The notes beneath the pieces were generated by a model. It was given only the letters and a program-made list of their open reading frames with translations, was not told the origin of the DNA and made no database searches. From positions 4,616,501 through 4,680,500 of the forward strand of contig NC_089442.1 in assembly GCF_026210795.1 (NCBI RefSeq): a stretch of 64,000 bases of DNA, given 5' to 3'. Positions 1 to 64,000 of the stretch are shown in pieces. The translations under genes and the position numbers were made by a program. Position 1 is the stretch's first letter, and each line of letters opens with the position of its first letter. Origin of the DNA: Rhizophagus irregularis. Lineage: Eukaryota; Glomeromycota; Glomeromycetes; Glomerales; Glomeraceae.

Positions 1-570
1 TAATGCAATCGAAAGATTTCAATAAATCTTTCTAAAAATAAAATGGATGCATGCATATATATTCAGGCCCTGTATGTGTAACCCTGTATAGGTATATATA
101 TAATAACCTTGGAAACTCGGGGAAGGAGTCACGATATATATCGTATGAGGGAGGTACCCATAACAAATTTTCCATATTTTTATTTAAATAAACAATAATA
201 ACAATAAACATTTCTGATAAATTCAAATTTTTTTTTTCTTTTTGTGATTTCTTTGTATTTTGTGTAAATGACATGACTGTTTTTGTTTTGGTGGTTTTTT
301 TTTTTTACGAAAATAAATTTTCCGCTTTTTTTTTTTCGAATGAAACTGCTACAGCAGGAAAAAAAAAAATAAATTGTTAATATATATAATTATTATAATA
401 TTTTATTTATTTATATTTATATATTTTATTTAAATATGCATATATTTTATACAATAAATAGCATATATTTAGAAATTAAATTATTACATATTTGGTTTAT
501 TAAAAACTTTTCATAATTTAATTCCAACTCTTGTTGATCTTTTTTTGGTTACTCTATTAAAATTTTCGTA

Positions 571-1228
571 TAAATATTTGACAAAAAATACAATGTTGAA
601 TGCTCTAGGTTTCTTCTCCTTGGTTATTTAGATCTTGGCAATTCATTCCCTATTCAAAAGGTTTCGTTAAACTTGTAAGTTCAAAAAATTTCCAAATGTT
701 TAAAAATGTTTATCAAAACGAACCATAATTTTTCTTTTTCTTTTTCTTTTTCTTCTTTTTAGTTTGAATTAAGACCTACTCACCTAAATGAATCTAATAA
801 TCAACAACGTTCTTCATTGGAAGGAAGCTTTAATCCTTCCCCCTCCTTATTAAAGAGTAAGTATGTATTCTCATAATTACATTAATTAATATGTTATAAT
901 TTATAATTAACATGATAAATTAATTTTATGTATGGATTAAGTTTATGGAAGAAAATACATTACGTATGTAAGTATTTCTCGATTTTTTTTTTATAAACGA
1001 ACGACTTTTCCTCTTTTCCTCCTCGAGATTTTAATCGTTCGTTTGACTTGAAAAATGTGATTCTTTTAACGTGATATCGATCAATCCGCAAGATGTACAT
1101 TTTTGAATATGTATATGATCTGCGTCTCACAATTACTAAATTTATTCATCTTTTTTTTTACAGTTATTTCTCGTTATAGTAATGATCCTTATTCGTTAGG
1201 GTCGATCGTTTTTTTTTTTATCGTTTGA
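571..1228 (+). pseudogene. Possible exon remnants of an unknown gene
   Basis: Three blocks read open in compatible phases. Block one runs to a GTTTCG donor at 661. Block two is 763-856, after a T-rich tract ending TTTTTAG, and stops at a GTAAGT donor at 857. Block three starts at 1164 after TTTTTACAG and reaches a TGA at 1226-1228. Spliced, the middle block gives a hydrophilic peptide rich in Asn, Ser and Gln, which is unlike the surrounding noncoding DNA. I see no ATG and no upstream acceptor for block one, so this may be a 3' fragment or a decayed gene. I do not recognise the protein. Confidence 0.25.
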
Positions 1229-4200
1229 TCGAAATTAAGCTTGACTTCCGTTTTATTTTTTACTCGTTTATATCGTTTATTTTTCCCGATTTTATATATA
1301 TGTATGTAAAAAATTTTTTTCCAATATGTTATAATTCTCGAGAATTTATTTTGGAAATATGATTATGTTATATATGACATTTCTTATCACTAAAACGCTG
1401 AGAGAGAAAATAAATAAAAATACAATTAAATTTTATGTTGATTAAAAAAAAATTGAATTTCATCTGACGTAATTTTAAACTGTTCGTGTCACGACAATTA
1501 ATATCAATTAAACTTTAAACAATGAATATTTTATTTTTTGGGGTAAAAAATTTTGTTATTATTAGATTTTCAAAAGGAATAATTTAAAATAAAAAATAAT
1601 ATAAAAAAAGTTATTATACACAAAAAAAAGATCATAAAAAAATTATCAAATTATCAAAAAGATTGTAAATCACACGATATTTTCAGATTCATTTTCTTGC
1701 CAATTTTGGTTTAATTCTAAAAACATGAAATCCTGCAAAAATTGATGGCGCAGTTCATTTTTATTTTTCATTTGAATTTCGCGTGGCTATGGAAATTTTT
1801 TCAAAGTTTAATGTATATATTCATATGCTTTACATACTTTTTTTTTGTTTGCGCCTAAATTTATAGAAATTATGTAAACTAATTGTATACGGGAATTTAC
1901 ATTATTATAATAAAATTTTATTTATAGTTTTTTATTTGTATTATTATTTTTTTAAAATATATATATATATATATATCTCACTTTTTACCCATTTGGATGA
2001 AATTTTGAATTTGAATTTGAATTATTTTGAATTTATTCGATTCTATAAAACATTTTATTTATTTTATTTATTTTTTTTTTAAATTATATTTTTTTTTTAT
2101 TATTATGAACCTTAAATTAATTCAAATTATTCCAAATAAATTAATTCTTTTTTCCTGCCAGATTAAGTTTTTTTAGTTTCAATGGGATTTTTTTTTTTAA
2201 AGTTCAGGAGAAAGAAATTTGGTTTCATCCAAAAAGTAATAATATAATGTCCCATTTTTTTTTTTAATTTTAACTTTGTAATTGTAATAATAATAAAACG
2301 ATTAGCATTGAACCGTACATAGTTTTTCCAAATAAATTTTACGATGGTCAATAATTACTAATTCGTGCATTCCCTGCACTTAGACTTATACATGCATTTG
2401 CTCGTGATGTCTTTCATTATGTAATGTTTGATGAAGTTAGATCGAACGAAAGATTCATATGTCATTTATAGTTTAGGAAAAAAAAATTTTCGAACAGGAA
2501 CTTGTCTTGCAACTGTTGCACTGTTGTACTGTGGCTATAAACTTTAAAAAAAAAAATTTTTTTTATGAAATTAACCATCAAAAATTCCGAATATCCTAAA
2601 ATTCCCGCGGGGGTCCGATCTTTTAACTTGATTACCCCGAGCCGGGATTCCTTTTATCTGGAAAGAATCTGCGGTTAAAAAAAAACCCGATTTTCTATAA
2701 TCTTATCAATATTTGTTATTTGATTTTTATGCATAAAAACAACCTAATCTTGCTACAATAACCTTTGACAAAAAAAAAGCTTTTTTTTTTAATATGTTGT
2801 ACATTTTATATATATATAAATATACGCGCATGGACCAACATATACACATTAATAAAAAAATTTAATAAACTCATCATATTAACGTCATTAAAAAAAAATT
2901 TCATTTTTTGTTACACGCATTGTGAACTTTTTGACTGTGGGAATTATTTAAAATTTTGACGTTAAAAAAAAAAAAAACTCTTATTATATTTTGTGCCACG
3001 TGATATTTTTTAAATTTGGATTAAGTCTGTGATTTTTATGACGTCTATGACGCAATACCTTTAAGGATGATCGAATAAGATTCTTGGAAATTTATAAATT
3101 TATGCATCCATATTTATTTATATTTTATTTATTATATGATGATGATGATGATGAATAGGAAATCAAAAAAAATCCTAAATATTGATTATTATTTATAAAT
3201 GATTCCATTTTATGCTTTAATTCATGTACGATCTTTGATATATAAGTACCGATTTTTTTTTTTTGATGACCTAATAAAATCTGTCTATTTTTTTATTTTT
3301 TTTATTTTAATGATAAAATAAATTATTTAAATTATAATGTTATTTTTATAGGTGATCTAATTTTAGTTAGTTAATAAAACCATTAGAGTATATATATATA
3401 GTAGTATATGTATGAGAATATATATTATGTATGCACCATATATACAGTACACATATATCAATCGTATTTCATTAATATGATTTGAGATTTTTTTAATATT
3501 TCCCGAATGGAAAATTAAAGTTTATCAAAAGTTGTGTAATATTTTAAGAGATAATAAAGATAAAAATGATAAATGTGGTAGTTATTGATGCATATAAATA
3601 ACCTGTCGAAAATTCGATTTCTTTTTTTTTTTTATTTCTCAAATCGTGTAAAAAACCTTTACTTGATCTCGAAATTAAAAGATTAAGAAGTACAAAAATA
3701 AAATGTCAAAAACATTTTTTTATAATACCAATCCAATATGTGACACGAAAAATTTAAATGTAAAGATCCTTAAAAAAAAAAATATGTTATCTTTTATAAA
3801 TTAACCAAAAAAAATATATACTTTTTTTTCTTAACTCAGAAAATCATCAAAATAATTAATAAAGATTTTTTTTTTGAAAAAAAAAAGCTTGAATGAAAAA
3901 AAATGAAATGAGAGAAAAGAAAAAAAATAAATAAAAAATGAAATGAATGAAGAGTAAAATTTTTATTTTCTTTTCATTTTTTAAATTCGGAAAAACTTTT
4001 GATTCGCTAGAGAAAGAATGGCGCAGGCATTATTTTTGTTTAATAAAAAGAATCTCAAGAATCTCGAACTTTTTGTTATTTTCTTTAGTTATTATTATTA
4101 TTGTTTTTTTTTTTAATGATAGTTTAAAAATTTTTATTGGTCAGATCTTGATTTCTGAAATCGGATTTGATCTACCAATTAAAAGCAGAAAAATCAATTT

Positions 4201-4458
4201 TTACGGTTATTTTATGGGAATTCAATATATATCTTTTAGTTAAAATGCATAATGTATGAGTTTTTTTTTTGTAATAAATTTAATAAACTTTACCTGAAAC
4301 TTTATCACATGATATATTATTGCTCTTGTCCATATTATGTAAATCTAGGCCAAAATTATCTCGGCCAAATTATGCAGATCCAATAGTTAAAAACGTAAAA
4401 AATCTCTGAAAGATATTTCAGGATCCATATGAAAATCTTAAAATATATCGTTGATGTT
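1229..4458. other. AT-rich intergenic DNA
   Basis: There is no convincing gene. The stretch is dominated by poly-A and poly-T runs, an (AT)n run near 1959-1976 and a short GAT microsatellite near 3139-3156. The few open frames here (2163-2351 minus, 2765-2959 plus, 3947-4243 plus) are rich in Phe, Ile, Lys and Asn and look like chance readings of AT-rich sequence. Confidence 0.6.
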
Positions 4459-4893
4459 CTCACGAGTCACATTCATTTCACCGACAATTATCTCACCGAC
4501 AGACGTTTCATTGACAGGGTCGTTTCGCAGACAAATGTTTCATCTCACCGACTAAGGAATTTAGGATTAGAGTTAGGATTATAGTTGTTAGGGCTTAGGA
4601 TTAAGGTTGTTCGGAATAGGGTTGTTAGGGTTAGGTTAGGAAATTAGGGCTTAGTATTAGGATTAGGTAGGGCATTAGGCCAAATACCTCAACTTATACT
4701 ATTAACCACTGTACTATTTAATTAAGTATATATATACATCTATTAAAATTAGTATTTAAAAAAAAATTATTTTATACTAAGAATCACGTGTTTATGTAAT
4801 GTAAGAGGGCTAGGATTAGGTTAAGTAAGAAATTAAGGCTAATGAGATAATTGTCGGTGAAATGATTGAAATGAACCAGACTCATTCTCACGT
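4459..4893. mobile_element. Inverted-repeat element with telomere-like core
   Basis: A perfect 23-bp inverted repeat links 4473-4495 and 4843-4865. Partial similarity continues outward, with GAGTC on both sides. The left arm also has several spaced CACCGAC or CATTGAC motifs. Between the arms, 4556-4680 and 4805-4825 are filled with degenerate TTAGG and TTAGGG units. There is no coding capacity, so this would be a non-autonomous or foldback element. I see no clear target-site duplication. Confidence 0.5.
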
Positions 4894-5130
4894 AAGAATC
4901 TTATATAGTTGTATCGTCGAGGTCGTCTTATAACTGTACTTTTAATTCGCTATAATAATGAGAATCATAAAAGTCAAGTCGAAAGAGTGTTAATTAAACA
5001 TGCATTTATGTATTATCTGTATTATCAAACTTTTCTGGTAAATAAACTAAAATTAACTTGGATCTATTTATAATGATAAAAATATGAAAAGCTATCACCG
5101 TGATAGGATTGTGATAGTTTGTAAAGGAGA

Positions 5131-5560
5131 TATTGTGTCACGTCAGGAAGTTGTACAAACCTCAAGTCAAGATCCAAAGATTATACAGTTTGTAAAGAAA
5201 TATTTTGTCACGTCAGGAAATTGTACAAGTCAAGATCAAATTATACGGTTTGTAAAGAAGATATTGTGTCACGTCAGGAAATTGTACAAACCTCAAGTCA
5301 AGATCCAAAAATTATACGGTTTGTAAAGAAATATTTTGTCACGTCAGGAAATTGTACAAGTCAAGATCAAATTATACGGTTTGTAAAGAAATATTGTGTC
5401 ACGTCAGGAAATTGTACAAACCTCAAGTCAAGATCCAAAAATTATACGGTTTGTAAAGAAATATTGTATCGCGACAGGAAATTGTACAAGTCAAGATCAA
5501 ATTATACGGTTTGTAAAGAAATAAATATTTTGTCACGTCAGGAAATGGTACACTTGATGG
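5131..5560. repeat. Minisatellite of alternating 70- and 60-bp units
   Basis: The motif GTCACGTCAGGAAATTGTAC recurs at 5137, 5207, 5268, 5338 and 5398, in degraded form at about 5468 and again at 5532. The spacings are 70, 61, 70, 60, 70 and 64. The long unit has an extra CCTCAA-type insert before GTCAAGATC and the short unit lacks it, so the true period is a dimer of about 130 bp. Open frames across it (5084-5326 and 5221-5571) merely read the repeat and are not called as genes. Confidence 0.8.
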
Positions 5561-5571
5561 ACGCATCATAG

Positions 5572-8500
5572 CAAAAACGTATATAAAAAAATATTAAGTT
5601 ATTCGAATACCATAGGGTAGAGACTTGCATACTTGCATGAAATAAGCACCTTGCGCCGGCTCGGTACATAAAACCTGTGTAAAAAAAAAAGGATAGCTAT
5701 AAAAATTATTTACCTTATCACGTTGTGTTGTTGGACTAAATCGAATGTAAATTTACATTGCTAATTAGTAAGAAAACATTAAAATTCCAAGGTAATTGGT
5801 AGAAAATTACTATAAAATTGATAGAATTAAAAAAAAAATAATTTTTTATTATTACATATAGATAGTACTAACCGGGATTATGAGTTTTTGCCAAAAATTC
5901 AACCCGTACCCAGGCTTCTACCGCCGTAGGGTTAGGGACAGATATTAAATAATATTTAAGTACTAATGTCTTGGGGATAAGGTAAAGCAAAATCTTTGCA
6001 TGATGTATATTTTAATTGGTTGAAATTATCATTTATATACTTAAATAATATTAAAAATATTATTAAAAATATTACCTGGGGTAGATAAAACTCCTTATAA
6101 AGTTAATATTAGGTAATACTGTATAGTATTATTAACATATGCTACTGGCCTTATTTTCTCGGAAATTAACTTCAACATCGATCGCTAACCTTAGCTTTTA
6201 AACATTCAATAAAGATGTTACAATAACACGAAATAAACTATACTTTTCGAACTAGAAAATATCCATCGCTTATCCTTAAATTATCTGTATGCATGTATGC
6301 ATGTATGCATCGATCTTGCAGAAAAAGTATGGTACATTTGAACGAATTATTCATCATCTTAAAATGTAGCATTAAATTAAAAGTCAGGGACAAGTTTTTC
6401 CTGATGAACGAGGCATCCAAAACCCTTAAATTCTTTAAAAGTAATCGTCGCATGATAAATACAGTTGCGGTCTGGTAAGAACTCGAACCTCGATCTATTT
6501 TGAACGCTCAAAGTCAAGTAGTTTCCGAAATTGAAATCAAAAAGTCAAGGAATGCAAATAATTTTTCCTTGTATGTCACATAGTACATTAATAGTTTTAA
6601 AGACTTACATTTAATAATGACCATCCAAATGAATCCGCCAGAATAATGTAAAAACTTAAAGGTTTAACTTACACAAATTAATTACAGTTAAATCATCTAG
6701 TAAAAAACCTCCGACGAATCATGGATGGTATATCAAAATCGCGACTTTATTATTGTTGTCCAGTGGCTGGACATACTTTGATCTACTAATGACGTTATGG
6801 AAATGAAGTGTTGATTATTGGAAGCTAAGATGGTAATCTCAGGAAATAACTATGTGTCTTGCAATCTAACACTATTTCTTTCGCATTTACTTCATTGTTA
6901 TCACAGCATTAATATCACGAACGCGAAGAGGAAAATTCGCTTTCATGCATGCACGACTAATTCATTGGAATAGGAATGTTTCTTTAAGATTTTTCAACCT
7001 TTTTTATTCTTACTCGGCAGGAATAAGAGGTGAAAATACAAGCGCAGATTTCATATAGCGACTTTGAATATAACAGGAAATATGTCGTTATTTATTAATC
7101 AAATTTACAATCTTAATCCTGTGCTTCAAGGCGTGGACAATTTCTGCACTCTCTGAAATCATCTAAAGCATCTATTTTTTAAAAAAAATTTAATCTTTCG
7201 TAAGTTCAAGTAAAATTTTAATTTGTTTATCAGGTCATATGATAAATGTCCATTTTTAATTTTACGGTACGGAAATTCCTAAAACATGCCGATTAATCAA
7301 GATCAATCAAATCCGGGAGATTTTCCAATTAAAATTCAAATTTAATTAAACAATCATAATTAGAATTTCATTTTAATTTATCTTGCATTGAAAAAATTAT
7401 CGTTCAATACTTGCATAAATCTTTTAATGGATGAATAATTTTTTTTTTGCAAGTTATTTTGCAAATGAAACGGACCCTCAAGTGCTGTAGATCTAGATAT
7501 AGATCCAACTTCAACTTGATGATCCCAGATGCAAAGTTCCCGCCAGGACTTATAAGTATAAATTACGTTTTCTTTGCATAACATCTACAGGAATAGTATA
7601 ACCATTATTCAATTAAATATATATATCTAATTGAACACTTATATGTCCAAATCCAATTGCATTAATTCGCGAAATACATCCCTCGAAGAGGGCATTTCGG
7701 ATTCTACGAAAATCTTACACGAACAGGTTACAGAGCATATAATACCCTGATCTGCATTTTGCTGATTTTGACTGGCATTATGATGACTTCGACCGGAATA
7801 TTATTATGCAAAAAAGGGTGCGTTATTCAATTATCTTAAATTAGATAAGGATTATTTATGCTACTTGCTACTAAGTATATTATGGATATGATTGACTGTC
7901 ATCATTTTGTACCACTCCCATAAAAAGTTAGCTTCTATTATAATGAATTTCCTAATAGGAAACTGCGAACTATTTTTATATATATCATACTGAAGGATAT
8001 TTGTAAATATTGGGAACGGATAAATGTTTTTCCATTAGAGATCAATCTAGAATCTAGAATAAAAAAAAAATTTTTCTTTTTATGAATTGTTTATACATAG
8101 ATATTATCTCAATAAGCTAATCGTTAAAAATGGGAAAAGCGGATTCAAATTTTCTCTTTTTTTAATTTTTTTTTTTAATCAAAAAAAAAAAAACAAAAAA
8201 ATGTTTAAAAAAAAACGAAAAATTTTCAATTTAAATTTTTTAAAACCTCCAATTTTAATTACATACACTCATTATATTTTATTAAATTTAGTTATATCGT
8301 AATTTTCTACTATAAACCATGATACCAAATTAGCAAATGAGGTGTTTGTGGATTAGTTATTTATTTATATAATTGTACACAAAGTTAGTGGGCTTGATTT
8401 TATTAATAATTTATTTTTCTAAAAAAAAAAATTCTTATTTATGCTTAATTTTATAAATTCTCTTGCATAAAATTTAAACAAACAAACAGGAAATAACAAC

Positions 8501-8580
8501 ATTGTGAATACGGTGTATCCCTTCTGTTTCATTTTTTGAATTAATTAGGATTGATTTAAAATGGGCTGAATTTATGTTAA
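5572..8580. other. Intergenic DNA without a supported gene
   Basis: I see no gene. There is a short ATGCATGT microsatellite at about 6286-6310. Open frames at 6238-6478, 7378-7584 and 8087-8302 lack signs of real genes, and the last is made mostly of poly-A and poly-T codons. No tRNA-like cloverleaf was found around the few GC-richer patches near 5640 and 5880-5940. Confidence 0.5.
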
Positions 8581-8586
8581 AAAAAA

Positions 8587-8594
8587 TATATAAG
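8587..8594 (+). promoter_or_regulatory. TATA-like core promoter of first surface-protein gene
   Basis: TATATAAG lies 70 bp before the preferred ATG at 8657 and is followed by an ACTGAAAACG block. The two downstream paralogues have the same arrangement (TATATAAA then TGASTTGAAA) 70-80 bp before their starts. That conservation in otherwise diverged flanks supports a core promoter. Confidence 0.45.
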
Positions 8595-8656
8595 CAGACT
8601 GAAAACGAAAAAATTCATGTAGCTCTTATATGATAAAAAAATTTTCTGTATTCAAT

Positions 8657-9771
8657 ATGCCTTATGCTGGATTTAAATATAAACTTGTATTTATTGTAGT
8701 ACTTGTTGCAATCTTTGTTACGATTAATTTTGCGTATAAACTAAAAGATACAACAGGCATGCTTCGAAAAAGACAAGGCCCTGAACCAAAGGGTCCTGAG
8801 CCAAAGGGTCCTGAGCCAAAGAATCCTGAGCCAAAGGGTCCTGAACCAAAGAATCCTGAACCAAAGAATCCTGAACCAAAGGATCCTGAACCAAAGAATC
8901 CTGAACCAAAGGATCCTGGACCAAAGGATCCTGGACCAAAGGATCCTGGACCAAAGGATCCTGGACCAAAGGATCCTGGACCAAAGGATCCTGGACCAAA
9001 GGATCCTGGACCAAAGGATCCTGGACCAAAGGATCCTGGACCAAAGGATCCTGAACCAAAGGATCCTGGACCAAAGGATCCTGAACCAAAGGATCCTGGA
9101 CCAAAGGATCCTGAACCAAATATTCCTCCAAAGGATCCCGAACCAAATATTCCTCCAAAGGATCCCGAACCAAATATTCCTCCAAAGGATCCCGAACCAA
9201 ATATTCCTCCAAAGGATCCTGAACCAAAGATTCCTCCAAAGGATCCTGAACCAAAGATTCCTCCAAAGGATCCTGAACCAAAGATTCCTCCAAAGGATCC
9301 TGAACCAAAGATTCCTCCAAAGGATCCTGAACCAAAGATTCCTCCAAAGAATCCCGAACCAAAGGGCGGTGCTCCTGATCCCAAGAATGGAGAACCGGGT
9401 AACACAAATAATATTGTATAGTAAATGTTGAAATTATATATTCAAGATGAAATAATTAAATTTTCCTCTTTTTAGGAAAATGTAAATTGAAAAAGAGACA
9501 AGAAGAAGGTGGATGCGAAGGTGGTGATGGTGGTAATGGTAATAATACTCCGGTTCCTAGTAAAAGTAAAATAGATCCATCTGCAACTTGCGCTTCTCCT
9601 AATGATGACAGATGCAAAGCTCCACCGGGAATGTAAGTACAGTTTTATAATTTAATATAAAAAAAAAATTTTTTTTCCGAGAGTACCAACTAAATACTCT
9701 ACGCAACTGTAGTCCTCCAAAAATTTCAACATCTATAGAAACAACGATAGAAACGATATCACAAACTCCGG

Positions 9772-9829
<58 letters not shown>

Positions 9830-10181
9830 TGATGGTAATAATAAAAATGATGGTAATAACAACGTTCATAATAATAATGAACAACACTCGAAAAATAAAA
9901 TAACTCATTGGACAACAACCACGACAACACTTACATTATATTTTGCTGGTTATACTACAACAATTACAACAACAAACTCTAAGGGAGAAATTACATCCTT
10001 CGCGACATACATTCCTCCATCAACCGTACTAGTGGTGAAAACGGTTGCCCTCAAAGCGATAGAAGAAACAACTTTCGAATCCGCAACAATTTTACACGAT
10101 TTTAACAGCCATGGATTATGGGGTATTACAATGAGTTTAGTTATAGTCTCCGCAACGTTAGTTATTATGGTTCTTGTGTAA
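8657..10181 (+). CDS. Repeat-rich secreted/GPI-type surface protein 1 (3 exons)
   Basis: Exons are 8657-9398, 9476-9632 and 9713-10181, giving about 455 aa. An ATG at 8630 would add 9 residues, but it sits only 43 bp after the TATA and the paralogues align at 8657. Order: short basic N-terminus (PYAGFKYK), hydrophobic leader, KR dibasic site at residues 38-39, then about 200 residues of DPGPK/DPEPK pentads and IPPKDPEP decads. A short Cys/Gly segment with a second KKRQ follows, then a CX7C motif (TCASPNDDRCKAPPG) and an Asn run encoded by about 18 pure AAT codons. Last come the conserved module ITHWTTTTTTLTLYFAG and a C-terminal hydrophobic tail suited to GPI attachment. The first intron (GTAACA donor, phase 1) is absent from the paralogues; the second (phase 2, after APPG) is shared. 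Surface or wall location is inferred; the function is unknown. Confidence 0.75.
9770..9826 (+). repeat. Pure AAT microsatellite coding poly-Asn
   Basis: An uninterrupted AAT run inside exon 3 of the first surface-protein gene encodes Asn. Its purity implies recent slippage and probable length variation between strains or nuclei. Confidence 0.85.
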
Positions 10182-12172
10182 TATACTGTAATTAAGGAAT
10201 GTTTAAAAACATAATTATATAATAATACTGTAATATAATGTTATATCCGACGATAAATTGTAAATAAAGAGGACAATTGTACAAAATGGAATGTAATATT
10301 GTGCAGATAGTAATAAAAAATTTTTAAATTATTCTATTAACCAAATAATCAAATTATAAATTAAAAATAATTATTTGCGTGTCTGGGTTGAATTTCCTTT
10401 AGTAAATCATAAAGAAAGAAAAAATTTTCTTCATAAATTCATAAAGAGAGAAAATTTTGTGCAAGGTTGTCAAAAAATGTTTTTATTTACCGTATTTACT
10501 ACAAATAAAGTACTGTAGACAAGTTCAGTACTCGAAGTATAGTGCAGCTGGTTTCTTCCTTTTTATGGTAACAAACAAATAAGTGATCAGATCGAGTTTT
10601 AGCTAAAAGAATCAAATGACATTTTCTTCCATTTGGATTGATAATCTCATATCGGAGATTGGGCCCTAATTGTTTCCAAAATTATTAATATATGATCTGG
10701 TCAAAAAATACTTTATTATACTTATTCAAATATGTAGATCGCGTCATATATTGAGGTCAATTGTATGTATCAAATCATATGACTGTCCCTTTGATATACC
10801 CTAAAATTATGTTTTATAAACAAGTAATAAACAAGTGCCGAAGTGCATAGAGAAAAGATTCGAATATCTAATTTTAGTTTAAATATTAATATTGTTTGTT
10901 ATATACTTTGCTGGTATATGGTTGACAGTTTTTAACACTGCATCTACCAATTATTTTTCGTCAAAATAAATTAGATATAAAAAAATTGTCGCACAATTTT
11001 ATTTTAAACTCATGTGAAATTTAATTTGTTTACCGGGTTTCGAACTCTATTTTTATATTAACTATCCTTTTTTGTTTAGGCCTTTAAAATCATCTTAAAT
11101 TTAGAAATGGGCTTTTTCAGTGTTACATTCATGAGGTAATTATTATGTTGTACAACCATTATTGAATGATTTTTGATGATAGAATATTAATAGCTTACCC
11201 GGTGTAATAAGTCAGTCTGTTTTTATTCATGTATTTCTCTCCTTTGTAAGATGTTGTTACGCATTCCTGCGATTATATCTCAAAGCTTCAAAAATGCGAT
11301 GGGATGGATAAGTGGCTTTATTTGTGAAAATAGAACGTAGATCATGAAACTGTATAATGAAACATCGATATATGTTAACATATATACGAGTATTATATAG
11401 GCTGAATAAAGAGAGAGTTCTTTACAAAAATGCAAAAGCTCTTCATTTCTATTGGGGTTAAAAAGGGGGATTTCTTTGAATGACTCAAGTTTCGCAAACT
11501 TTTGTTTCAGTTTGGGATTATTGTTATCGAAAGAATTGAAGATGGCGGATATTTCTATTTCTGATTATTTAATGAAACTATAAATGACAAAGAATTTATA
11601 GGAATAATATGAAAACAGCTATTGATCAACAATCCAATTCATTTCAATAAAAAAAAATGCACCCTAATGTAAGATTCTAAGAATTTAGATGTAAGATATT
11701 AATAAAAAATATAATAGAACTTGATGTATAACCTGATTTTTATTAGTTTTTGACACCTTTTTAGGATGATTTTCTTAATAAATATTCATTTTTACTTTTC
11801 CCACAAGAACAAATGAATTGACTTGAAGATATTGGGGGTTTATTAATTTATTTTTAAACCTTTTTAAGAAATTCCAGCCCGCCTTTTTCACAAAAGTAAA
11901 TTAGTACCTTAATATAAATAAAAAATTTTCTTATAAACTTTAATTTTACAAAAAGGTAAAGTCAAAAAAATATATATTTTGAAACTTTTTTATATTTAGA
12001 AAAAATTTTTTTCTGTGTTACAGTTTGATTATATATACATGGTCAAAAATCCTTTACTTGAGTAATTAAATTTTACCGATTATTTCATTTTCTATTCTTT
12101 TCTAAAAATAGACTGAATTATATAAAAAAAAAATATTTTTTTTTTTTTTAAAAAAAACAACAAAAGATCAAA
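10182..12172. other. Intergenic DNA between surface-protein genes 1 and 2
   Basis: This is about 2 kb without a supported gene. It probably holds the 3' UTR of gene 1 and the upstream region of gene 2. Gene-2 proximal sequence (12120-12172) is poly-A/poly-T rich before the TATA. Confidence 0.5.
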
Positions 12173-12180
12173 TATATAAA
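12173..12180 (+). promoter_or_regulatory. TATA-like core promoter of second surface-protein gene
   Basis: TATATAAA is followed directly by TGAGTTGAAA and lies 80 bp before the ATG at 12253. It matches the element upstream of the third gene (TATATAAATGACTTGAAA). Confidence 0.5.
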
Positions 12181-12252
12181 TGAGTTGAAATCATATTAAT
12201 TAATATATGGAATAATCACCTAAAAAAAAATCTATTTTATAATATATTAAAC

Positions 12253-15200
12253 ATGCCTCGTGTCGGGTTTAAATTTAAACATATTAAGCACACAATTGTA
12301 CTCATTTTAGTACTAAGTGTAATATTATTTATTATCGTCAATTTTGCTCCAACTAATGATGGAATAAAAAATCCGACGGGCAGCATTCTTCAAAAAAGAG
12401 CTCCCCAAGGAGAACCAAAAAAAGACCCACCAAAAGACGAACCAAAAAAAGACCCACCAAAAGACGAACCAAAAAAAGACCCACCAAAAGACGAACCAAA
12501 AAAGGATCCCGAACCGAAGGAAGAAAAGAAACCTGATCCAGAACCTAAAGAAGAAAAGAAACCTGATCCAGAACCGAAGGAAGAAAAGAAACCTGATCCA
12601 GAACCTAAAGAAGAAAAGAAACCTGATCCAGAACCGAAGGAAGAAAAAAAACCTAAACCAGAACCAAAAGAAGAAAAGAAACCTGATCCAGAACCTAAAG
12701 AAGAAAAGAAACCCGATCCAGAGCCGAAGAAAGATCCACCAAAAGATCCTGAACCGAAGAAAGATCCACCAAATGATCCAGAGCCGAAGAAAGATCCACC
12801 AAAAGATCCTGAACCGAAGAAAGATCCACCAAAGGATCCTGAACCGAAGAAAGATCCACCAAATGATCCTGAACCGAAGAAAGATCCACCAAAGGATCCT
12901 GAACCGAAGAAAGATCCACCAAATGATCCTGAACCGAAGAAAGATCCACCAAAGGATCCTGAACCGAAGAAAGATCCACCAAATGATCCTGAACCGAAGA
13001 AAGATCCACCAAAGGATCCTGAACCGAAGAAAGATCCACCAAATGATCCTGAACCGAAGAAAACAGATCTACCAAAAGATCCTGAACCGAAGAAAGATCC
13101 ACCAAAGGATCCTGAACCGAAGAAAGATCCACCAAATGATCCTGAACCGAAGAAAGATCCACCAAATGATCCTGAACCGAAGAAAACAGATCTACCAAAA
13201 GATCCCGAACCGAAGGAACCGGAAGCACCAAAAGATAACGATGGTGGCGATGCACCAAAAGATAATGGGGATGCACCAAAAGATGGCGGTACACCGAACC
13301 CAGCTGCACCTGCACCAAAAGGTGGCGATGCACCAAAAGACGGTGGAGCACCAAAGGATGGCGAAGCACCAAAAGGTGGCGAAGCACCAAAAGATGGTGG
13401 AGCACCAAAGGATGGCGAAGCACCAAAAGGTGGCAATGCACCAAAGGATGGCGATGCACCAAAAGGTGGCGATGCACCAAAAGACAGTGGAGCACCAAAG
13501 GATGGCGAAGCACCAAAAGGTGGCGATGCACCAAAAGATGGTGGAGCACCAAAGGATGGCGAAGCACCAAAAGGTGGAGATGTACCAAAAGATGGTGGTG
13601 CACCAAAGGATGGCGATGCACCAAAAGATGGTGGTGCACCAAAAGACGGAGATGCACCAAAAGGCGGCGATGCACCAAAGGATGGCGATGCACCAAAAGA
13701 TGGCGGTACACCGAACCCAGCTGCACCTGCACCAAAAGATGGCGGAGCACCAAAAGACGGTGAAGCACCAAAAGACGGCGAAGCACCAAAAGACGGCGAA
13801 GCACCAAAAGACGGTGAAGCACCAAAAGATGGCGGAGCACCGAACCCAGCTGCACCTGCACCAAAAGGTGGCGAAGCACCAAAAGATGGTGGAGCACCAA
13901 AAGACGGCGAAGCACCAAAAGATGGCGGAGCACCAAAAGACGGTGAAGCACCAAAAGACGGCGAAGCACCAAAAGATGGCGGAGCACCAAAAGACGGTGA
14001 AGCACCAAAAGATGGCGGAGCACCAAAAGACGGCGAAGCACCAAAAGACGGCGAAGCACCAAAAGACGGTGAAGCACCAAAAGATGGCGGAGCACCGAAC
14101 CCAGCTGCACCTGCACCAAAAGGTGGCGAAGCACCAAAAGATGGTGGAGCACCAAAAGACGGCGAAGCACCAAAAGATGGCGAAGCACCAAAAGACGGTG
14201 AAGCACCAAAAGATGGCGGAGCACCAAAAGACGGTGAAGTACCAAAAGATGGCGGAGCACCAAAAGACGGTGAAGCACCAAAAGATGGCGGAGCACCGAA
14301 CCCAGCTGCACCTGCACCAAAAGGTGGCGAAGCACCAAAAGACGGCGAAGCACCAAAAGATGGTGAAGCACCAAAAGACGGCGAAGCACCAAAAGATGGC
14401 GGAGCACCAAAAGACGGCGAAGCACCAAAAGATGGTGGAGCACCAAAAGACGGCGAAGCACCAAAAGATGGCGGTACACCGAACCCAGCTGCACCTGCAC
14501 CAAAAGGTGGTGGAGCACCAAAAGACGGCGAAGCGCCAAAAGATGACGGAGCACCAAAAGATGGCGGAGCACCAAAAGATGGCGATGCAAATAACACACC
14601 AAAGAAATCACCACTTGACTTACCGGTTGTTCCTACAAAAATTGATCCAACTTCAACTTGCGCTTCTCCTAATGATGACAAATGCAAACCTCCACCAGGA
14701 TTGTAAGTATATGTTTTAAAGTATAATAATTTATCGAATTTTTTTGTGAGAATAATGAAATTCTTTTACTTGCAATTGTAGTACTCCAATCGTTAAAACA
14801 ACTACACAAGAAGAAGTAGAAACGATAACACCAGCTCCAGATAACCCAACACCAGCTCCAAATAACCCAAATAACCCAACATCAGCTCCAAATAATCCAG
14901 ATAACGATAAGAATAAAGATAATAATAATAATAACGATAATAACAATAATGGTAACAACAATAACGGTAATAATGGTAAAAATGGTGGTAACGATAATGA
15001 TGGTAACGATGTTAATAACAATAAAAATAACAACAATAACAACAACAATAACAACAACAATAACAACAACAATAACAACAACAATAACGACAACAATAAC
15101 GACAACAATAACAAAAATAATAACGAGAAAAATAACAATGAGAAAAACAAAATAACCCAATATACAACTACCACAACAACACTTACATTATACTTTGCCG

Positions 15201-15439
15201 GCTATACAACTGAAATAACGACAACAAATTCTAAAGGTGCGATTACATCCTTCTCGACATACATACCTCCATCCACTGTACTTGTGGTAAAAAAAATTGC
15301 TGTCACTGCGCCCCCGATTGAAATAGGCATTTCGAAATCTACAACAACTTTACACGATTTTAATAGTCGCGGTTTATTTGGTGTTACAATGAGTTTAGCT
15401 ATAGTTATTGCAACTTTAGTTTTTATGATTTTCGCGTAA
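12253..15439 (+). CDS. Repeat-rich secreted/GPI-type surface protein 2 (2 exons)
   Basis: Exons 12253-14702 and 14782-15439 (GTAAGT donor, phase 2) give 1035 aa, the largest of the three paralogues. After a basic N-terminus and hydrophobic leader comes LQKR at about residues 46-49, a Kex2-type site. Three repeat blocks follow: KKDPPKDEP and EEKKPDPEPK decads, then KKDPPKDPEP/KKDPPNDPEP decads, then about 450 residues of APKDGG/APKDGE hexads punctuated by PNPAAPAPK. The CX7C motif (TCASPNDDKCKPPPG) sits at the exon end. Exon 2 carries Pro/Asn-rich sequence, a long AAC/AAT Asn tract with Lys, Glu and Asp interruptions, the conserved TTTTTTLTLYFAGYTTEITT module and a hydrophobic C-terminus. The repeats are highly charged and proline-rich, suggesting an extended polyproline-type stalk. 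The large antisense frames opposite are artefacts of the repeats. Function unknown. Confidence 0.8.
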
Positions 15440-16687
15440 TTCAATTAAAAGTAAGAATATATCGAATATATTATCATTTGTATAATAAATATAATAACTA
15501 ATTTGTATAATAATAATGTAAAAATAGATATATTAGTAATAAAGTTAATAAAAGGTTATAGATAAGAACTAATGTGTGATGTTGACAATGCAAACAAATT
15601 TCGGCATTTCGGCATTTCAGAATCCTTGAAAATCGAAATCATAAACCTGTAATACCGTACTCATATAGATAATCTTTATTTAACCGAATATTAACTTAAA
15701 CGTGTGATATGATGCGATTAATATATTTATTAATTAATAACGATTCTCAAATTAACGTTAAACTGATTTTCGTTCACTAAACCCAACTTTCTAAAACCTT
15801 TTTTTAAAGCTGAGTCTTAAGGAAGCTCGCAGTCATTTGATTGCTTAATAAGTTCAATAAATTATTTCACTATATCACGGACCACTCATAGCATTTATTC
15901 ATTCATATTTTAAAACAATTGTATGCAATGTGGTACAAAAACAGCACATAATAAGCACATTAAATAAATTCGTGGTGATTTATATATTAAATGACGAAAA
16001 TTTCGTAACTTCCCTAAAAAAAAAAGAAGAAGAAAAAAATATTTTCAAAAATCCGCAATAATAATAATATTTGAGTAACAAAATAAAATGGAATTATTTC
16101 TTAAATGATTTACGATATTGATGCAATTCATTGTCAATAATATATAATAAAAATTTGATGTTTGTGTTAATGTTTATTATAATAATTTAAATGATTTAAA
16201 AATAATATTAATTTATCATTGGATAAATTTAAAAAAAGATTCCTCAAATAAGATCAAAACCGGTTTTTTATTAACTTTTTATGGATATAATTTCTCCCTG
16301 CAAAGACTATTTAGGAAAGTTTTAATTAGATCCTAAATTATTTATTGATTTCTTGAACTTTTTATTTTCAGTAATAATTGCTTTTTAAATATAAATATTT
16401 ATAATATATAATAAATTTTAAAATATGACCAATTTACCTAAAATTAAAGTAAACATCATTAAAATTATTAAAGAGAATTTGAAACTTAATGACATGCAAT
16501 ATTTCTTGTGTAAATTCGTTTCGCATATGAAGTTTTAGTTGTGTAACAATAATTGTTCGTAGTTTCCCTAAAGATCTCACACAATAATTACACAATATCT
16601 TAACAAAGAATTCATCAACAACAAAAGATATATTATTACAGTTTATGTAACAACCTCCTTTGTGTCAAAAAAAATTTTTTTTTTGAA
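15440..16687. other. Intergenic DNA between surface-protein genes 2 and 3
   Basis: This is AT-rich with no supported gene. It is expected to hold the 3' UTR of gene 2 and upstream control sequence of gene 3. Confidence 0.5.
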
Positions 16688-16695
16688 TATATAAA
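16688..16695 (+). promoter_or_regulatory. TATA-like core promoter of third surface-protein gene
   Basis: TATATAAA followed by TGACTTGAAAACG lies 70 bp before the ATG at 16758 and 79 bp before the alternative ATG at 16767. It is nearly identical to the gene-2 element. Confidence 0.5.
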
Positions 16696-16757
16696 TGACT
16701 TGAAAACGTATTTAAAATAATAAAAAAAAATATTCATAAAACTAACCCCTTTTAAAA

Positions 16758-18548
16758 TTGTTCAATATGTCTTATGTTGGATTTAAATATAAACATACAC
16801 TTGTAATTATTATATTACTTGTTGTATTACTTATTACTGTTAATTTTGTCACTCCGACTTACCAAATCGAGAATAATCTTCAAAAACGACAAGACCCACC
16901 TAAGAATGACGCTCCTAAAAATGATCCACCTAAGAATGACGCTCCTAAAAATGATCCGCCTAAAAACGACCCACCTAAAAACGATCCTCCAGCTCCAAAA
17001 GAAGATCCACCTAAAAACGATCCTCCAGCTCCAAAAGAAGATCCACCTAAAAACGACCCACCTAAAAACGATCCCCCAGCTCCAAAAGAAGATCCACCTA
17101 AAAACGATCCTCCAGCTCCAGAACCACCAAAAAATGATCCCCCACCCAAAAATGATCCTCCACCACCTAATAATCCTGATAACAATAATAATAATGATAA
17201 TCCTAATAATAATAATAATCCTCCAAATAATCCCAATCCAAATCAGCAAAATCCAAATCCAAACCCTAATCCAAATAACCCCCAGCCTAATCCAAATCCT
17301 AATCCAAATCCTAATCCAAATCCTAATCCAAATAACCCCCAGCCTAATCCAAATCCTAATCCAAACCCTAATCCAAATAACCCCCAGCCTAATCCAAATG
17401 ATCCAAATCCCCAGCAAAATCCTAATCCAAATGACCCAAATAATCCCAAGCAAAATCCTAATCCAAATGACCCAAATAATCCCCAGCAAAATCCTAATCC
17501 AAATGACCCAAATAATCCCCAGCAAAATCCTAATCCAAATGACCCAAATAATCCCAAGCAAAATCCTAATCCAAATGATCCAAATAATCCCAAGCAAAAT
17601 CCTAATCCAAATGATCCAAATAATCCCAAGCAAAATCCTAATCCAAATGATCCAAATAATCCCAAGCAAAATCCTAATCCAAATGATCCAAATAATCCCA
17701 AGCAAAATCCTAATCCAAATGATCCAAATCCCCAGCAAAATCCTAATCCAAATGATCCAAATAATCCCAAGCAAAATCCTAATCCAAATGATCCAAATAA
17801 TCCCAAGCAAAATCCTAATCCAAATGATCCAAATAATCCTCAGCAAAATCCTAATCCAAATGATCCAAATAATCCCCAGAAACCAAATGATGCCGATGCG
17901 AATTCGGGAGAAACCGGAAAGACTGGAAAGACTGGAAAGTCTGGAGGAGATCCAGTCATTAATCCTGATCCAAGCGATGCTATAAAGACAATAAAAACAA
18001 TTAATCCAACTGCAACTTGTTCTTCTCCTAATGATAACAGATGTAAAGCTCCGCCGGGAGTGTAAGTATATAATTTAATAAAATAATTATTTTTATATTT
18101 AAAACGAAACCCTAAATATATTTTTATTGTTATTTTGAATCTTAGTACACCAAAACTTGAAACATCCACACAACAAGAAATAGAAACGATAACACCGACA
18201 CCAACTCCAAATAACAAAAATAATAATAATAATAATAATAATGATGCGAAAAACAAAATAACTCATTGGACAACAACCACGACAACACTTACATTATACT
18301 TTGCCGGTTTTACAAAAACAATTACAACAACAAACGCTCAAGGACAGCCTACAACTTTCGCGACATATATTCCTCCATCTACTGTACTTGTAGTGAAGAA
18401 AGTTGTCGCCACTGCAGCTGGGCTTGATGATGGAACATTTGAAAGTGATTCTACTACAATTTCACAAGATCTTAGTCATGGTTTATGGGGTATTATAATG
18501 AGTTTGGTTGTATGCACTTGTACATTAATTTTTATGGTAATCGCGTAA
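16758..18548 (+). CDS. Repeat-rich secreted/GPI-type surface protein 3 (2 exons)
   Basis: Exons 16758-18061 and 18146-18548 (phase 2) give 568 aa; the paralogue-matched Met is at 16767. The leader MSYVGFKYKHT plus about 20 hydrophobic residues is followed by LQKRQ, with KR at residues 43-44. The repeat region begins with KNDPPAPKEDPP-type units, then Asn-rich sequence, then about 20 copies of NPNPNDPNNPKQ-like 12-residue units made of 36-bp repeats. The CX7C motif reads TCSSPNDNRCKAPPG. Exon 2 has a short Asn run, the conserved module ITHWTTTTTTLTLYFAGF and a hydrophobic tail ending in IFMVIA. Ends match genes 1 and 2 while the repeats are unrelated in sequence, so the repeat arrays arose or were replaced after duplication. 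Secretion, Kex2 cleavage and GPI anchoring are inferences from motifs. Confidence 0.8.
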
Positions 18549-20014
18549 TTTTAAATATATTTTTATTAATTATTAATTTTTATAAAATATAACAAACAAA
18601 TGTAAAAGTTATTTGTAATAAAGCTTAATAATATTATATATTGTAATTATGACTTATTATTTAATTTTAGAAAAAATTTTGTTAGTTTCTTACAATTAAG
18701 TAGAATATAAAAAAGGCTGATCAAATTAACGTCGGAATACAAAGAAAACATTGTGTTTAAAAATATATAAAATAAATAAATATAGTGTACAGATTTTCTT
18801 TATATCGATTCAACGTAAATGAACTGAAGTGTACCGTATATTGCGTACTACGAATTCTATTGTGACATTCTTGAGTACAGAAAAATAGTCATAAAAGATG
18901 TATGCTTCACAATACGGTGTAATTACTCATTGGGATGGCTGTACGCTATCCTTCCTGATATATTTGCTTCTGAAACAGGCTCCAGCTAACCATCCCGATA
19001 ATCTTGCGTTATCTGATACCAAGGCTGAAACCTGTAGATGTAATAAACTTAATATAGGTAACTGATTATACCAAAGGTTACTCAAATCAAATGACAAGTG
19101 TCAACTGATCGGAATTATCCGATTCCGACCTTTCTGGTCCAGATTTTTGTGTACCAGTCGACCAGTCGTTTCCCTTACTCGTCTCCAATATAGAAATAAC
19201 GAAAGAGTATCTCATCTTGAAACTCTTCAGTTTGAAGTCGTTAACAAAGCCAAGTCTTTATATTATTCTCTTCAGGGAATGAGAGAATGAGAGAAACGGA
19301 ATAGTTAATATGTAAAATATATTATAATGTGAAATGTGAAAATACATTCCGGATTAAATAATAAGAAACGAGAAGCTTTTAGAAATATCAATAATATTAT
19401 TAAATCTTTGACTAAGAGTTCCAATAAACTATGATCGTTAATTGATTTTTCCAAATCAGAAACTTCATATTAAAATCTCTTATATTTAAACATCTGAAAT
19501 AACAAATAATAGAAGAAAAAGACGTATCTTCATAACAGGTAAGAAGTTTTTCTGTTTAGGCTTTGTTGGTTCTGTCAAGATTAGTCCATATTAATCCATG
19601 AACCTATTATTAGATAAGTAGTTTTGATGTTTCGTTTCATGATGCATAATTAAACCGAACACTAAAACAAGATACATCGCATTCTAACAAAATATTATGT
19701 GGGATACGTTATAGGATCCAAGATTATTTCAAAAGAGAATCAGTAATATAGGGCTGTAGCCATGTAATACTTGTAACAACGTAATTTATTATGACATTAA
19801 TAAATTTTCCGTTTTGAGGAAATATAATATCTATTAATGTATATCTTAAACAAGCTAATTTCAGTTTATTACATTGTATTTAAAGGAAAAATCATTATTA
19901 CGGTTTAGTTGAAGTTTTTCCTAATAGTTCGTGAAAATTCTTAGCATTCCTTTGTAAACGGGACTTATGAAATAGATGAATTTAAATCAACAAAAGGGAG
20001 ATAATGATATACAA
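18549..20014. other. Intergenic DNA
   Basis: No supported gene is seen. A weak inverted similarity (GGGATGGCTG near 18933 against CAGCTAACCATCCC near 18983) is the only structure noticed. The stretch separates the plus-strand cluster from the minus-strand gene that ends at 20015. Confidence 0.5.
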
Positions 20015-22575
20015 CTAATATACAGTATTAAAAATAATAATACCAACCTTCCATGAAAGTATCTTGTATAGAGCCTTTAAACATCGTGGAAATTCATTGA
20101 CTGTTTGTGGAATGGTTATATCTGATAGTCCGAAAATACATATAGTTTCTTCAAACATATACGATGCCGCAGACAAAGTTAAATTGAGACCTAAAAGATT
20201 TACAATACCAATCAATACTGTATGGATTTTTCATGTAGGAAGGAACTTCTACTTACCATTAGTTTGGATTACATAAACTTCAAAATTATATATTTCAGAA
20301 CGGGATATGGCAGGTAAATTCAAAAAAATACCTAAAAGTAAAATTTTGGTACAGTACTCCAATTTTGAAGGGTCACTTGCTTGAGTACCATTTTTCACAT
20401 TTTCTTGAAATATAACTTCTACACCAGATGACATGGTAGTTACTTCGGAATCAACCTTTGGGTCTTGCGCCTTAACAAGCTTTTTAAGTCTTTCAAATGC
20501 ATTTGATAGAATTTTATCACTAAAATGTAAAAATTATTATTATACGTAAAGTAATTTTTCCCCAAAAAGAAAGCTTTCATTATTACAATTTACCTAGAAA
20601 TAAACATCACATCTTTTCCTAAAAATGCAAAACTAATCAACGGTATCCAGACATAAGTAAAATACTCATTTTCAGTCATTGTCCTACTTAGAATATCATT
20701 TGTATAAAGGATATACCTGGTTATAAAAATAGTAACATGGAATAATAAGCATATGCATATTTGATATTAATGATAAAAGTTTCATTTTTTTAAATCTTTT
20801 ACACACATATGATTAATAAACTGGTGTACATATTTGATATTGAAATTGTTATTTTTCCCATCATAAACAGGATTTTCAAGAAGAGTCTGACGCAATTCAT
20901 CTAACGTTGTCTACAATGTATAATAATTTTAGCATTGAATTCTGTGATGATAAATTATTTGAAGAATAAACTTACACAATTTTGAAATTTATCCAGATAT
21001 TGTTGAACCTCATCTTCAACTTCTACTGTAAACTTATTAAACCAGCGCTCCTTTGTGTCGTCAATGAAAATTTTTCTAATATTGTCATCATCTAATTGTT
21101 CTTGCATGTAACAAATCAATGATGATGAGAGATACTTAGTACATGATATTTTATTAAAATTCATTACGCCTATTTGCAATGGTCTATGTTGATAAATAAA
21201 ATGTCAGATCTTAAATTAATTTCATAATACTAAAAAAAAAATCTAATTACGTCTCTATATCTTTAGCATTCTCGCGGAAGGATTGACAAACATTTGTACC
21301 TTTCCATATCCATTTACAACCAGCTAAAGGAATCAATTGTAAACTTGCAAATGTCTCTTCTGCTAAATCATTTTGAATATATTTAGATACATTTCTTTTA
21401 GGTACCTTCACAATATTTGAAAGATATTCAGTACGATATAGAACAAAATTCAACAAACTTAATCTATCTCTTTTTACAATTTTTTCTTTGTCATAGCGCT
21501 GGTCTTCATCAAAATATTCTTGTTCATTTTCATCATCCTTTAGTCTTTTCTGTGGTTTGTAATCATCATTCTACAAAAATGTTAGTATTTGATATACAAG
21601 TAATTTCTTTTTTCTTAAAGAAAGATGCCAACCTTTTCTATTTCTCTTTTTAATAAACTTCTTTTGAGCGAACTAGAAAATTCCTAATAACAAATAAAGT
21701 TAGGATATGAATGTAATATTATAAATCAGACTTCTTATCAGTGAACTTACCGAAAATAGTAGGCGATTTACTTCTTTAGAGATATAGTATTTTCGAGATT
21801 GATCTTCTATACACTATAAAAGAGTTAAAATATAAAAAACACAAAACGTCTATGCCGCCAAATACGCGTCGCTTTAACATCTTAGACATACCTTCTCCAT
21901 GTTTGCAGCAGATTTTGTTAGCTGGTAGCGTATGCACTGAGCCACATGTTGGTTCAAAGCACTTGTGATCTCTTGGTCCAGTGGTACAAATTTCTACAAG
22001 TAAAATTTAAAAAAAACATGTTCGTCAAACATTTCACGATACGTCCTGCTCAATAGCCAACAAGTATACATCTCTTTCTTCACCTCACAAACTTACTTGA
22101 AATTCTATTAATTTTCGGATAAAATCACGATGCTCGCAGTTGATATTCTTATTAGACACTAAACTTTTCAGAGCGGTCAACCACATTACTTCAACACTTT
22201 CCAGATTATCAACTACATATTCTGATTTAATTATCTGCAATACGAAATTACGATAATTCCAATGTTTTATATCTAATTGTTGTAATACTGGATGCAAGTC
22301 ATCAGGAGCGACAAATGAATCCGAAGTCTCCAGAAATGGAGTTTGATCATTAATATTTCTCGAAATATCAATTAACATGTTGTGCAAGTTCCTCAAGTAA
22401 GTAACTGGTGAACAAATAGAGCTGGCTTCTGGTCTCCAGTAAAGTTCACGGACATGTTTAAAAAGCTTTTTAGTACAGTAAGTGTGCAGGTAAAAAACAA
22501 AACTAGCACGCGATTTGTACTTACGGAGAAAAAAGACGTACAGAAATTCGTTAAACGCGAAGAAATTTTAAACAT
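20015..22575 (-). CDS. Unknown 618-aa protein, 11 exons
   Basis: Exons on the minus strand: 22575-22525, 22465-22097, 21993-21892, 21813-21751, 21683-21633, 21570-21251, 21183-20976, 20910-20807, 20716-20594, 20519-20257, 20217-20015. Every junction keeps phase and the total is 1857 nt, 619 codons with stop. Introns are about 40-110 bp with GTAAGT or GTAAAT donors; the donor at 20806 (GTGTGT) is weak. The N-terminus reads MFKISSRLTNFC, followed by KHVRELYWRPEASSICSPV. The protein is charged and mostly soluble, with one acidic stretch (NDDYKPQKRLKDDENEQ) and more hydrophobic C-terminal exons (LIGIVNLLGLNLTLSAAS). I recognise no domain. A lineage-specific family is likely but unproven. The first exon and the weak donor are the least certain parts. 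Confidence 0.65.
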
Positions 22576-22905
22576 AAATGTTCAGAATTCAAATAGATTT
22601 TTTTCAATAGAAGTTAACGAATAAAAAAAATGGTTAAATTTTTCCAAGTAAGGTTATTATTTATTATAACCAACTTTAATACTCTGAAGAAATATTTCAA
22701 TAATTCGCACGTAACTTACGGTGATTCACTTAGCTAGATGATAGTGATCTGTATATCTACTTTATATGAAAATCGCACACCTCGTGGTTAACAACTTCTT
22801 TGGTAAATTTTACATCTATTATGTAATTGACCATCATTCTTATAATATGCAGTGAGTTATGCTACTGCGGATGTCATATTCAGGTCTTACGTTTTATGAT
22901 TTTAG

Positions 22906-23214
22906 TTAAAGATAACTTAAGAAGGAAATAATGCCAAGTGTATAAACTTTATCTTCTTCGCAACAAGAAGTAGGACGTCTACGTGAATATTCTTTGGTGA
23001 TCCTGGTGTTCCGCTTTACTAGTGTAATTGTTTTCCAACAAATAAAACAAATAAGGTTTTTATTGTAAGGGACATCATAATAAAGATCAGTAGCAAATTT
23101 TAACACACCCGCTTTTTCATTAGCAGGTTGTAAAGACAGCGGAGTAAATGATGAACGTTTGATGCGAGTCCTGGTAAGGGTAATATGTGAGTGGACTTGA
23201 GAAATTGTTTACAT
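22906..23214 (-). pseudogene. Open coding-like fragment, no start
   Basis: A minus-strand frame of about 100 codons runs from just after a stop near 23214 to a TAA at 22906. It reads like protein (RIKRSSFTPLSLQPANEKAG, then FATDLYYDVPYNKN) but has no ATG near its beginning. It may be an isolated exon of an unresolved gene or a fragment of a lost one. No family recognised. Confidence 0.3.
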
Positions 23215-23720
23215 AGCGTAATTGGATCTGGATTGGAGCGAATTATAAGTATTGTGTTTACCTGTTAAGCATAGAATTCCCTGTAACATAACTCAACAAC
23301 TCCCGTCTTCACATTCGTGTAACATATTTGGAACCATATTTTCTTATTTTATCTTTTGATATTCTCAATGTTTTGATTTAAGGCCTTAGGTTGACAATTC
23401 TTATAGTTTCAGATGTTCGAAAGAATTGAATGACAGAAATCAGTGTCTCCATGTTTGTATTCAAGAGATTGTAAGTCCAGTTAAATTGGAGTCTTGGGTA
23501 ATTTAAGTTTGATATAGATATAATCATCAGGCAAATGAAACTTGAAATGAAAATAATTCAATAAATAAAATAGTTTTATATAATAAATTTTTTTTTGATA
23601 TCCTTTGTAGAATATAATAATTAAAGAATTTTAAAATAGTAATTTATATTTTCTTTGTTATTTATTTCAAGTAATGATATATCTAATTCTAATCCACTTG
23701 TTGATTTCTATGTTTCTATT

Positions 23721-24096
23721 TTACAAAAAAACTATTATTTCACCACGATTAATTGAAATTATTTCTGCTAAATTTAAAAGTAGTAAATCATCTTTTGTAT
23801 GGTCATTATCTAGTATGAAAATAATAAATAATCAGATGATGTATAAAGTTAAGTATAACATTTAAAATAATGAATGTTTGTATTTATATACAGTATATAA
23901 AAATGCAATAAAAATATACGCGTATATAATAAAGTTTTCTTACCTCAATTATTCTTCCATCAATTACATCGTTTGATGTAATTAGATTAGTTTCTTGTCC
24001 ATTAACTTTTATGATCCACCGACGAGCTTTTAAATTATGATAATTTATACGTATTAAAAATACTTGCATTAAGAGACACAATATAAATAGAATCAT
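23721..24096 (-). pseudogene. Two coding-like fragments with mismatched phases
   Basis: The first block, 24096-23944, opens with ATG and a hydrophobic leader (ILFILCLLMQVFLI), then a polar segment ending GRIIE at a GTAAGA donor in phase 0. The second block, 23809-23721, follows an ACTAG acceptor and encodes a peptide ending in a stop (LAEIISINRGEIIVFL), but needs a phase-1 junction. As read, they cannot be joined directly, so either an exon is missed or the gene is broken. Function unknown. Confidence 0.25.
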
Positions 24097-25360
24097 CCTA
24101 AAGGCTCATCAATAATAAATTTCTTTTGAATTAGAGGGGAAAGAATTCTATGTAGTCCATAATGCATCAATTGCATCATGCAGCACTATATATTGATTTC
24201 CAATGTCATATTCCCAAAAATTTTCTCCAATTAATGAGGAATATAATTTTACTATAAAACATTTTACTATAAAAATTTAATTTAATTGTTAAAACAAAAA
24301 TTAGAATTAGATATGATCTTGATCTGCACAAGTCTAAACTTTATCTGTTCGTGGTTTTTAGCATCAAGAGCAACTGACATCAATTCTAAAAGACTGTTCT
24401 CTACCACTCTTTCCTCTGAGCAAAGAATTTTTACTTATCTTCATAACTTATTGATTTTCAAACTTCAGTTTTTCAAATGAGACATTTCCAACATGAGATT
24501 TCCTCTGTATTTAATGTATGTAAAAAAAGATGGTCAAAAAGAATGGTGCAAAACTGGAAAGCTAAACAGGTCCTCTCAATATTTTGCATCCATCCTGAAA
24601 TTCTGTTGAACAAAAAATGATTTCTCGTTTGAGACTGTAGTCAAACAATATCGTTACACCCAGGTTCTTGTAAATTATTGCTAATAGCCCAGACGAAAAT
24701 TTCACGAAGATGGGAGTTATCCATTTCAAGTATTGAATCTGAAAAGATTGAAGTTATCGGAGATCCACGCAAACGTTCACACTCCTATTGTATTAATTGT
24801 GATATTTTTCAAGGTAAGTATTAAAAGAATGAAAAACGCGAATTTTATCTAGAGCATCTAACTAAATGTTTCGTTGTTCAACCATTTAAGTTGAATCATG
24901 GGCTACTCTTGTATGAGTATAAAATAAAAAAAAAGCTCGCCACTCTTATTAAGACCATACATGGTACATTACCTTTATGTTGACAAAATTTAAAGGTCTT
25001 TTCTTCGAGATTTCACATATATTCCAAATATTCCTATCTAGAATAAAGCATAATAAAAGGATGATCGCACGTGTTGAGATATCTTACTGCGGTAAACAAT
25101 GTTCATTGGTATTACTATAATATTAATTTTATTTTTTATTTATTAAATGTTTTAAACCACAAATGAACAAGTTAAAAAAGTAACTTGTTTAAAATAATAA
25201 AAATTTAAAATTTTTTAGTTAAAATTAAACTAACAAATAATTAAAACAAATTTAATAAAAGAAAAATCGAGAAGTTAAAGTTATTAAAGGAATATATAAA
25301 AAATATTAAGAAATAATTGTCCTTTATTCCTCCATTAGATACTGCAATTTTCGTTTGATT
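24097..25360. other. Intergenic DNA with possible coding scraps
   Basis: No complete gene is supported. On the plus strand, a segment ending at a GTAAG donor near 24814 reads as protein (KIEVIGDPRKRSHSYCINCD), and a short minus-strand segment near 24300-24430 is also open. Both could be relics. Confidence 0.3.
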
Positions 25361-25795
25361 TTACTTATCATATTGATTAAAATTGGTGCTGATAATATCA
25401 CCAAACAAGAAATTATCTGTAACTTCTTTACCAACATTTCTACAAAAAGGAGAACTACTTCTACTCCTGTCATGATCATTTCTTGATTGTGGTCTAGGTA
25501 ATCTGTTAGCGGAAGAAGTTGTCGTGCTGGACTTAAGAGGACGTAAATTTGGATTAGATTGACTGGTATAAGGATATGATTCTGCCAAAAAATGACGCTC
25601 GATAACCGAAATTTGTTTGGTGTCAGATGCCGGAACTCTCTCGGTCTGTGTAAGTTCGTCTGGTTCAGATGTTTCAACTGTTTCAGGTAAAATATAAGAT
25701 TTGTATAATTCTCTAACATATTCATTATGACTGTAAGATTTTTGACGTCTTACAGGAAATGTGTGTCTACGACGTCTTTCTTTATTCTCATTCAT
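25361..25795 (-). CDS. Small Arg/Ser-rich hypothetical protein
   Basis: A single-exon frame of 144 aa starts at ATG 25795 and ends at TAA 25361. It begins with a strongly basic segment (MNENKERRRRHTFPVRRQKS) and is polar throughout, with Ser/Thr-rich and Arg-rich stretches in the C-terminal half (STTTSSANRLPRPQSRNDHD). It has no membrane segment or signal peptide. Such composition fits a disordered nuclear or regulatory protein, but that is a guess. Amino-acid usage differs from random AT-rich frames, which favours a real gene. The overlapping frame 25324-25725 in another phase is a shadow. Confidence 0.5.
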   Translation of the reverse strand: MNENKERRRRHTFPVRRQKSYSHNEYVRELYKSYILPETVETSEPDELTQTERVPASDTKQISVIERHFLAESYPYTSQSNPNLRPLKSSTTTSSANRLPRPQSRNDHDRSRSSSPFCRNVGKEVTDNFLFGDIISTNFNQYDK

Positions 25796-28557
25796 CTTTG
25801 ATATGAATTTGATTTTGAATTTGAATTTTTGAAAATTAATTTGAAAATGTATCGAATATTAATAAAAAAAAAAAGAATTTAGATTTTTTTAGAGGTATTT
25901 ATCATATTTTTAAATCTTCGGAATTGTTCGTTATAATAATTAACTAAAGTCTAATTCTAACCTTTTTAAGCCAGGTTACATCACGTACATTATTATGACA
26001 AAATGTGGTGAGAGAATAAACCTAATTCATTTGTACAAAAAATTATGGTGTGATTTTTTTGATTGTGTGACGCCAAAATTTTTGTGACGCCAAAATTTCA
26101 CATGATTCTTTTGTCAGCAATAAGAAGAAAACAAAAAATAAAAGTATTCTACTATCTTCGATTATATTAATTTCACACGAATAGTTAAGCATAATGAGAA
26201 ATTTTCTGTCTTGAGAAAAAGAAAAATACGCCAAACGGAAATTTTACGTATTAAGACTTTAACTGATGATTTGCTTATTTTGGTTAGTTTGCAACTTGCA
26301 ACAATGCATCATGCATTCTTTTGACCATCGAGCTACTTATCGAATATAACAATTAATTAAGCTCAGTAACGAGTTTTTCTATTACATCTCATTATATCTA
26401 AAAGGATTCGTTTCAGTTTATCGAGATACCATTAATCCAAAGTCTCAGTTATCTGAAATTCAATCGATCTACATTACGCAGTGCAATCCGCAGTAAAGTG
26501 TAAAAGTATAATCTTTTTTGTTTTTCATCATAAATAGGTATTTTAAAGTATTTTACAGGAAAGAACATCTAAATAATACTACACATAGTAATATATATTA
26601 ATTATTTTACAATGTATTATGATAATAAGTTTATTTCTCTTATACCTCTCGTTTAAAATAATTTTTAACCAAATTAGGTGGTTTTTTTTCCCACGCATGT
26701 ATATTTATGTAGTTTACTTACCAATAGTGGTACACGCTAGATAATCAATTTATCATATCACTCCTAATTCCCATTTTCTGCCGATGTGTGTGAACCTTTT
26801 TCTTGCATATTCATTTGCCAAACATTATTTCTGAAAAACGCGTTACTTGAATAATTCATTGGATGCACCAGTACCAAAAAAATATTTCCCCTGAACTTTT
26901 TTTATGGAGATCCGTTTAGCAGGGATTTGGTTAAAGCACGGGAATATAAGTATATCTTTGATCTACATAGTTAGGTAAGTGAACAGGTGATCCGCATCAT
27001 TTTTTTCACCTCCCTTTTTTTTATATTTTTGTTCAACTTGAAGAAGAAAAAGATTCATTGGAAAAATGAAGTTTTTGCCTATCATATTTGTGATTTGAAT
27101 TTGTATTGGCTACTAATATTATGGGTTTTATGAAAAAATGATCGATAAGTATATTAATTATTCTTTTATTAACAAAAACTTATATTTAGTTTGGCATCTC
27201 AAGGTCTAATTGATGAAGAAGTTCAGAAATCCAGATCTTTACAAAAGAAAGTTATAATTTTTAATCCATGATAAATACATTTTTTATCGACTATTTCAAA
27301 ATACTTGTTGACAGAAAATTACACATCTTATCTCGTAACGATATAGGCGTTGATTTGAACGGATACATATTGAATATATATAAAATACGTTTTAGAATTT
27401 AAATAATTCCAAGATGACTTTGACTGTAGCGGCGCAATAAAATCACATCGATACATTTTAATAAAGTTTGGCCAGAACTGATAATCATCTCCTTATTTAA
27501 TATAACTGACACCTCATGTTTCTTTAGAATAAATAAAATTAAATGTGACATGTTTGGAGACTCCAGAAATGAGATTATATTTTATTAAATTATTGTCATT
27601 TATCATGAACTACCTGAATTACGCGAAATTGAAACAGAAGCATCCCGATATTTTTCTTGATTACACTCTCTTGTTATAAATAAGGCATACAGTATGAGGT
27701 ATAATTTGTAATTTTCGCCGAGAAAAAGTCTAATTAATAATTATAACCTTAAACCAGAGAAATGGAACAAGGTTCATGGTTTCGTTTCGTTACCCGGACA
27801 ATAAATGCTTTGGAATTTCCGTTCGATTATAATGTATAAATGTAGGGACTCCAGAGTTGCAAATTGGTTGCTAATAATTCCACTGGCTAACTTACATTAC
27901 ATTAGTTACTAAATTGACTCTTTGTCCTAGATCAAAGAAAAAAATTCTATAATCATGTGATAGTACCAGTTACCGAAAAATTCCCTGGAAGCCCGCAGCA
28001 AATGACAATCAGACTTTTAGTGTTCATCTGTTCATAAATAAAAAGGTCACTTTCTTCGTGATCACCCTATTTTTTAATAAAAACCGGTTTTCAGTCGTAT
28101 TTTTAGAATTATCATCAGATGATCTTTCAGATTAAAATAATTGATAGGTTGTACAATATTTCGTAGTACCAATACAATTTAATGAATAGATTAATTTGGA
28201 AACAAAAAATCCAACAAAAAAAAATTGAAAAAAAAATTGTTAGAAAATCACAGTAAGTACCAATCTTAATCGTGAAACTTTCAACTTTTTTATTTTGATA
28301 TATCCATATGGGGAAAAATTTCAGTGCTATCCGGGTGTAAAAGTCGCTTAAATTATGAGGGGTAACTGTGTGTCTGTGTAACAAGGCTTATCAAATTTTA
28401 AGTGCATTTCAAATGATGATAGACTTTTTAACAATATATTTATTTTTCTATCTTTTGAAAATTTTTTTTTTTATTATAAAAATTCATATTTAATTATTAA
28501 TATCAACTTTGACTGAAAAATCCTTTGATTACGATATAACTTTACGTAACGAAAAAT
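25796..28557. other. Intergenic DNA
   Basis: About 2.8 kb with no supported gene. The small frames at 26043-26234 and 28127-28384 on the minus strand are low-complexity and not convincing. The last few hundred bases should include the promoter of the ATPase-BTB gene. Confidence 0.5.
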
Positions 28558-31500
28558 ATGTCTTTGGCCGAAACTGCCGTACCATTTGGCCAAAATGAGA
28601 CACTTATTTCATCCATTCGTAATATTCTAAAGGTTTGTCTTTGGAAAAGTCATGTCACTTTTTATATTTAAAACACGAATTTAATAAATTTTATTAGGAT
28701 TATCATCCCGTGAGCATATTTAAGGAATTTCTTCAAAATGGTGATATAAATTTATTAATATTATTTCGAGTTCTTGAATTATCATTCTCAATATCTTATC
28801 TTTAAAAACAAATGCTTTAGCCGATGATGCCGGAGCTACTCGGTTTCATGTAATCCTTGACTACCGTTCACATCCTACAAACTCTCTAATTAATCCGGAA
28901 ATGAGAGATTGGCAAGGCCCAGCTATCTTGATATTCAATAATGGGATATTTGAGGATGTAGATTTCCAATCGCTCATGAATATACGTGTTGGCGGAAGGC
29001 AAGGTGATAGAACAATGATCGGGAAATATGGATTGGGCTTTAACTCGTGTTACCATTTTACCGATGTTCCAAGCCTTATCAGTCGTGATTCCATTGTGTT
29101 TCTGGATCCCCAAGAAACATACCTGGGACAACGTGGTATCAAAAGCCCTTTTCCCAGGAATGGCATTCGTCGGTACTCTGAAAGGGACCAATTGGTTCCT
29201 TTTGAAAATATTGAAGGCATCGATTTTCGATCAACTTTTAATGGGTCACTTTTTCGAATACCACTTCGAAGGAGCCGTAGTGATATATCCAATAGGGTTT
29301 TTACTATAGAAGAAGTCAGAAGTTTATTTTCCAATATTAAAACAACTATATTATCTGAATTTTTATTTCTTCGAAACATCGAAAAAATTGAAATGTCCTA
29401 CATACCCCACGTACGTATCGGAGCTTCATTTCAAGTAAGACCTTTATGGAAAGCTGAAATAATAGATTTGGACGAAGTAAGAGATCAAAGAAGGCAACGA
29501 TTAAATAATGATGAAATTCGAATTTTCCAAATGAGGATCAAACTAATTGACAGTGAACAAATTCAAATTAATAACGAACGCAACGAACGTTGGATTATTG
29601 TAATTGGTGCTCAAGAAAATCCTGAAGAACAAGAAGAATATGCTGATCAACATCGATTATGCGTGTTAGGAGGTGTCGCTGCACGACTTGAAACCTCAGT
29701 GCGACCGAATTTTTTTGTGGGTAAAATGCATTCTTTTCTTTCATTGCCCGACGTCACGTACTTGCCAGTTCATCTTAGCGGAACCTGGGCTTTGAGTTCG
29801 GACCGTTCAAGGCTTTTAATCGATAATGGGGAATGGGATTCAGATTATCAGAAAATCATTTGGAATAGACATATTTTGCTTGATTTTTTACCAAAACTTT
29901 ATTGCAAACTTTTAAATAATATAATCGAATTATATAATAATAATGAAATTGATCGCGAAATTCATCCCGTCTCAAAGTTCTGGCCGTTCCCACCTATCAC
30001 TCATAATTGTCCAAAGTACGCAGTTGAATACGGTCTTAAAGTACTTCATAATATATTACAAAATGAAGATACCTTCCAATTGATTGATAATGACGATGAC
30101 GCTAATGAGAAAGTAGACATTCTTTTCAATCTCTTACCACGTGATCAGGTTAAGGATGTCCATACCTTACTACAAAATAATTGGGATGGAATTGGTAACT
30201 TCCTTTAAATTTAAATTTATATATAATCTTTGCAATTAAATTTATTTGTTTTTTTTTTTGAATTTCTTTCTGTCTTTTGTAGGGGTGAGATCGAATCCTG
30301 ACCTTATGTCACTGGTCAGATCATTGCCTATTTGGAAAACACTCTCAGATCCGTTAAATGAAGATTTTGAACCGCCTTTAAAAGCAGCATTACACGGACA
30401 CATTTTACCCAGAAAAATGCCGCATTATCGAACAAGAGATTCCAGAATTTTTTTAGATGCTAGTATTGATATTACTCGTCGAGTTCTTACTGAACTCAAT
30501 GTTCCCTTGCGAAATATCCGCGATTATACATTCGAGGACGTTGAATTCCCTACTGTCGAATGTGATAATTATTATCATCATTTCTTAAGAAACATACTCA
30601 GTACCAATACAATCACTGGAATAGTTCAAGGTTTACGACCTAGGCGTTGTTTTCCTACATCTTCTCGTAGATTAAAGAGAATTAACGACTTATATGATCA
30701 AAACAACGAAGTCTTTAGGATCGTGTTTGGAAATACGGATGTCTTCCTTCATCCTGACTTTTCAGATTTCTCATTGACATTGTCAAGTATTGGATTTAAT
30801 AATACAATCGATCAAAGGACATTTATCAAGTGTGCAGAGAAAATTGAGGAATTACAAACTGATACGAGCCCTCCATCTGACTTACGATACAGAGGTTTTA
30901 TATTAGTTGATTATTTATATAAAAATATTGAAGAATTTGATTTAGAGGCCATTGAAAGAATTCCGTTTGTTCCAATTGCTAGAAGTTTGGATTTACCCTA
31001 CAGTCAACACTATAATCATACTCAAATATTAGATAGTTTTAGGAATATAATTATTCCCAGATATAAAGAAGTTGCATGGAGTAGAAAGTGCTTGATTGCG
31101 GAAGATGTAATACCGCCGCAAACCATACTCCAAGATTATCCTTCACTTGGTAAACCAAGTGCTCCTATTGTAGTAGTACATCTCCGTTTCTTACATAGAA
31201 CTCTCCGAGATGAATGGAGGAATAATTGGGCTGGAGCATTTAAACATAACATTGAAGAGATTTATAAATGGCTTGAAGGGGAATGTCTAAATGGAGAACT
31301 TAACTTATTAGATTACATTAGAGAAGAAGATAGGTTGTTTCTCAATATTAATAGAGATCAAGATCCATTTGATCTTCGCAACTGGGTTTCTGCAGATGAT
31401 TTGATTCTGAATGCTGCACCGGAGGAGGAGAGATTTGTAAAGTCAAGTCTTGCTACATATCCTAATATGCTCAGAAGTGTTGGTGTCCGAGAAGTTACAC

Positions 31501-32087
31501 GGCCAAATTTTGAAATTAATGTTAGAAGACATAACCAGTCAAATTTTGGTCAAAGCAACATGTTTAGATATTTCTTGGATCAAAATTTCCCCTTGCACGA
31601 TGTCACTTTTATAATGAATAACGATAGGATAAAGACAAGCCGATTCGTACTCGCTGCAAGCTCTGAATTTTTCCGCGAGGAATTCGTTACAGGGAGATAT
31701 GCAGGACAAAGTCCGCCGATTACAATCAATATTAGGAACCTTGAACCAATTAGGGACATTAGATTCAATTCAATGCGCATTTTGTTACGCTACCTCTATG
31801 GCCAAAGTATTGATCATGCAATTCAAAATCGTCAAAGCTTAAATGGTGATGATGAAGAACATCATATTGTAGTGAATGATAGCAATAATTTAGTACTATA
31901 TAAAGATTTACTTAAGATGGCAAATTATTTCGTGTTAAATCATTTGAAAGAGCTAATGGAGTTGAGACTTTCATATTTAGTTACAAGGTTGAACGTTCAA
32001 GAAATGAATAGGTTTGCATCAAGTTCAGGGGCCAATCAACTCAGAGGATTTTGTGAACGTTTTATCGAAACTAATGGTAGGTTGTAA
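28558..32087 (+). CDS. Sacsin-type ATPase domain protein with C-terminal BTB (4 exons)
   Basis: Exons 28558-28632, 28698-28740, 28821-30194 and 30283-32087 give 1098 aa with all phases consistent. The N-terminus matches the Hsp90-like ATPase module of sacsin repeats: GQNETLISSIRNILK, then KEFLQNADDAGATRFHV (residues 34-50) carrying the Glu and Asn/Asp of the Bergerat nucleotide fold, LIFNNGIFEDVDF (76-88) and GKYGLGFNSCYHFTDVPS (107-124). The middle, about residues 280-930, is a long sacsin-like body with no obvious second motif. At about 932-1040 lies a BTB/POZ domain (LHDVTFIMNNDRIKTSRFVL). Sacsin-type proteins are thought to be chaperone-like, and BTB domains often bridge to Cullin-3 ligases. 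A role joining folding and ubiquitination is an inference. Confidence 0.85.
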
Positions 32088-32776
32088 GAATGAAATAATG
32101 TAATATGATCGTTATTTAACGTTGTTTAATATGTATATTTAAATATTAAATTGTAAAATAAGTAAATAAGTAAATAATCTATTCAACTATCACGATTGTT
32201 TCATATTTTTCTAATAAAATTTATTAAAAAATGTTATAATGTATATGATTAGATAGATCAGGTGACATTAAATCAACATAAAAATAATGATGTTAGATCA
32301 TCTTTGTATTATTGATTATATAACAAAATCAATGGAATACGATTCTTTGAAAAGCTATATAAACGTGCATTAAGAGAGAAGTTATATAATGCGCGCATTT
32401 ATATAGTGTGCACTTAGGTGGCGTTAGTGTACTGGAATACTGGATATTAAATAATGAATTGCACAGTTATTTGAAATTAATTGGTAATTATTTTATCGTT
32501 TCGTAAATTTTATTTCTAAAAAGTTTAAAAAGAACTTTTGAAATATTTTTTTTTAAAAAAAATGGACCAAAAATATACTAAATATCAATAATTTTGCGCG
32601 TTAAAAAACAAAAGATAGATGTTAATTAAATAACTGAAAATAAAAAATAAAAAAAAAATCAATTTTTTTTTTTTGCGACGATTGTTGCGTACGGAAAACT
32701 TTGACAAATTCCTTAAAGAAATTTGAAAAAGTTTTTTACAAGGAAAAAAATAAAATATATAATAATTCTTTTTGGA
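32088..32776. other. Convergent intergenic gap
   Basis: Noncoding AT-rich DNA lies between the 3' ends of two converging genes. It should contain both polyadenylation regions. No other feature seen. Confidence 0.6.
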
Positions 32777-32999
32777 TCAAGTACATCCAATTAATCCAAG
32801 TAATCGACCAAATGCAATTATGATAAAACTAATAATAATTTTTTGTATTGTTATAATGGTTGGAGCAATTACAGGAATCAATGTTCCAACAAAATCTTCT
32901 GGTTGAACAAATTCTTCTTGACGACGTATAATATATTTACCATCATTTCCAAAAGTAAGATCTAATTTAATAAAAAGTCTAATGATAAAAGTAAATTAT

Positions 33000-33048
<49 letters not shown>

Positions 33049-33970
33049 TGAATAATATTAATATATAAATAATAATAATATTAATAATAATAATATTATT
33101 ATTATTAATTGAATAATAATAATAATAATAATATGAATAATAATAAAATATAATTACCGATTTCGTCTTTCTACCCAAAAGAAAATGCCACGACGTGCAG
33201 ATTGACTTACTTCAATAACTGCTTTACGAGATTCTTCATTATACCCTATTTTAAAGTTTAAACAAATTTGATTGATAAATTAATTAATCTAATATATATT
33301 AAATTTACTTTTAATTAATTTCAGGAGGTTACTCAATACTTACAGATATCATTAATTCGAGATTTATCATTCCAGATGAAAACTAATGAAATTCCAAAAT
33401 AAGTAAATTAAAAATAAGCATTTTAAAAAAGAAATTAAAATAAGTAAATTAAAAAAAACAATTAAAAAAAGTAAATTATAATAAGCATTTAAAAAACAAT
33501 TAAAATAAGTAAATTAAAATAAGCATTTAAAAACAATTAAAATAAGTAAGCATTTAAAAAATCAATTAAAATAAGTAAGCATTTAAAAGACGTTTAAAAT
33601 AAGTAATTAATAGACTAATTTAAATGTAAATAATGTAAATAAGCATATAGACATTTAAAAATAAGTGAATTAAAATAAGCATATAGACATTTAAAAATAA
33701 GTGAATTAAAATAAGTATTTAAAGACTTTTTTAAATGTCTTTTAAATTACTTAAATTACTTATTTTTAAAAGATAATGATAATTACCACGATTAAGCCTA
33801 TTTAAAGCAGTAAAATTTTCAAGGGAATCCTTATTACTAGGGATGTATTGAGTAAAACTTTTATATTCAATATTTTCATGATAATATTTCGTTTGATCAC
33901 TTAAAAGTTTTTGATTTGAACCAAGGATAATTGGAATAATTTTTGGAATGTCGGTAAGTGGGTCATCCAT
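32777..33970 (-). CDS. Small protein with C-terminal membrane segment (4 exons)
   Basis: Exons 33970-33787, 33382-33344, 33245-33158 and 32978-32777 join in phase to give 170 aa. The protein begins MDDPLTDIPKIIPIILGSNQ, is polar through VFIWNDKSRINDIWYNEESR and a basic stretch (SARRGIFFWVERRNR), and ends with one hydrophobic segment (ISFIIIAFGRLLGLIGCT) and no signal peptide. This layout fits a tail-anchored membrane protein, which is an inference. Intron 1 is 403 bp and made of an AT-rich tandem repeat; intron 3 carries long TAA and AAT microsatellites. The four exons agree in phase and composition despite the small size. Family not recognised. Confidence 0.65.
33390..33725. repeat. AT-rich tandem repeat filling intron 1
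   Basis: Imperfect units of roughly 30-45 bp contain AATTAAAATAAGTAA and AATAAGCATTTAAA. They repeat about eight times and occupy nearly all of the first intron of the small membrane-protein gene on the minus strand. Confidence 0.7.
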
Positions 33971-36945
33971 ATTCTTCTAATTGAAAGTAATGGCAATTTG
34001 TGTGGAAGTTTTTTTTGGAAATTTTTTTTTTTTTTGTTTTATCTCTTTTTTTTTTAAAAAAAAAAAAAGAAAAAAATTTTTTTTTTTTTTAGACCACAAT
34101 GAGAATTATCAGATGTTTATTTTCACCTGTGTAATATATATCTGCGAAAAAATTTCCTTCATTCAATATTACATACATACATATAAGATGAAAATCTCAT
34201 TTTTTATGAATTCGATGTAAAGAATGTTATAATTAGAATGGTACATGTATGTACTAAATCATAATCATTTTTTCCATGGGAATAAAAATTTTTTTTTTTA
34301 AAGTTTTTTCTGATTTTTAAAACAATTAGGTGTTACGACATTTTTTTTTTTTACAATGAATTATAAAAAAAAGTTGACTTTCATTCATTATTACATATTC
34401 CTTTAAATGGTCATGACTTTCATCCATAGTTTTTTGGGGGAAGAACGAGAAAGAAAAAAAAAACAGATTATCGCAAGAATAATAAATTTGATTTTTTTTT
34501 TCTTTTTCTCGAGAGAATAGTCCTAATTTATCATCATTGAAATATAATAATATTAATCGAATTTCGATAAAGATAGAACTTGAACTTTTTCGAAAATTTT
34601 CGAGGAGTTTTTTTTTTTCTGTCATACAACATTCAAATCAAAATCAAATGTTACATCCTCTTTCACATTCAATACATTTCAATTCAATTACATTCAATTC
34701 AATCAAAAGGTATTGTTTCTACTTTTGATTGCGATGAATAAAATCTTTTAAAAAAAAAATCACTTATGGTACAAACACGGGCCATCTTAATTGTTGTACG
34801 ATAAACGTGTTTAATTGTTTAACCGTTCGATATATATATATAATAAAAGAAAATCACGTGAAGAATTTTATTAACTAGAAATCAATAAATCCTAACTTTG
34901 GTAATTATAAAAAAAAAAGCCACAGATGATTTACTAAATTCATTTGGTCTTTTGAATCAGTTTTTTTTCATGCATATGATTACGACATCTTTATTATGGT
35001 TGCGCAAATTTACGAAGGAAATACGAACTAAAAATAATAAATAAATAAATATTTTCGGAAATTCTCGTATAAAATGTGCCGCACGGTTAACTCATAAACG
35101 ATTAACCTATAAACATACCCCAATTTATCAGACGTATTTTTCATTAATATTTTTCTTTATTTGTTTAAAACGTATCATAATTTAAAAATGTATTATAGAA
35201 ATAAATAAAGAAAAGGAAATAATAATGAAAATTTTAATCCATAAATTGTAAAGTGGAAAATTTAAAAGTAATACAAATAGAAAAAAATCATGGAAAAATT
35301 TAAAAAAGATGCTCGATTAATAATTTTTTGATGTAATATTATTATTAATTTTAAGTGGCTGTAATATACATGAGAAATCGAGAAAATAAAAAATTTCGAG
35401 TATTAAAAGAAGGGGCATAAAAAATAACTAATCCATTTCTTGTTCAGTGATGATTCCGATTATTGGGACCTATTACCCACTGTTTCATTTACTTCCAATT
35501 TTGGTGTTGGCACATATTTTGGGTGTTGGCAACATTTCTTCTGACTTCACACTTTTGATGTATAACAGATAATAAATTAAATTAAATGATAGATTCGTCG
35601 ATTTTTAATTTGTGTAATAAATAATATTATTATCTCATTTATGCAAATCAAAATTCAAAAAATTAGCGTTAATCCATTTAATGTACATATATAGTAAATT
35701 ACGCGATTAATTAAAATGATTAAAATCGGTTAAATCGGTTATATAAATTATGATCCTTGAGTAATATTTATATTAATAATTTTGATATTCATTGTAAATA
35801 AGTAAATTTCAAATAAGAAAACAAATCGATTAAGTTTTTAATTTTTTTATTTTTTTTATTTTTTTTTATTTTTATTTTTTGATTACAAATTATTACAAAA
35901 TAAAAAAAAATATAAAAAAAACAACAAAATATTAAAAATTCCTTTTTTTTTTTCTAATCGTCAAGATCGTAAGAAAGCCAAAATACCATAAATTAATAAA
36001 AAAACATTATATTTTAATTAATTATTGCTTTTACATAATCAAATTATTATAATTATAATTATTAGGCTGAAAATCGGCCATTTCAAATTTGTGAAACAAT
36101 TATAAATGCAAATGACATAAAAAACGTGCCACCATTAATTCATATCCAAAATATCCAAAATTAATTAAAGAATATTAATTAATAAAAATAATAGATCATC
36201 GAATTGAATTCAATGATCTTCGGTACTCGAAAGCATAAAAAAAAACGCAACTTTTTTATTTTATTTTAATTAGTAACACAATACGTGGCTATCGGTCGAT
36301 TGAAATTTTTATGGGCGTTCCAAAAAAAAAAAATAAATTAATAAAAAAAATTGAATAAATCGTCATCGCCGTTAAATTTATTCGTTATCTTTACCCGATT
36401 TGGTTTATTTGTGTCAACAAAAATTTCGTAATTGGCAAAAGGAAAATTTTACAAATAAATAATTTCTTAACTTTAAAATTTGTTATTTTATTCGTTTATC
36501 AGATTACAATAAACTAAGCTACATTTGTTGCATTAAAAGAGATTTATGAGTACGGAGTAAAAAATCCATTGGCGTAATATATAAAAATGAACGCCTTATA
36601 TTTCTTTGATCATGGGAAGACTTTGTGTTCTTTGAAAAGATATAAAAACATAAAATAAATCACTTTGGATTTCGGATTCTTTGGAATTTGATGGAAGAAT
36701 TCAATAACTGACCTTTTCGCAAACCCTGGTGGTTTTATATAAAACCCTACTCTTTTTTTTTATTATTATTATTACTATTATTATTATCGAAAAAAAAAAA
36801 TATATATAAATATATACACGTTTATAGATCGTAGCTCTCCCTAATTAAATTATAGAAAATTCGTATCTTAGAGAGTAGCTAAAGAAAATCAAGGTTTCGA
36901 TCCTTTATACATTCTTTTATTATAATAATAATTTTTTTTTTTTTT
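33971..36945. other. AT-rich intergenic DNA
   Basis: No supported gene lies in about 3 kb. Frames at 33981-34220, 34326-34625 and 34537-34728 are built from homopolymer codons. The final 200 bp, with an ATATATAAATATATAC tract near 36802, probably hold the promoter of the F-box/kelch gene. Confidence 0.55.
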
Positions 36946-38275
36946 ATGATCTTTAGTCAAATGACCCAATTTTGTTTATTCAGACCACCCAAAGGTGGTT
37001 ATTTATCGTTTTTACCAAATGAGATTTTATATATCTTGTTGGATCAATTAGATGATAAAGATCAATATCATCTTTCTTTGACTTGCAAAAAGTTTTATCA
37101 TTTAGTAAGATTGAACTTATTTGGTATCGTGACACCAGTTTGGAAGGATGCGGAAGTTATCGGTTTGGAAAATTTATCCGCATCTTGTTATCGTGATGGT
37201 GTTGTCGTAAATAATTCCTTGTTCATACCAATTCTCGCAAAGAAGGAACCTTACTGTTTATCCATCAACTTAGTTCAAAAACCGTTGAAATTGATTCGAC
37301 ATCCAATTTTAATTGACTTTAATACCGAATCTTTTTATGAACCTTGTGAATTTATAGCAACCGCTGCTATCGGAAATCGTTTATATATATTTGGTGGTAA
37401 AAATTTATACTCAGGAGAAATTACGAACGCATTTTACGAATTAAATATAAATACTTTTGAATTAAAAAAGGTACATCAAAGTCATCATTTGCCTAAACCA
37501 AGAATGATGCACACGTTAAATTCGATCGATAATCACCGATTGGCGTTATTCGGTGGTCGCATGTGCATGAACGGTAATTAAACCCTGCTTATATGATTAT
37601 TACTTGCATACATAAAATGTATTTTGTGTTTATATTAATCTTACATATTTTTTTTTTTTTAATCTAATAATAATTTAAGGTAAATATTACGATTCAAAAG
37701 ATTTTGCAATTTATGATGTAAAGAAAAATTCATGGGAAGTTATAAATAACGAATCCGCATTCGTACCATCAAGAAGATCGAATCAATCTACAATGTTCTT
37801 TAATGATAAACTTTACATATATGGAGGACAACAAATAACCTCATCTTCTACATTGAATCGTATTCACGATGATCCTGATATATGGGAATATGATACATTG
37901 AAGCTTAATTGGAAAAGGTATTTGAATGGATTAACATTATCAGGATTATTATTACCAAAAAATTGTATTTCTACAAGTGGGGTAAATCCATCTAAAAGAT
38001 GTGGTGCAGCGATATTTCCGATACGAAAAAACATAGGAATTTTAGGAGGTATTGAAATGATGCAAATTAATGAAGAAATTCTTACATGGGGTCATATGAA
38101 AATTTTATCACCCATGAAACAAACTTGGGTTCAAGTTAAAGTTAAAGAAATGCCTCGAATTGAATGTGTAGCATTTTATGTCGAATATAAATTTGGAACA
38201 AAAGATATTTTCGTAGTCGGTAAAGATCAAAAAGAAGGAAAAATAATTACTGGATGGATTAAAGACGAACAATAA
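36946..38275 (+). CDS. F-box/kelch-repeat protein (2 exons)
   Basis: Exons 36946-37573 and 37680-38275 (GTAATT donor, phase 1) give 407 aa. An F-box sits near residues 19-55 (LPNEILYILLDQLDDKDQYH, then LTCKKFYHLV). Kelch-type blades follow: IGNRLYIFGGKN, HRLALFGGRM, DKLYIYGGQQ and KNIGILGGIE, each with the hydrophobic-GG signature and downstream Tyr/Trp positions (WEYDTLKLNW). F-box proteins dock on Skp1 in SCF ubiquitin ligases and kelch propellers bind substrates, so this is probably a substrate receptor; the target is unknown. A second Met at residue 6 is a possible alternative start. The number of recognisable blades (about four to five) suggests a complete or nearly complete propeller. 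Confidence 0.8.
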
Positions 38276-40848
38276 AAGACGAACAATAAAAGTAGAACAA
38301 TAAAGTCGAACGGTATAAAAATCGATCAATGAATGAATGAACATTTTAAATCGAACATCGAACATTTTTTTGTTTTCAAAATCGAACATATTGAACATTT
38401 TTTTTTAAAAATGAAATATATCGAACATTTTTTAAACCGAATATATCGAAATATATCGAACATTATTTTCTTTAAAACTAATAATATCAAACATTATTAT
38501 ACATTATTTTAAAACGAATATATCGAATTATCAACATTATTTTTTTTAAAAAAAAAAAAAAAACGACAATTTTTATAAAGCATATAAGAGTATAAGACTT
38601 AATTAAGATTTTTATTTATATAAGAAATTTCTTTCCTTTCAAATTATGTAAAAATTATGTATGTATGTATTTTTGTAATTACAATTTGTTAAGAAAATGT
38701 ATGTCATAAGGTTAAAATTAAGTTTAGATTGTAATTAATTTTAATCAACCAAAAATCCGCATCAAAAATATAAGTTTTTTTCTTCGATTTCAAAAAAAAC
38801 TAATAAAAGTTACAATTTTAAAAAGGAATTTTGAAATACAATAATATTTTTATTTGTATGATAAACTTTTAACAAAAATTATATCACGAATTAAACAATG
38901 ACGTTAATAAGTAACAAAATACTTATGCGGGGTAAAGAAGTACAATATGATTATGATTGAATTGATGCAGATTGATATAAAAAATGACTTAATAAAGATT
39001 GGACCTTTTTTCCATTTTTTCTTATTTAAAAAATATATTTTTATTTCATTTTTACACAAATTGGTGATAATTTTCCGGTTGTACTATGAAATGGTTGAAA
39101 TGTTTCTATTTTCCAAAAATTCGGTTTACAAATATTAAAATATGTAAAAGACCAATCAAACTTAAGAATAACGAATTAGTAATTATTATCTGGCCAAGGG
39201 ATTCGTTTTTAGAATAATATTCCCTAAATGAGAGAATAACAATAAGAAAACCTCATCTGGATAAATTAAAACCTGAATCTGGTTTATCAGTACACGGGAG
39301 CACCTAACTTAAATCCGAAGAAACATGGAAACATGCATGGAGTGTTGAAAGGCTTTTAATGCATCTAGATTTTTTTTTGCAAAAATTTTAAGTGTTCTAC
39401 ATCTTTCCAAATCTAGTTAGAAAAATTCTTCTTTCATAAAATTTAAGTATAAAAGGATCTTATCTTCGCTCCCATTTCTTTTTTCTTTGCGAACGTTGAA
39501 AAGATTTGACGTTTTCCGTTTATGCTGGGGAATTCTCCAAATTATGATAATTAATTAAGCTTTATAAAAATTCGTCAAATAAGAAATCTTTATAAAGAAT
39601 TTCTTAAATATCGTAATAAAAAAATGCATTTTTTTAACGTTTCGGGGCCTACACTTTCGTATTTATCGTCACCAAATAGAGATTACGTCTCATTTCGAAT
39701 TTAAGTTCTTTTTTTTTACAACGATAAAAGTCAATTACGTATGCACTTTAAAAATGATTAAAAATGATTAAAATCTTATTTATTACGTTATTAACTCTTT
39801 CAATTTTTTTTTTCTTTTTTTTTTTTTTAGATTTAAAATCAATCATTTCTCCCTTGTGTTAAATCAAGACAATCTTTAATGATGTCGTTTCTTGAAAAAC
39901 AAGATTTTATTCAAATTCGATCGTTTTTATTTTTTTTTCTGATATACTGTATCTATCACGAAAAGTATTATCGATTTTTGGTTGTCTTTTCTTTTAAAAG
40001 TCAACTGAACATTAAACTGATTAAACTTTATACGTTACACAAAACTCTAAATATCTAATGGGTATTTATACTTTTCAATTCATTTGTTTTTTCTCTTTTA
40101 AACGATAACGCGAAAAAAAAGAATTTGCGCCCATTTCTAATTTTAGTAAGACAAACCATAAATTTAATGGTCCCCCGATCTGCGCTTTTTTATTCATGTA
40201 AATACGTGTATATACGTGTAAAATATATATATATTTGTGTTTCACAATAACTCGGGTATTTCATGGGGTAAACAATAGTTAGGTTAAGAAACATTGTCCA
40301 CATGTCCACATGGTTCTTTTAATATTTTGATATTTTGGAACGTTCATAAGAAACCCATTATTGTGAAACTGACGATGCACCATATTTGATAATATATATA
40401 TTTTAAGGAACCGGTATTGTGAAACTACGATGTTACCATATTTGATATATAATATCCGGTTATTCGGATGTAAAGGTCCCGAATCTATTAAAAATCAGTG
40501 ATTTTTACTATATAAGTTGCCAAAAGTTACCAATAAGTGCCACATTTCCTTATTTACTGTAATACTGTTATTTTTTAAAAAAAAGGGGGAGTGAAAAAGG
40601 GGGTGCATTTAAAATATAACGGACACAATATGACCACTATAAATTCACTTTACAGATTACATAATTAAAATTTTTTTTTATTATTTTCCTTTTTTTTGTC
40701 CAGCAAATAATAATAACATATGGTTGAATTTTTTTTTTTTTGTATACCTCTATATTATGATTAATAATAATAATAAATGTATTTTAATGATTTTAATAAT
40801 AATATAATAAATAAAATAAAAAAAATGTACATATAACTAAATAGTTAG
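38276..40848. other. AT-rich intergenic DNA with short ATCGAACAT repeats
   Basis: No supported gene. Immediately after the F-box/kelch stop, AACAATAAAAGACG and then many short ATCGAACAT or ATATCGAA units recur to about 38530. The remainder is AT-rich with homopolymer tracts; the frame 38947-39138 is not convincing. Confidence 0.55.
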
Positions 40849-41695
40849 TTACAATATTAAAATTGAAATTATTAAAACCAAGCTTCCGACAATTATACCA
40901 AAACTAGATTCTTTTAAATAATAAGTTGAAGATGAATTAGATACAGATTTACTAGTACTTTCAGCATCTGCTGCTGCGATTGACATTGAACCTGAAACGG
41001 TAGCTGTTGGTGTTGGACCTAAAGGTGTTGTAACAATTTGTTGTGGAGGTTGAGATAAATCTTTTGGCCAAGTATAATCTTGAGGAAGATTTATTCCACC
41101 ATACATTCCTTTCTTACAACTTTTTTAATGAAAAAAAAGTAAAATAATATAAATAAGTAACATTATATATATATATAATAAATAATAATAATAATTAATT
41201 TTTATTACTTACTCGTCAGCTACATCAGAAAAGAAAACATATGTTCTATCTTCAGGTACGGCCATAGTAATATTATATGGTTCAGTATGTTGTCCAAGAT
41301 TAAAACCTATTAAATTTAATTGAAATTTAATTAATATATTTTATAATCATAATCATAATTTTTTTTTATAAACATAATTTTTTTTATTACTTACCTCCTA
41401 CTTTACTTTGACATGGATTTTCAAGAGTTGATTCTACTACAGAATGTAAACCTTTACCTGTCCACATCCACCATAATACATTGCCTTTACTAGCAGTGAA
41501 ATTATTTCTACTAAATCCAGTTTCCATATAACCAACTTTAATAACATGATTTGTAAGTGAAATTGGTCCATCCGTTGGATTTGGGTTTCCCGAGGGCAAA
41601 ATTGGATTCACTGAATAGGTTTGTGATTTTACAACAATAACTTGAATAATGAATATTCCCATTAGCATCAAAATTCTTAACTTTTTAGAAATCAT
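40849..41695 (-). CDS. Cupredoxin-fold, GPI-type extracellular protein (3 exons)
   Basis: Exons 41695-41395, 41306-41213 and 41119-40849 join in phase to give 221 aa. A signal peptide covers about residues 1-24. The fold is suggested by GNVLWWMWTGKGLHSVVEST and NPCQSKVGGFNLG, then TYVFFSDVADDCKKGMYGGI. After this come a Pro/Thr/Ser-rich linker and a C-terminal hydrophobic tail (IIVGSLVLIISILIL) typical of GPI signals. In blue-copper relatives the ligands are His, Cys, His and Met/Gln. Here H84 and M137 are present, but the positions expected for Cys and the second His read S127 and D132. The structural cysteines C95 and C133 remain. It therefore may not bind copper in the usual way. Wall or plasma-membrane location is inferred. 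Confidence 0.75.
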
Positions 41696-42520
41696 TTTTG
41701 TAAATTTTTTTTTTTATCCCGTGAAAATAAAATGTTATTATAAAGTTTACTTTGAAGAATGTAAAAAAAACTTGATAAATTTAAAACTTTGATAAATGTA
41801 AAAAATTCAAATTTTCAAAAGTAAAAAAGATTCAAGTTCAAAATATCATTTATTTATAACAAAAAAAAAAATTCAAGAACTTTCGATAGAGAAAAAATAT
41901 AATAAGGAAAATAAGAGATAAAAAAAGATAAAGAAATTTATGAAATGCATTGTAATTATAATATAGTAATAAAGTATTTGGCGGCCGAAAATACGAAACA
42001 AAATATAATCAAAATAATAATTACAAGTGTTTCATAAACACTTTGTTATACTCAATTAACCATCTTTCAAGTATATTTAACGTCTAGTGGATACCGGGCT
42101 GTGTAACTATGATCATGTTTCATATGAAAATCCGGCCGAAATTATTAGCCCAAAATGGCTTCAAAAAATTTGGGGGCAAAAAAAGGTATAAAATTAGTTA
42201 ATAAATCATGTAAATCTGGTCAAGAATGCATATCCGAGACTCCATAACGTCATCCGAGACCGATGACCGATACTTGGCTATTCCAATTTAGTTGTGAAAA
42301 ATAAAATGTATAATACAATGTAAAAGGCTTTTATGAAATGATTTCAAAAGAAAAATAAATATTTTAAAAAGTAATATACAAGTATATATCAAATATAAAC
42401 TATAAGTGATGTTATTGTTCTGTCGATTAGGACTATGCGAGTTTGATTATTTGGAGGATCTACTATTTACCGCAATGACCGAACTTCAAAAAGATCTTTC
42501 ATCCAATTAGTGTACACTAT
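41696..42520. other. Intergenic DNA upstream of cupredoxin-like gene
   Basis: AT-rich, with no gene seen. The first few hundred bases should include the promoter of the minus-strand gene ending at 40849. Confidence 0.5.
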
Positions 42521-43200
42521 CTCTTAATTTAGAGTATAATTATATCATTTTTGGTATAATGATATTACACAATCACTTGCTATGGAAATTTTTGAGCCAT
42601 AACTTTCAAATAATGATAAAATGGATCTTTGGTATCTTAGTATATCCATGAAATATCCCGGTTTTTTTTTTATAATTATATCATTTTTGGTATAAGTGGA
42701 CATTTTACATACAACTACTTTCTATAAAAATTTGCAGGAAAAAAAAAATTATAGCCATAACTTTCAAAAAAATGATAAAATGATCCTAATATCCTAGTAT
42801 ATCCATGAAATATCCATTTTTTTTTAAAAAAAAAAAAATTCTTAATTTAGAGTATAATTATATCATTTTTGTATAAGTGGACATTTACATATATGAAAAT
42901 TTGCAGGAAAAAAAAAAATATGAGAAAAGAACAGCCATAACTTTCAAAGAATGATCTCGGTATCATAGTATATCCATGAAATATTTTTTTTTCTTCGTTT
43001 TTTTTAAAAAATATTAATTTAGAATATAATGATACCATTTTTGGGGTGTCGGCAAAAAGCCGGTTCAATCATGTGACTTCACATTTATTTTTTTATGAAC
43101 TAAAATATGAAAGTCATAGAATAAGTGTATCTTGGCCTCTTGGCCTGCTCTAAAAGTTTGCTTAACTGTCAAGGAAAAACATATGGATGAATACGGGTTC

Positions 43201-43339
43201 CTTAATGTACAGTGAGGGTGTACGATATTAATGTACGAACCGACCGGAGTTAACGTTAACGCTATAACGTGCAAGTGCATAACTCCTAAACTCGGGCCAG
43301 TTCGTACATTAATATCGTACACCCCCATTGTACATTAAG
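43201..43339. mobile_element. 139-bp MITE with 40-bp inverted repeats
   Basis: Arms 43201-43240 and 43300-43339 are inverted copies with only about two mismatches and include GTACGATATTAATGTACGAAC. The loop contains GGAGTTAACGTTAACGCTAT. Related sequence in the opposite orientation occurs at about 43640-43722 (TTATGCACTTTCACGTGATA, GTACGTTAATATCGTAC). Confidence 0.75.
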
Positions 43340-43341
43340 TC

Positions 43342-43633
43342 CAGTGTTCTGACCTGGTCATTTGACCTTTTGAATGATTTATGAAATCATTTGTCATTAT
43401 TCATAATCATTTGTCATTTAGTCATTTCAATCATTTGATTTTGATTGGCTAATATTTATCACATAAATAATCATGCGACTATAATTAAAAAATAGTGAAT
43501 GTAGTGTAGGCAAAAATTATAATGCCGGCCAAAATTACATTCAAATGACCAAGGTCATTTGTCATTTGAGCATTTGAAGCATTGAAAGTGAAATGTCATT
43601 TGTCAGAATCATTTGGTCATTTGCCGAACACTG
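43342..43633. mobile_element. hAT-like MITE, CAGTGTTC termini
   Basis: It starts CAGTGTTCTGACCTGGTCA and ends with the complement of CAGTGTTCGGCAAATGACC. The interior is full of CATTTG and TCATTTGTCATTT motifs. CAGTG termini are typical of hAT elements. ACATTAA occurs on both sides (a TC intervenes on the left), which may be a duplicated target inside the neighbouring MITE family. Confidence 0.5.
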
Positions 43634-44215
43634 ACATTAACAGAGTTTGGGGTTATGCACTTTCACGTGATAGCGTTAAACTCCGGCCAGTGTGTACGTT
43701 AATATCGTACATAAGTTAAGGATGCTCCAAAAATGGACGACAAAATGAAAAAAGTCAAATGTCAAAACCGGTATTCAAAACCCCATGTTGTGCATTAAGT
43801 AAACTTGCACAGCAGGTTAAAATACACGCACCATATGTAACTTGAAAGTTTTATATTTTGGCGAAAAAGTTTTATTTGTAAAAAATAAATAAATAATTTT
43901 AAAAGTCACGTGATCGGACCCGGGCTTTAGACGACCCATTTTTTGGTATAAATGGACATTTACATACAACTGAATGATATGAAATTTGTAAGAAAAAATA
44001 AAGTGAGAAAAGAACAGCCACGACTTTCAAAAAATGATAAATGATTCTGATATCCTAGTATATCCATGGAAATTTCTTTCTTCGGTTTTTTTTTAATTAA
44101 CTATACTATTTTTGGTATAAATGGACATTTACATACAATGGAAAATTTGCAGGAACCATAACCTTCAAAAATGATCCTGATATTCTAGTATATCTATGAA
44201 ATATTGTTTTTCTTT

Positions 44216-44236
44216 TTTTTAAAAAAATATATCTAA

Positions 44237-44273
<37 letters not shown>

Positions 44274-45136
44274 GATAAAAATAATTCTATTTTTATACAT
44301 AGATTCTGGGTGGAAAATTCATCTCGTCTTCGAGAATCTATTATGTCATTCTGTCTATTATGCAGGATAAATTTAACCAAAAATCTTTCATTATTTAACG
44401 GTTTATATACTTAGGGTACGTTACGTTCCTTCTTTCATGATAATGATGATATGTATGATGAATTATCACTTATGATGATCTGGTGTACAGTCTTCCTTGA
44501 AATGGATAACAAAACAAAATTTTACTATTGTGGCGCGGAGTTCTTTTTGGTTTAGTTTTCTATTTTCCGCTTCTTTTTCGTTCTAGTGTTTCGTTATATA
44601 TCATAGGTTTTTTATATTTATGATTTAATAATATCACGTGAGATTTATGGAGATTTAATTCCGGATTACACAATTACACAAGATATTCAATTTCAGTAGG
44701 AAAAAAAACCATAACGTTTATTTGTTCTTAATTACATTTAACCCTTAAGTAACTTATGTGCATAAATGATATAAACATAAATGATTTCCCTATAAAGAAA
44801 TCAAAAAAAAAGTTTATCTTAACGTTTATCAAATAAACAAATCTTTCTTTGTATTTTTTATAATTTTTAAAAATTTTTTCATAGAACACAGAAAAAGTTA
44901 CTTATGCTTAAAATTTTTTGATTTTTTTTGTTGATTTTTTTATAAATTTTTTTAGATTTTTTAACATAATAATAAAAAATAAATTTGTTTTTTTAATTAA
45001 AAAAAAAAATAGAAAAAAAAATAGTAAAGATTGATTTGATTCATTTGATTCTATAATTTAATTATTGGCTATATATTAAATAAATAAAAAAAATCTTATA
45101 TATAATTACAAATTATCTAAATTTAAAAGTAAAAGC
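44216..45136. other. Intergenic DNA with AT microsatellite
   Basis: A long alternating AT run lies at about 44242-44271. No gene seen. The rest is AT-rich sequence downstream of the HMG-box gene. Confidence 0.55.
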
Positions 45137-45778
45137 TTAATAGAAATCGTCATGAAAGAAATTCATATTCAAATCCTCATCTTCATAAATTGGAGTAGGA
45201 GTCCAATGGAATTCTTGCATTAAAAAGTTGTTAATTTCAATATCATCAAATTGAGGATTTTGAATTTGAGGCAGAAAGATATCGCATATATCGTGCCTAA
45301 TTGAAGGACAGATAGGTTCAAGATTGTAAGGATATTGAAGAAAAAATTCTGGTAATAGTTGAACAGATTCCTCCACGATAAAATTATTTGGCTGTTCTCT
45401 AATTGGTACTGATAGGTTTTGAATATCTGGTCGAATTGGTAAAATTGTACGCGGACCTTCCAATATTTGTGATCTTTCACGATAAACCTCTTTCACTCTC
45501 TTTGCAAAATCGCGATATTCGTTCTTTAATTCCTCCTTTTCAAATTTCCAAGCCTCTGATGCCCAACGCGATACTTCTGTCATTTTTGATGGTAATCCAT
45601 TTATCATGAGCACTTTATTATATACCTTACGATATATCATAAATGCATTAGAAGTTTTGCTACGTCCAGATCTTCTCGGTAAGAAATGGTTTGGGTTCAA
45701 CATCAACATACGAGGTGATGAGATAGATACTTTGGGCCGTTCACGTACGAGTGTTTGGAAAGATGCTTGTTGTGGCAT
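45137..45778 (-). CDS. HMG-box protein (MATA-HMG type)
   Basis: A single exon of 213 aa starts at ATG 45778. The HMG box occupies about residues 36-105: RRSGRSKTSNAFMIYRK, then INGLPSKMTEVSRWASEAWK and KEELKNEYRDFAKRVKEVY. The spacing fits the three-helix fold, with Asn-Ala-Phe-Met-Ile-Tyr at the start of helix 1 and the Trp pair of helix 2. Boxes of this type bind DNA in the minor groove; relatives are mating-type and sterility regulators, and arbuscular mycorrhizal fungi are known to carry large families of them. The C-terminal half is acidic and Pro/Asn-rich (PTPIYEDEDLNMNFFHDDFY), like an activation region. Whether it acts in mating identity cannot be told from sequence alone. Confidence 0.85.
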   Translation of the reverse strand: MPQQASFQTLVRERPKVSISSPRMLMLNPNHFLPRRSGRSKTSNAFMIYRKVYNKVLMINGLPSKMTEVSRWASEAWKFEKEELKNEYRDFAKRVKEVYRERSQILEGPRTILPIRPDIQNLSVPIREQPNNFIVEESVQLLPEFFLQYPYNLEPICPSIRHDICDIFLPQIQNPQFDDIEINNFLMQEFHWTPTPIYEDEDLNMNFFHDDFY

Positions 45779-48225
45779 TTTTTTTTGTTTATAGTTTTTT
45801 TTTTCTTTTTTTTTCTTTTTTTTAAAAAAAAAATAATTATTAAATTGATGAAAAATTGATAAAAAGTTGAGGGCTCTTTTATATTAAATTTTTTAATATT
45901 AAATCTTTAATCTCCGACGGAAATGTTTGTTAAAAAAGTGTTTAGAACAATTATGGTAAGATATGATGTCGGTCATATAAATATAAACAAGTAGCTCATA
46001 TAAATATATAAACAATGAAGAAGAAACATATTCTAAAAATATTGTTAAAGTCTTTCACACCTCTTCTTTTCACTACCAATTATAGATTCATCAGCCACTT
46101 AAATTTTCCACGTGATATGAGTACTTTAAAATGAGGGAATTTTATATTGACCTTGTTATCCAAAGGTGGATAGAAAATTATTATATAATTTACTTATATA
46201 TAAAAACTTTCACGAAAAAAAAAAAAAAAAACTTACACATAATTGTATGTAAATATGTAATGTGTAGATCTTAAATTCCGAAACATTTTGATCGTGACTT
46301 TTTTAACATAGCCAACGGTTATAACTTTCCGATTATTTATAAAGTTATATTATTTATAATATGTCGTAATCTTATAACCGGTTCTGGTTCAGTTACTGGT
46401 TCGGTCTTCGGTGATACTAAATGATAATGAAAGGATATAATAATTCATAACCGACTTTTAGTTTATACATGAAGAAAAATAAGAAATAAGAAGAGTTCAA
46501 ATATAACTTTCAAATTCCTATTTAATCAATTTGATACAATTTAGGGGGTAAAAACATTATTTAAGTAGATCGCGCTATCGTTATATGACTGATTATAATA
46601 ATAATAATAAGATTGTTTCTTGTAAATATTTCTGCACATTAAACACATGAAACTTAAAAAAAAAGTTTAAAGTAATATTATAAAGAAATAAAGAGTTTTT
46701 TTTTCCATGTTTTTAATTCTTACGTTTTTTCAATTTATTATTTAGGAAAAAATTTAAAAGAGGGCGTAGTAGCATATATAACAAAAATATAAAAATGATG
46801 ATCCAATTTTGGAATGATATTGACCAACCAATAGGAATCTAATAGGAATATCCTAACTGTATGACCACGAAAAAAAAAAAAACTTATACATTTCATTGAA
46901 TATATTTTTTTAGTTAATTTACAAAGTAGGTCCAAGAAATAATTTAATCTTTCTTGTACATCTTGTACATAAAATTTTTTTTTAGAATCCTTTTTTGGAT
47001 TTTTATTGATGACTGTAAACATCTACAAAGGACGCTCAAATCACATGACTTATGAATAAAAAAACCTGTTTTTCTAATTATTTATAAATGAATTTTCTTT
47101 CAAATGTATTAAATATATTCTTGTGTAAAGTGACACATCGTTACATTATTATTTTTAGTATCACACGGCTGTTTCTTAAAAAAAGAATTCGAAAGAATTC
47201 GATAAGAATTTGTAATATAAAATTATTTATTATTATGTGTATAAATTTATTTATTATTATAAAAAAAAAATTTTTTTTTTATATACATTATACAAAATGT
47301 ATTATTTTTATTTATTACATATAATTTTTATGCATATACATTGAACATATATATTTTATAATATCACTTTGTTTTTTTTTTAAGAAAAAAAATCATGATC
47401 TTGAAAAAATGTAATAACTTAATTTAACTTTAATTACTTTTAAATGATTTCCCCAATCTCTTGCCATTTATTGGCGTCTTTGTTTACGCGTAAATAAAAT
47501 ATAATAAATAATTTTATAGTTTCGTCTTGTAATATAGAAAAGACAATTTTTATCCATGTATAGATCATAGGACTTTGAAAGAAATATCAATGATTTGTAA
47601 CTAAATAAAGAGAAAAATGAAAAAAAAAATAGATGTAATTTATTGATTCAGAAGGAGACTTAAAATCCGATTAAAAGAACCAATCCTAATTCAAAGAAAA
47701 TTTTTCATGAATCTTTTTGGTTTTTTTTTAAAGAAAAAAGAATACAATTATTTTGAATGTTTTTTTTTTACTATTATGATTTCTTTTTATTAGATATTTT
47801 GGTGCAATTCATTGTAACTTAAAATGACATTTAATGTTATGATGTAAAAGAAAAGTGATATTAATAAGATTAAAAAGAAACAACGCGCCTTCCGCGTTCG
47901 TGCTTCTAGAAAAGCCCCATGCATAATCAGTTTGCACCAATCACTGATGGTGATCACCTTACCAGCCACATATTCTCTGTGGAAGTGGCGAGGGAAAGCG
48001 GCTTGAATCGGATCAAATTTGGATTTAAGTATCACACTAGCAATATATCATCGAATGAAATTCAACCTCGTATCATATTGTCTTTCTTTTGTTTCTTCTT
48101 TTATAGATTCACGGCTATTCGGATCATTGATCCGAATGTTGCAAAATCGTTGATCAGTTAAGTGGTTTAAGTAATATCATTTACGTCAGCTGGGTACCAT
48201 TAAAATTAATCCAATCGAGTTATTA
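45779..48225. other. Intergenic DNA with a few dubious frames
   Basis: No gene is supported with confidence. A minus-strand segment at about 47885-48035 reads as protein-like sequence (KSKFDPIQAAFPRHFHREYV) in an island richer in G and C than its surroundings. It lacks an ATG in a good position and ends in a low-complexity tail, so it may be a gene or transposon scrap. The plus frame 47919-48161 overlaps it. Confidence 0.4.
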
Positions 48226-49105
48226 TAAGCCGCAGTAGACAGATTGTTGTCACACAAGAGTTATTATAAACCGCAGTAGAATAGGAAGCTAACGTAAATG
48301 TGAAAACCTAACAATGGACTTTTTTTTTTTAGAACTCGAATTCAAAAATAAAATGCATAGTACTGGTCAAAACTACTGTATAACATATCACAGTCGGTAA
48401 AGTGCCGAAAGCTTTATTTCTTATACCGCAGTAGAATAGGAAGCTAACGTAAATGTGAAAACTTAACAATGAGCTTTTTTTTTTTTATAGAACAATTCGA
48501 ATTCAAAAATAAAATGCACAGTGCTGGTCAAAACTACTGTATAACATATCACAGTCGGTAAAGTGCCGAAAGCTTTATTTCTTGTGCCGCAGTATAATAG
48601 AAAGCTAAACCTAACAATGAACATTTTTTTCTAGAACAATTCGAATTCAAAAATAAAATGCATAGTACTGGTCGAAATTATAGTATAACATGTCACAGTC
48701 GGTAAAGAGCCGAAAGTATGCCGCCGTAGAATAGGAAGTTAACGTAAATGTGTGGACTTTTTTTTTTGGAACAATTCGATTCAAAAATAAAATGTATAGT
48801 ACTGGTCGAAATTACATATATAGTTTTGATTAGAACTACTTGGCACGGAGTTCAAAGCTACTTGTATAACATGTCACAGTCGGTAAAGAGCCGAAAGTAT
48901 GCCGCCGTAGAATAGGAAGTTAACGTAAATGTGTGGACTTTTTTTTTTTAGAACAATTCGATTCAAAAATAAAATGTATAGTACTGGTCGAAATTACATA
49001 TATAGTTTTGATTAGAACTACTTGGCACGGAGTTCAAAGCTACTTGTATAACATACAACAGTCGGTAAAAAGCCGAAAGCTTTATTTCTCATTTTTTTTT
49101 CTTTT
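48226..49105. repeat. Satellite-like array, units of 134-181 bp
   Basis: The motif CCGCAGTAGAATAGGAAG (or CCGCCGTAGAATAGG) recurs at 48271, 48426, 48587, 48721 and 48902, with a partial copy near 48231. Each unit continues with a T-run, AACAATTCGAATTCAAAAAT, ATGCATAGTACTGGTC, ACAGTCGGTAAAGTGCCGAA and often AGCTTTATTTCTT. The last two units share an extra 60-bp segment with TTGATTAGAACTACTTGGC. The frame 48933-49136 crosses the array and is not a gene. Confidence 0.8.
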
Positions 49106-49511
49106 TTTACAAAAAAATCCATTAAAAAATAGTTGAATTGAGTATTTAAATCTTTGATTTACAGAAAATTTAGTTTATCTAATTCGGATATTCAGATCTG
49201 AATACAAATGCGAAACAAAGGGGGAATTCGTTTCATCTCGTCATCTCGTTTCACCTGAGTTTATTATTGTTCAAATATCCGAAATAAATTCCGGATATAA
49301 GTCCGAAAGAACTTGGTCTAGGCTCGCAAATATAAAATTTGACAACAATTCAAATTATTTAAAAATTTTTTTATTTACAATGATTTAAACTGCGTATAGC
49401 TAAATTCAACCAATCATAATGCAAGATTGGCAAAATTGAGCAATATCAAACTCAGTAAGATAATTACATACCAGTGCCGCTCATTATAATGATATCTACA
49501 TATTATTATAA

Positions 49512-49683
49512 TAAGGGATGGCCAGAAATGACGTAATTTAAATTTAAACCCCTCTCTATGTCATCAAAAAATGCAAAATTAAATCATAATTCTGGGCAGA
49601 ATTATATTAACTACAAATGACTAAAAATGGAAAATGTAACATCATTATGGTCTGGAAATGACGTAATTTCTGGCCATCCCCTA
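49512..49683. mobile_element. 172-bp MITE, GGGATGGCCAGAAAT termini
   Basis: The left end reads AGGGATGGCCAGAAATGACG; the right end is the complement of a nearly identical sequence (AGGGGATGGCCAGAAATTAC). The inverted repeats are about 27 bp and TA dinucleotides flank them. No coding capacity. Confidence 0.65.
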
Positions 49684-51345
49684 ACGATATCGTTATAAAG
49701 CATAATAAATCTCATTATAGAAAAATTTACTCCATTGTTTATATTGTTCAGTTATTAGGAATATGTGGGATTTTAATGACCGATATTTTATGACATCAAT
49801 GATCGATCAGGTTTTAATTCCTATTGTAAACCGCAGTATTTCTAATGACCGTAACTATAACTCAGTTATTGGATGGGATTTAACTTGTATCCTTAAAAAG
49901 ATAATAAATTGCTTGATTTAGAAAAGAATTGGTTGCTAGTCCGAATATGAATAATAGAAACAATAGACTAATTGAAATCACGTTTTTTACTTAATAATTT
50001 AAAGTAAAACAAAGTAAATATATTCGGAGGCGGCGCAGTATATTTAAATTGATTTTTACAGAGGAAATTTTTAAAAAAAGTCGCAAAAAATAGGAAATTT
50101 ACGTGGGGTTCGCCATTTTTTGAAGTTATTAAAGCAAAAATAAAATCATTTTTACAATTTTTTTTTTTTGAAGAATATATTAGTATATGTCCAAAAGTAT
50201 ATATATATAAATTCCAAGACTTCTAGCTAACATTTTTATGAGACAAAAAAAAAGTGACGTAAATTTATTAAGAAATATTGCCAAAATTTAACAAAATTTT
50301 AGCTAATTGGCGATATTTAGAGATTTCGATTAAAATTTTAAACTTTATAACATTGAAATTAAATACTTGAGAGTTGAGAGTAATAAAGACCTAATCCCAT
50401 AGTATTTTTGATTAAAATTTCAAATGATTTTGTAGACTTATATATTGGGGAATAGAGATTTCATATGTTTTATAATTTATTTCTATTTCTAGGTGGATTT
50501 ATTAGATTTTGAATTTTATAAAAATTATATTAAATATTTGGTTAAAAAAGATCTAATTTTATAATATTTTCTATAAATTTTCAAGTGAATTAGACGAAAA
50601 TTGATTAGTATTCTCAACAAAAATTTCAAGCGATTCATCTATAAAGGAAAAAAAGACTTTGTTCAACAACCAATTTCTATTGATCATATGCGGATCGCCA
50701 TTTTATTATTTATTCATCACGAAGTAGATCGGTCCATTAGATTAGTTCAGAAATATGTGGAATTCATTTTTGTGGATCTACTCCTAAAATATAAAGGGTC
50801 AAAATTATGCGGACATTCTTCAAAGTGAAAAATTTATATATATATTAATTAAAATTTAAGTTAGAATACATTCATTACATCTTTAGTTATTGAATAGAAT
50901 AAAAAATTTATTATTAAATTTCATTTCATTTGCCACATAACTGCTTCAATTGTAATTAATCTATATCATAGTATTCTGGAGGAATATTTTTTACTAAATT
51001 ATGATATTGTGCTTTGCGTTGATAAATATCACAATTATTAACCAATGAAAAAGATTGACCTATTGTTAGCTTAATTATAGTTTAATTATAGCTTATTTTT
51101 GATTTTTATAAATAATCATTATATTTAATATACGGAGCACGATAATTATTTTTAATATACTTTTCAAACACTTTTATCAAGAAATTCAATAAGACATGTG
51201 AACATAATGTAATTAAATACTTGTTATTCCATTGATACCAAAGAATAACTGAAATATTTACCGATGCTCCGAAGGGAGAGCTCAGTATATGAAGTATTTA
51301 TTAGGTACTCATGGAATAACAGTCTTATCTCATTGTGTATGACAT
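49684..51345. other. Intergenic DNA
   Basis: No supported gene. The plus frame 50601-50828 (75 codons, HMRIAILLFIHHEVDRSIRL) is short, isolated and unrecognised. A small imperfect inverted repeat (TTGTTATTCCATTGATACC near 51222 and GGTACTCATGGAATAACAG near 51304) suggests another tiny element. Confidence 0.4.
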
Positions 51346-51423
51346 ATACACCGATGGATTTTATACTTTTTTATACTTTTTTTATACCGGTGGAGTATTT
51401 ACAAAAAAAATCCATCAGTGTAT
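51346..51423. repeat. Hairpin-forming inverted repeat
   Basis: ATACACCGATGGATTTT (51346-51362) and AAAATCCATCAGTGTAT (51407-51423) are inverted copies with one mismatch around an AT-rich loop. It could be the remnant of a small element. Confidence 0.5.
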
Positions 51424-51450
51424 ACATAATACCGATGTGATAATTTAACA

Positions 51451-51676
51451 TTAGGCCGGGCAAAAAAAAAAATTTAGATTCTCGTGACCCGGCCGGGTCA
51501 GTTTTTCGAAAAATGTAAATTTTTTTTTATAGTAAAAAATTTTTATCACGTGATTTTAAGTTTTTGGCTAATGTGCGTAAAAAATTTTTACATATATAAA
51601 AAAAAATGCCGGCAGGCCGGGTCATTTTTAAAATTTTATGTCACGAGAATCTAAAAATTTTTTTTGCCTGGCCTAA
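51451..51676. mobile_element. 226-bp MITE, TTAGGCCGGGC termini
   Basis: Inverted repeats of about 37 bp begin TTAGGCCGGGCAAAAAA and run through TTTAGATTCTCGTGAC; the right arm ends GCCTGGCCTAA. The interior holds GGCCGGGTCA motifs and CACGTGA. No coding capacity. A TTA or TA target is possible. Confidence 0.7.
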
Positions 51677-51770
51677 TACAGTATATGAAATTAGGAGCAT
51701 AATTTTACATGAGTTTGCAAAGTTTGCGAAATTCAATTTTAAATCATATATTAAAGAATATTCCAATATT

Positions 51771-52196
51771 CAGTGATTGAATTTTCATGATTTTATGTTC
51801 ATTGGATTCGTCTCATTAAGACGCTTGTAGGATTAATATCGTATATCACGACCATAGTACTTCCCTATGTATAGTACCCCTCAAAAAAGAAGTCACATTC
51901 TTCGTTGATTTTATTATTTAAATAATCCAACAAATATTTTAGATGTGACGTGTAACAATACCCTAATTATTTTATAAGTTTTAAACACCCTCTATTAATA
52001 GTAAAAATTCACGTAATAAGGGTACAGGGCCAAACCCCCAAAATTTGCAAGATATCGGGTACTGTGGCCCACGATATTACGGTATTTGACACACAATTAT
52101 GCTTTAAATATTTAGAATTATCTATAATATTTTATGACCCAGTGATTGGATTTTCATGAATTTTAGCTTATTGAGTTCGTCTCATTGAGACGATTC
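51771..52196. repeat. Diverged direct repeat carrying a short palindrome
   Basis: Segments at 51771-51823 and 52139-52193 share CAGTGATTG.ATTTTCATGA, a TTATT/TCATTG stretch and TTCGTCTCATT.AGACG. The last forms a small palindrome (CGTCTCATTGAGACG). They are about 370 bp apart and probably part of an older repeat family. Confidence 0.5.
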
Positions 52197-52532
52197 GAAT
52201 GGTAGTAAATTCATGTTTGTTAGAATGATATTGATCAAGTTACGCCATTTTTAAGTTTTATGACAAAAATTAAAATAAATTTATGCGGTAATTTCTAGAA
52301 CAAGAAAATTTTGTTTATTATGATTATATTACAAATTATTTATATCAAGCATGTAAAATGATCTGCATAATTTTGGCAAAACACATAATTTTGATCGTCC
52401 TCTGTACTTATCATGCGTTTTGTCACAGGGTATTTGGAACTATTCCATATTTCCATGTGGATTTAAGTGAAAAAATTTCTTGATGTCACAATGGAAAGAC
52501 AAACCCCTATAAAAACGAAATGTGTTAAATTT

Positions 52533-52648
52533 GTTGTTCATGTGTAATAAATGTCAAAAAAGCACCATTTTGTCCGATTTATATCTTATTACAAAAAAAC
52601 GAAAATTAAACAAATGGTGCTTTTTTACATTTATTACACATGAACAAC
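52533..52648. mobile_element. 116-bp inverted-repeat element
   Basis: Arms of about 37 bp, GTTGTTCATGTGTAATAAAT and onward through AAAGCACCATTT, are inverted copies with a single one-base difference, around a loop of about 40 bp. A few bases upstream (52506) lies CCCTATAAAAACG followed by GTGTTAAATTTG, which resembles the termini of the element at 53801-53963, so the two families may be related or nested. Confidence 0.7.
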
Positions 52649-52658
52649 GAGTATACAT

Positions 52659-52816
52659 ATAAACTGTACTGTACGGTCAGCTAAACTGTACTGTACGAAG
52701 TGAGAATTCACCAATCAGATTTTATTGTACGATAAATAAAAAAAATTTGAAAAGTATACAATGAGTTAAAATATTTTCGTACAGTACAGTTTAGCTGACC
52801 GTACAGTACAGTTTAT
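52659..52816. mobile_element. 158-bp MITE with perfect 41-bp inverted repeats
   Basis: Arms 52659-52699 and 52776-52816 are exact inverted copies. Each arm contains two copies of AAACTGTACTGTACG separated by GTCAGCT. The ends lie at TA dinucleotides, which would fit a Tc1/mariner-type target. Exact arms imply recent activity. Confidence 0.8.
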
Positions 52817-52979
52817 CTATTTACCTGATTATAAGCATGTCCATATTTTTCCTTCATCTATCGATGCAGTCACTGAAAGATTCGGTATTGTTTAATTTTA
52901 TAATTTATTTAAGCGTCATACGAAGGTATTAATGGAAATATGACCGTTTTGGCATAATTCATCATTTAAGGGGTTACGG

Positions 52980-53551
52980 TACGTTTCGCCTAAGTCCATT
53001 TCGCCAGAGGACTTTTCGCCGAAGCCATCTATCTCATCGAAAATATGTTTCGCTGAAGGGACATGGAATTTACGCTGAATAGACATTTGCCTAATCCTTC
53101 TCTCCGAATCATCCATTTCACCGAAATCTACTTCACTGAATAGGAAATTCCGCCGAAAATGTCAGCGATTGATTAAAAATTTAATTTAATAAAGTTCACT
53201 CTCACTATAGTGAATCCCATGGGCTGGAGATTAAAATTCGGTATAGTGAAAAATTCACTATACTGAGGGTCATTTTATTATATAAAAAAAATCTGTACCT
53301 GAATTTTTCTTCATTATAGCAAGTTATTCACTATATAAAAATTCGCTATAGAGAGGGTGAACTGTACCCAATTTTTTATTAATATTAAATTATAAATCTT
53401 TTTAGTAACAAAATTTTCGTAAATGTCAATATGGATATTTTGGCATATCAGATATGATTTGAAATTTTCGGCGAAATCCCTTCGATGAAAATGTCTTCGG
53501 CGAAATGCGTTTCGGTGAAATAGACTTCGGCAAAAAGCCGAAGGATGTAAT
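52980..53551. repeat. Foldback of degenerate TTTCGCCGAAG repeats
   Basis: The left arm (52980-53160) is a run of degenerate units such as CGTTTCGCCTAAG, CATTTCGCCAGAGG, TTTTCGCCGAAG, ATTTCACCGAAAT and ATTCCGCCGAAAA spaced every 15-20 bp. The right arm (53460-53551) has the same units in inverted orientation (TTCGGCGAAATGCG, TTCGGCAAAAAGCCGAAGG). Each unit is itself a short palindrome. Chance frames 52916-53116 and 53314-53568 run through the arms. A separate small element sits at the centre. Confidence 0.6.
53191..53365. mobile_element. Pogo/mariner-like MITE nested in the foldback
   Basis: Termini AGTTCACTCTCACTATAGTG and the complement of TTCGCTATAGAGAGGGTGAACT are inverted repeats of about 22 bp with mismatches. 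Internal CACTATA motifs repeat. The form resembles pogo-type miniature elements, which is an inference from end sequence only. Confidence 0.55.
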
Positions 53552-53683
53552 ATGATAGGTGAATTCATAACTCAGATCATATGACACGCATGGTAAGTTT
53601 ACCATTGGTAATTTACAATTTACCGTAAGTTACTGATAAATTCCATAAATTACGGTAATTTATTTTTATTCATTGTATCATTG

Positions 53684-54530
53684 TAACATCGTAGCGGTTG
53701 GTAGCATAAAAACAAACATAAAATTAACAGTAAATATAACAAAATAACGGTAATACTACAATTCAAAATTTATAACCGCCATTATCCAACGTATCCAACG
53801 CCCTATAAAAAGGTTTGTGCTAAATTTGTGCCAAACGGGCTAATCATACAACATTTATTCGAAATTTGTACTAAAAAATAATATAAAATTCGACCAAATT
53901 CTAAACAAGTATTGTATGATAAACCCATTTGGCACAAATTTAGCACAAACTTTTTTTATAGGGACGATATCCAGCTTCCATAATACTTTTGATAATATGT
54001 CATTACAACTTAACGTAGCAGTTGGTTAGCATAACATAGAAAATAAACATAAAAATTAACAGTAAATATAACAAAATAACAGTAATACTACAATTCAAAA
54101 TTTTATAACCGTCAATATCCAACGATATGATACCTATGATACTCAGATTCCATAATCCTTTTCATTACAACTTATATAGTAGCAGCTGGTAGCATAACAT
54201 ATAAACAGTTAACAATAAACAATTCCTGTGCACACACAATTATATGAAATACAAAACTTCAAAATTTATGACCGTCATTATTAAACGATATGATGTTCTA
54301 AGTCTTTTGGTAACATGACACTACAAATTAAATATTGTAGTAGCATAACATATAAACAGTTAATAGTAAACATTTTTGATAAAAGTAATGCTATATAATT
54401 TCTGAGCATACAATTATATTTAAATGTCCGAAACAAAATTTATAACCGTCATTATTAATGTCCATTTCTGAGCATACAATTATATTTAAATGACCGAAAT
54501 AAAATTTATAACCGTCATTATTGATGTCCA
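53684..54530. repeat. Diverged tandem array of 110-150 bp units
   Basis: Units start near 53684, 54009, 54170, 54320 and 54455. Shared blocks are GTAGCAGTTGGTAGCATAAC, AACAGTAAATATAACAAAAT, and AAAATTTATAACCGTCATTA followed by TCCAACGATATGAT in the older units. Later units are shorter and carry GAGCATACAATTATATTTAA. The first unit is interrupted by the element at 53801-53963. Confidence 0.7.
53801..53963. mobile_element. 163-bp MITE with ~50-bp inverted repeats
   Basis: Arms start CCCTATAAAAAGGTTTGTGC and end with the inverted copy TTTTTTTATAGGG; both continue through TAAATTTGTGCCAAA. It lies inside a TCCAACGATAT site of a tandem repeat unit; an ACG on each side may be the duplicated target. 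No coding capacity. Confidence 0.75.
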
Positions 54531-55634
54531 TTAAAATTAATTACTTTTTAAATGATGAACAATTATTATTCGTTTTCTTAATTATTGTTTGCACTGAATA
54601 ATTATTCATGTATTATTATTAATTCAAGTTCTCTTTTATTAACCAGTCTGCGTTTATTTACGTCTAACATTTCTAAATTTTTAGAAAGTTTCTCGTATTT
54701 ATTTATGTTTACTAATTATTGATTTATTTCGTAATAAACCTTGAAGTTCAATGTAAGGTGATACCACGTGATGGATTAAAAAACAACAAAACTGCAATTA
54801 TTATTGGATAATGAAAATTTCAATCAATTGAATTATTGTATTAAATACACAATGCAACAATTGAAAATTTAAAGATTAGTGCAACATATGCAGGGTTAAC
54901 GGAATTTACGATATGACGATGTTCCAATACAATGTATTTAATATCATTTTTATTTACTTATTTTTCATTTTGTTTATGTTTTACAGTAGAAAATCTATGT
55001 CGAAATGTACCATGTTTCATCCGATGTCAAATTTCAAATTTTCCGATAAACGTGAACATTTTCACTTAAATCTCATCACTAAAGTAAGATTTTTTAACGT
55101 GACTTGAAGCTAAACCACTTCAGACGGGAATATGCATGTATTAAAAAATCAGTTAAGTTTTGACCAATAAACAGTTGAAAATTTCAAAATCAGTTCAATG
55201 ATTGGATGAGGTCATTTGAATTAAAAAATAATCCTAATTGCTTATTTTAAAGTTATTCCGTAGAGTTGTACTTTATAATTTAAGTTACACGGGAACACAT
55301 AGCATGCGCATGAGAGATACAAAAAAAACAATATAATTGTTGATTGGATATCAATTTTTTTGTAAAAGAAAGTTTGATTTATTTTTTCCTATTATAAGAA
55401 TATTTGTTCTTTATAAATAGGCCCTTGTGGTTAGTATCAAATAAAATAGACCGTATTTTTGTTTCATATTTTTTTCGTTCTCACCCTGTCTTTCCCTTAA
55501 CATATATCTCCGTCATCCATCGATTACCTTTTAGATTTCCATGATTAAACAAAATACTTTTAATATTTTTCAACTTTTCATAGGATATCTTTACATAAAT
55601 TAAAATCATTCACAAAAAAAAACCATCATTATTA
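54531..55634. other. Intergenic DNA upstream of receptor-like gene 1
   Basis: No gene supported; the frame 54913-55107 is Phe/Ile-rich and unconvincing. Pyrimidine-rich sequence at about 55470-55530 (TTTTTTCGTTCTCACC) precedes the start at 55635 and may belong to the promoter. Confidence 0.5.
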
Positions 55635-55989
55635 ATGAAGTCACTCTCAGTTTTATATTCAAAGAAATTATTTCCTTCAAGGGCTCTAATTTATTTAATA
55701 TTAATATTTACATTATTAAATTGCAATAGTGCTTATCCTACTAATTTAGAGTCCAGAGATGAAAAGCTTAGTGAAGGAAATGCTGCATTTGGCAAATTCA
55801 AAAAAGATCACAGTGTCTTCGAAATTTATTCTATGTATATTATAATTTTAATCATTTTACAAATTGGAAGTTTATCAACGCTTTATGTTATACTTCGCAC
55901 CTTCATAAGGTGGAAACGAGTCGATTTTTCGTTAAACATGACGCATAAATTGCCATTTTATATGGCATTATCGGGTAAATAAATAAATA

Positions 55990-56020
<31 letters not shown>

Positions 56021-57371
56021 TTTTCTGAGTAAAAACGAGAAGCTTTTCTAAATTCATATTTTCGTTTCTATTTAAAGATTTAATCATATATGTTGCCTTG
56101 ACGGTAAATTTGGTAAGTATATTATTTTTTTTCAAAAAAAAAAAAATCATTCGATTAATGAATTTAATTATTAACTTATTTTCTCTTCCTTCCTTCCTTT
56201 CTTTCTTTTTATTTTTACAATTATAAAGTATTATCCATTAGGTAAATATCTTTATCAAATTTTTATTTATATATCTTTTTTGTAATAATCTTTTGAATTA
56301 AAAAAATTTTATTTTATTATATTACAGCAAACATGAAACCCTGGCCAGACCACTCGTGTAAAATAGTTTCGCTTGTATTCTTTTATAGTTCTCTTAGCAA
56401 TATGATTCTAGTTGGGTGTTTAGCAGTTCTTAGCTATTTCAGAGTATGCAAGACAATGTATTATGAATTAGGAATAATGGATTACAAGTTATTTTTATTA
56501 CCCATCGTTTTTCCTGCTTTAATAAGTGTACCGGTATGTTCATTAAATATTTTCTCAAGTTTTTTAAAAATATATATATATAAAAATACTAATAAATTTT
56601 ACGTATATTTAAAGGCATGGTCACATTTTGGAAGCGACCAATATTGGTGTTATTCGAGTAGAACTTCATCATTCATTCCTTTAACTTTACTTTATGTTGA
56701 TATTGCTACTTTAACAATATCAATATTTTGTTATATTGCTATATCATATGCAATTAATGTAGTAAGATCAAGGAACGACAATAATAATCATGCTAATAAC
56801 GAAAATAATTTGTTTTTACCAGCATATAAAAAAATTGTAAGTTTCTTTATTTTATTTTATTTCATCATTTTTTTTTTATTTTATTTTATTAATTTTAATA
56901 TTTTTTTTTTTTAGGTTGGATATTTATTCATTTACATTTTACAATGGACACCTGTCATGGTATATGTTCTCATTGATACTCAACAACAAACGTACGTTTA
57001 TTCTTTAATTTTGTTTCTTTTTTTTCTTCATACTACGACATATTTCGAACATACTTACTAAACTCTTTATTCTATTAATTAGTTCAATGTGGGTATATGT
57101 AGTATGTTTCAGTTCTCTATCAATAGGTGGAGTACTTAATGCTGCTAGATATATTTCTAATGAGGGTTGGTGGTTAAAAAAAGAAAATCCGGAAATTGCT
57201 TCGAGTACATTTAGAACAGATCAGATGGCTTCGAATACTGTTACAACAAAAAGTGGTCAAACAGAAACAGTATCATCTCAATGGAATTTACCGGAAGATG
57301 AAACCAACATATCGTCATCATTGGTTGAAAAAAGTAACAAATCATCTATGGAAACTGGCACAGCGAATTAA
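55635..57371 (+). CDS. Seven-membrane-segment receptor-like protein 1 (7 exons)
   Basis: Exons 55635-55974, 56078-56112, 56229-56241, 56328-56533, 56615-56836, 56915-56991 and 57083-57371 keep phase and give 393 aa. A signal-peptide-like start (LIYLILIFTLLNCNSA) precedes seven hydrophobic segments: TM1 around IILQIGSLSTLYVILRTF, TM2 after THKLPFYMAL, TM3 after SCKIVSLV, TM4 LFLLPIVFPALISVP, TM5 SSFIPLTLLYVDIATL, TM6 YLFIYILQWTPVMVYVLID and TM7 SMWVYVVCFSSLSIGG. A Cys in SCKI and one in YWCYS could form the usual TM3-ECL2 disulphide. The cytoplasmic tail is Ser/Thr-rich. The layout is GPCR-like, perhaps related to cAMP-receptor-type fungal receptors; family placement is inferred. Exon 3 is only 13 nt. 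The paralogue lies at 59579-62067. Confidence 0.7.
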
Positions 57372-58319
57372 TTAAAAATTCTTAAGAGGAAAAAAAAAAA
57401 AAAATGGAAAAAATGGAAAATGGCATCTTTTTACAAACATAAGTTACACATCAAAAAAAAAAAAAAAAAAAAAATAATATAATCCTTTTTTTCCAAATAA
57501 TTAATTTACGTAATTTATTATGCATTTTGATCATTTCATAATATATATTTTTTTTTTTAATAAGACCTACATTTTTTACACGTTTTAATCATATTTACAA
57601 ATAAATATTATTAAATAATTAGCCACAAAAACTTAAAATCCATGTAAATATTTTTATAGTAATAAAAAGTCAAAATTAAATAAATTAAATAGAGAAAATA
57701 GAAAAGCAGTGTTACAATTTTGTGAAACAAATTTTTACCTTTTCTTTAATAAAGTTTTTAAATACGACAAATCATTTTGCCGAAATACCGAGAATTTGAT
57801 TTTCAATTCGATTGATTGGTACCATCCTCATTATTAAAAATGGTTGGTTTTGATTTGTTGTCATCTCACATTAATTTGCGTTGCTTGATGTCTTTTCAGG
57901 GTTTCGTTATTAGGTAATTAAAAAAAAACTATAAAGTGATACGGTTTTGTGCGAAAATTTCATTGAAACTTGGCGTTAAACTAATGACCAATTGGGACAT
58001 ACCCGACCTCTATTATATTCATGCATCGTTTGCTGGCCAATCATTTATTATCGTTTAAATTTCCATAGACAATATTGGACAATATATAGTAATATTTGTA
58101 AAATAAGATGAGATTTGATTTTTGATTTTTTGATTTTTGATTATATAATATTAAAAGCAATATAGCAGTTACATGAAACAATCTAATAAATTTAATTCCA
58201 TCAAGTTTTAAACAAGCTTATAATAGAAAATTGTAATAAAATAACACACCGCAGTTTTATGTGCATACTGATTATCGAAAAAAAAATAAACGCGTCACGA
58301 ACCCAACCATTTCTGTTCT
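57372..58319. other. Convergent intergenic gap
   Basis: AT-rich DNA lies between the 3' ends of the first receptor-like gene and the promethin-like gene. It contains two long A-runs near 57391 and 57454. No gene seen. Confidence 0.6.
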
Positions 58320-59121
58320 TCACAAATCAAATTTGTTTTTCTCATCAATGGATCTTTTAGTATATTCAGCCTCTTCGACTTCAACATTTGAAGGCCCATT
58401 AAAATATCCATATACCGTAACCGAAGATCTCATTCCAATCCAAGCCAAAGTAAGAAATACAACTGTAACGAACGCGATGATACATAAAATAATTGCAACA
58501 GGTAAAAATACCGACATTCCAAGAAATAAAAAAAATCCTTCCGCAATAGTGATTCCAACACCTGCTAATGCAATAATTCCAGCAAAGCACAAAACTGCCC
58601 ATCCAATGAAAATAGCGGTTGGAACTGAACAGAAAGTTAAAAAAGTATAAACGAACCAACGAAGAGGAGCAAAATTATTCCAGAAATATCCAAATAACTT
58701 GGTAAAAGGTCGAATGTATTCCATTATGGTGGAAACAAAGCTATAGCCATATTTTTGAGCAGTAGTTTTATAAAGAGTAGCTTTCTCTCGAACGCTATCT
58801 TTATAAGCAGGTTTTCCTTGGATAGTATAATCAGTATAAAAAGACGATTTTCCTCGAGCAACGGATGATGATTTCTCTTGGGTAACACTCTTATAAGGAG
58901 ATTTCTCTCGAGCCAAACCTTCATAAAGAGGCAATCTTTCTTGAATAGTATCTTGAGAAAGAGGTGATTTCTCTTGAACTCTTTATAGGCACAAAATTTT
59001 ATTTATAAGATATTTTAAAAAAATATATATATATAGTAATAATTATTTACCTTGTGGATTTTTCTTTAAACCCGACAAGAGAATGGGATGATTCTGCTTC
59101 TCGTTCAAGGTCACCTTCCAT
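58320..59121 (-). CDS. Promethin-like lipid-droplet membrane protein (2 exons)
   Basis: Exons 59121-59051 and 58980-58320 (GTAAAT donor, phase 2) give 243 aa. The first 100 residues are polar with imperfect repeats around EKSP, EKSS and GKSS spaced by about 10-14 residues. Then comes a large hydrophobic region (about 120-210): RWFVYTFLTFCSVPTAIFIG, a Gly/Ala-rich segment (FAGIIALAGVGITIAEGFF) and LPVAIILCIIAFVTVVFLTLAW. The continuous hydrophobic stretch with Pro and Gly breaks resembles promethin/LDAF1-type proteins, which partner seipin at lipid-droplet sites. The short tail is acidic. The family call is from pattern memory only; another four-helix membrane protein is possible. A TTG-initiated reading at 58934 would miss the true N-terminus. 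Confidence 0.6.
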
Positions 59122-59578
59122 TTTGTTAAAAAATATTTTTTTTTTTTCGCGTTTTGTTAAAAGGGATTTTTATTAAGTTGCAGACTTTGAACAAAATAAA
59201 ATTCTTGAAAGAGGAATTAGAGGAAATATTTACGAAAAATCTTTTAATCACTCTTAATTATAAATCACTCAGAGTTAATCACATCATATTAGAGAAATAA
59301 AATAAACTTTAAAATTACATCATTGTACGAAACTACTATTAGTCATTACAATTATTACGTATTATTAGTAAGGCTATCAAAATAACCTTTTAATCAATTT
59401 AAAAAAAAATGTATACTTTTGTTTGTAAATTCATATTAGGTGTATTATTAAGTTAATAATAAAAATACAGAAAAAACTAACGAATAATTTAAATTTTTTT
59501 TATATACCCCACAATACGTGAGATAGTCCGAGAATAAAATTTTTTTAAATGTCCATCCATAAATTAATTTCTTGATCA
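59122..59578. other. Short intergenic gap
   Basis: No gene seen. It should include the promoter of the promethin-like gene and the 3' end of receptor-like gene 2, both on the minus strand. Confidence 0.6.
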
Positions 59579-60260
59579 CTATGATGAAAGAGATTCATTT
59601 GATGGTGATTGTAATTGAATATTATTTATTTTATCTTGTGATCGGTTTTGTAAGGTTTGTGATAAAGATGATGGTGATTGGGTATCTATTTTATCTTGGG
59701 ACTCATTTTGTGGGGATATTTTATCTTGAGACCGATTTTGTGAGAGAGACGAAGACTGAATCTTATATATTTTATCTTGGGACCTATTTTGTGATTTAAT
59801 AATGTCTATTTTATCCTGAGATCGATTTTGCAAATTTTGTGGAAGAGATGGTGATGATTGAGACTGAAACTTATATATTTTATTTTGGGACCTATTTTGT
59901 GAAATCTTGTCTATTTTATCCTGAGATCGATTTGAAGAATTTTGTGAATTTTGTGAAAGAGATGATGACTGAGATTGAAACTTATCTATTTTATCTTGAG
60001 ACCCATTTTGTGAGAGAAATGATGATAGTTGTGATTTAATATTGACTATTTTATCCTGAGAACGTTTTGAAAGAGATGATGATGATGATTGGGATCGAAT
60101 CTTATTTATTTTATCCTTAGATCGATTTCGTGAGAGGGAAAATGGTGATTTGGATGATGAGCTTTGTGAAGGAGAAGATAATGATGATTGAGATCGAATC
60201 TTATTTATTTTATCTTGGGATCGATTATATGAATTTTGTGAATAAGATGATGATGGTTGA
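59579..60260 (-). repeat. Coding tandem repeat, NRSQDKI motif
   Basis: The repeat occupies almost all of the last exon of receptor-like gene 2. The DNA motif on the plus strand is TATTTTATCTTGRGAYCGATT, with spacer lengths varying in multiples of three, so the frame is kept. Variants include KRSQDKIVNI, NGSQDKIDKF, NRSQNKIYKF and NESQDKIDT. Confidence 0.85.
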
Positions 60261-62067
60261 GGTTGAATTATATCTTTTTTTAAAAAAAAAGAATTTGATT
60301 TGATTAATAATTAATTAAGGATAATTTTAATTTTCATTTTTCTTACCTAATGATAATTGGGAACAATTTTGTAATTGAATTTGAATTTGATCCAATGAAT
60401 CCTGTGATTGGTTTGTTATAGTGACTTGAGGTGTATATTCTGACAAAATTGATGATCTATTAGAAATATCATCACCTCCGGATAATTCCCGCCATTGACT
60501 TACTGTTGGCGGACCACCATAATTTTTAATTGAATGTAAATTTGATTGATTACGTGATGATGGATCTCTTCCTGTTCCAAATTCCGAATAAGTATTCCAA
60601 AAACCTTCATTTGATATATAACGATAAGTATTGATTATTCCACCGGCAGGTAAAGAAATAAAGCATATTACAAATATCCACATATTAGCTTCTTTATTAA
60701 CATCAAATATTAAAAACACCATAACCGGAGTCTAAATAATATTAAAGTTTTGGAATATTAGTGACGAATTTGACATCGGATTTGACGAATTTTGACGAAT
60801 TTTGACGGAATCGTTCAAAATAATCAAAATAATCAAAATAATCATAATCTGCATATCGACATCATGTAGTCATCATTGTCGACATCCGAACATCACACTA
60901 AGCATTACAATATATTGCATACTTACCCATTGTAAAATAAACATAAAAAGATAACTGATGATTTTTTTGTTTGATGCACGAAAATTTTCTTGATCATTTC
61001 TGAATCGGGATACATTAATAGCATGTGCGATTCCAATATAACAAAATAATGATGTCATCAATATTGATATATTCATATAAAGTAAAACTAAAGGAATAAA
61101 TGATGACGCTCTATTTTGAAAACACCAATATCCATCAGGTCCGAAATATTCCCAAGCCTTTTATTAAGATCGAAAATGATTAGTTTTTATTTTTTTAAAA
61201 AAAAGGAAAACAGAATAAAAATAACGTACTGGAATACATAAAATGGTTGGAACAATTAGAGGAAATATAAATAATTTATAATCCAATATTCCGGTATTTA
61301 TGTTCATTGCTTTACATACTATAAAAAATGAAAATCAAAATATTAATAGATCGTAATACGATGATGATACTTATTATAATTGATTAATTTGATTTATACT
61401 TATTAAATTGATTTGATTTACCTCGGAGATAAGTGATTAAAGCGAGTGAACCAACTAAAATCATGTTGAAAATTGCGAAAAAGTAAAACATCAATCCCAT
61501 AATTTTACATGATTGTTCAGGCCATTGTTTATCATTTATTGCAGGATAATACTATAATATTTATAATATTTTTTTTATAAATATATTTTTTTTTTAAAAA
61601 AAAAAGGTAAATCAATAAAATCATTTCAATATTTATATTCTAATATATACAAACATCTTTACCAGATTAATAATTAAAGCCGTATAAACGAAAAATTCTA
61701 TAAAAATCAAAAATTTTTTTTTATAAAGTTTTATTAATAATAATTTTGAATTTTGAAATCTAATATAATTACCAGAAAATGCCATGTAAAAAGGTAACTT
61801 ATGAGACATATATAGACTATAATTTTGTTTGAACCATCGAATAAATGTACGAATGATCACATATAATGTACATAAACTTCCAATTTGAAGTATTATAAGA
61901 TCAAGTCCATACATAATATGAATTTCAATTTCACTATGTTCATTATGTAATTTTTCTAGGCCAATTGGAGAAGCATATGAATTATTAGAAAGGAATGAAA
62001 AAAGTAACAAAAATAAATAATTGTTAATTTTTAAATTAAACATCATCCTTGTCGTGAATTCATCCAA
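59579..62067 (-). CDS. Seven-membrane-segment receptor-like protein 2 with repeat tail (7 exons)
   Basis: Exons 62067-61773, 61697-61663, 61551-61422, 61318-61230, 61157-60927, 60731-60347 and 60273-59579 keep phase and give 619 aa. Starts at Met8 or Met9 (62046, 62043) are also possible. The signal-like leader (NNYLFLLLFSFLSNNSYAS) and the seven hydrophobic segments match receptor 1 closely: LIILQIGSLCTLYVIIRTF, HKLPFYMAFSG, SCKIMGLM, DYKLFIFPLIVP, GYWCFQNRASSFIPLVLLY, FILQWTPVMVFLIFD and PAGGIINTYRYISNEGFW. Unlike receptor 1, the cytoplasmic tail continues through a last exon of about 230 residues. That exon holds 11 copies of an NRSQDKI-type motif separated by SQSSSLSQ-like spacers. Such a Ser/Gln-rich tail could be a phosphorylation or scaffold platform, which is an inference. 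Confidence 0.7.
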
Positions 62068-62200
62068 TTAATTGAAAAATGTTAATCATGAAAAACAAGG
62101 GAAATAATAATGAGAAGCGAAATAATAATAATAATTAAAAAAAAAATAATAAAAAAAAAAGGAAAAGAATTTAGAAGGAAAGATTAATCATTCACAAAAT

Positions 62201-62527
62201 ATGGAGGCATTATGTAACCAAACAAAAATCGTTAAAACAATAACTCCATGGGCGCATACAGAAAATCCATACCAAATTTGTGATTATAATTTGAAATTTT
62301 CCATTCTTGAAGAAACAGGTTTCTTAATTAAAGTTAAATTCGAGTCGCTGAACCCCTTGTATTACGTAATACTTTACAATAAGAAAAGATTTTTTGACAT
62401 CAGATTATGGATTTCCAATCTATTTTTATTTTTTACACTTACCTTTTATAAAATAAGGTTATGGTTTAAATCATTAAAAATTCGGAATAATGTAAGTTAT
62501 AATAATTATAAAAGGTTTTTTTCTTGA
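62201..62527 (+). CDS. Small hypothetical ORF upstream of receptor-like gene 2
   Basis: A 108-codon frame starts at ATG 62201, divergent from and 133 bp away from the start of receptor-like gene 2. It begins with polar sequence (MEALCNQTKIVKTITPWAHT) and has one hydrophobic patch (WISNLFLFFTLTFY). I see no splice extension and recognise nothing. It could be chance or part of the shared upstream region. Confidence 0.25.
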   Translation: MEALCNQTKIVKTITPWAHTENPYQICDYNLKFSILEETGFLIKVKFESLNPLYYVILYNKKRFFDIRLWISNLFLFFTLTFYKIRLWFKSLKIRNNVSYNNYKRFFS

Positions 62528-63658
62528 GATTTATGAGAATTAAGAAACCGTTCTCGGCCCATCTGTTTGGTGTGTTGATGATAAATATTTGGCTCCAGAG
62601 ATCTTGTTTATGTATTGAACCAGGATTATAAAGTTTAAAATATTTACAATATAGTTAACATCTTAAACGCGTCAATACTATTTATAGTATTAATTTATTA
62701 AATTTTTCTAGAAAAGAAAACAAATAAAGTTCAAATAAATAAATAAATGGATATATATGTCATCATTAAAAGGATCTATAACTATCATTTATTATTTATT
62801 TTCTGCGAAAGAAATGTAATGAATAGTTGATGGAAAATTATTACCAGATTTAGTAAAACAATAAAAAGCAGAAATTACTAATTCTATATTTTTATCCAAT
62901 CAAATCACGTATCCTACATTAATGGGGTTTTTGAAAAGCACATTGGACATTCAATTTAAAATTACTTCCAATAAATAATTAGTAAATTTCCAAAGAGCAT
63001 AATTATACATACATATTTATATGCAATTTATATTTTGAAGTATAAAAGTTTGGAATTGAAATTTAAAAGAGATCGAATCAAGCAATGAATGAAGTTTTCA
63101 ATGGCTTTTCGTTGAACTTAACTTTAGTAAAGTTAACTTTAGTACGACCTTTAAAAACATGAAACATTGAGATAAATATAAACAAAATTTACACCCTGTA
63201 AATTACATAATATCATAATTAAAAATTTCGATATACAGTAATTACAGTTATCCAGTAATTACAGCACAGGAGTACGGCAATAATTAGTACGGCAATAATT
63301 ACAGTACACAGCAGTAATTACAGTAATTATAGTACCATATATACAAACTTTGGATATTATTGCCAAATGAAACTAAACCAATAAAATGATAGACTGTACA
63401 TTTCTATATTTTTATCGGTTTATTTTATAAACCACAATATATTAAATGATATTATAAATAGTAGTAAAAATTGGAAAATTTTGATGGAATTTTTATGGAT
63501 TCCATAAAAATTCCACGGAATATAACCATGGTTATCACCATTTAAAAATAAAGTTACACAATATAAATAAGCAATTTTTCAAAATTTCGGATAACTGACA
63601 AGCCATCATAGTTTAATCAATGAAAATGTAGTTTCGTAGTTTTTATATCCTATAGCAG
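62528..63658. other. Intergenic DNA
   Basis: No gene seen. Short tandem ACAGTAATTACAG units lie near 63236-63340, and a small palindrome (GGAATTTTTATGGA against TCCATAAAAATTCC) lies at 63487-63516. Confidence 0.5.
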
Positions 63659-63660
63659 TA

Positions 63661-63860
63661 CAGTGACACTTCTCTAAGTGCACCCCACTGCACATCCCTT
63701 GAGACCATAGTAGAAAGTGCACTTAGAGAGGATGTGCATTTATAGAGAGTAAAATATTAAGAGCTCTTACAAGTTGAAACCAGGTCCACCGTACACTTAA
63801 AGAGAATTTATATGGTGCATGCACTTATAGTGAGTGCACATATATATAGAGGTGTCACTG
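63661..63860. mobile_element. 200-bp pogo-like MITE with TA target
   Basis: Both ends are CAGTGACACYTCTMTA, in inverted orientation, followed by AAGTGCACC-type repeats in the interior. The element is flanked by TA at 63659-63660 and 63861-63862. The terminus strongly resembles the CAGTGAAACCTCTATAA pattern of pogo/Tc1-mariner elements. No transposase is present. Confidence 0.7.
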
Positions 63861-64000
63861 TATACTGTATAGCTTTACCGCCTTAACGCGAATTTTGTTT
63901 GAGCCCACTACGTGACACACGTAAATCAGCCATATTTGTTACCGATTTTCCCCGAAAAAAAGACTATACTTTTCTCCGATCTCTGCCGATCATTGTTAGG

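Follow-up and report, generated by a model that had tools for sequence, protein, structure and literature searches.

A predicted Kex2-processed, GPI-type family of surface proteins with variable repeat arrays in Rhizophagus irregularis

The genome of the AM fungus Rhizophagus irregularis harbors a family of at least 15 members which, judged from their sequences, probably are surface proteins that are trimmed by Kex2, carry a GPI anchor and display extended arrays subject to fast change. Three of the genes reside in a 64,000-nt stretch of NC_089442.1, here referred to as the window; all coordinates are positions in this window.

Results

A cluster of three repeat-bearing genes

The first-pass annotation had proposed a cluster of three repeat-bearing genes of the surface type, and this was confirmed, as all listed features were found, each on the plus strand (Table 1). 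All three start with a hydrophobic leader and finish in an uncharged hydrophobic C-terminal tail, and between these they have in common an L(Q/R)KR site, a CX7C motif, a phase-2 intron and a Thr-rich module; the repeat array differs in each. As counted on the gene models, the KR follows the hydrophobic stretch by 11-15 residues (7-15 in the first-pass annotation). The start ATG of gene 1 was picked by likeness to its paralogues, and another in-frame ATG is located at 8630. In the gene models, the second Kex2-type site of gene 1, KKR, is positioned directly behind the array once the transcript is spliced. A match to gene 1 on C8 of the same genome is a short relic comprising the array end, the intron and KKRQ. 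Rfam gave no match anywhere in the window.

Table 1. Features of the three genes in the window. TRF, Tandem Repeats Finder.
Feature	Position	Strand	Details	Basis
Gene 1 (C14a)	8657..10181	+	exons 8657-9398, 9476-9632, 9713-10181; 455 aa	spliced model
Gene 1 leader and propeptide	8657..8773	+	ends LRKR, then Gln; KR 8768-8773	
Gene 1 array	8774..9398	+	PKDPGPKDP-type, then IPPKDPEPK-type units	TRF 8780-9365
Gene 1 extra intron	9399..9475	+	GT..AG	spliced model
Gene 1 second Kex2-type site	9493..9498	+	KKR, then Gln; flanked by Cys250 and Cys261	
Gene 1 CX7C	9589..9615	+	CASPNDDRC	
Gene 1 conserved intron	9633..9712	+	phase 2	
Gene 1 Thr-rich module	9894..10100	+		alignments A1, A3
Gene 1 GPI-type hydrophobic tail	10101..10178	+		
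Gene 2 (C14b)	12253..15439	+	exons 12253-14702, 14782-15439; 1035 aa	spliced model
Gene 2 KR	12394..12399	+	LQKR, then Ala	
Gene 2 arrays	12412..14589	+	EPKKDPPK and EEKKPDPEPK blocks, then APKDGE/APKDGG blocks	TRF
Gene 2 CX7C	14659..14685	+	CASPNDDKC	
Gene 2 conserved intron	14703..14781	+	phase 2	
Gene 2 Thr-rich module and GPI-type tail	15146..15436	+		alignment
Gene 3 (C14c)	16767..18548	+	exons 16767-18061, 18146-18548; 565 aa	spliced model
Gene 3 KR	16884..16889	+	LQKR, then Gln	
Gene 3 arrays	16893..17876	+	PPKND/PAPKED blocks, then QNPNPNDPNNPK units	TRF
Gene 3 CX7C	18018..18044	+	CSSPNDNRC	
Gene 3 conserved intron	18062..18145	+	phase 2	
Gene 3 Thr-rich module and GPI-type tail	18252..18545	+		alignment

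The family across the genome

The C-terminal module occurs in 15 copies in the window's own genome, a lower bound for family size: on C14 (3), C12 (4), C9 (4), C31, C1, C18 and C26. Besides the window, the module was found behind the intron at 12 genomic places, two of them lacking a KR site (C9a, C9b) and two lacking CX7C (C18, C26), so that each of these elements is present in 13 of the 15 members; the window cluster is one of three in the family. With a filter applied, an intron at the same place, of phase 2 in each case, could be modelled in all 15 copies. The modules of genes 2 and 3 share 74% and 70% protein identity with that of gene 1, and dN/dS among the three is 0.24, 0.38 and 0.55. 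Together with the recurrence of module and intron elsewhere in the genome, this indicates that the shared features are not due to chance.

Module dN/dS ranged from 0.19 to 0.55 in eight of nine pairs; C1 and C9d, the sole pair of low dS (0.06 for the module), gave 1.3 on few changes. By sequence, the ends are mostly under purifying selection. With good support for 2 of its 12 inner branches, the module tree is too poorly resolved for events of cargo swapping to be counted on it.

Pfam yielded no match above the curated cut-off for the exons of the window genes (six translations; best E 0.0018, below the cut-off, in a low-complexity part), for the 15 C-terminal exons or for the N-terminal portions of four Cys-rich members out of five. 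A profile search of the PDB gave chance-level matches only (best E 0.33), and an AlphaFold model of the Thr-rich module from the three window sequences was uninformative (pLDDT 43.5). Scans for the module in non-fungal collections gave 52 pattern matches in viral contigs and 34 in prokaryote genomes, none of which was confirmed as a relative.

Leader and Kex2-type site

The module was not found in leaderless intracellular proteins, the case that had been named as refuting the proposal: all 15 copies found belong to models that start with a hydrophobic leader. Where the Kex2-type site is present, its Lys occupies one of residues 31-48 and P4 is Leu or Ile (11 of 13) or Phe (2 of 13), the window genes having the aliphatic P4 of LRKR (gene 1) and LQKR (genes 2 and 3). 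Gln occupies P1' in 12 of the 13, gene 2 with Ala being the exception. Kex2 is described to prefer KR with Leu or another aliphatic residue at P4 (PMC6258133). Downstream of the first site, the 13 members together comprise 6395 residues, among which [KR]R was observed once, with 0.96 expected; avoidance of KR beyond the scarcity of Arg was accordingly rejected, and the scarcity of [KR]R, being fully explained by that of Arg, provides no extra evidence for Kex2. For the proprotein-convertase P domain, one partial genome match was obtained; it spans 57 of 86 positions, and its reading frame contains a stop codon.

Could the freed propeptide, or the whole array of gene 1, be the main product, acting on plant or fungus and leaving an anchored stub as by-product? 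The gene 1 array is flanked on both sides by RKR or KKR followed by Gln, and four further genes (C22, C11 twice, C25) possess the leader without the module, no anchor exon being visible within 420-500 bases downstream of their final coding segment. Kex2-processed repeat proteins (KEPs) are known from R. irregularis (Le Marquer 2019, PMC6339444), and Rbt1 of C. albicans, a GPI wall protein, is described to release a Kex2 peptide (PMC12578311). However, propeptide sequences vary among members, a second [KR]R behind the first is found in gene 1 only of the 15, and the Cys residues on either side of this second site could hold both chains together. We therefore regard a released signal as unlikely to be the main function.

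C-terminal tail and anchoring

By inspection, the last 18 residues are without charge in 15 of 15 members. In each, the tail terminates inside the hydrophobic stretch and lacks basic residues after it, as GPI signals usually do. The candidate residue for anchor attachment (Asn in 14 members, Ser in C14c) is located 24-25 residues from the C-terminal end. Exon matches to the GPI-transamidase subunit Gaa1 were found at one genomic place. The secretory, Kex2-type and GPI-type reading of the first-pass annotation hence fits and is strengthened by the family as a whole, and its interpretation overall is partly supported. The signal-peptide cleavage sites, at NFA/NFV, look weak by the -3/-1 rule. 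Accordingly, the leader might be an uncleaved signal anchor that is removed only by Kex2. Its hydrophobic stretch is long, and were the tail an ordinary C-terminal transmembrane helix, the products would be membrane proteins without GPI. The form of the tail throughout the family and the presence of Gaa1 argue against such an arrangement, which we consider rather improbable.

Repeat arrays and other middle parts

The middle part varies across the family and consists of Pro-rich or Asn/Gly arrays, of Cys-rich stretches, found before or in place of arrays among the C9 and C1 members, or of almost nothing, as in C31 (L055), which retains the ends with 16 residues between KR and CX7C and no array. 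For most paralogues, no conservation of unit sequence is seen, and C1 and C9d, near-identical at their ends, differ in their dominant units (PPPKTPPP versus KVPP). What is exchanged, as the sequences show, is the array or, in the C9/C1 branch, a Cys-rich stretch; change proceeds by tandem duplication.

The same variability would be expected if the arrays were neutral low-complexity filler arising by slippage, with the ends alone being of importance; members in which the array is missing, replaced or preceded by Cys-rich stretches are also compatible with this. However, the core remains in frame without a stop for up to 753 codons (gene 2), and behind the KR of the 13 members composition is biased towards Pro, Lys, Asp/Glu, Gly and Asn, with 734 Lys versus 10 Arg. 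Array composition therefore looks constrained, and we assign neutral filler a low probability. Low Arg by itself is weak evidence, since low-complexity regions of fungi are generally depleted in Arg and Lys (PMC11878562).

Discussion

Comparison with known systems

No description of this module family was found in the open-access literature searched, and to that extent the earlier claim of an undescribed system holds; as a type, tandem-repeat surface proteins with GPI-type tails are already on record for AM fungi in the AGLs. Proline-rich arrays, likely extended, are also typical of plant extensins and proline-rich proteins, and C1 contains SPPPP-like units, although the family studied here consists of fungal genes with a GPI-type tail. 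KEP and SP7-like proteins (PMC6339444, PMC5293756) share the fungus, a leader followed by KR sites, and repeats. In KEPs, as described, near-identical repeats are each separated by a Kex2 site, whereas the present proteins have one site before the array and none inside, with a single [KR]R in the residues surveyed. Ywp1 of C. albicans, which is anchored in the wall and has its propeptide removed by Kex2 (PMC6258133), and Rbt1 (PMC12578311) are similar by description in being anchored wall proteins cut by Kex2 near the N-terminus, but their descriptions there mention no such repeat arrays.

The nearest described kind are the AGL proteins of Rhizophagus, for which ER and GPI signals are predicted (Schultz, Wu, Baumann 2022, PMC8786786); by inspection, the leader and tail of the module family may have this form, too. 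AGLs resemble the module family in clustered paralogues, in hydrophilic, disordered tandem repeats of P/G/A/K/D and in constant ends around a variable middle, all in the same fungus. The module family is nevertheless separate. AGLs are reported to have a single intron beside the ER signal, a first exon of 65-79 nt and a mature length below 200 aa (PMC8786786), compared with first exons of 742, 2450 and 1295 nt, a conserved intron behind CX7C and the much longer products of the window genes; leader and tail differ as well. Mature AGLs contain more than 50%, and RiAGLs mostly more than 70%, of P, G and A (PMC8786786). The cores of the window genes are not composed mostly of these residues (P35 G10 in gene 1, P24 G13 A11 in gene 2, P33 N32 A2 in gene 3, among the six commonest residues listed; Ala in gene 1 and Gly in gene 3 rank below these). 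The words cysteine and threonine are absent from the main text of the AGL paper (PMC8786786). The AGL cluster occupies C7 between 4807.3 kb and at least 4817.6 kb, and genome searches with module and leader gave no match there. It is thus highly improbable that the module-family genes are the known AGLs. The APKDG units of gene 2 match the repeat of RiAGL3; identity of the two genes was rejected, as the (APKDG)n match is located at C7:4807351. Earlier work reported that AGLs form PPII helices and that a synthetic (APKDG)6 peptide of RiAGL3 self-assembles, both in vitro (as cited in PMC8786786).

A possible mode of action

According to our preferred reading, that of trimmed and anchored surface proteins, the leader would direct the chain into the secretory pathway, where a Kex2-type convertase would cut behind the conserved [LIF]xKR; the exposed N-terminal Gln would probably cyclise to pyroglutamate, and the tail would be exchanged for a GPI anchor. 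From the order and composition of its parts, the mature chain may stand on the plasma membrane or the hyphal wall, with the Thr-rich module, probably O-mannosylated, close to the wall, CX7C forming a small disulfide loop, and the array pointing outward at the free N-terminus as an extended, hydrophilic and disordered segment. The most likely role would be that of a protein coat or matrix, hydrated and self-associating, which covers hyphae or spores and varies in its physical properties by paralogue.

It might further be speculated that the family is a modular display system, in which repeat or Cys-rich cargo, rapidly exchanged and also existing in soluble versions, is presented by one leader/Kex2 cassette together with one anchor cassette. 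In some members (gene 1; C..RKR..C at C11 and C25), Kex2 would nick the chain within a loop closed by a disulfide, so that a reducible bond would keep the cargo attached until its release at the root interface. We consider this extension distinctly doubtful; if true, isolate-specific arrays could contribute to strain identity or host-specific contact.

AM fungi are in contact with most land plants. In 2022, the AGLs were, to the knowledge of the authors of that study, the only GPI-anchored proteins described in AM fungi (PMC8786786). Repeat genes such as those of the AGLs are hard to assemble and annotate (PMC8786786), and the RiSP survey, a main one of the secretome, demanded the absence of a transmembrane domain and, in the portion available, does not discuss GPI proteins (PMC5293756), which may explain why no report of the module family was found. 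A second such family, larger, more variable and conserved at its ends, would provide tags, antibodies and primers for studies of the hyphal surface, and represents a testable candidate for differences between isolates.

Family size and gene structure

The window spans C14:4616501-4680500 of its own genome (146.7 Mb in 32 contigs). A search of this genome with the C-terminal module of gene 1 returned at least 15 matches, none of them with stops; all family match counts are lower bounds. Fourteen matches had E-values of 1.9e-12 or better and the one on contig C26 had 0.31; the C26 and C18 copies find each other at E ~3e-5, either one as query. No genomic place beyond the 15 emerged when three divergent members served as queries (8, 13 and 14 matches). 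All genes within each of the C14, C12 and C9 clusters share a single strand.

Places of the family genes and of other repeat genes and window features
Feature	Place	Coordinates	Description
Gene 1	window, plus strand	8657-10181	455 aa, spliced by GT-AG introns
Gene 2	window, plus strand	12253-15439	1035 aa, spliced by GT-AG introns
Gene 3	window, plus strand	16767-18548	565 aa, spliced by GT-AG introns
Family genes	C12	4836-4944 kb	four genes
Family genes	C9	3730-3757 kb (L057-L060: 3729-3758 kb)	four genes (C9a-d)
Family genes	C31, C1, C18, C26		one gene each
Frame	window, minus strand	28778-32084	sacsin domain, then BTB domain
Frame	window, minus strand	36883-38272	F-box/Kelch
Frame	window, minus strand	45140-45883	HMG-box-like, slightly under Pfam cut-off
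Tandem arrays	window	5117-5552 and 48270-49079	periods 131 and 161-182 bp
Gene 1 relic	C8	1099450-1099603 (L063:1950-2110)	short, followed by a stop
(APKDG)n match	C7	4807351	
APADGK-type genes	C7	near 4811.1, 4813.4 and 4817.3 kb	first cut by stretch end
APADGK frame	C7	4838.4-4840.3 kb (L069:1886-3814)	642 codons
GKAPENGKDGK-type gene	C19	L070:1570-2934	secreted-looking protein

All three window genes are built in the same order: first the leader and KR site, next the array and CX7C, then the phase-2 intron, and last the Thr-rich module with the hydrophobic tail. Gene 1 has an additional intron compared with genes 2 and 3, and its splicing creates a second KKR|Q site 3' of the array, between Cys250 and Cys261. 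The relic on C8 is 89% identical to the gene 1 array end, the extra intron and KKRQ.

An intron immediately 3' of the CX7C region is present in the predicted models of all 15 genes. Without a phase filter, phase 2 was the sole outcome for the seven genes solved (genes 1 and 2 and those on stretches L053, L054, L057, L058 and L060), and alternative donors and phases are also possible for L052, L055 and L059. In a later round on 13 genes phase 2 alone was retained, L061 excepted; in this round a donor at the exon end, GTAAGT or in L061 GTAAGA, yielded such a model in 13/13 genes. The donor of L054, modelled in the other rounds, is GTGAGT. L055 and L058 each have two candidate acceptors, of which the nearer was taken.

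Conserved ends

In 13 of the 15 members the Lys of a Kex2-type site falls at residues 31-48; C9a and C9b lack such a site. P4 is Leu, Ile or Phe throughout (13/13), and the residue after KR is Gln in 12 of 13 and Ala in gene 2. For Kex2, a preference for KR combined with an aliphatic residue at P4 has been described (PMC6258133). In 13 members (not in C18 and C26) a CX7C motif, either CxSxxDxxC or CTTSxDxxC in type, lies just 5' of the intron. The last 18 residues carry no charge in any member (15/15), and matches to Gaa1 exons fall at one genomic place, on C9. A possible alternative to GPI anchoring is that these are plain membrane proteins. For the convertase P domain a partial match was found on C32 (57/86 positions, one in-frame stop).

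Sequence comparison shows purifying selection on most of the conserved ends: module dN/dS lay at 0.19-0.55 for eight of the nine pairs tested; the C1/C9d pair, which has few changes, gave 1.3. The module tree is weakly supported and the structure model of the module is poor.

Leader searches added four places lacking the Thr module, one on C22 (L064), two on C11 (L065, L066) and one on C25 (L067). All share the family's leader and have a KRQ-type start; no anchor exon was seen in the 420-500 bases read 3' of the last coding stretch. In L067 leader and array are in different frames. The final segment of both L065 and L067 is C..RKR..CGAWFF, in which two Cys flank a second Kex2-type site.

Variable middle

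Frequent array units across the members include PKDPGPKDP, APKDG(E), NPNPNDPNN, GGGPKGGGDNGG, APAGGDGK, PPEK, PAPAP, PPPKTPPP, NGNNEGNN, PPVPPTTPI, KVPP and KDAP, with APKD common to C18 and C26. The C31 member has no array, only 16 residues separating KR from CX7C. C9a-d and C1 have Cys-rich stretches near the N-terminus; those of the C9 cluster (L057-L060), where both KR-less members lie, are of the CxxCxxxCC type in three genes. A Pfam scan of four of the five (C1, C9a, C9b, C9c) gave no family match.

C1 and C9d (module dS 0.06, dN 0.08) are, judged by sequence, recent copies. Their arrays differ in dominant units and are similar in a KEPP-type part. Possible alternative readings are that the arrays are neutral and that the proteins release signals. 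The 6395 residues behind KR in 13 members include 734 Lys and 10 Arg, and [KR]R occurs once, the number expected from composition.

Comparison with known proteins

The APADGK/APKDG genes, a type described for Rhizophagus irregularis, lie close together on C7. Their positions agree with the published cluster of arabinogalactan-protein-like (AGL) genes, reported as four genes in 10.7 kb (PMC8786786), which makes R. irregularis the very probable source. Near that cluster, the 642-codon open frame combines a leader and a long APADGK array with a hydrophobic segment in its interior; its tail looks cytosolic and contains NQGQEF repeats. This is the layout of a single-pass membrane protein. In the C19 protein two similar Cys-containing stretches flank the repeats, and no likeness of its ends to those of the window family is visible.

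Identity of the window genes with AGLs was rejected on three tested features, and identity with the Kex2-processed repeat proteins (KEPs) was likewise rejected. Neither the window-gene exons nor the 15 C-terminal exons matched Pfam above cut-off, and no description of the family emerged among the open-access papers listed, a set that excludes preprints, supplementary tables and the majority of subscription journals. According to the 2022 AGL paper, its authors knew of no description of GPI-anchored proteins from AM fungi apart from the AGLs (PMC8786786), and a 2017 secretome survey set GPI proteins aside (PMC5293756). On these grounds we rate the window family as a new family within a known general kind.

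Proposed function

The proteins of this family would be secreted and cut by Kex2, pyroglutamate may form, the Thr module would be O-mannosylated, a GPI anchor attached and the array displayed outward. In vitro, APKDG peptides are reported to self-assemble and AGLs can adopt polyproline II helices (Introduction of PMC8786786). The family proteins would most likely serve as a coat or matrix.
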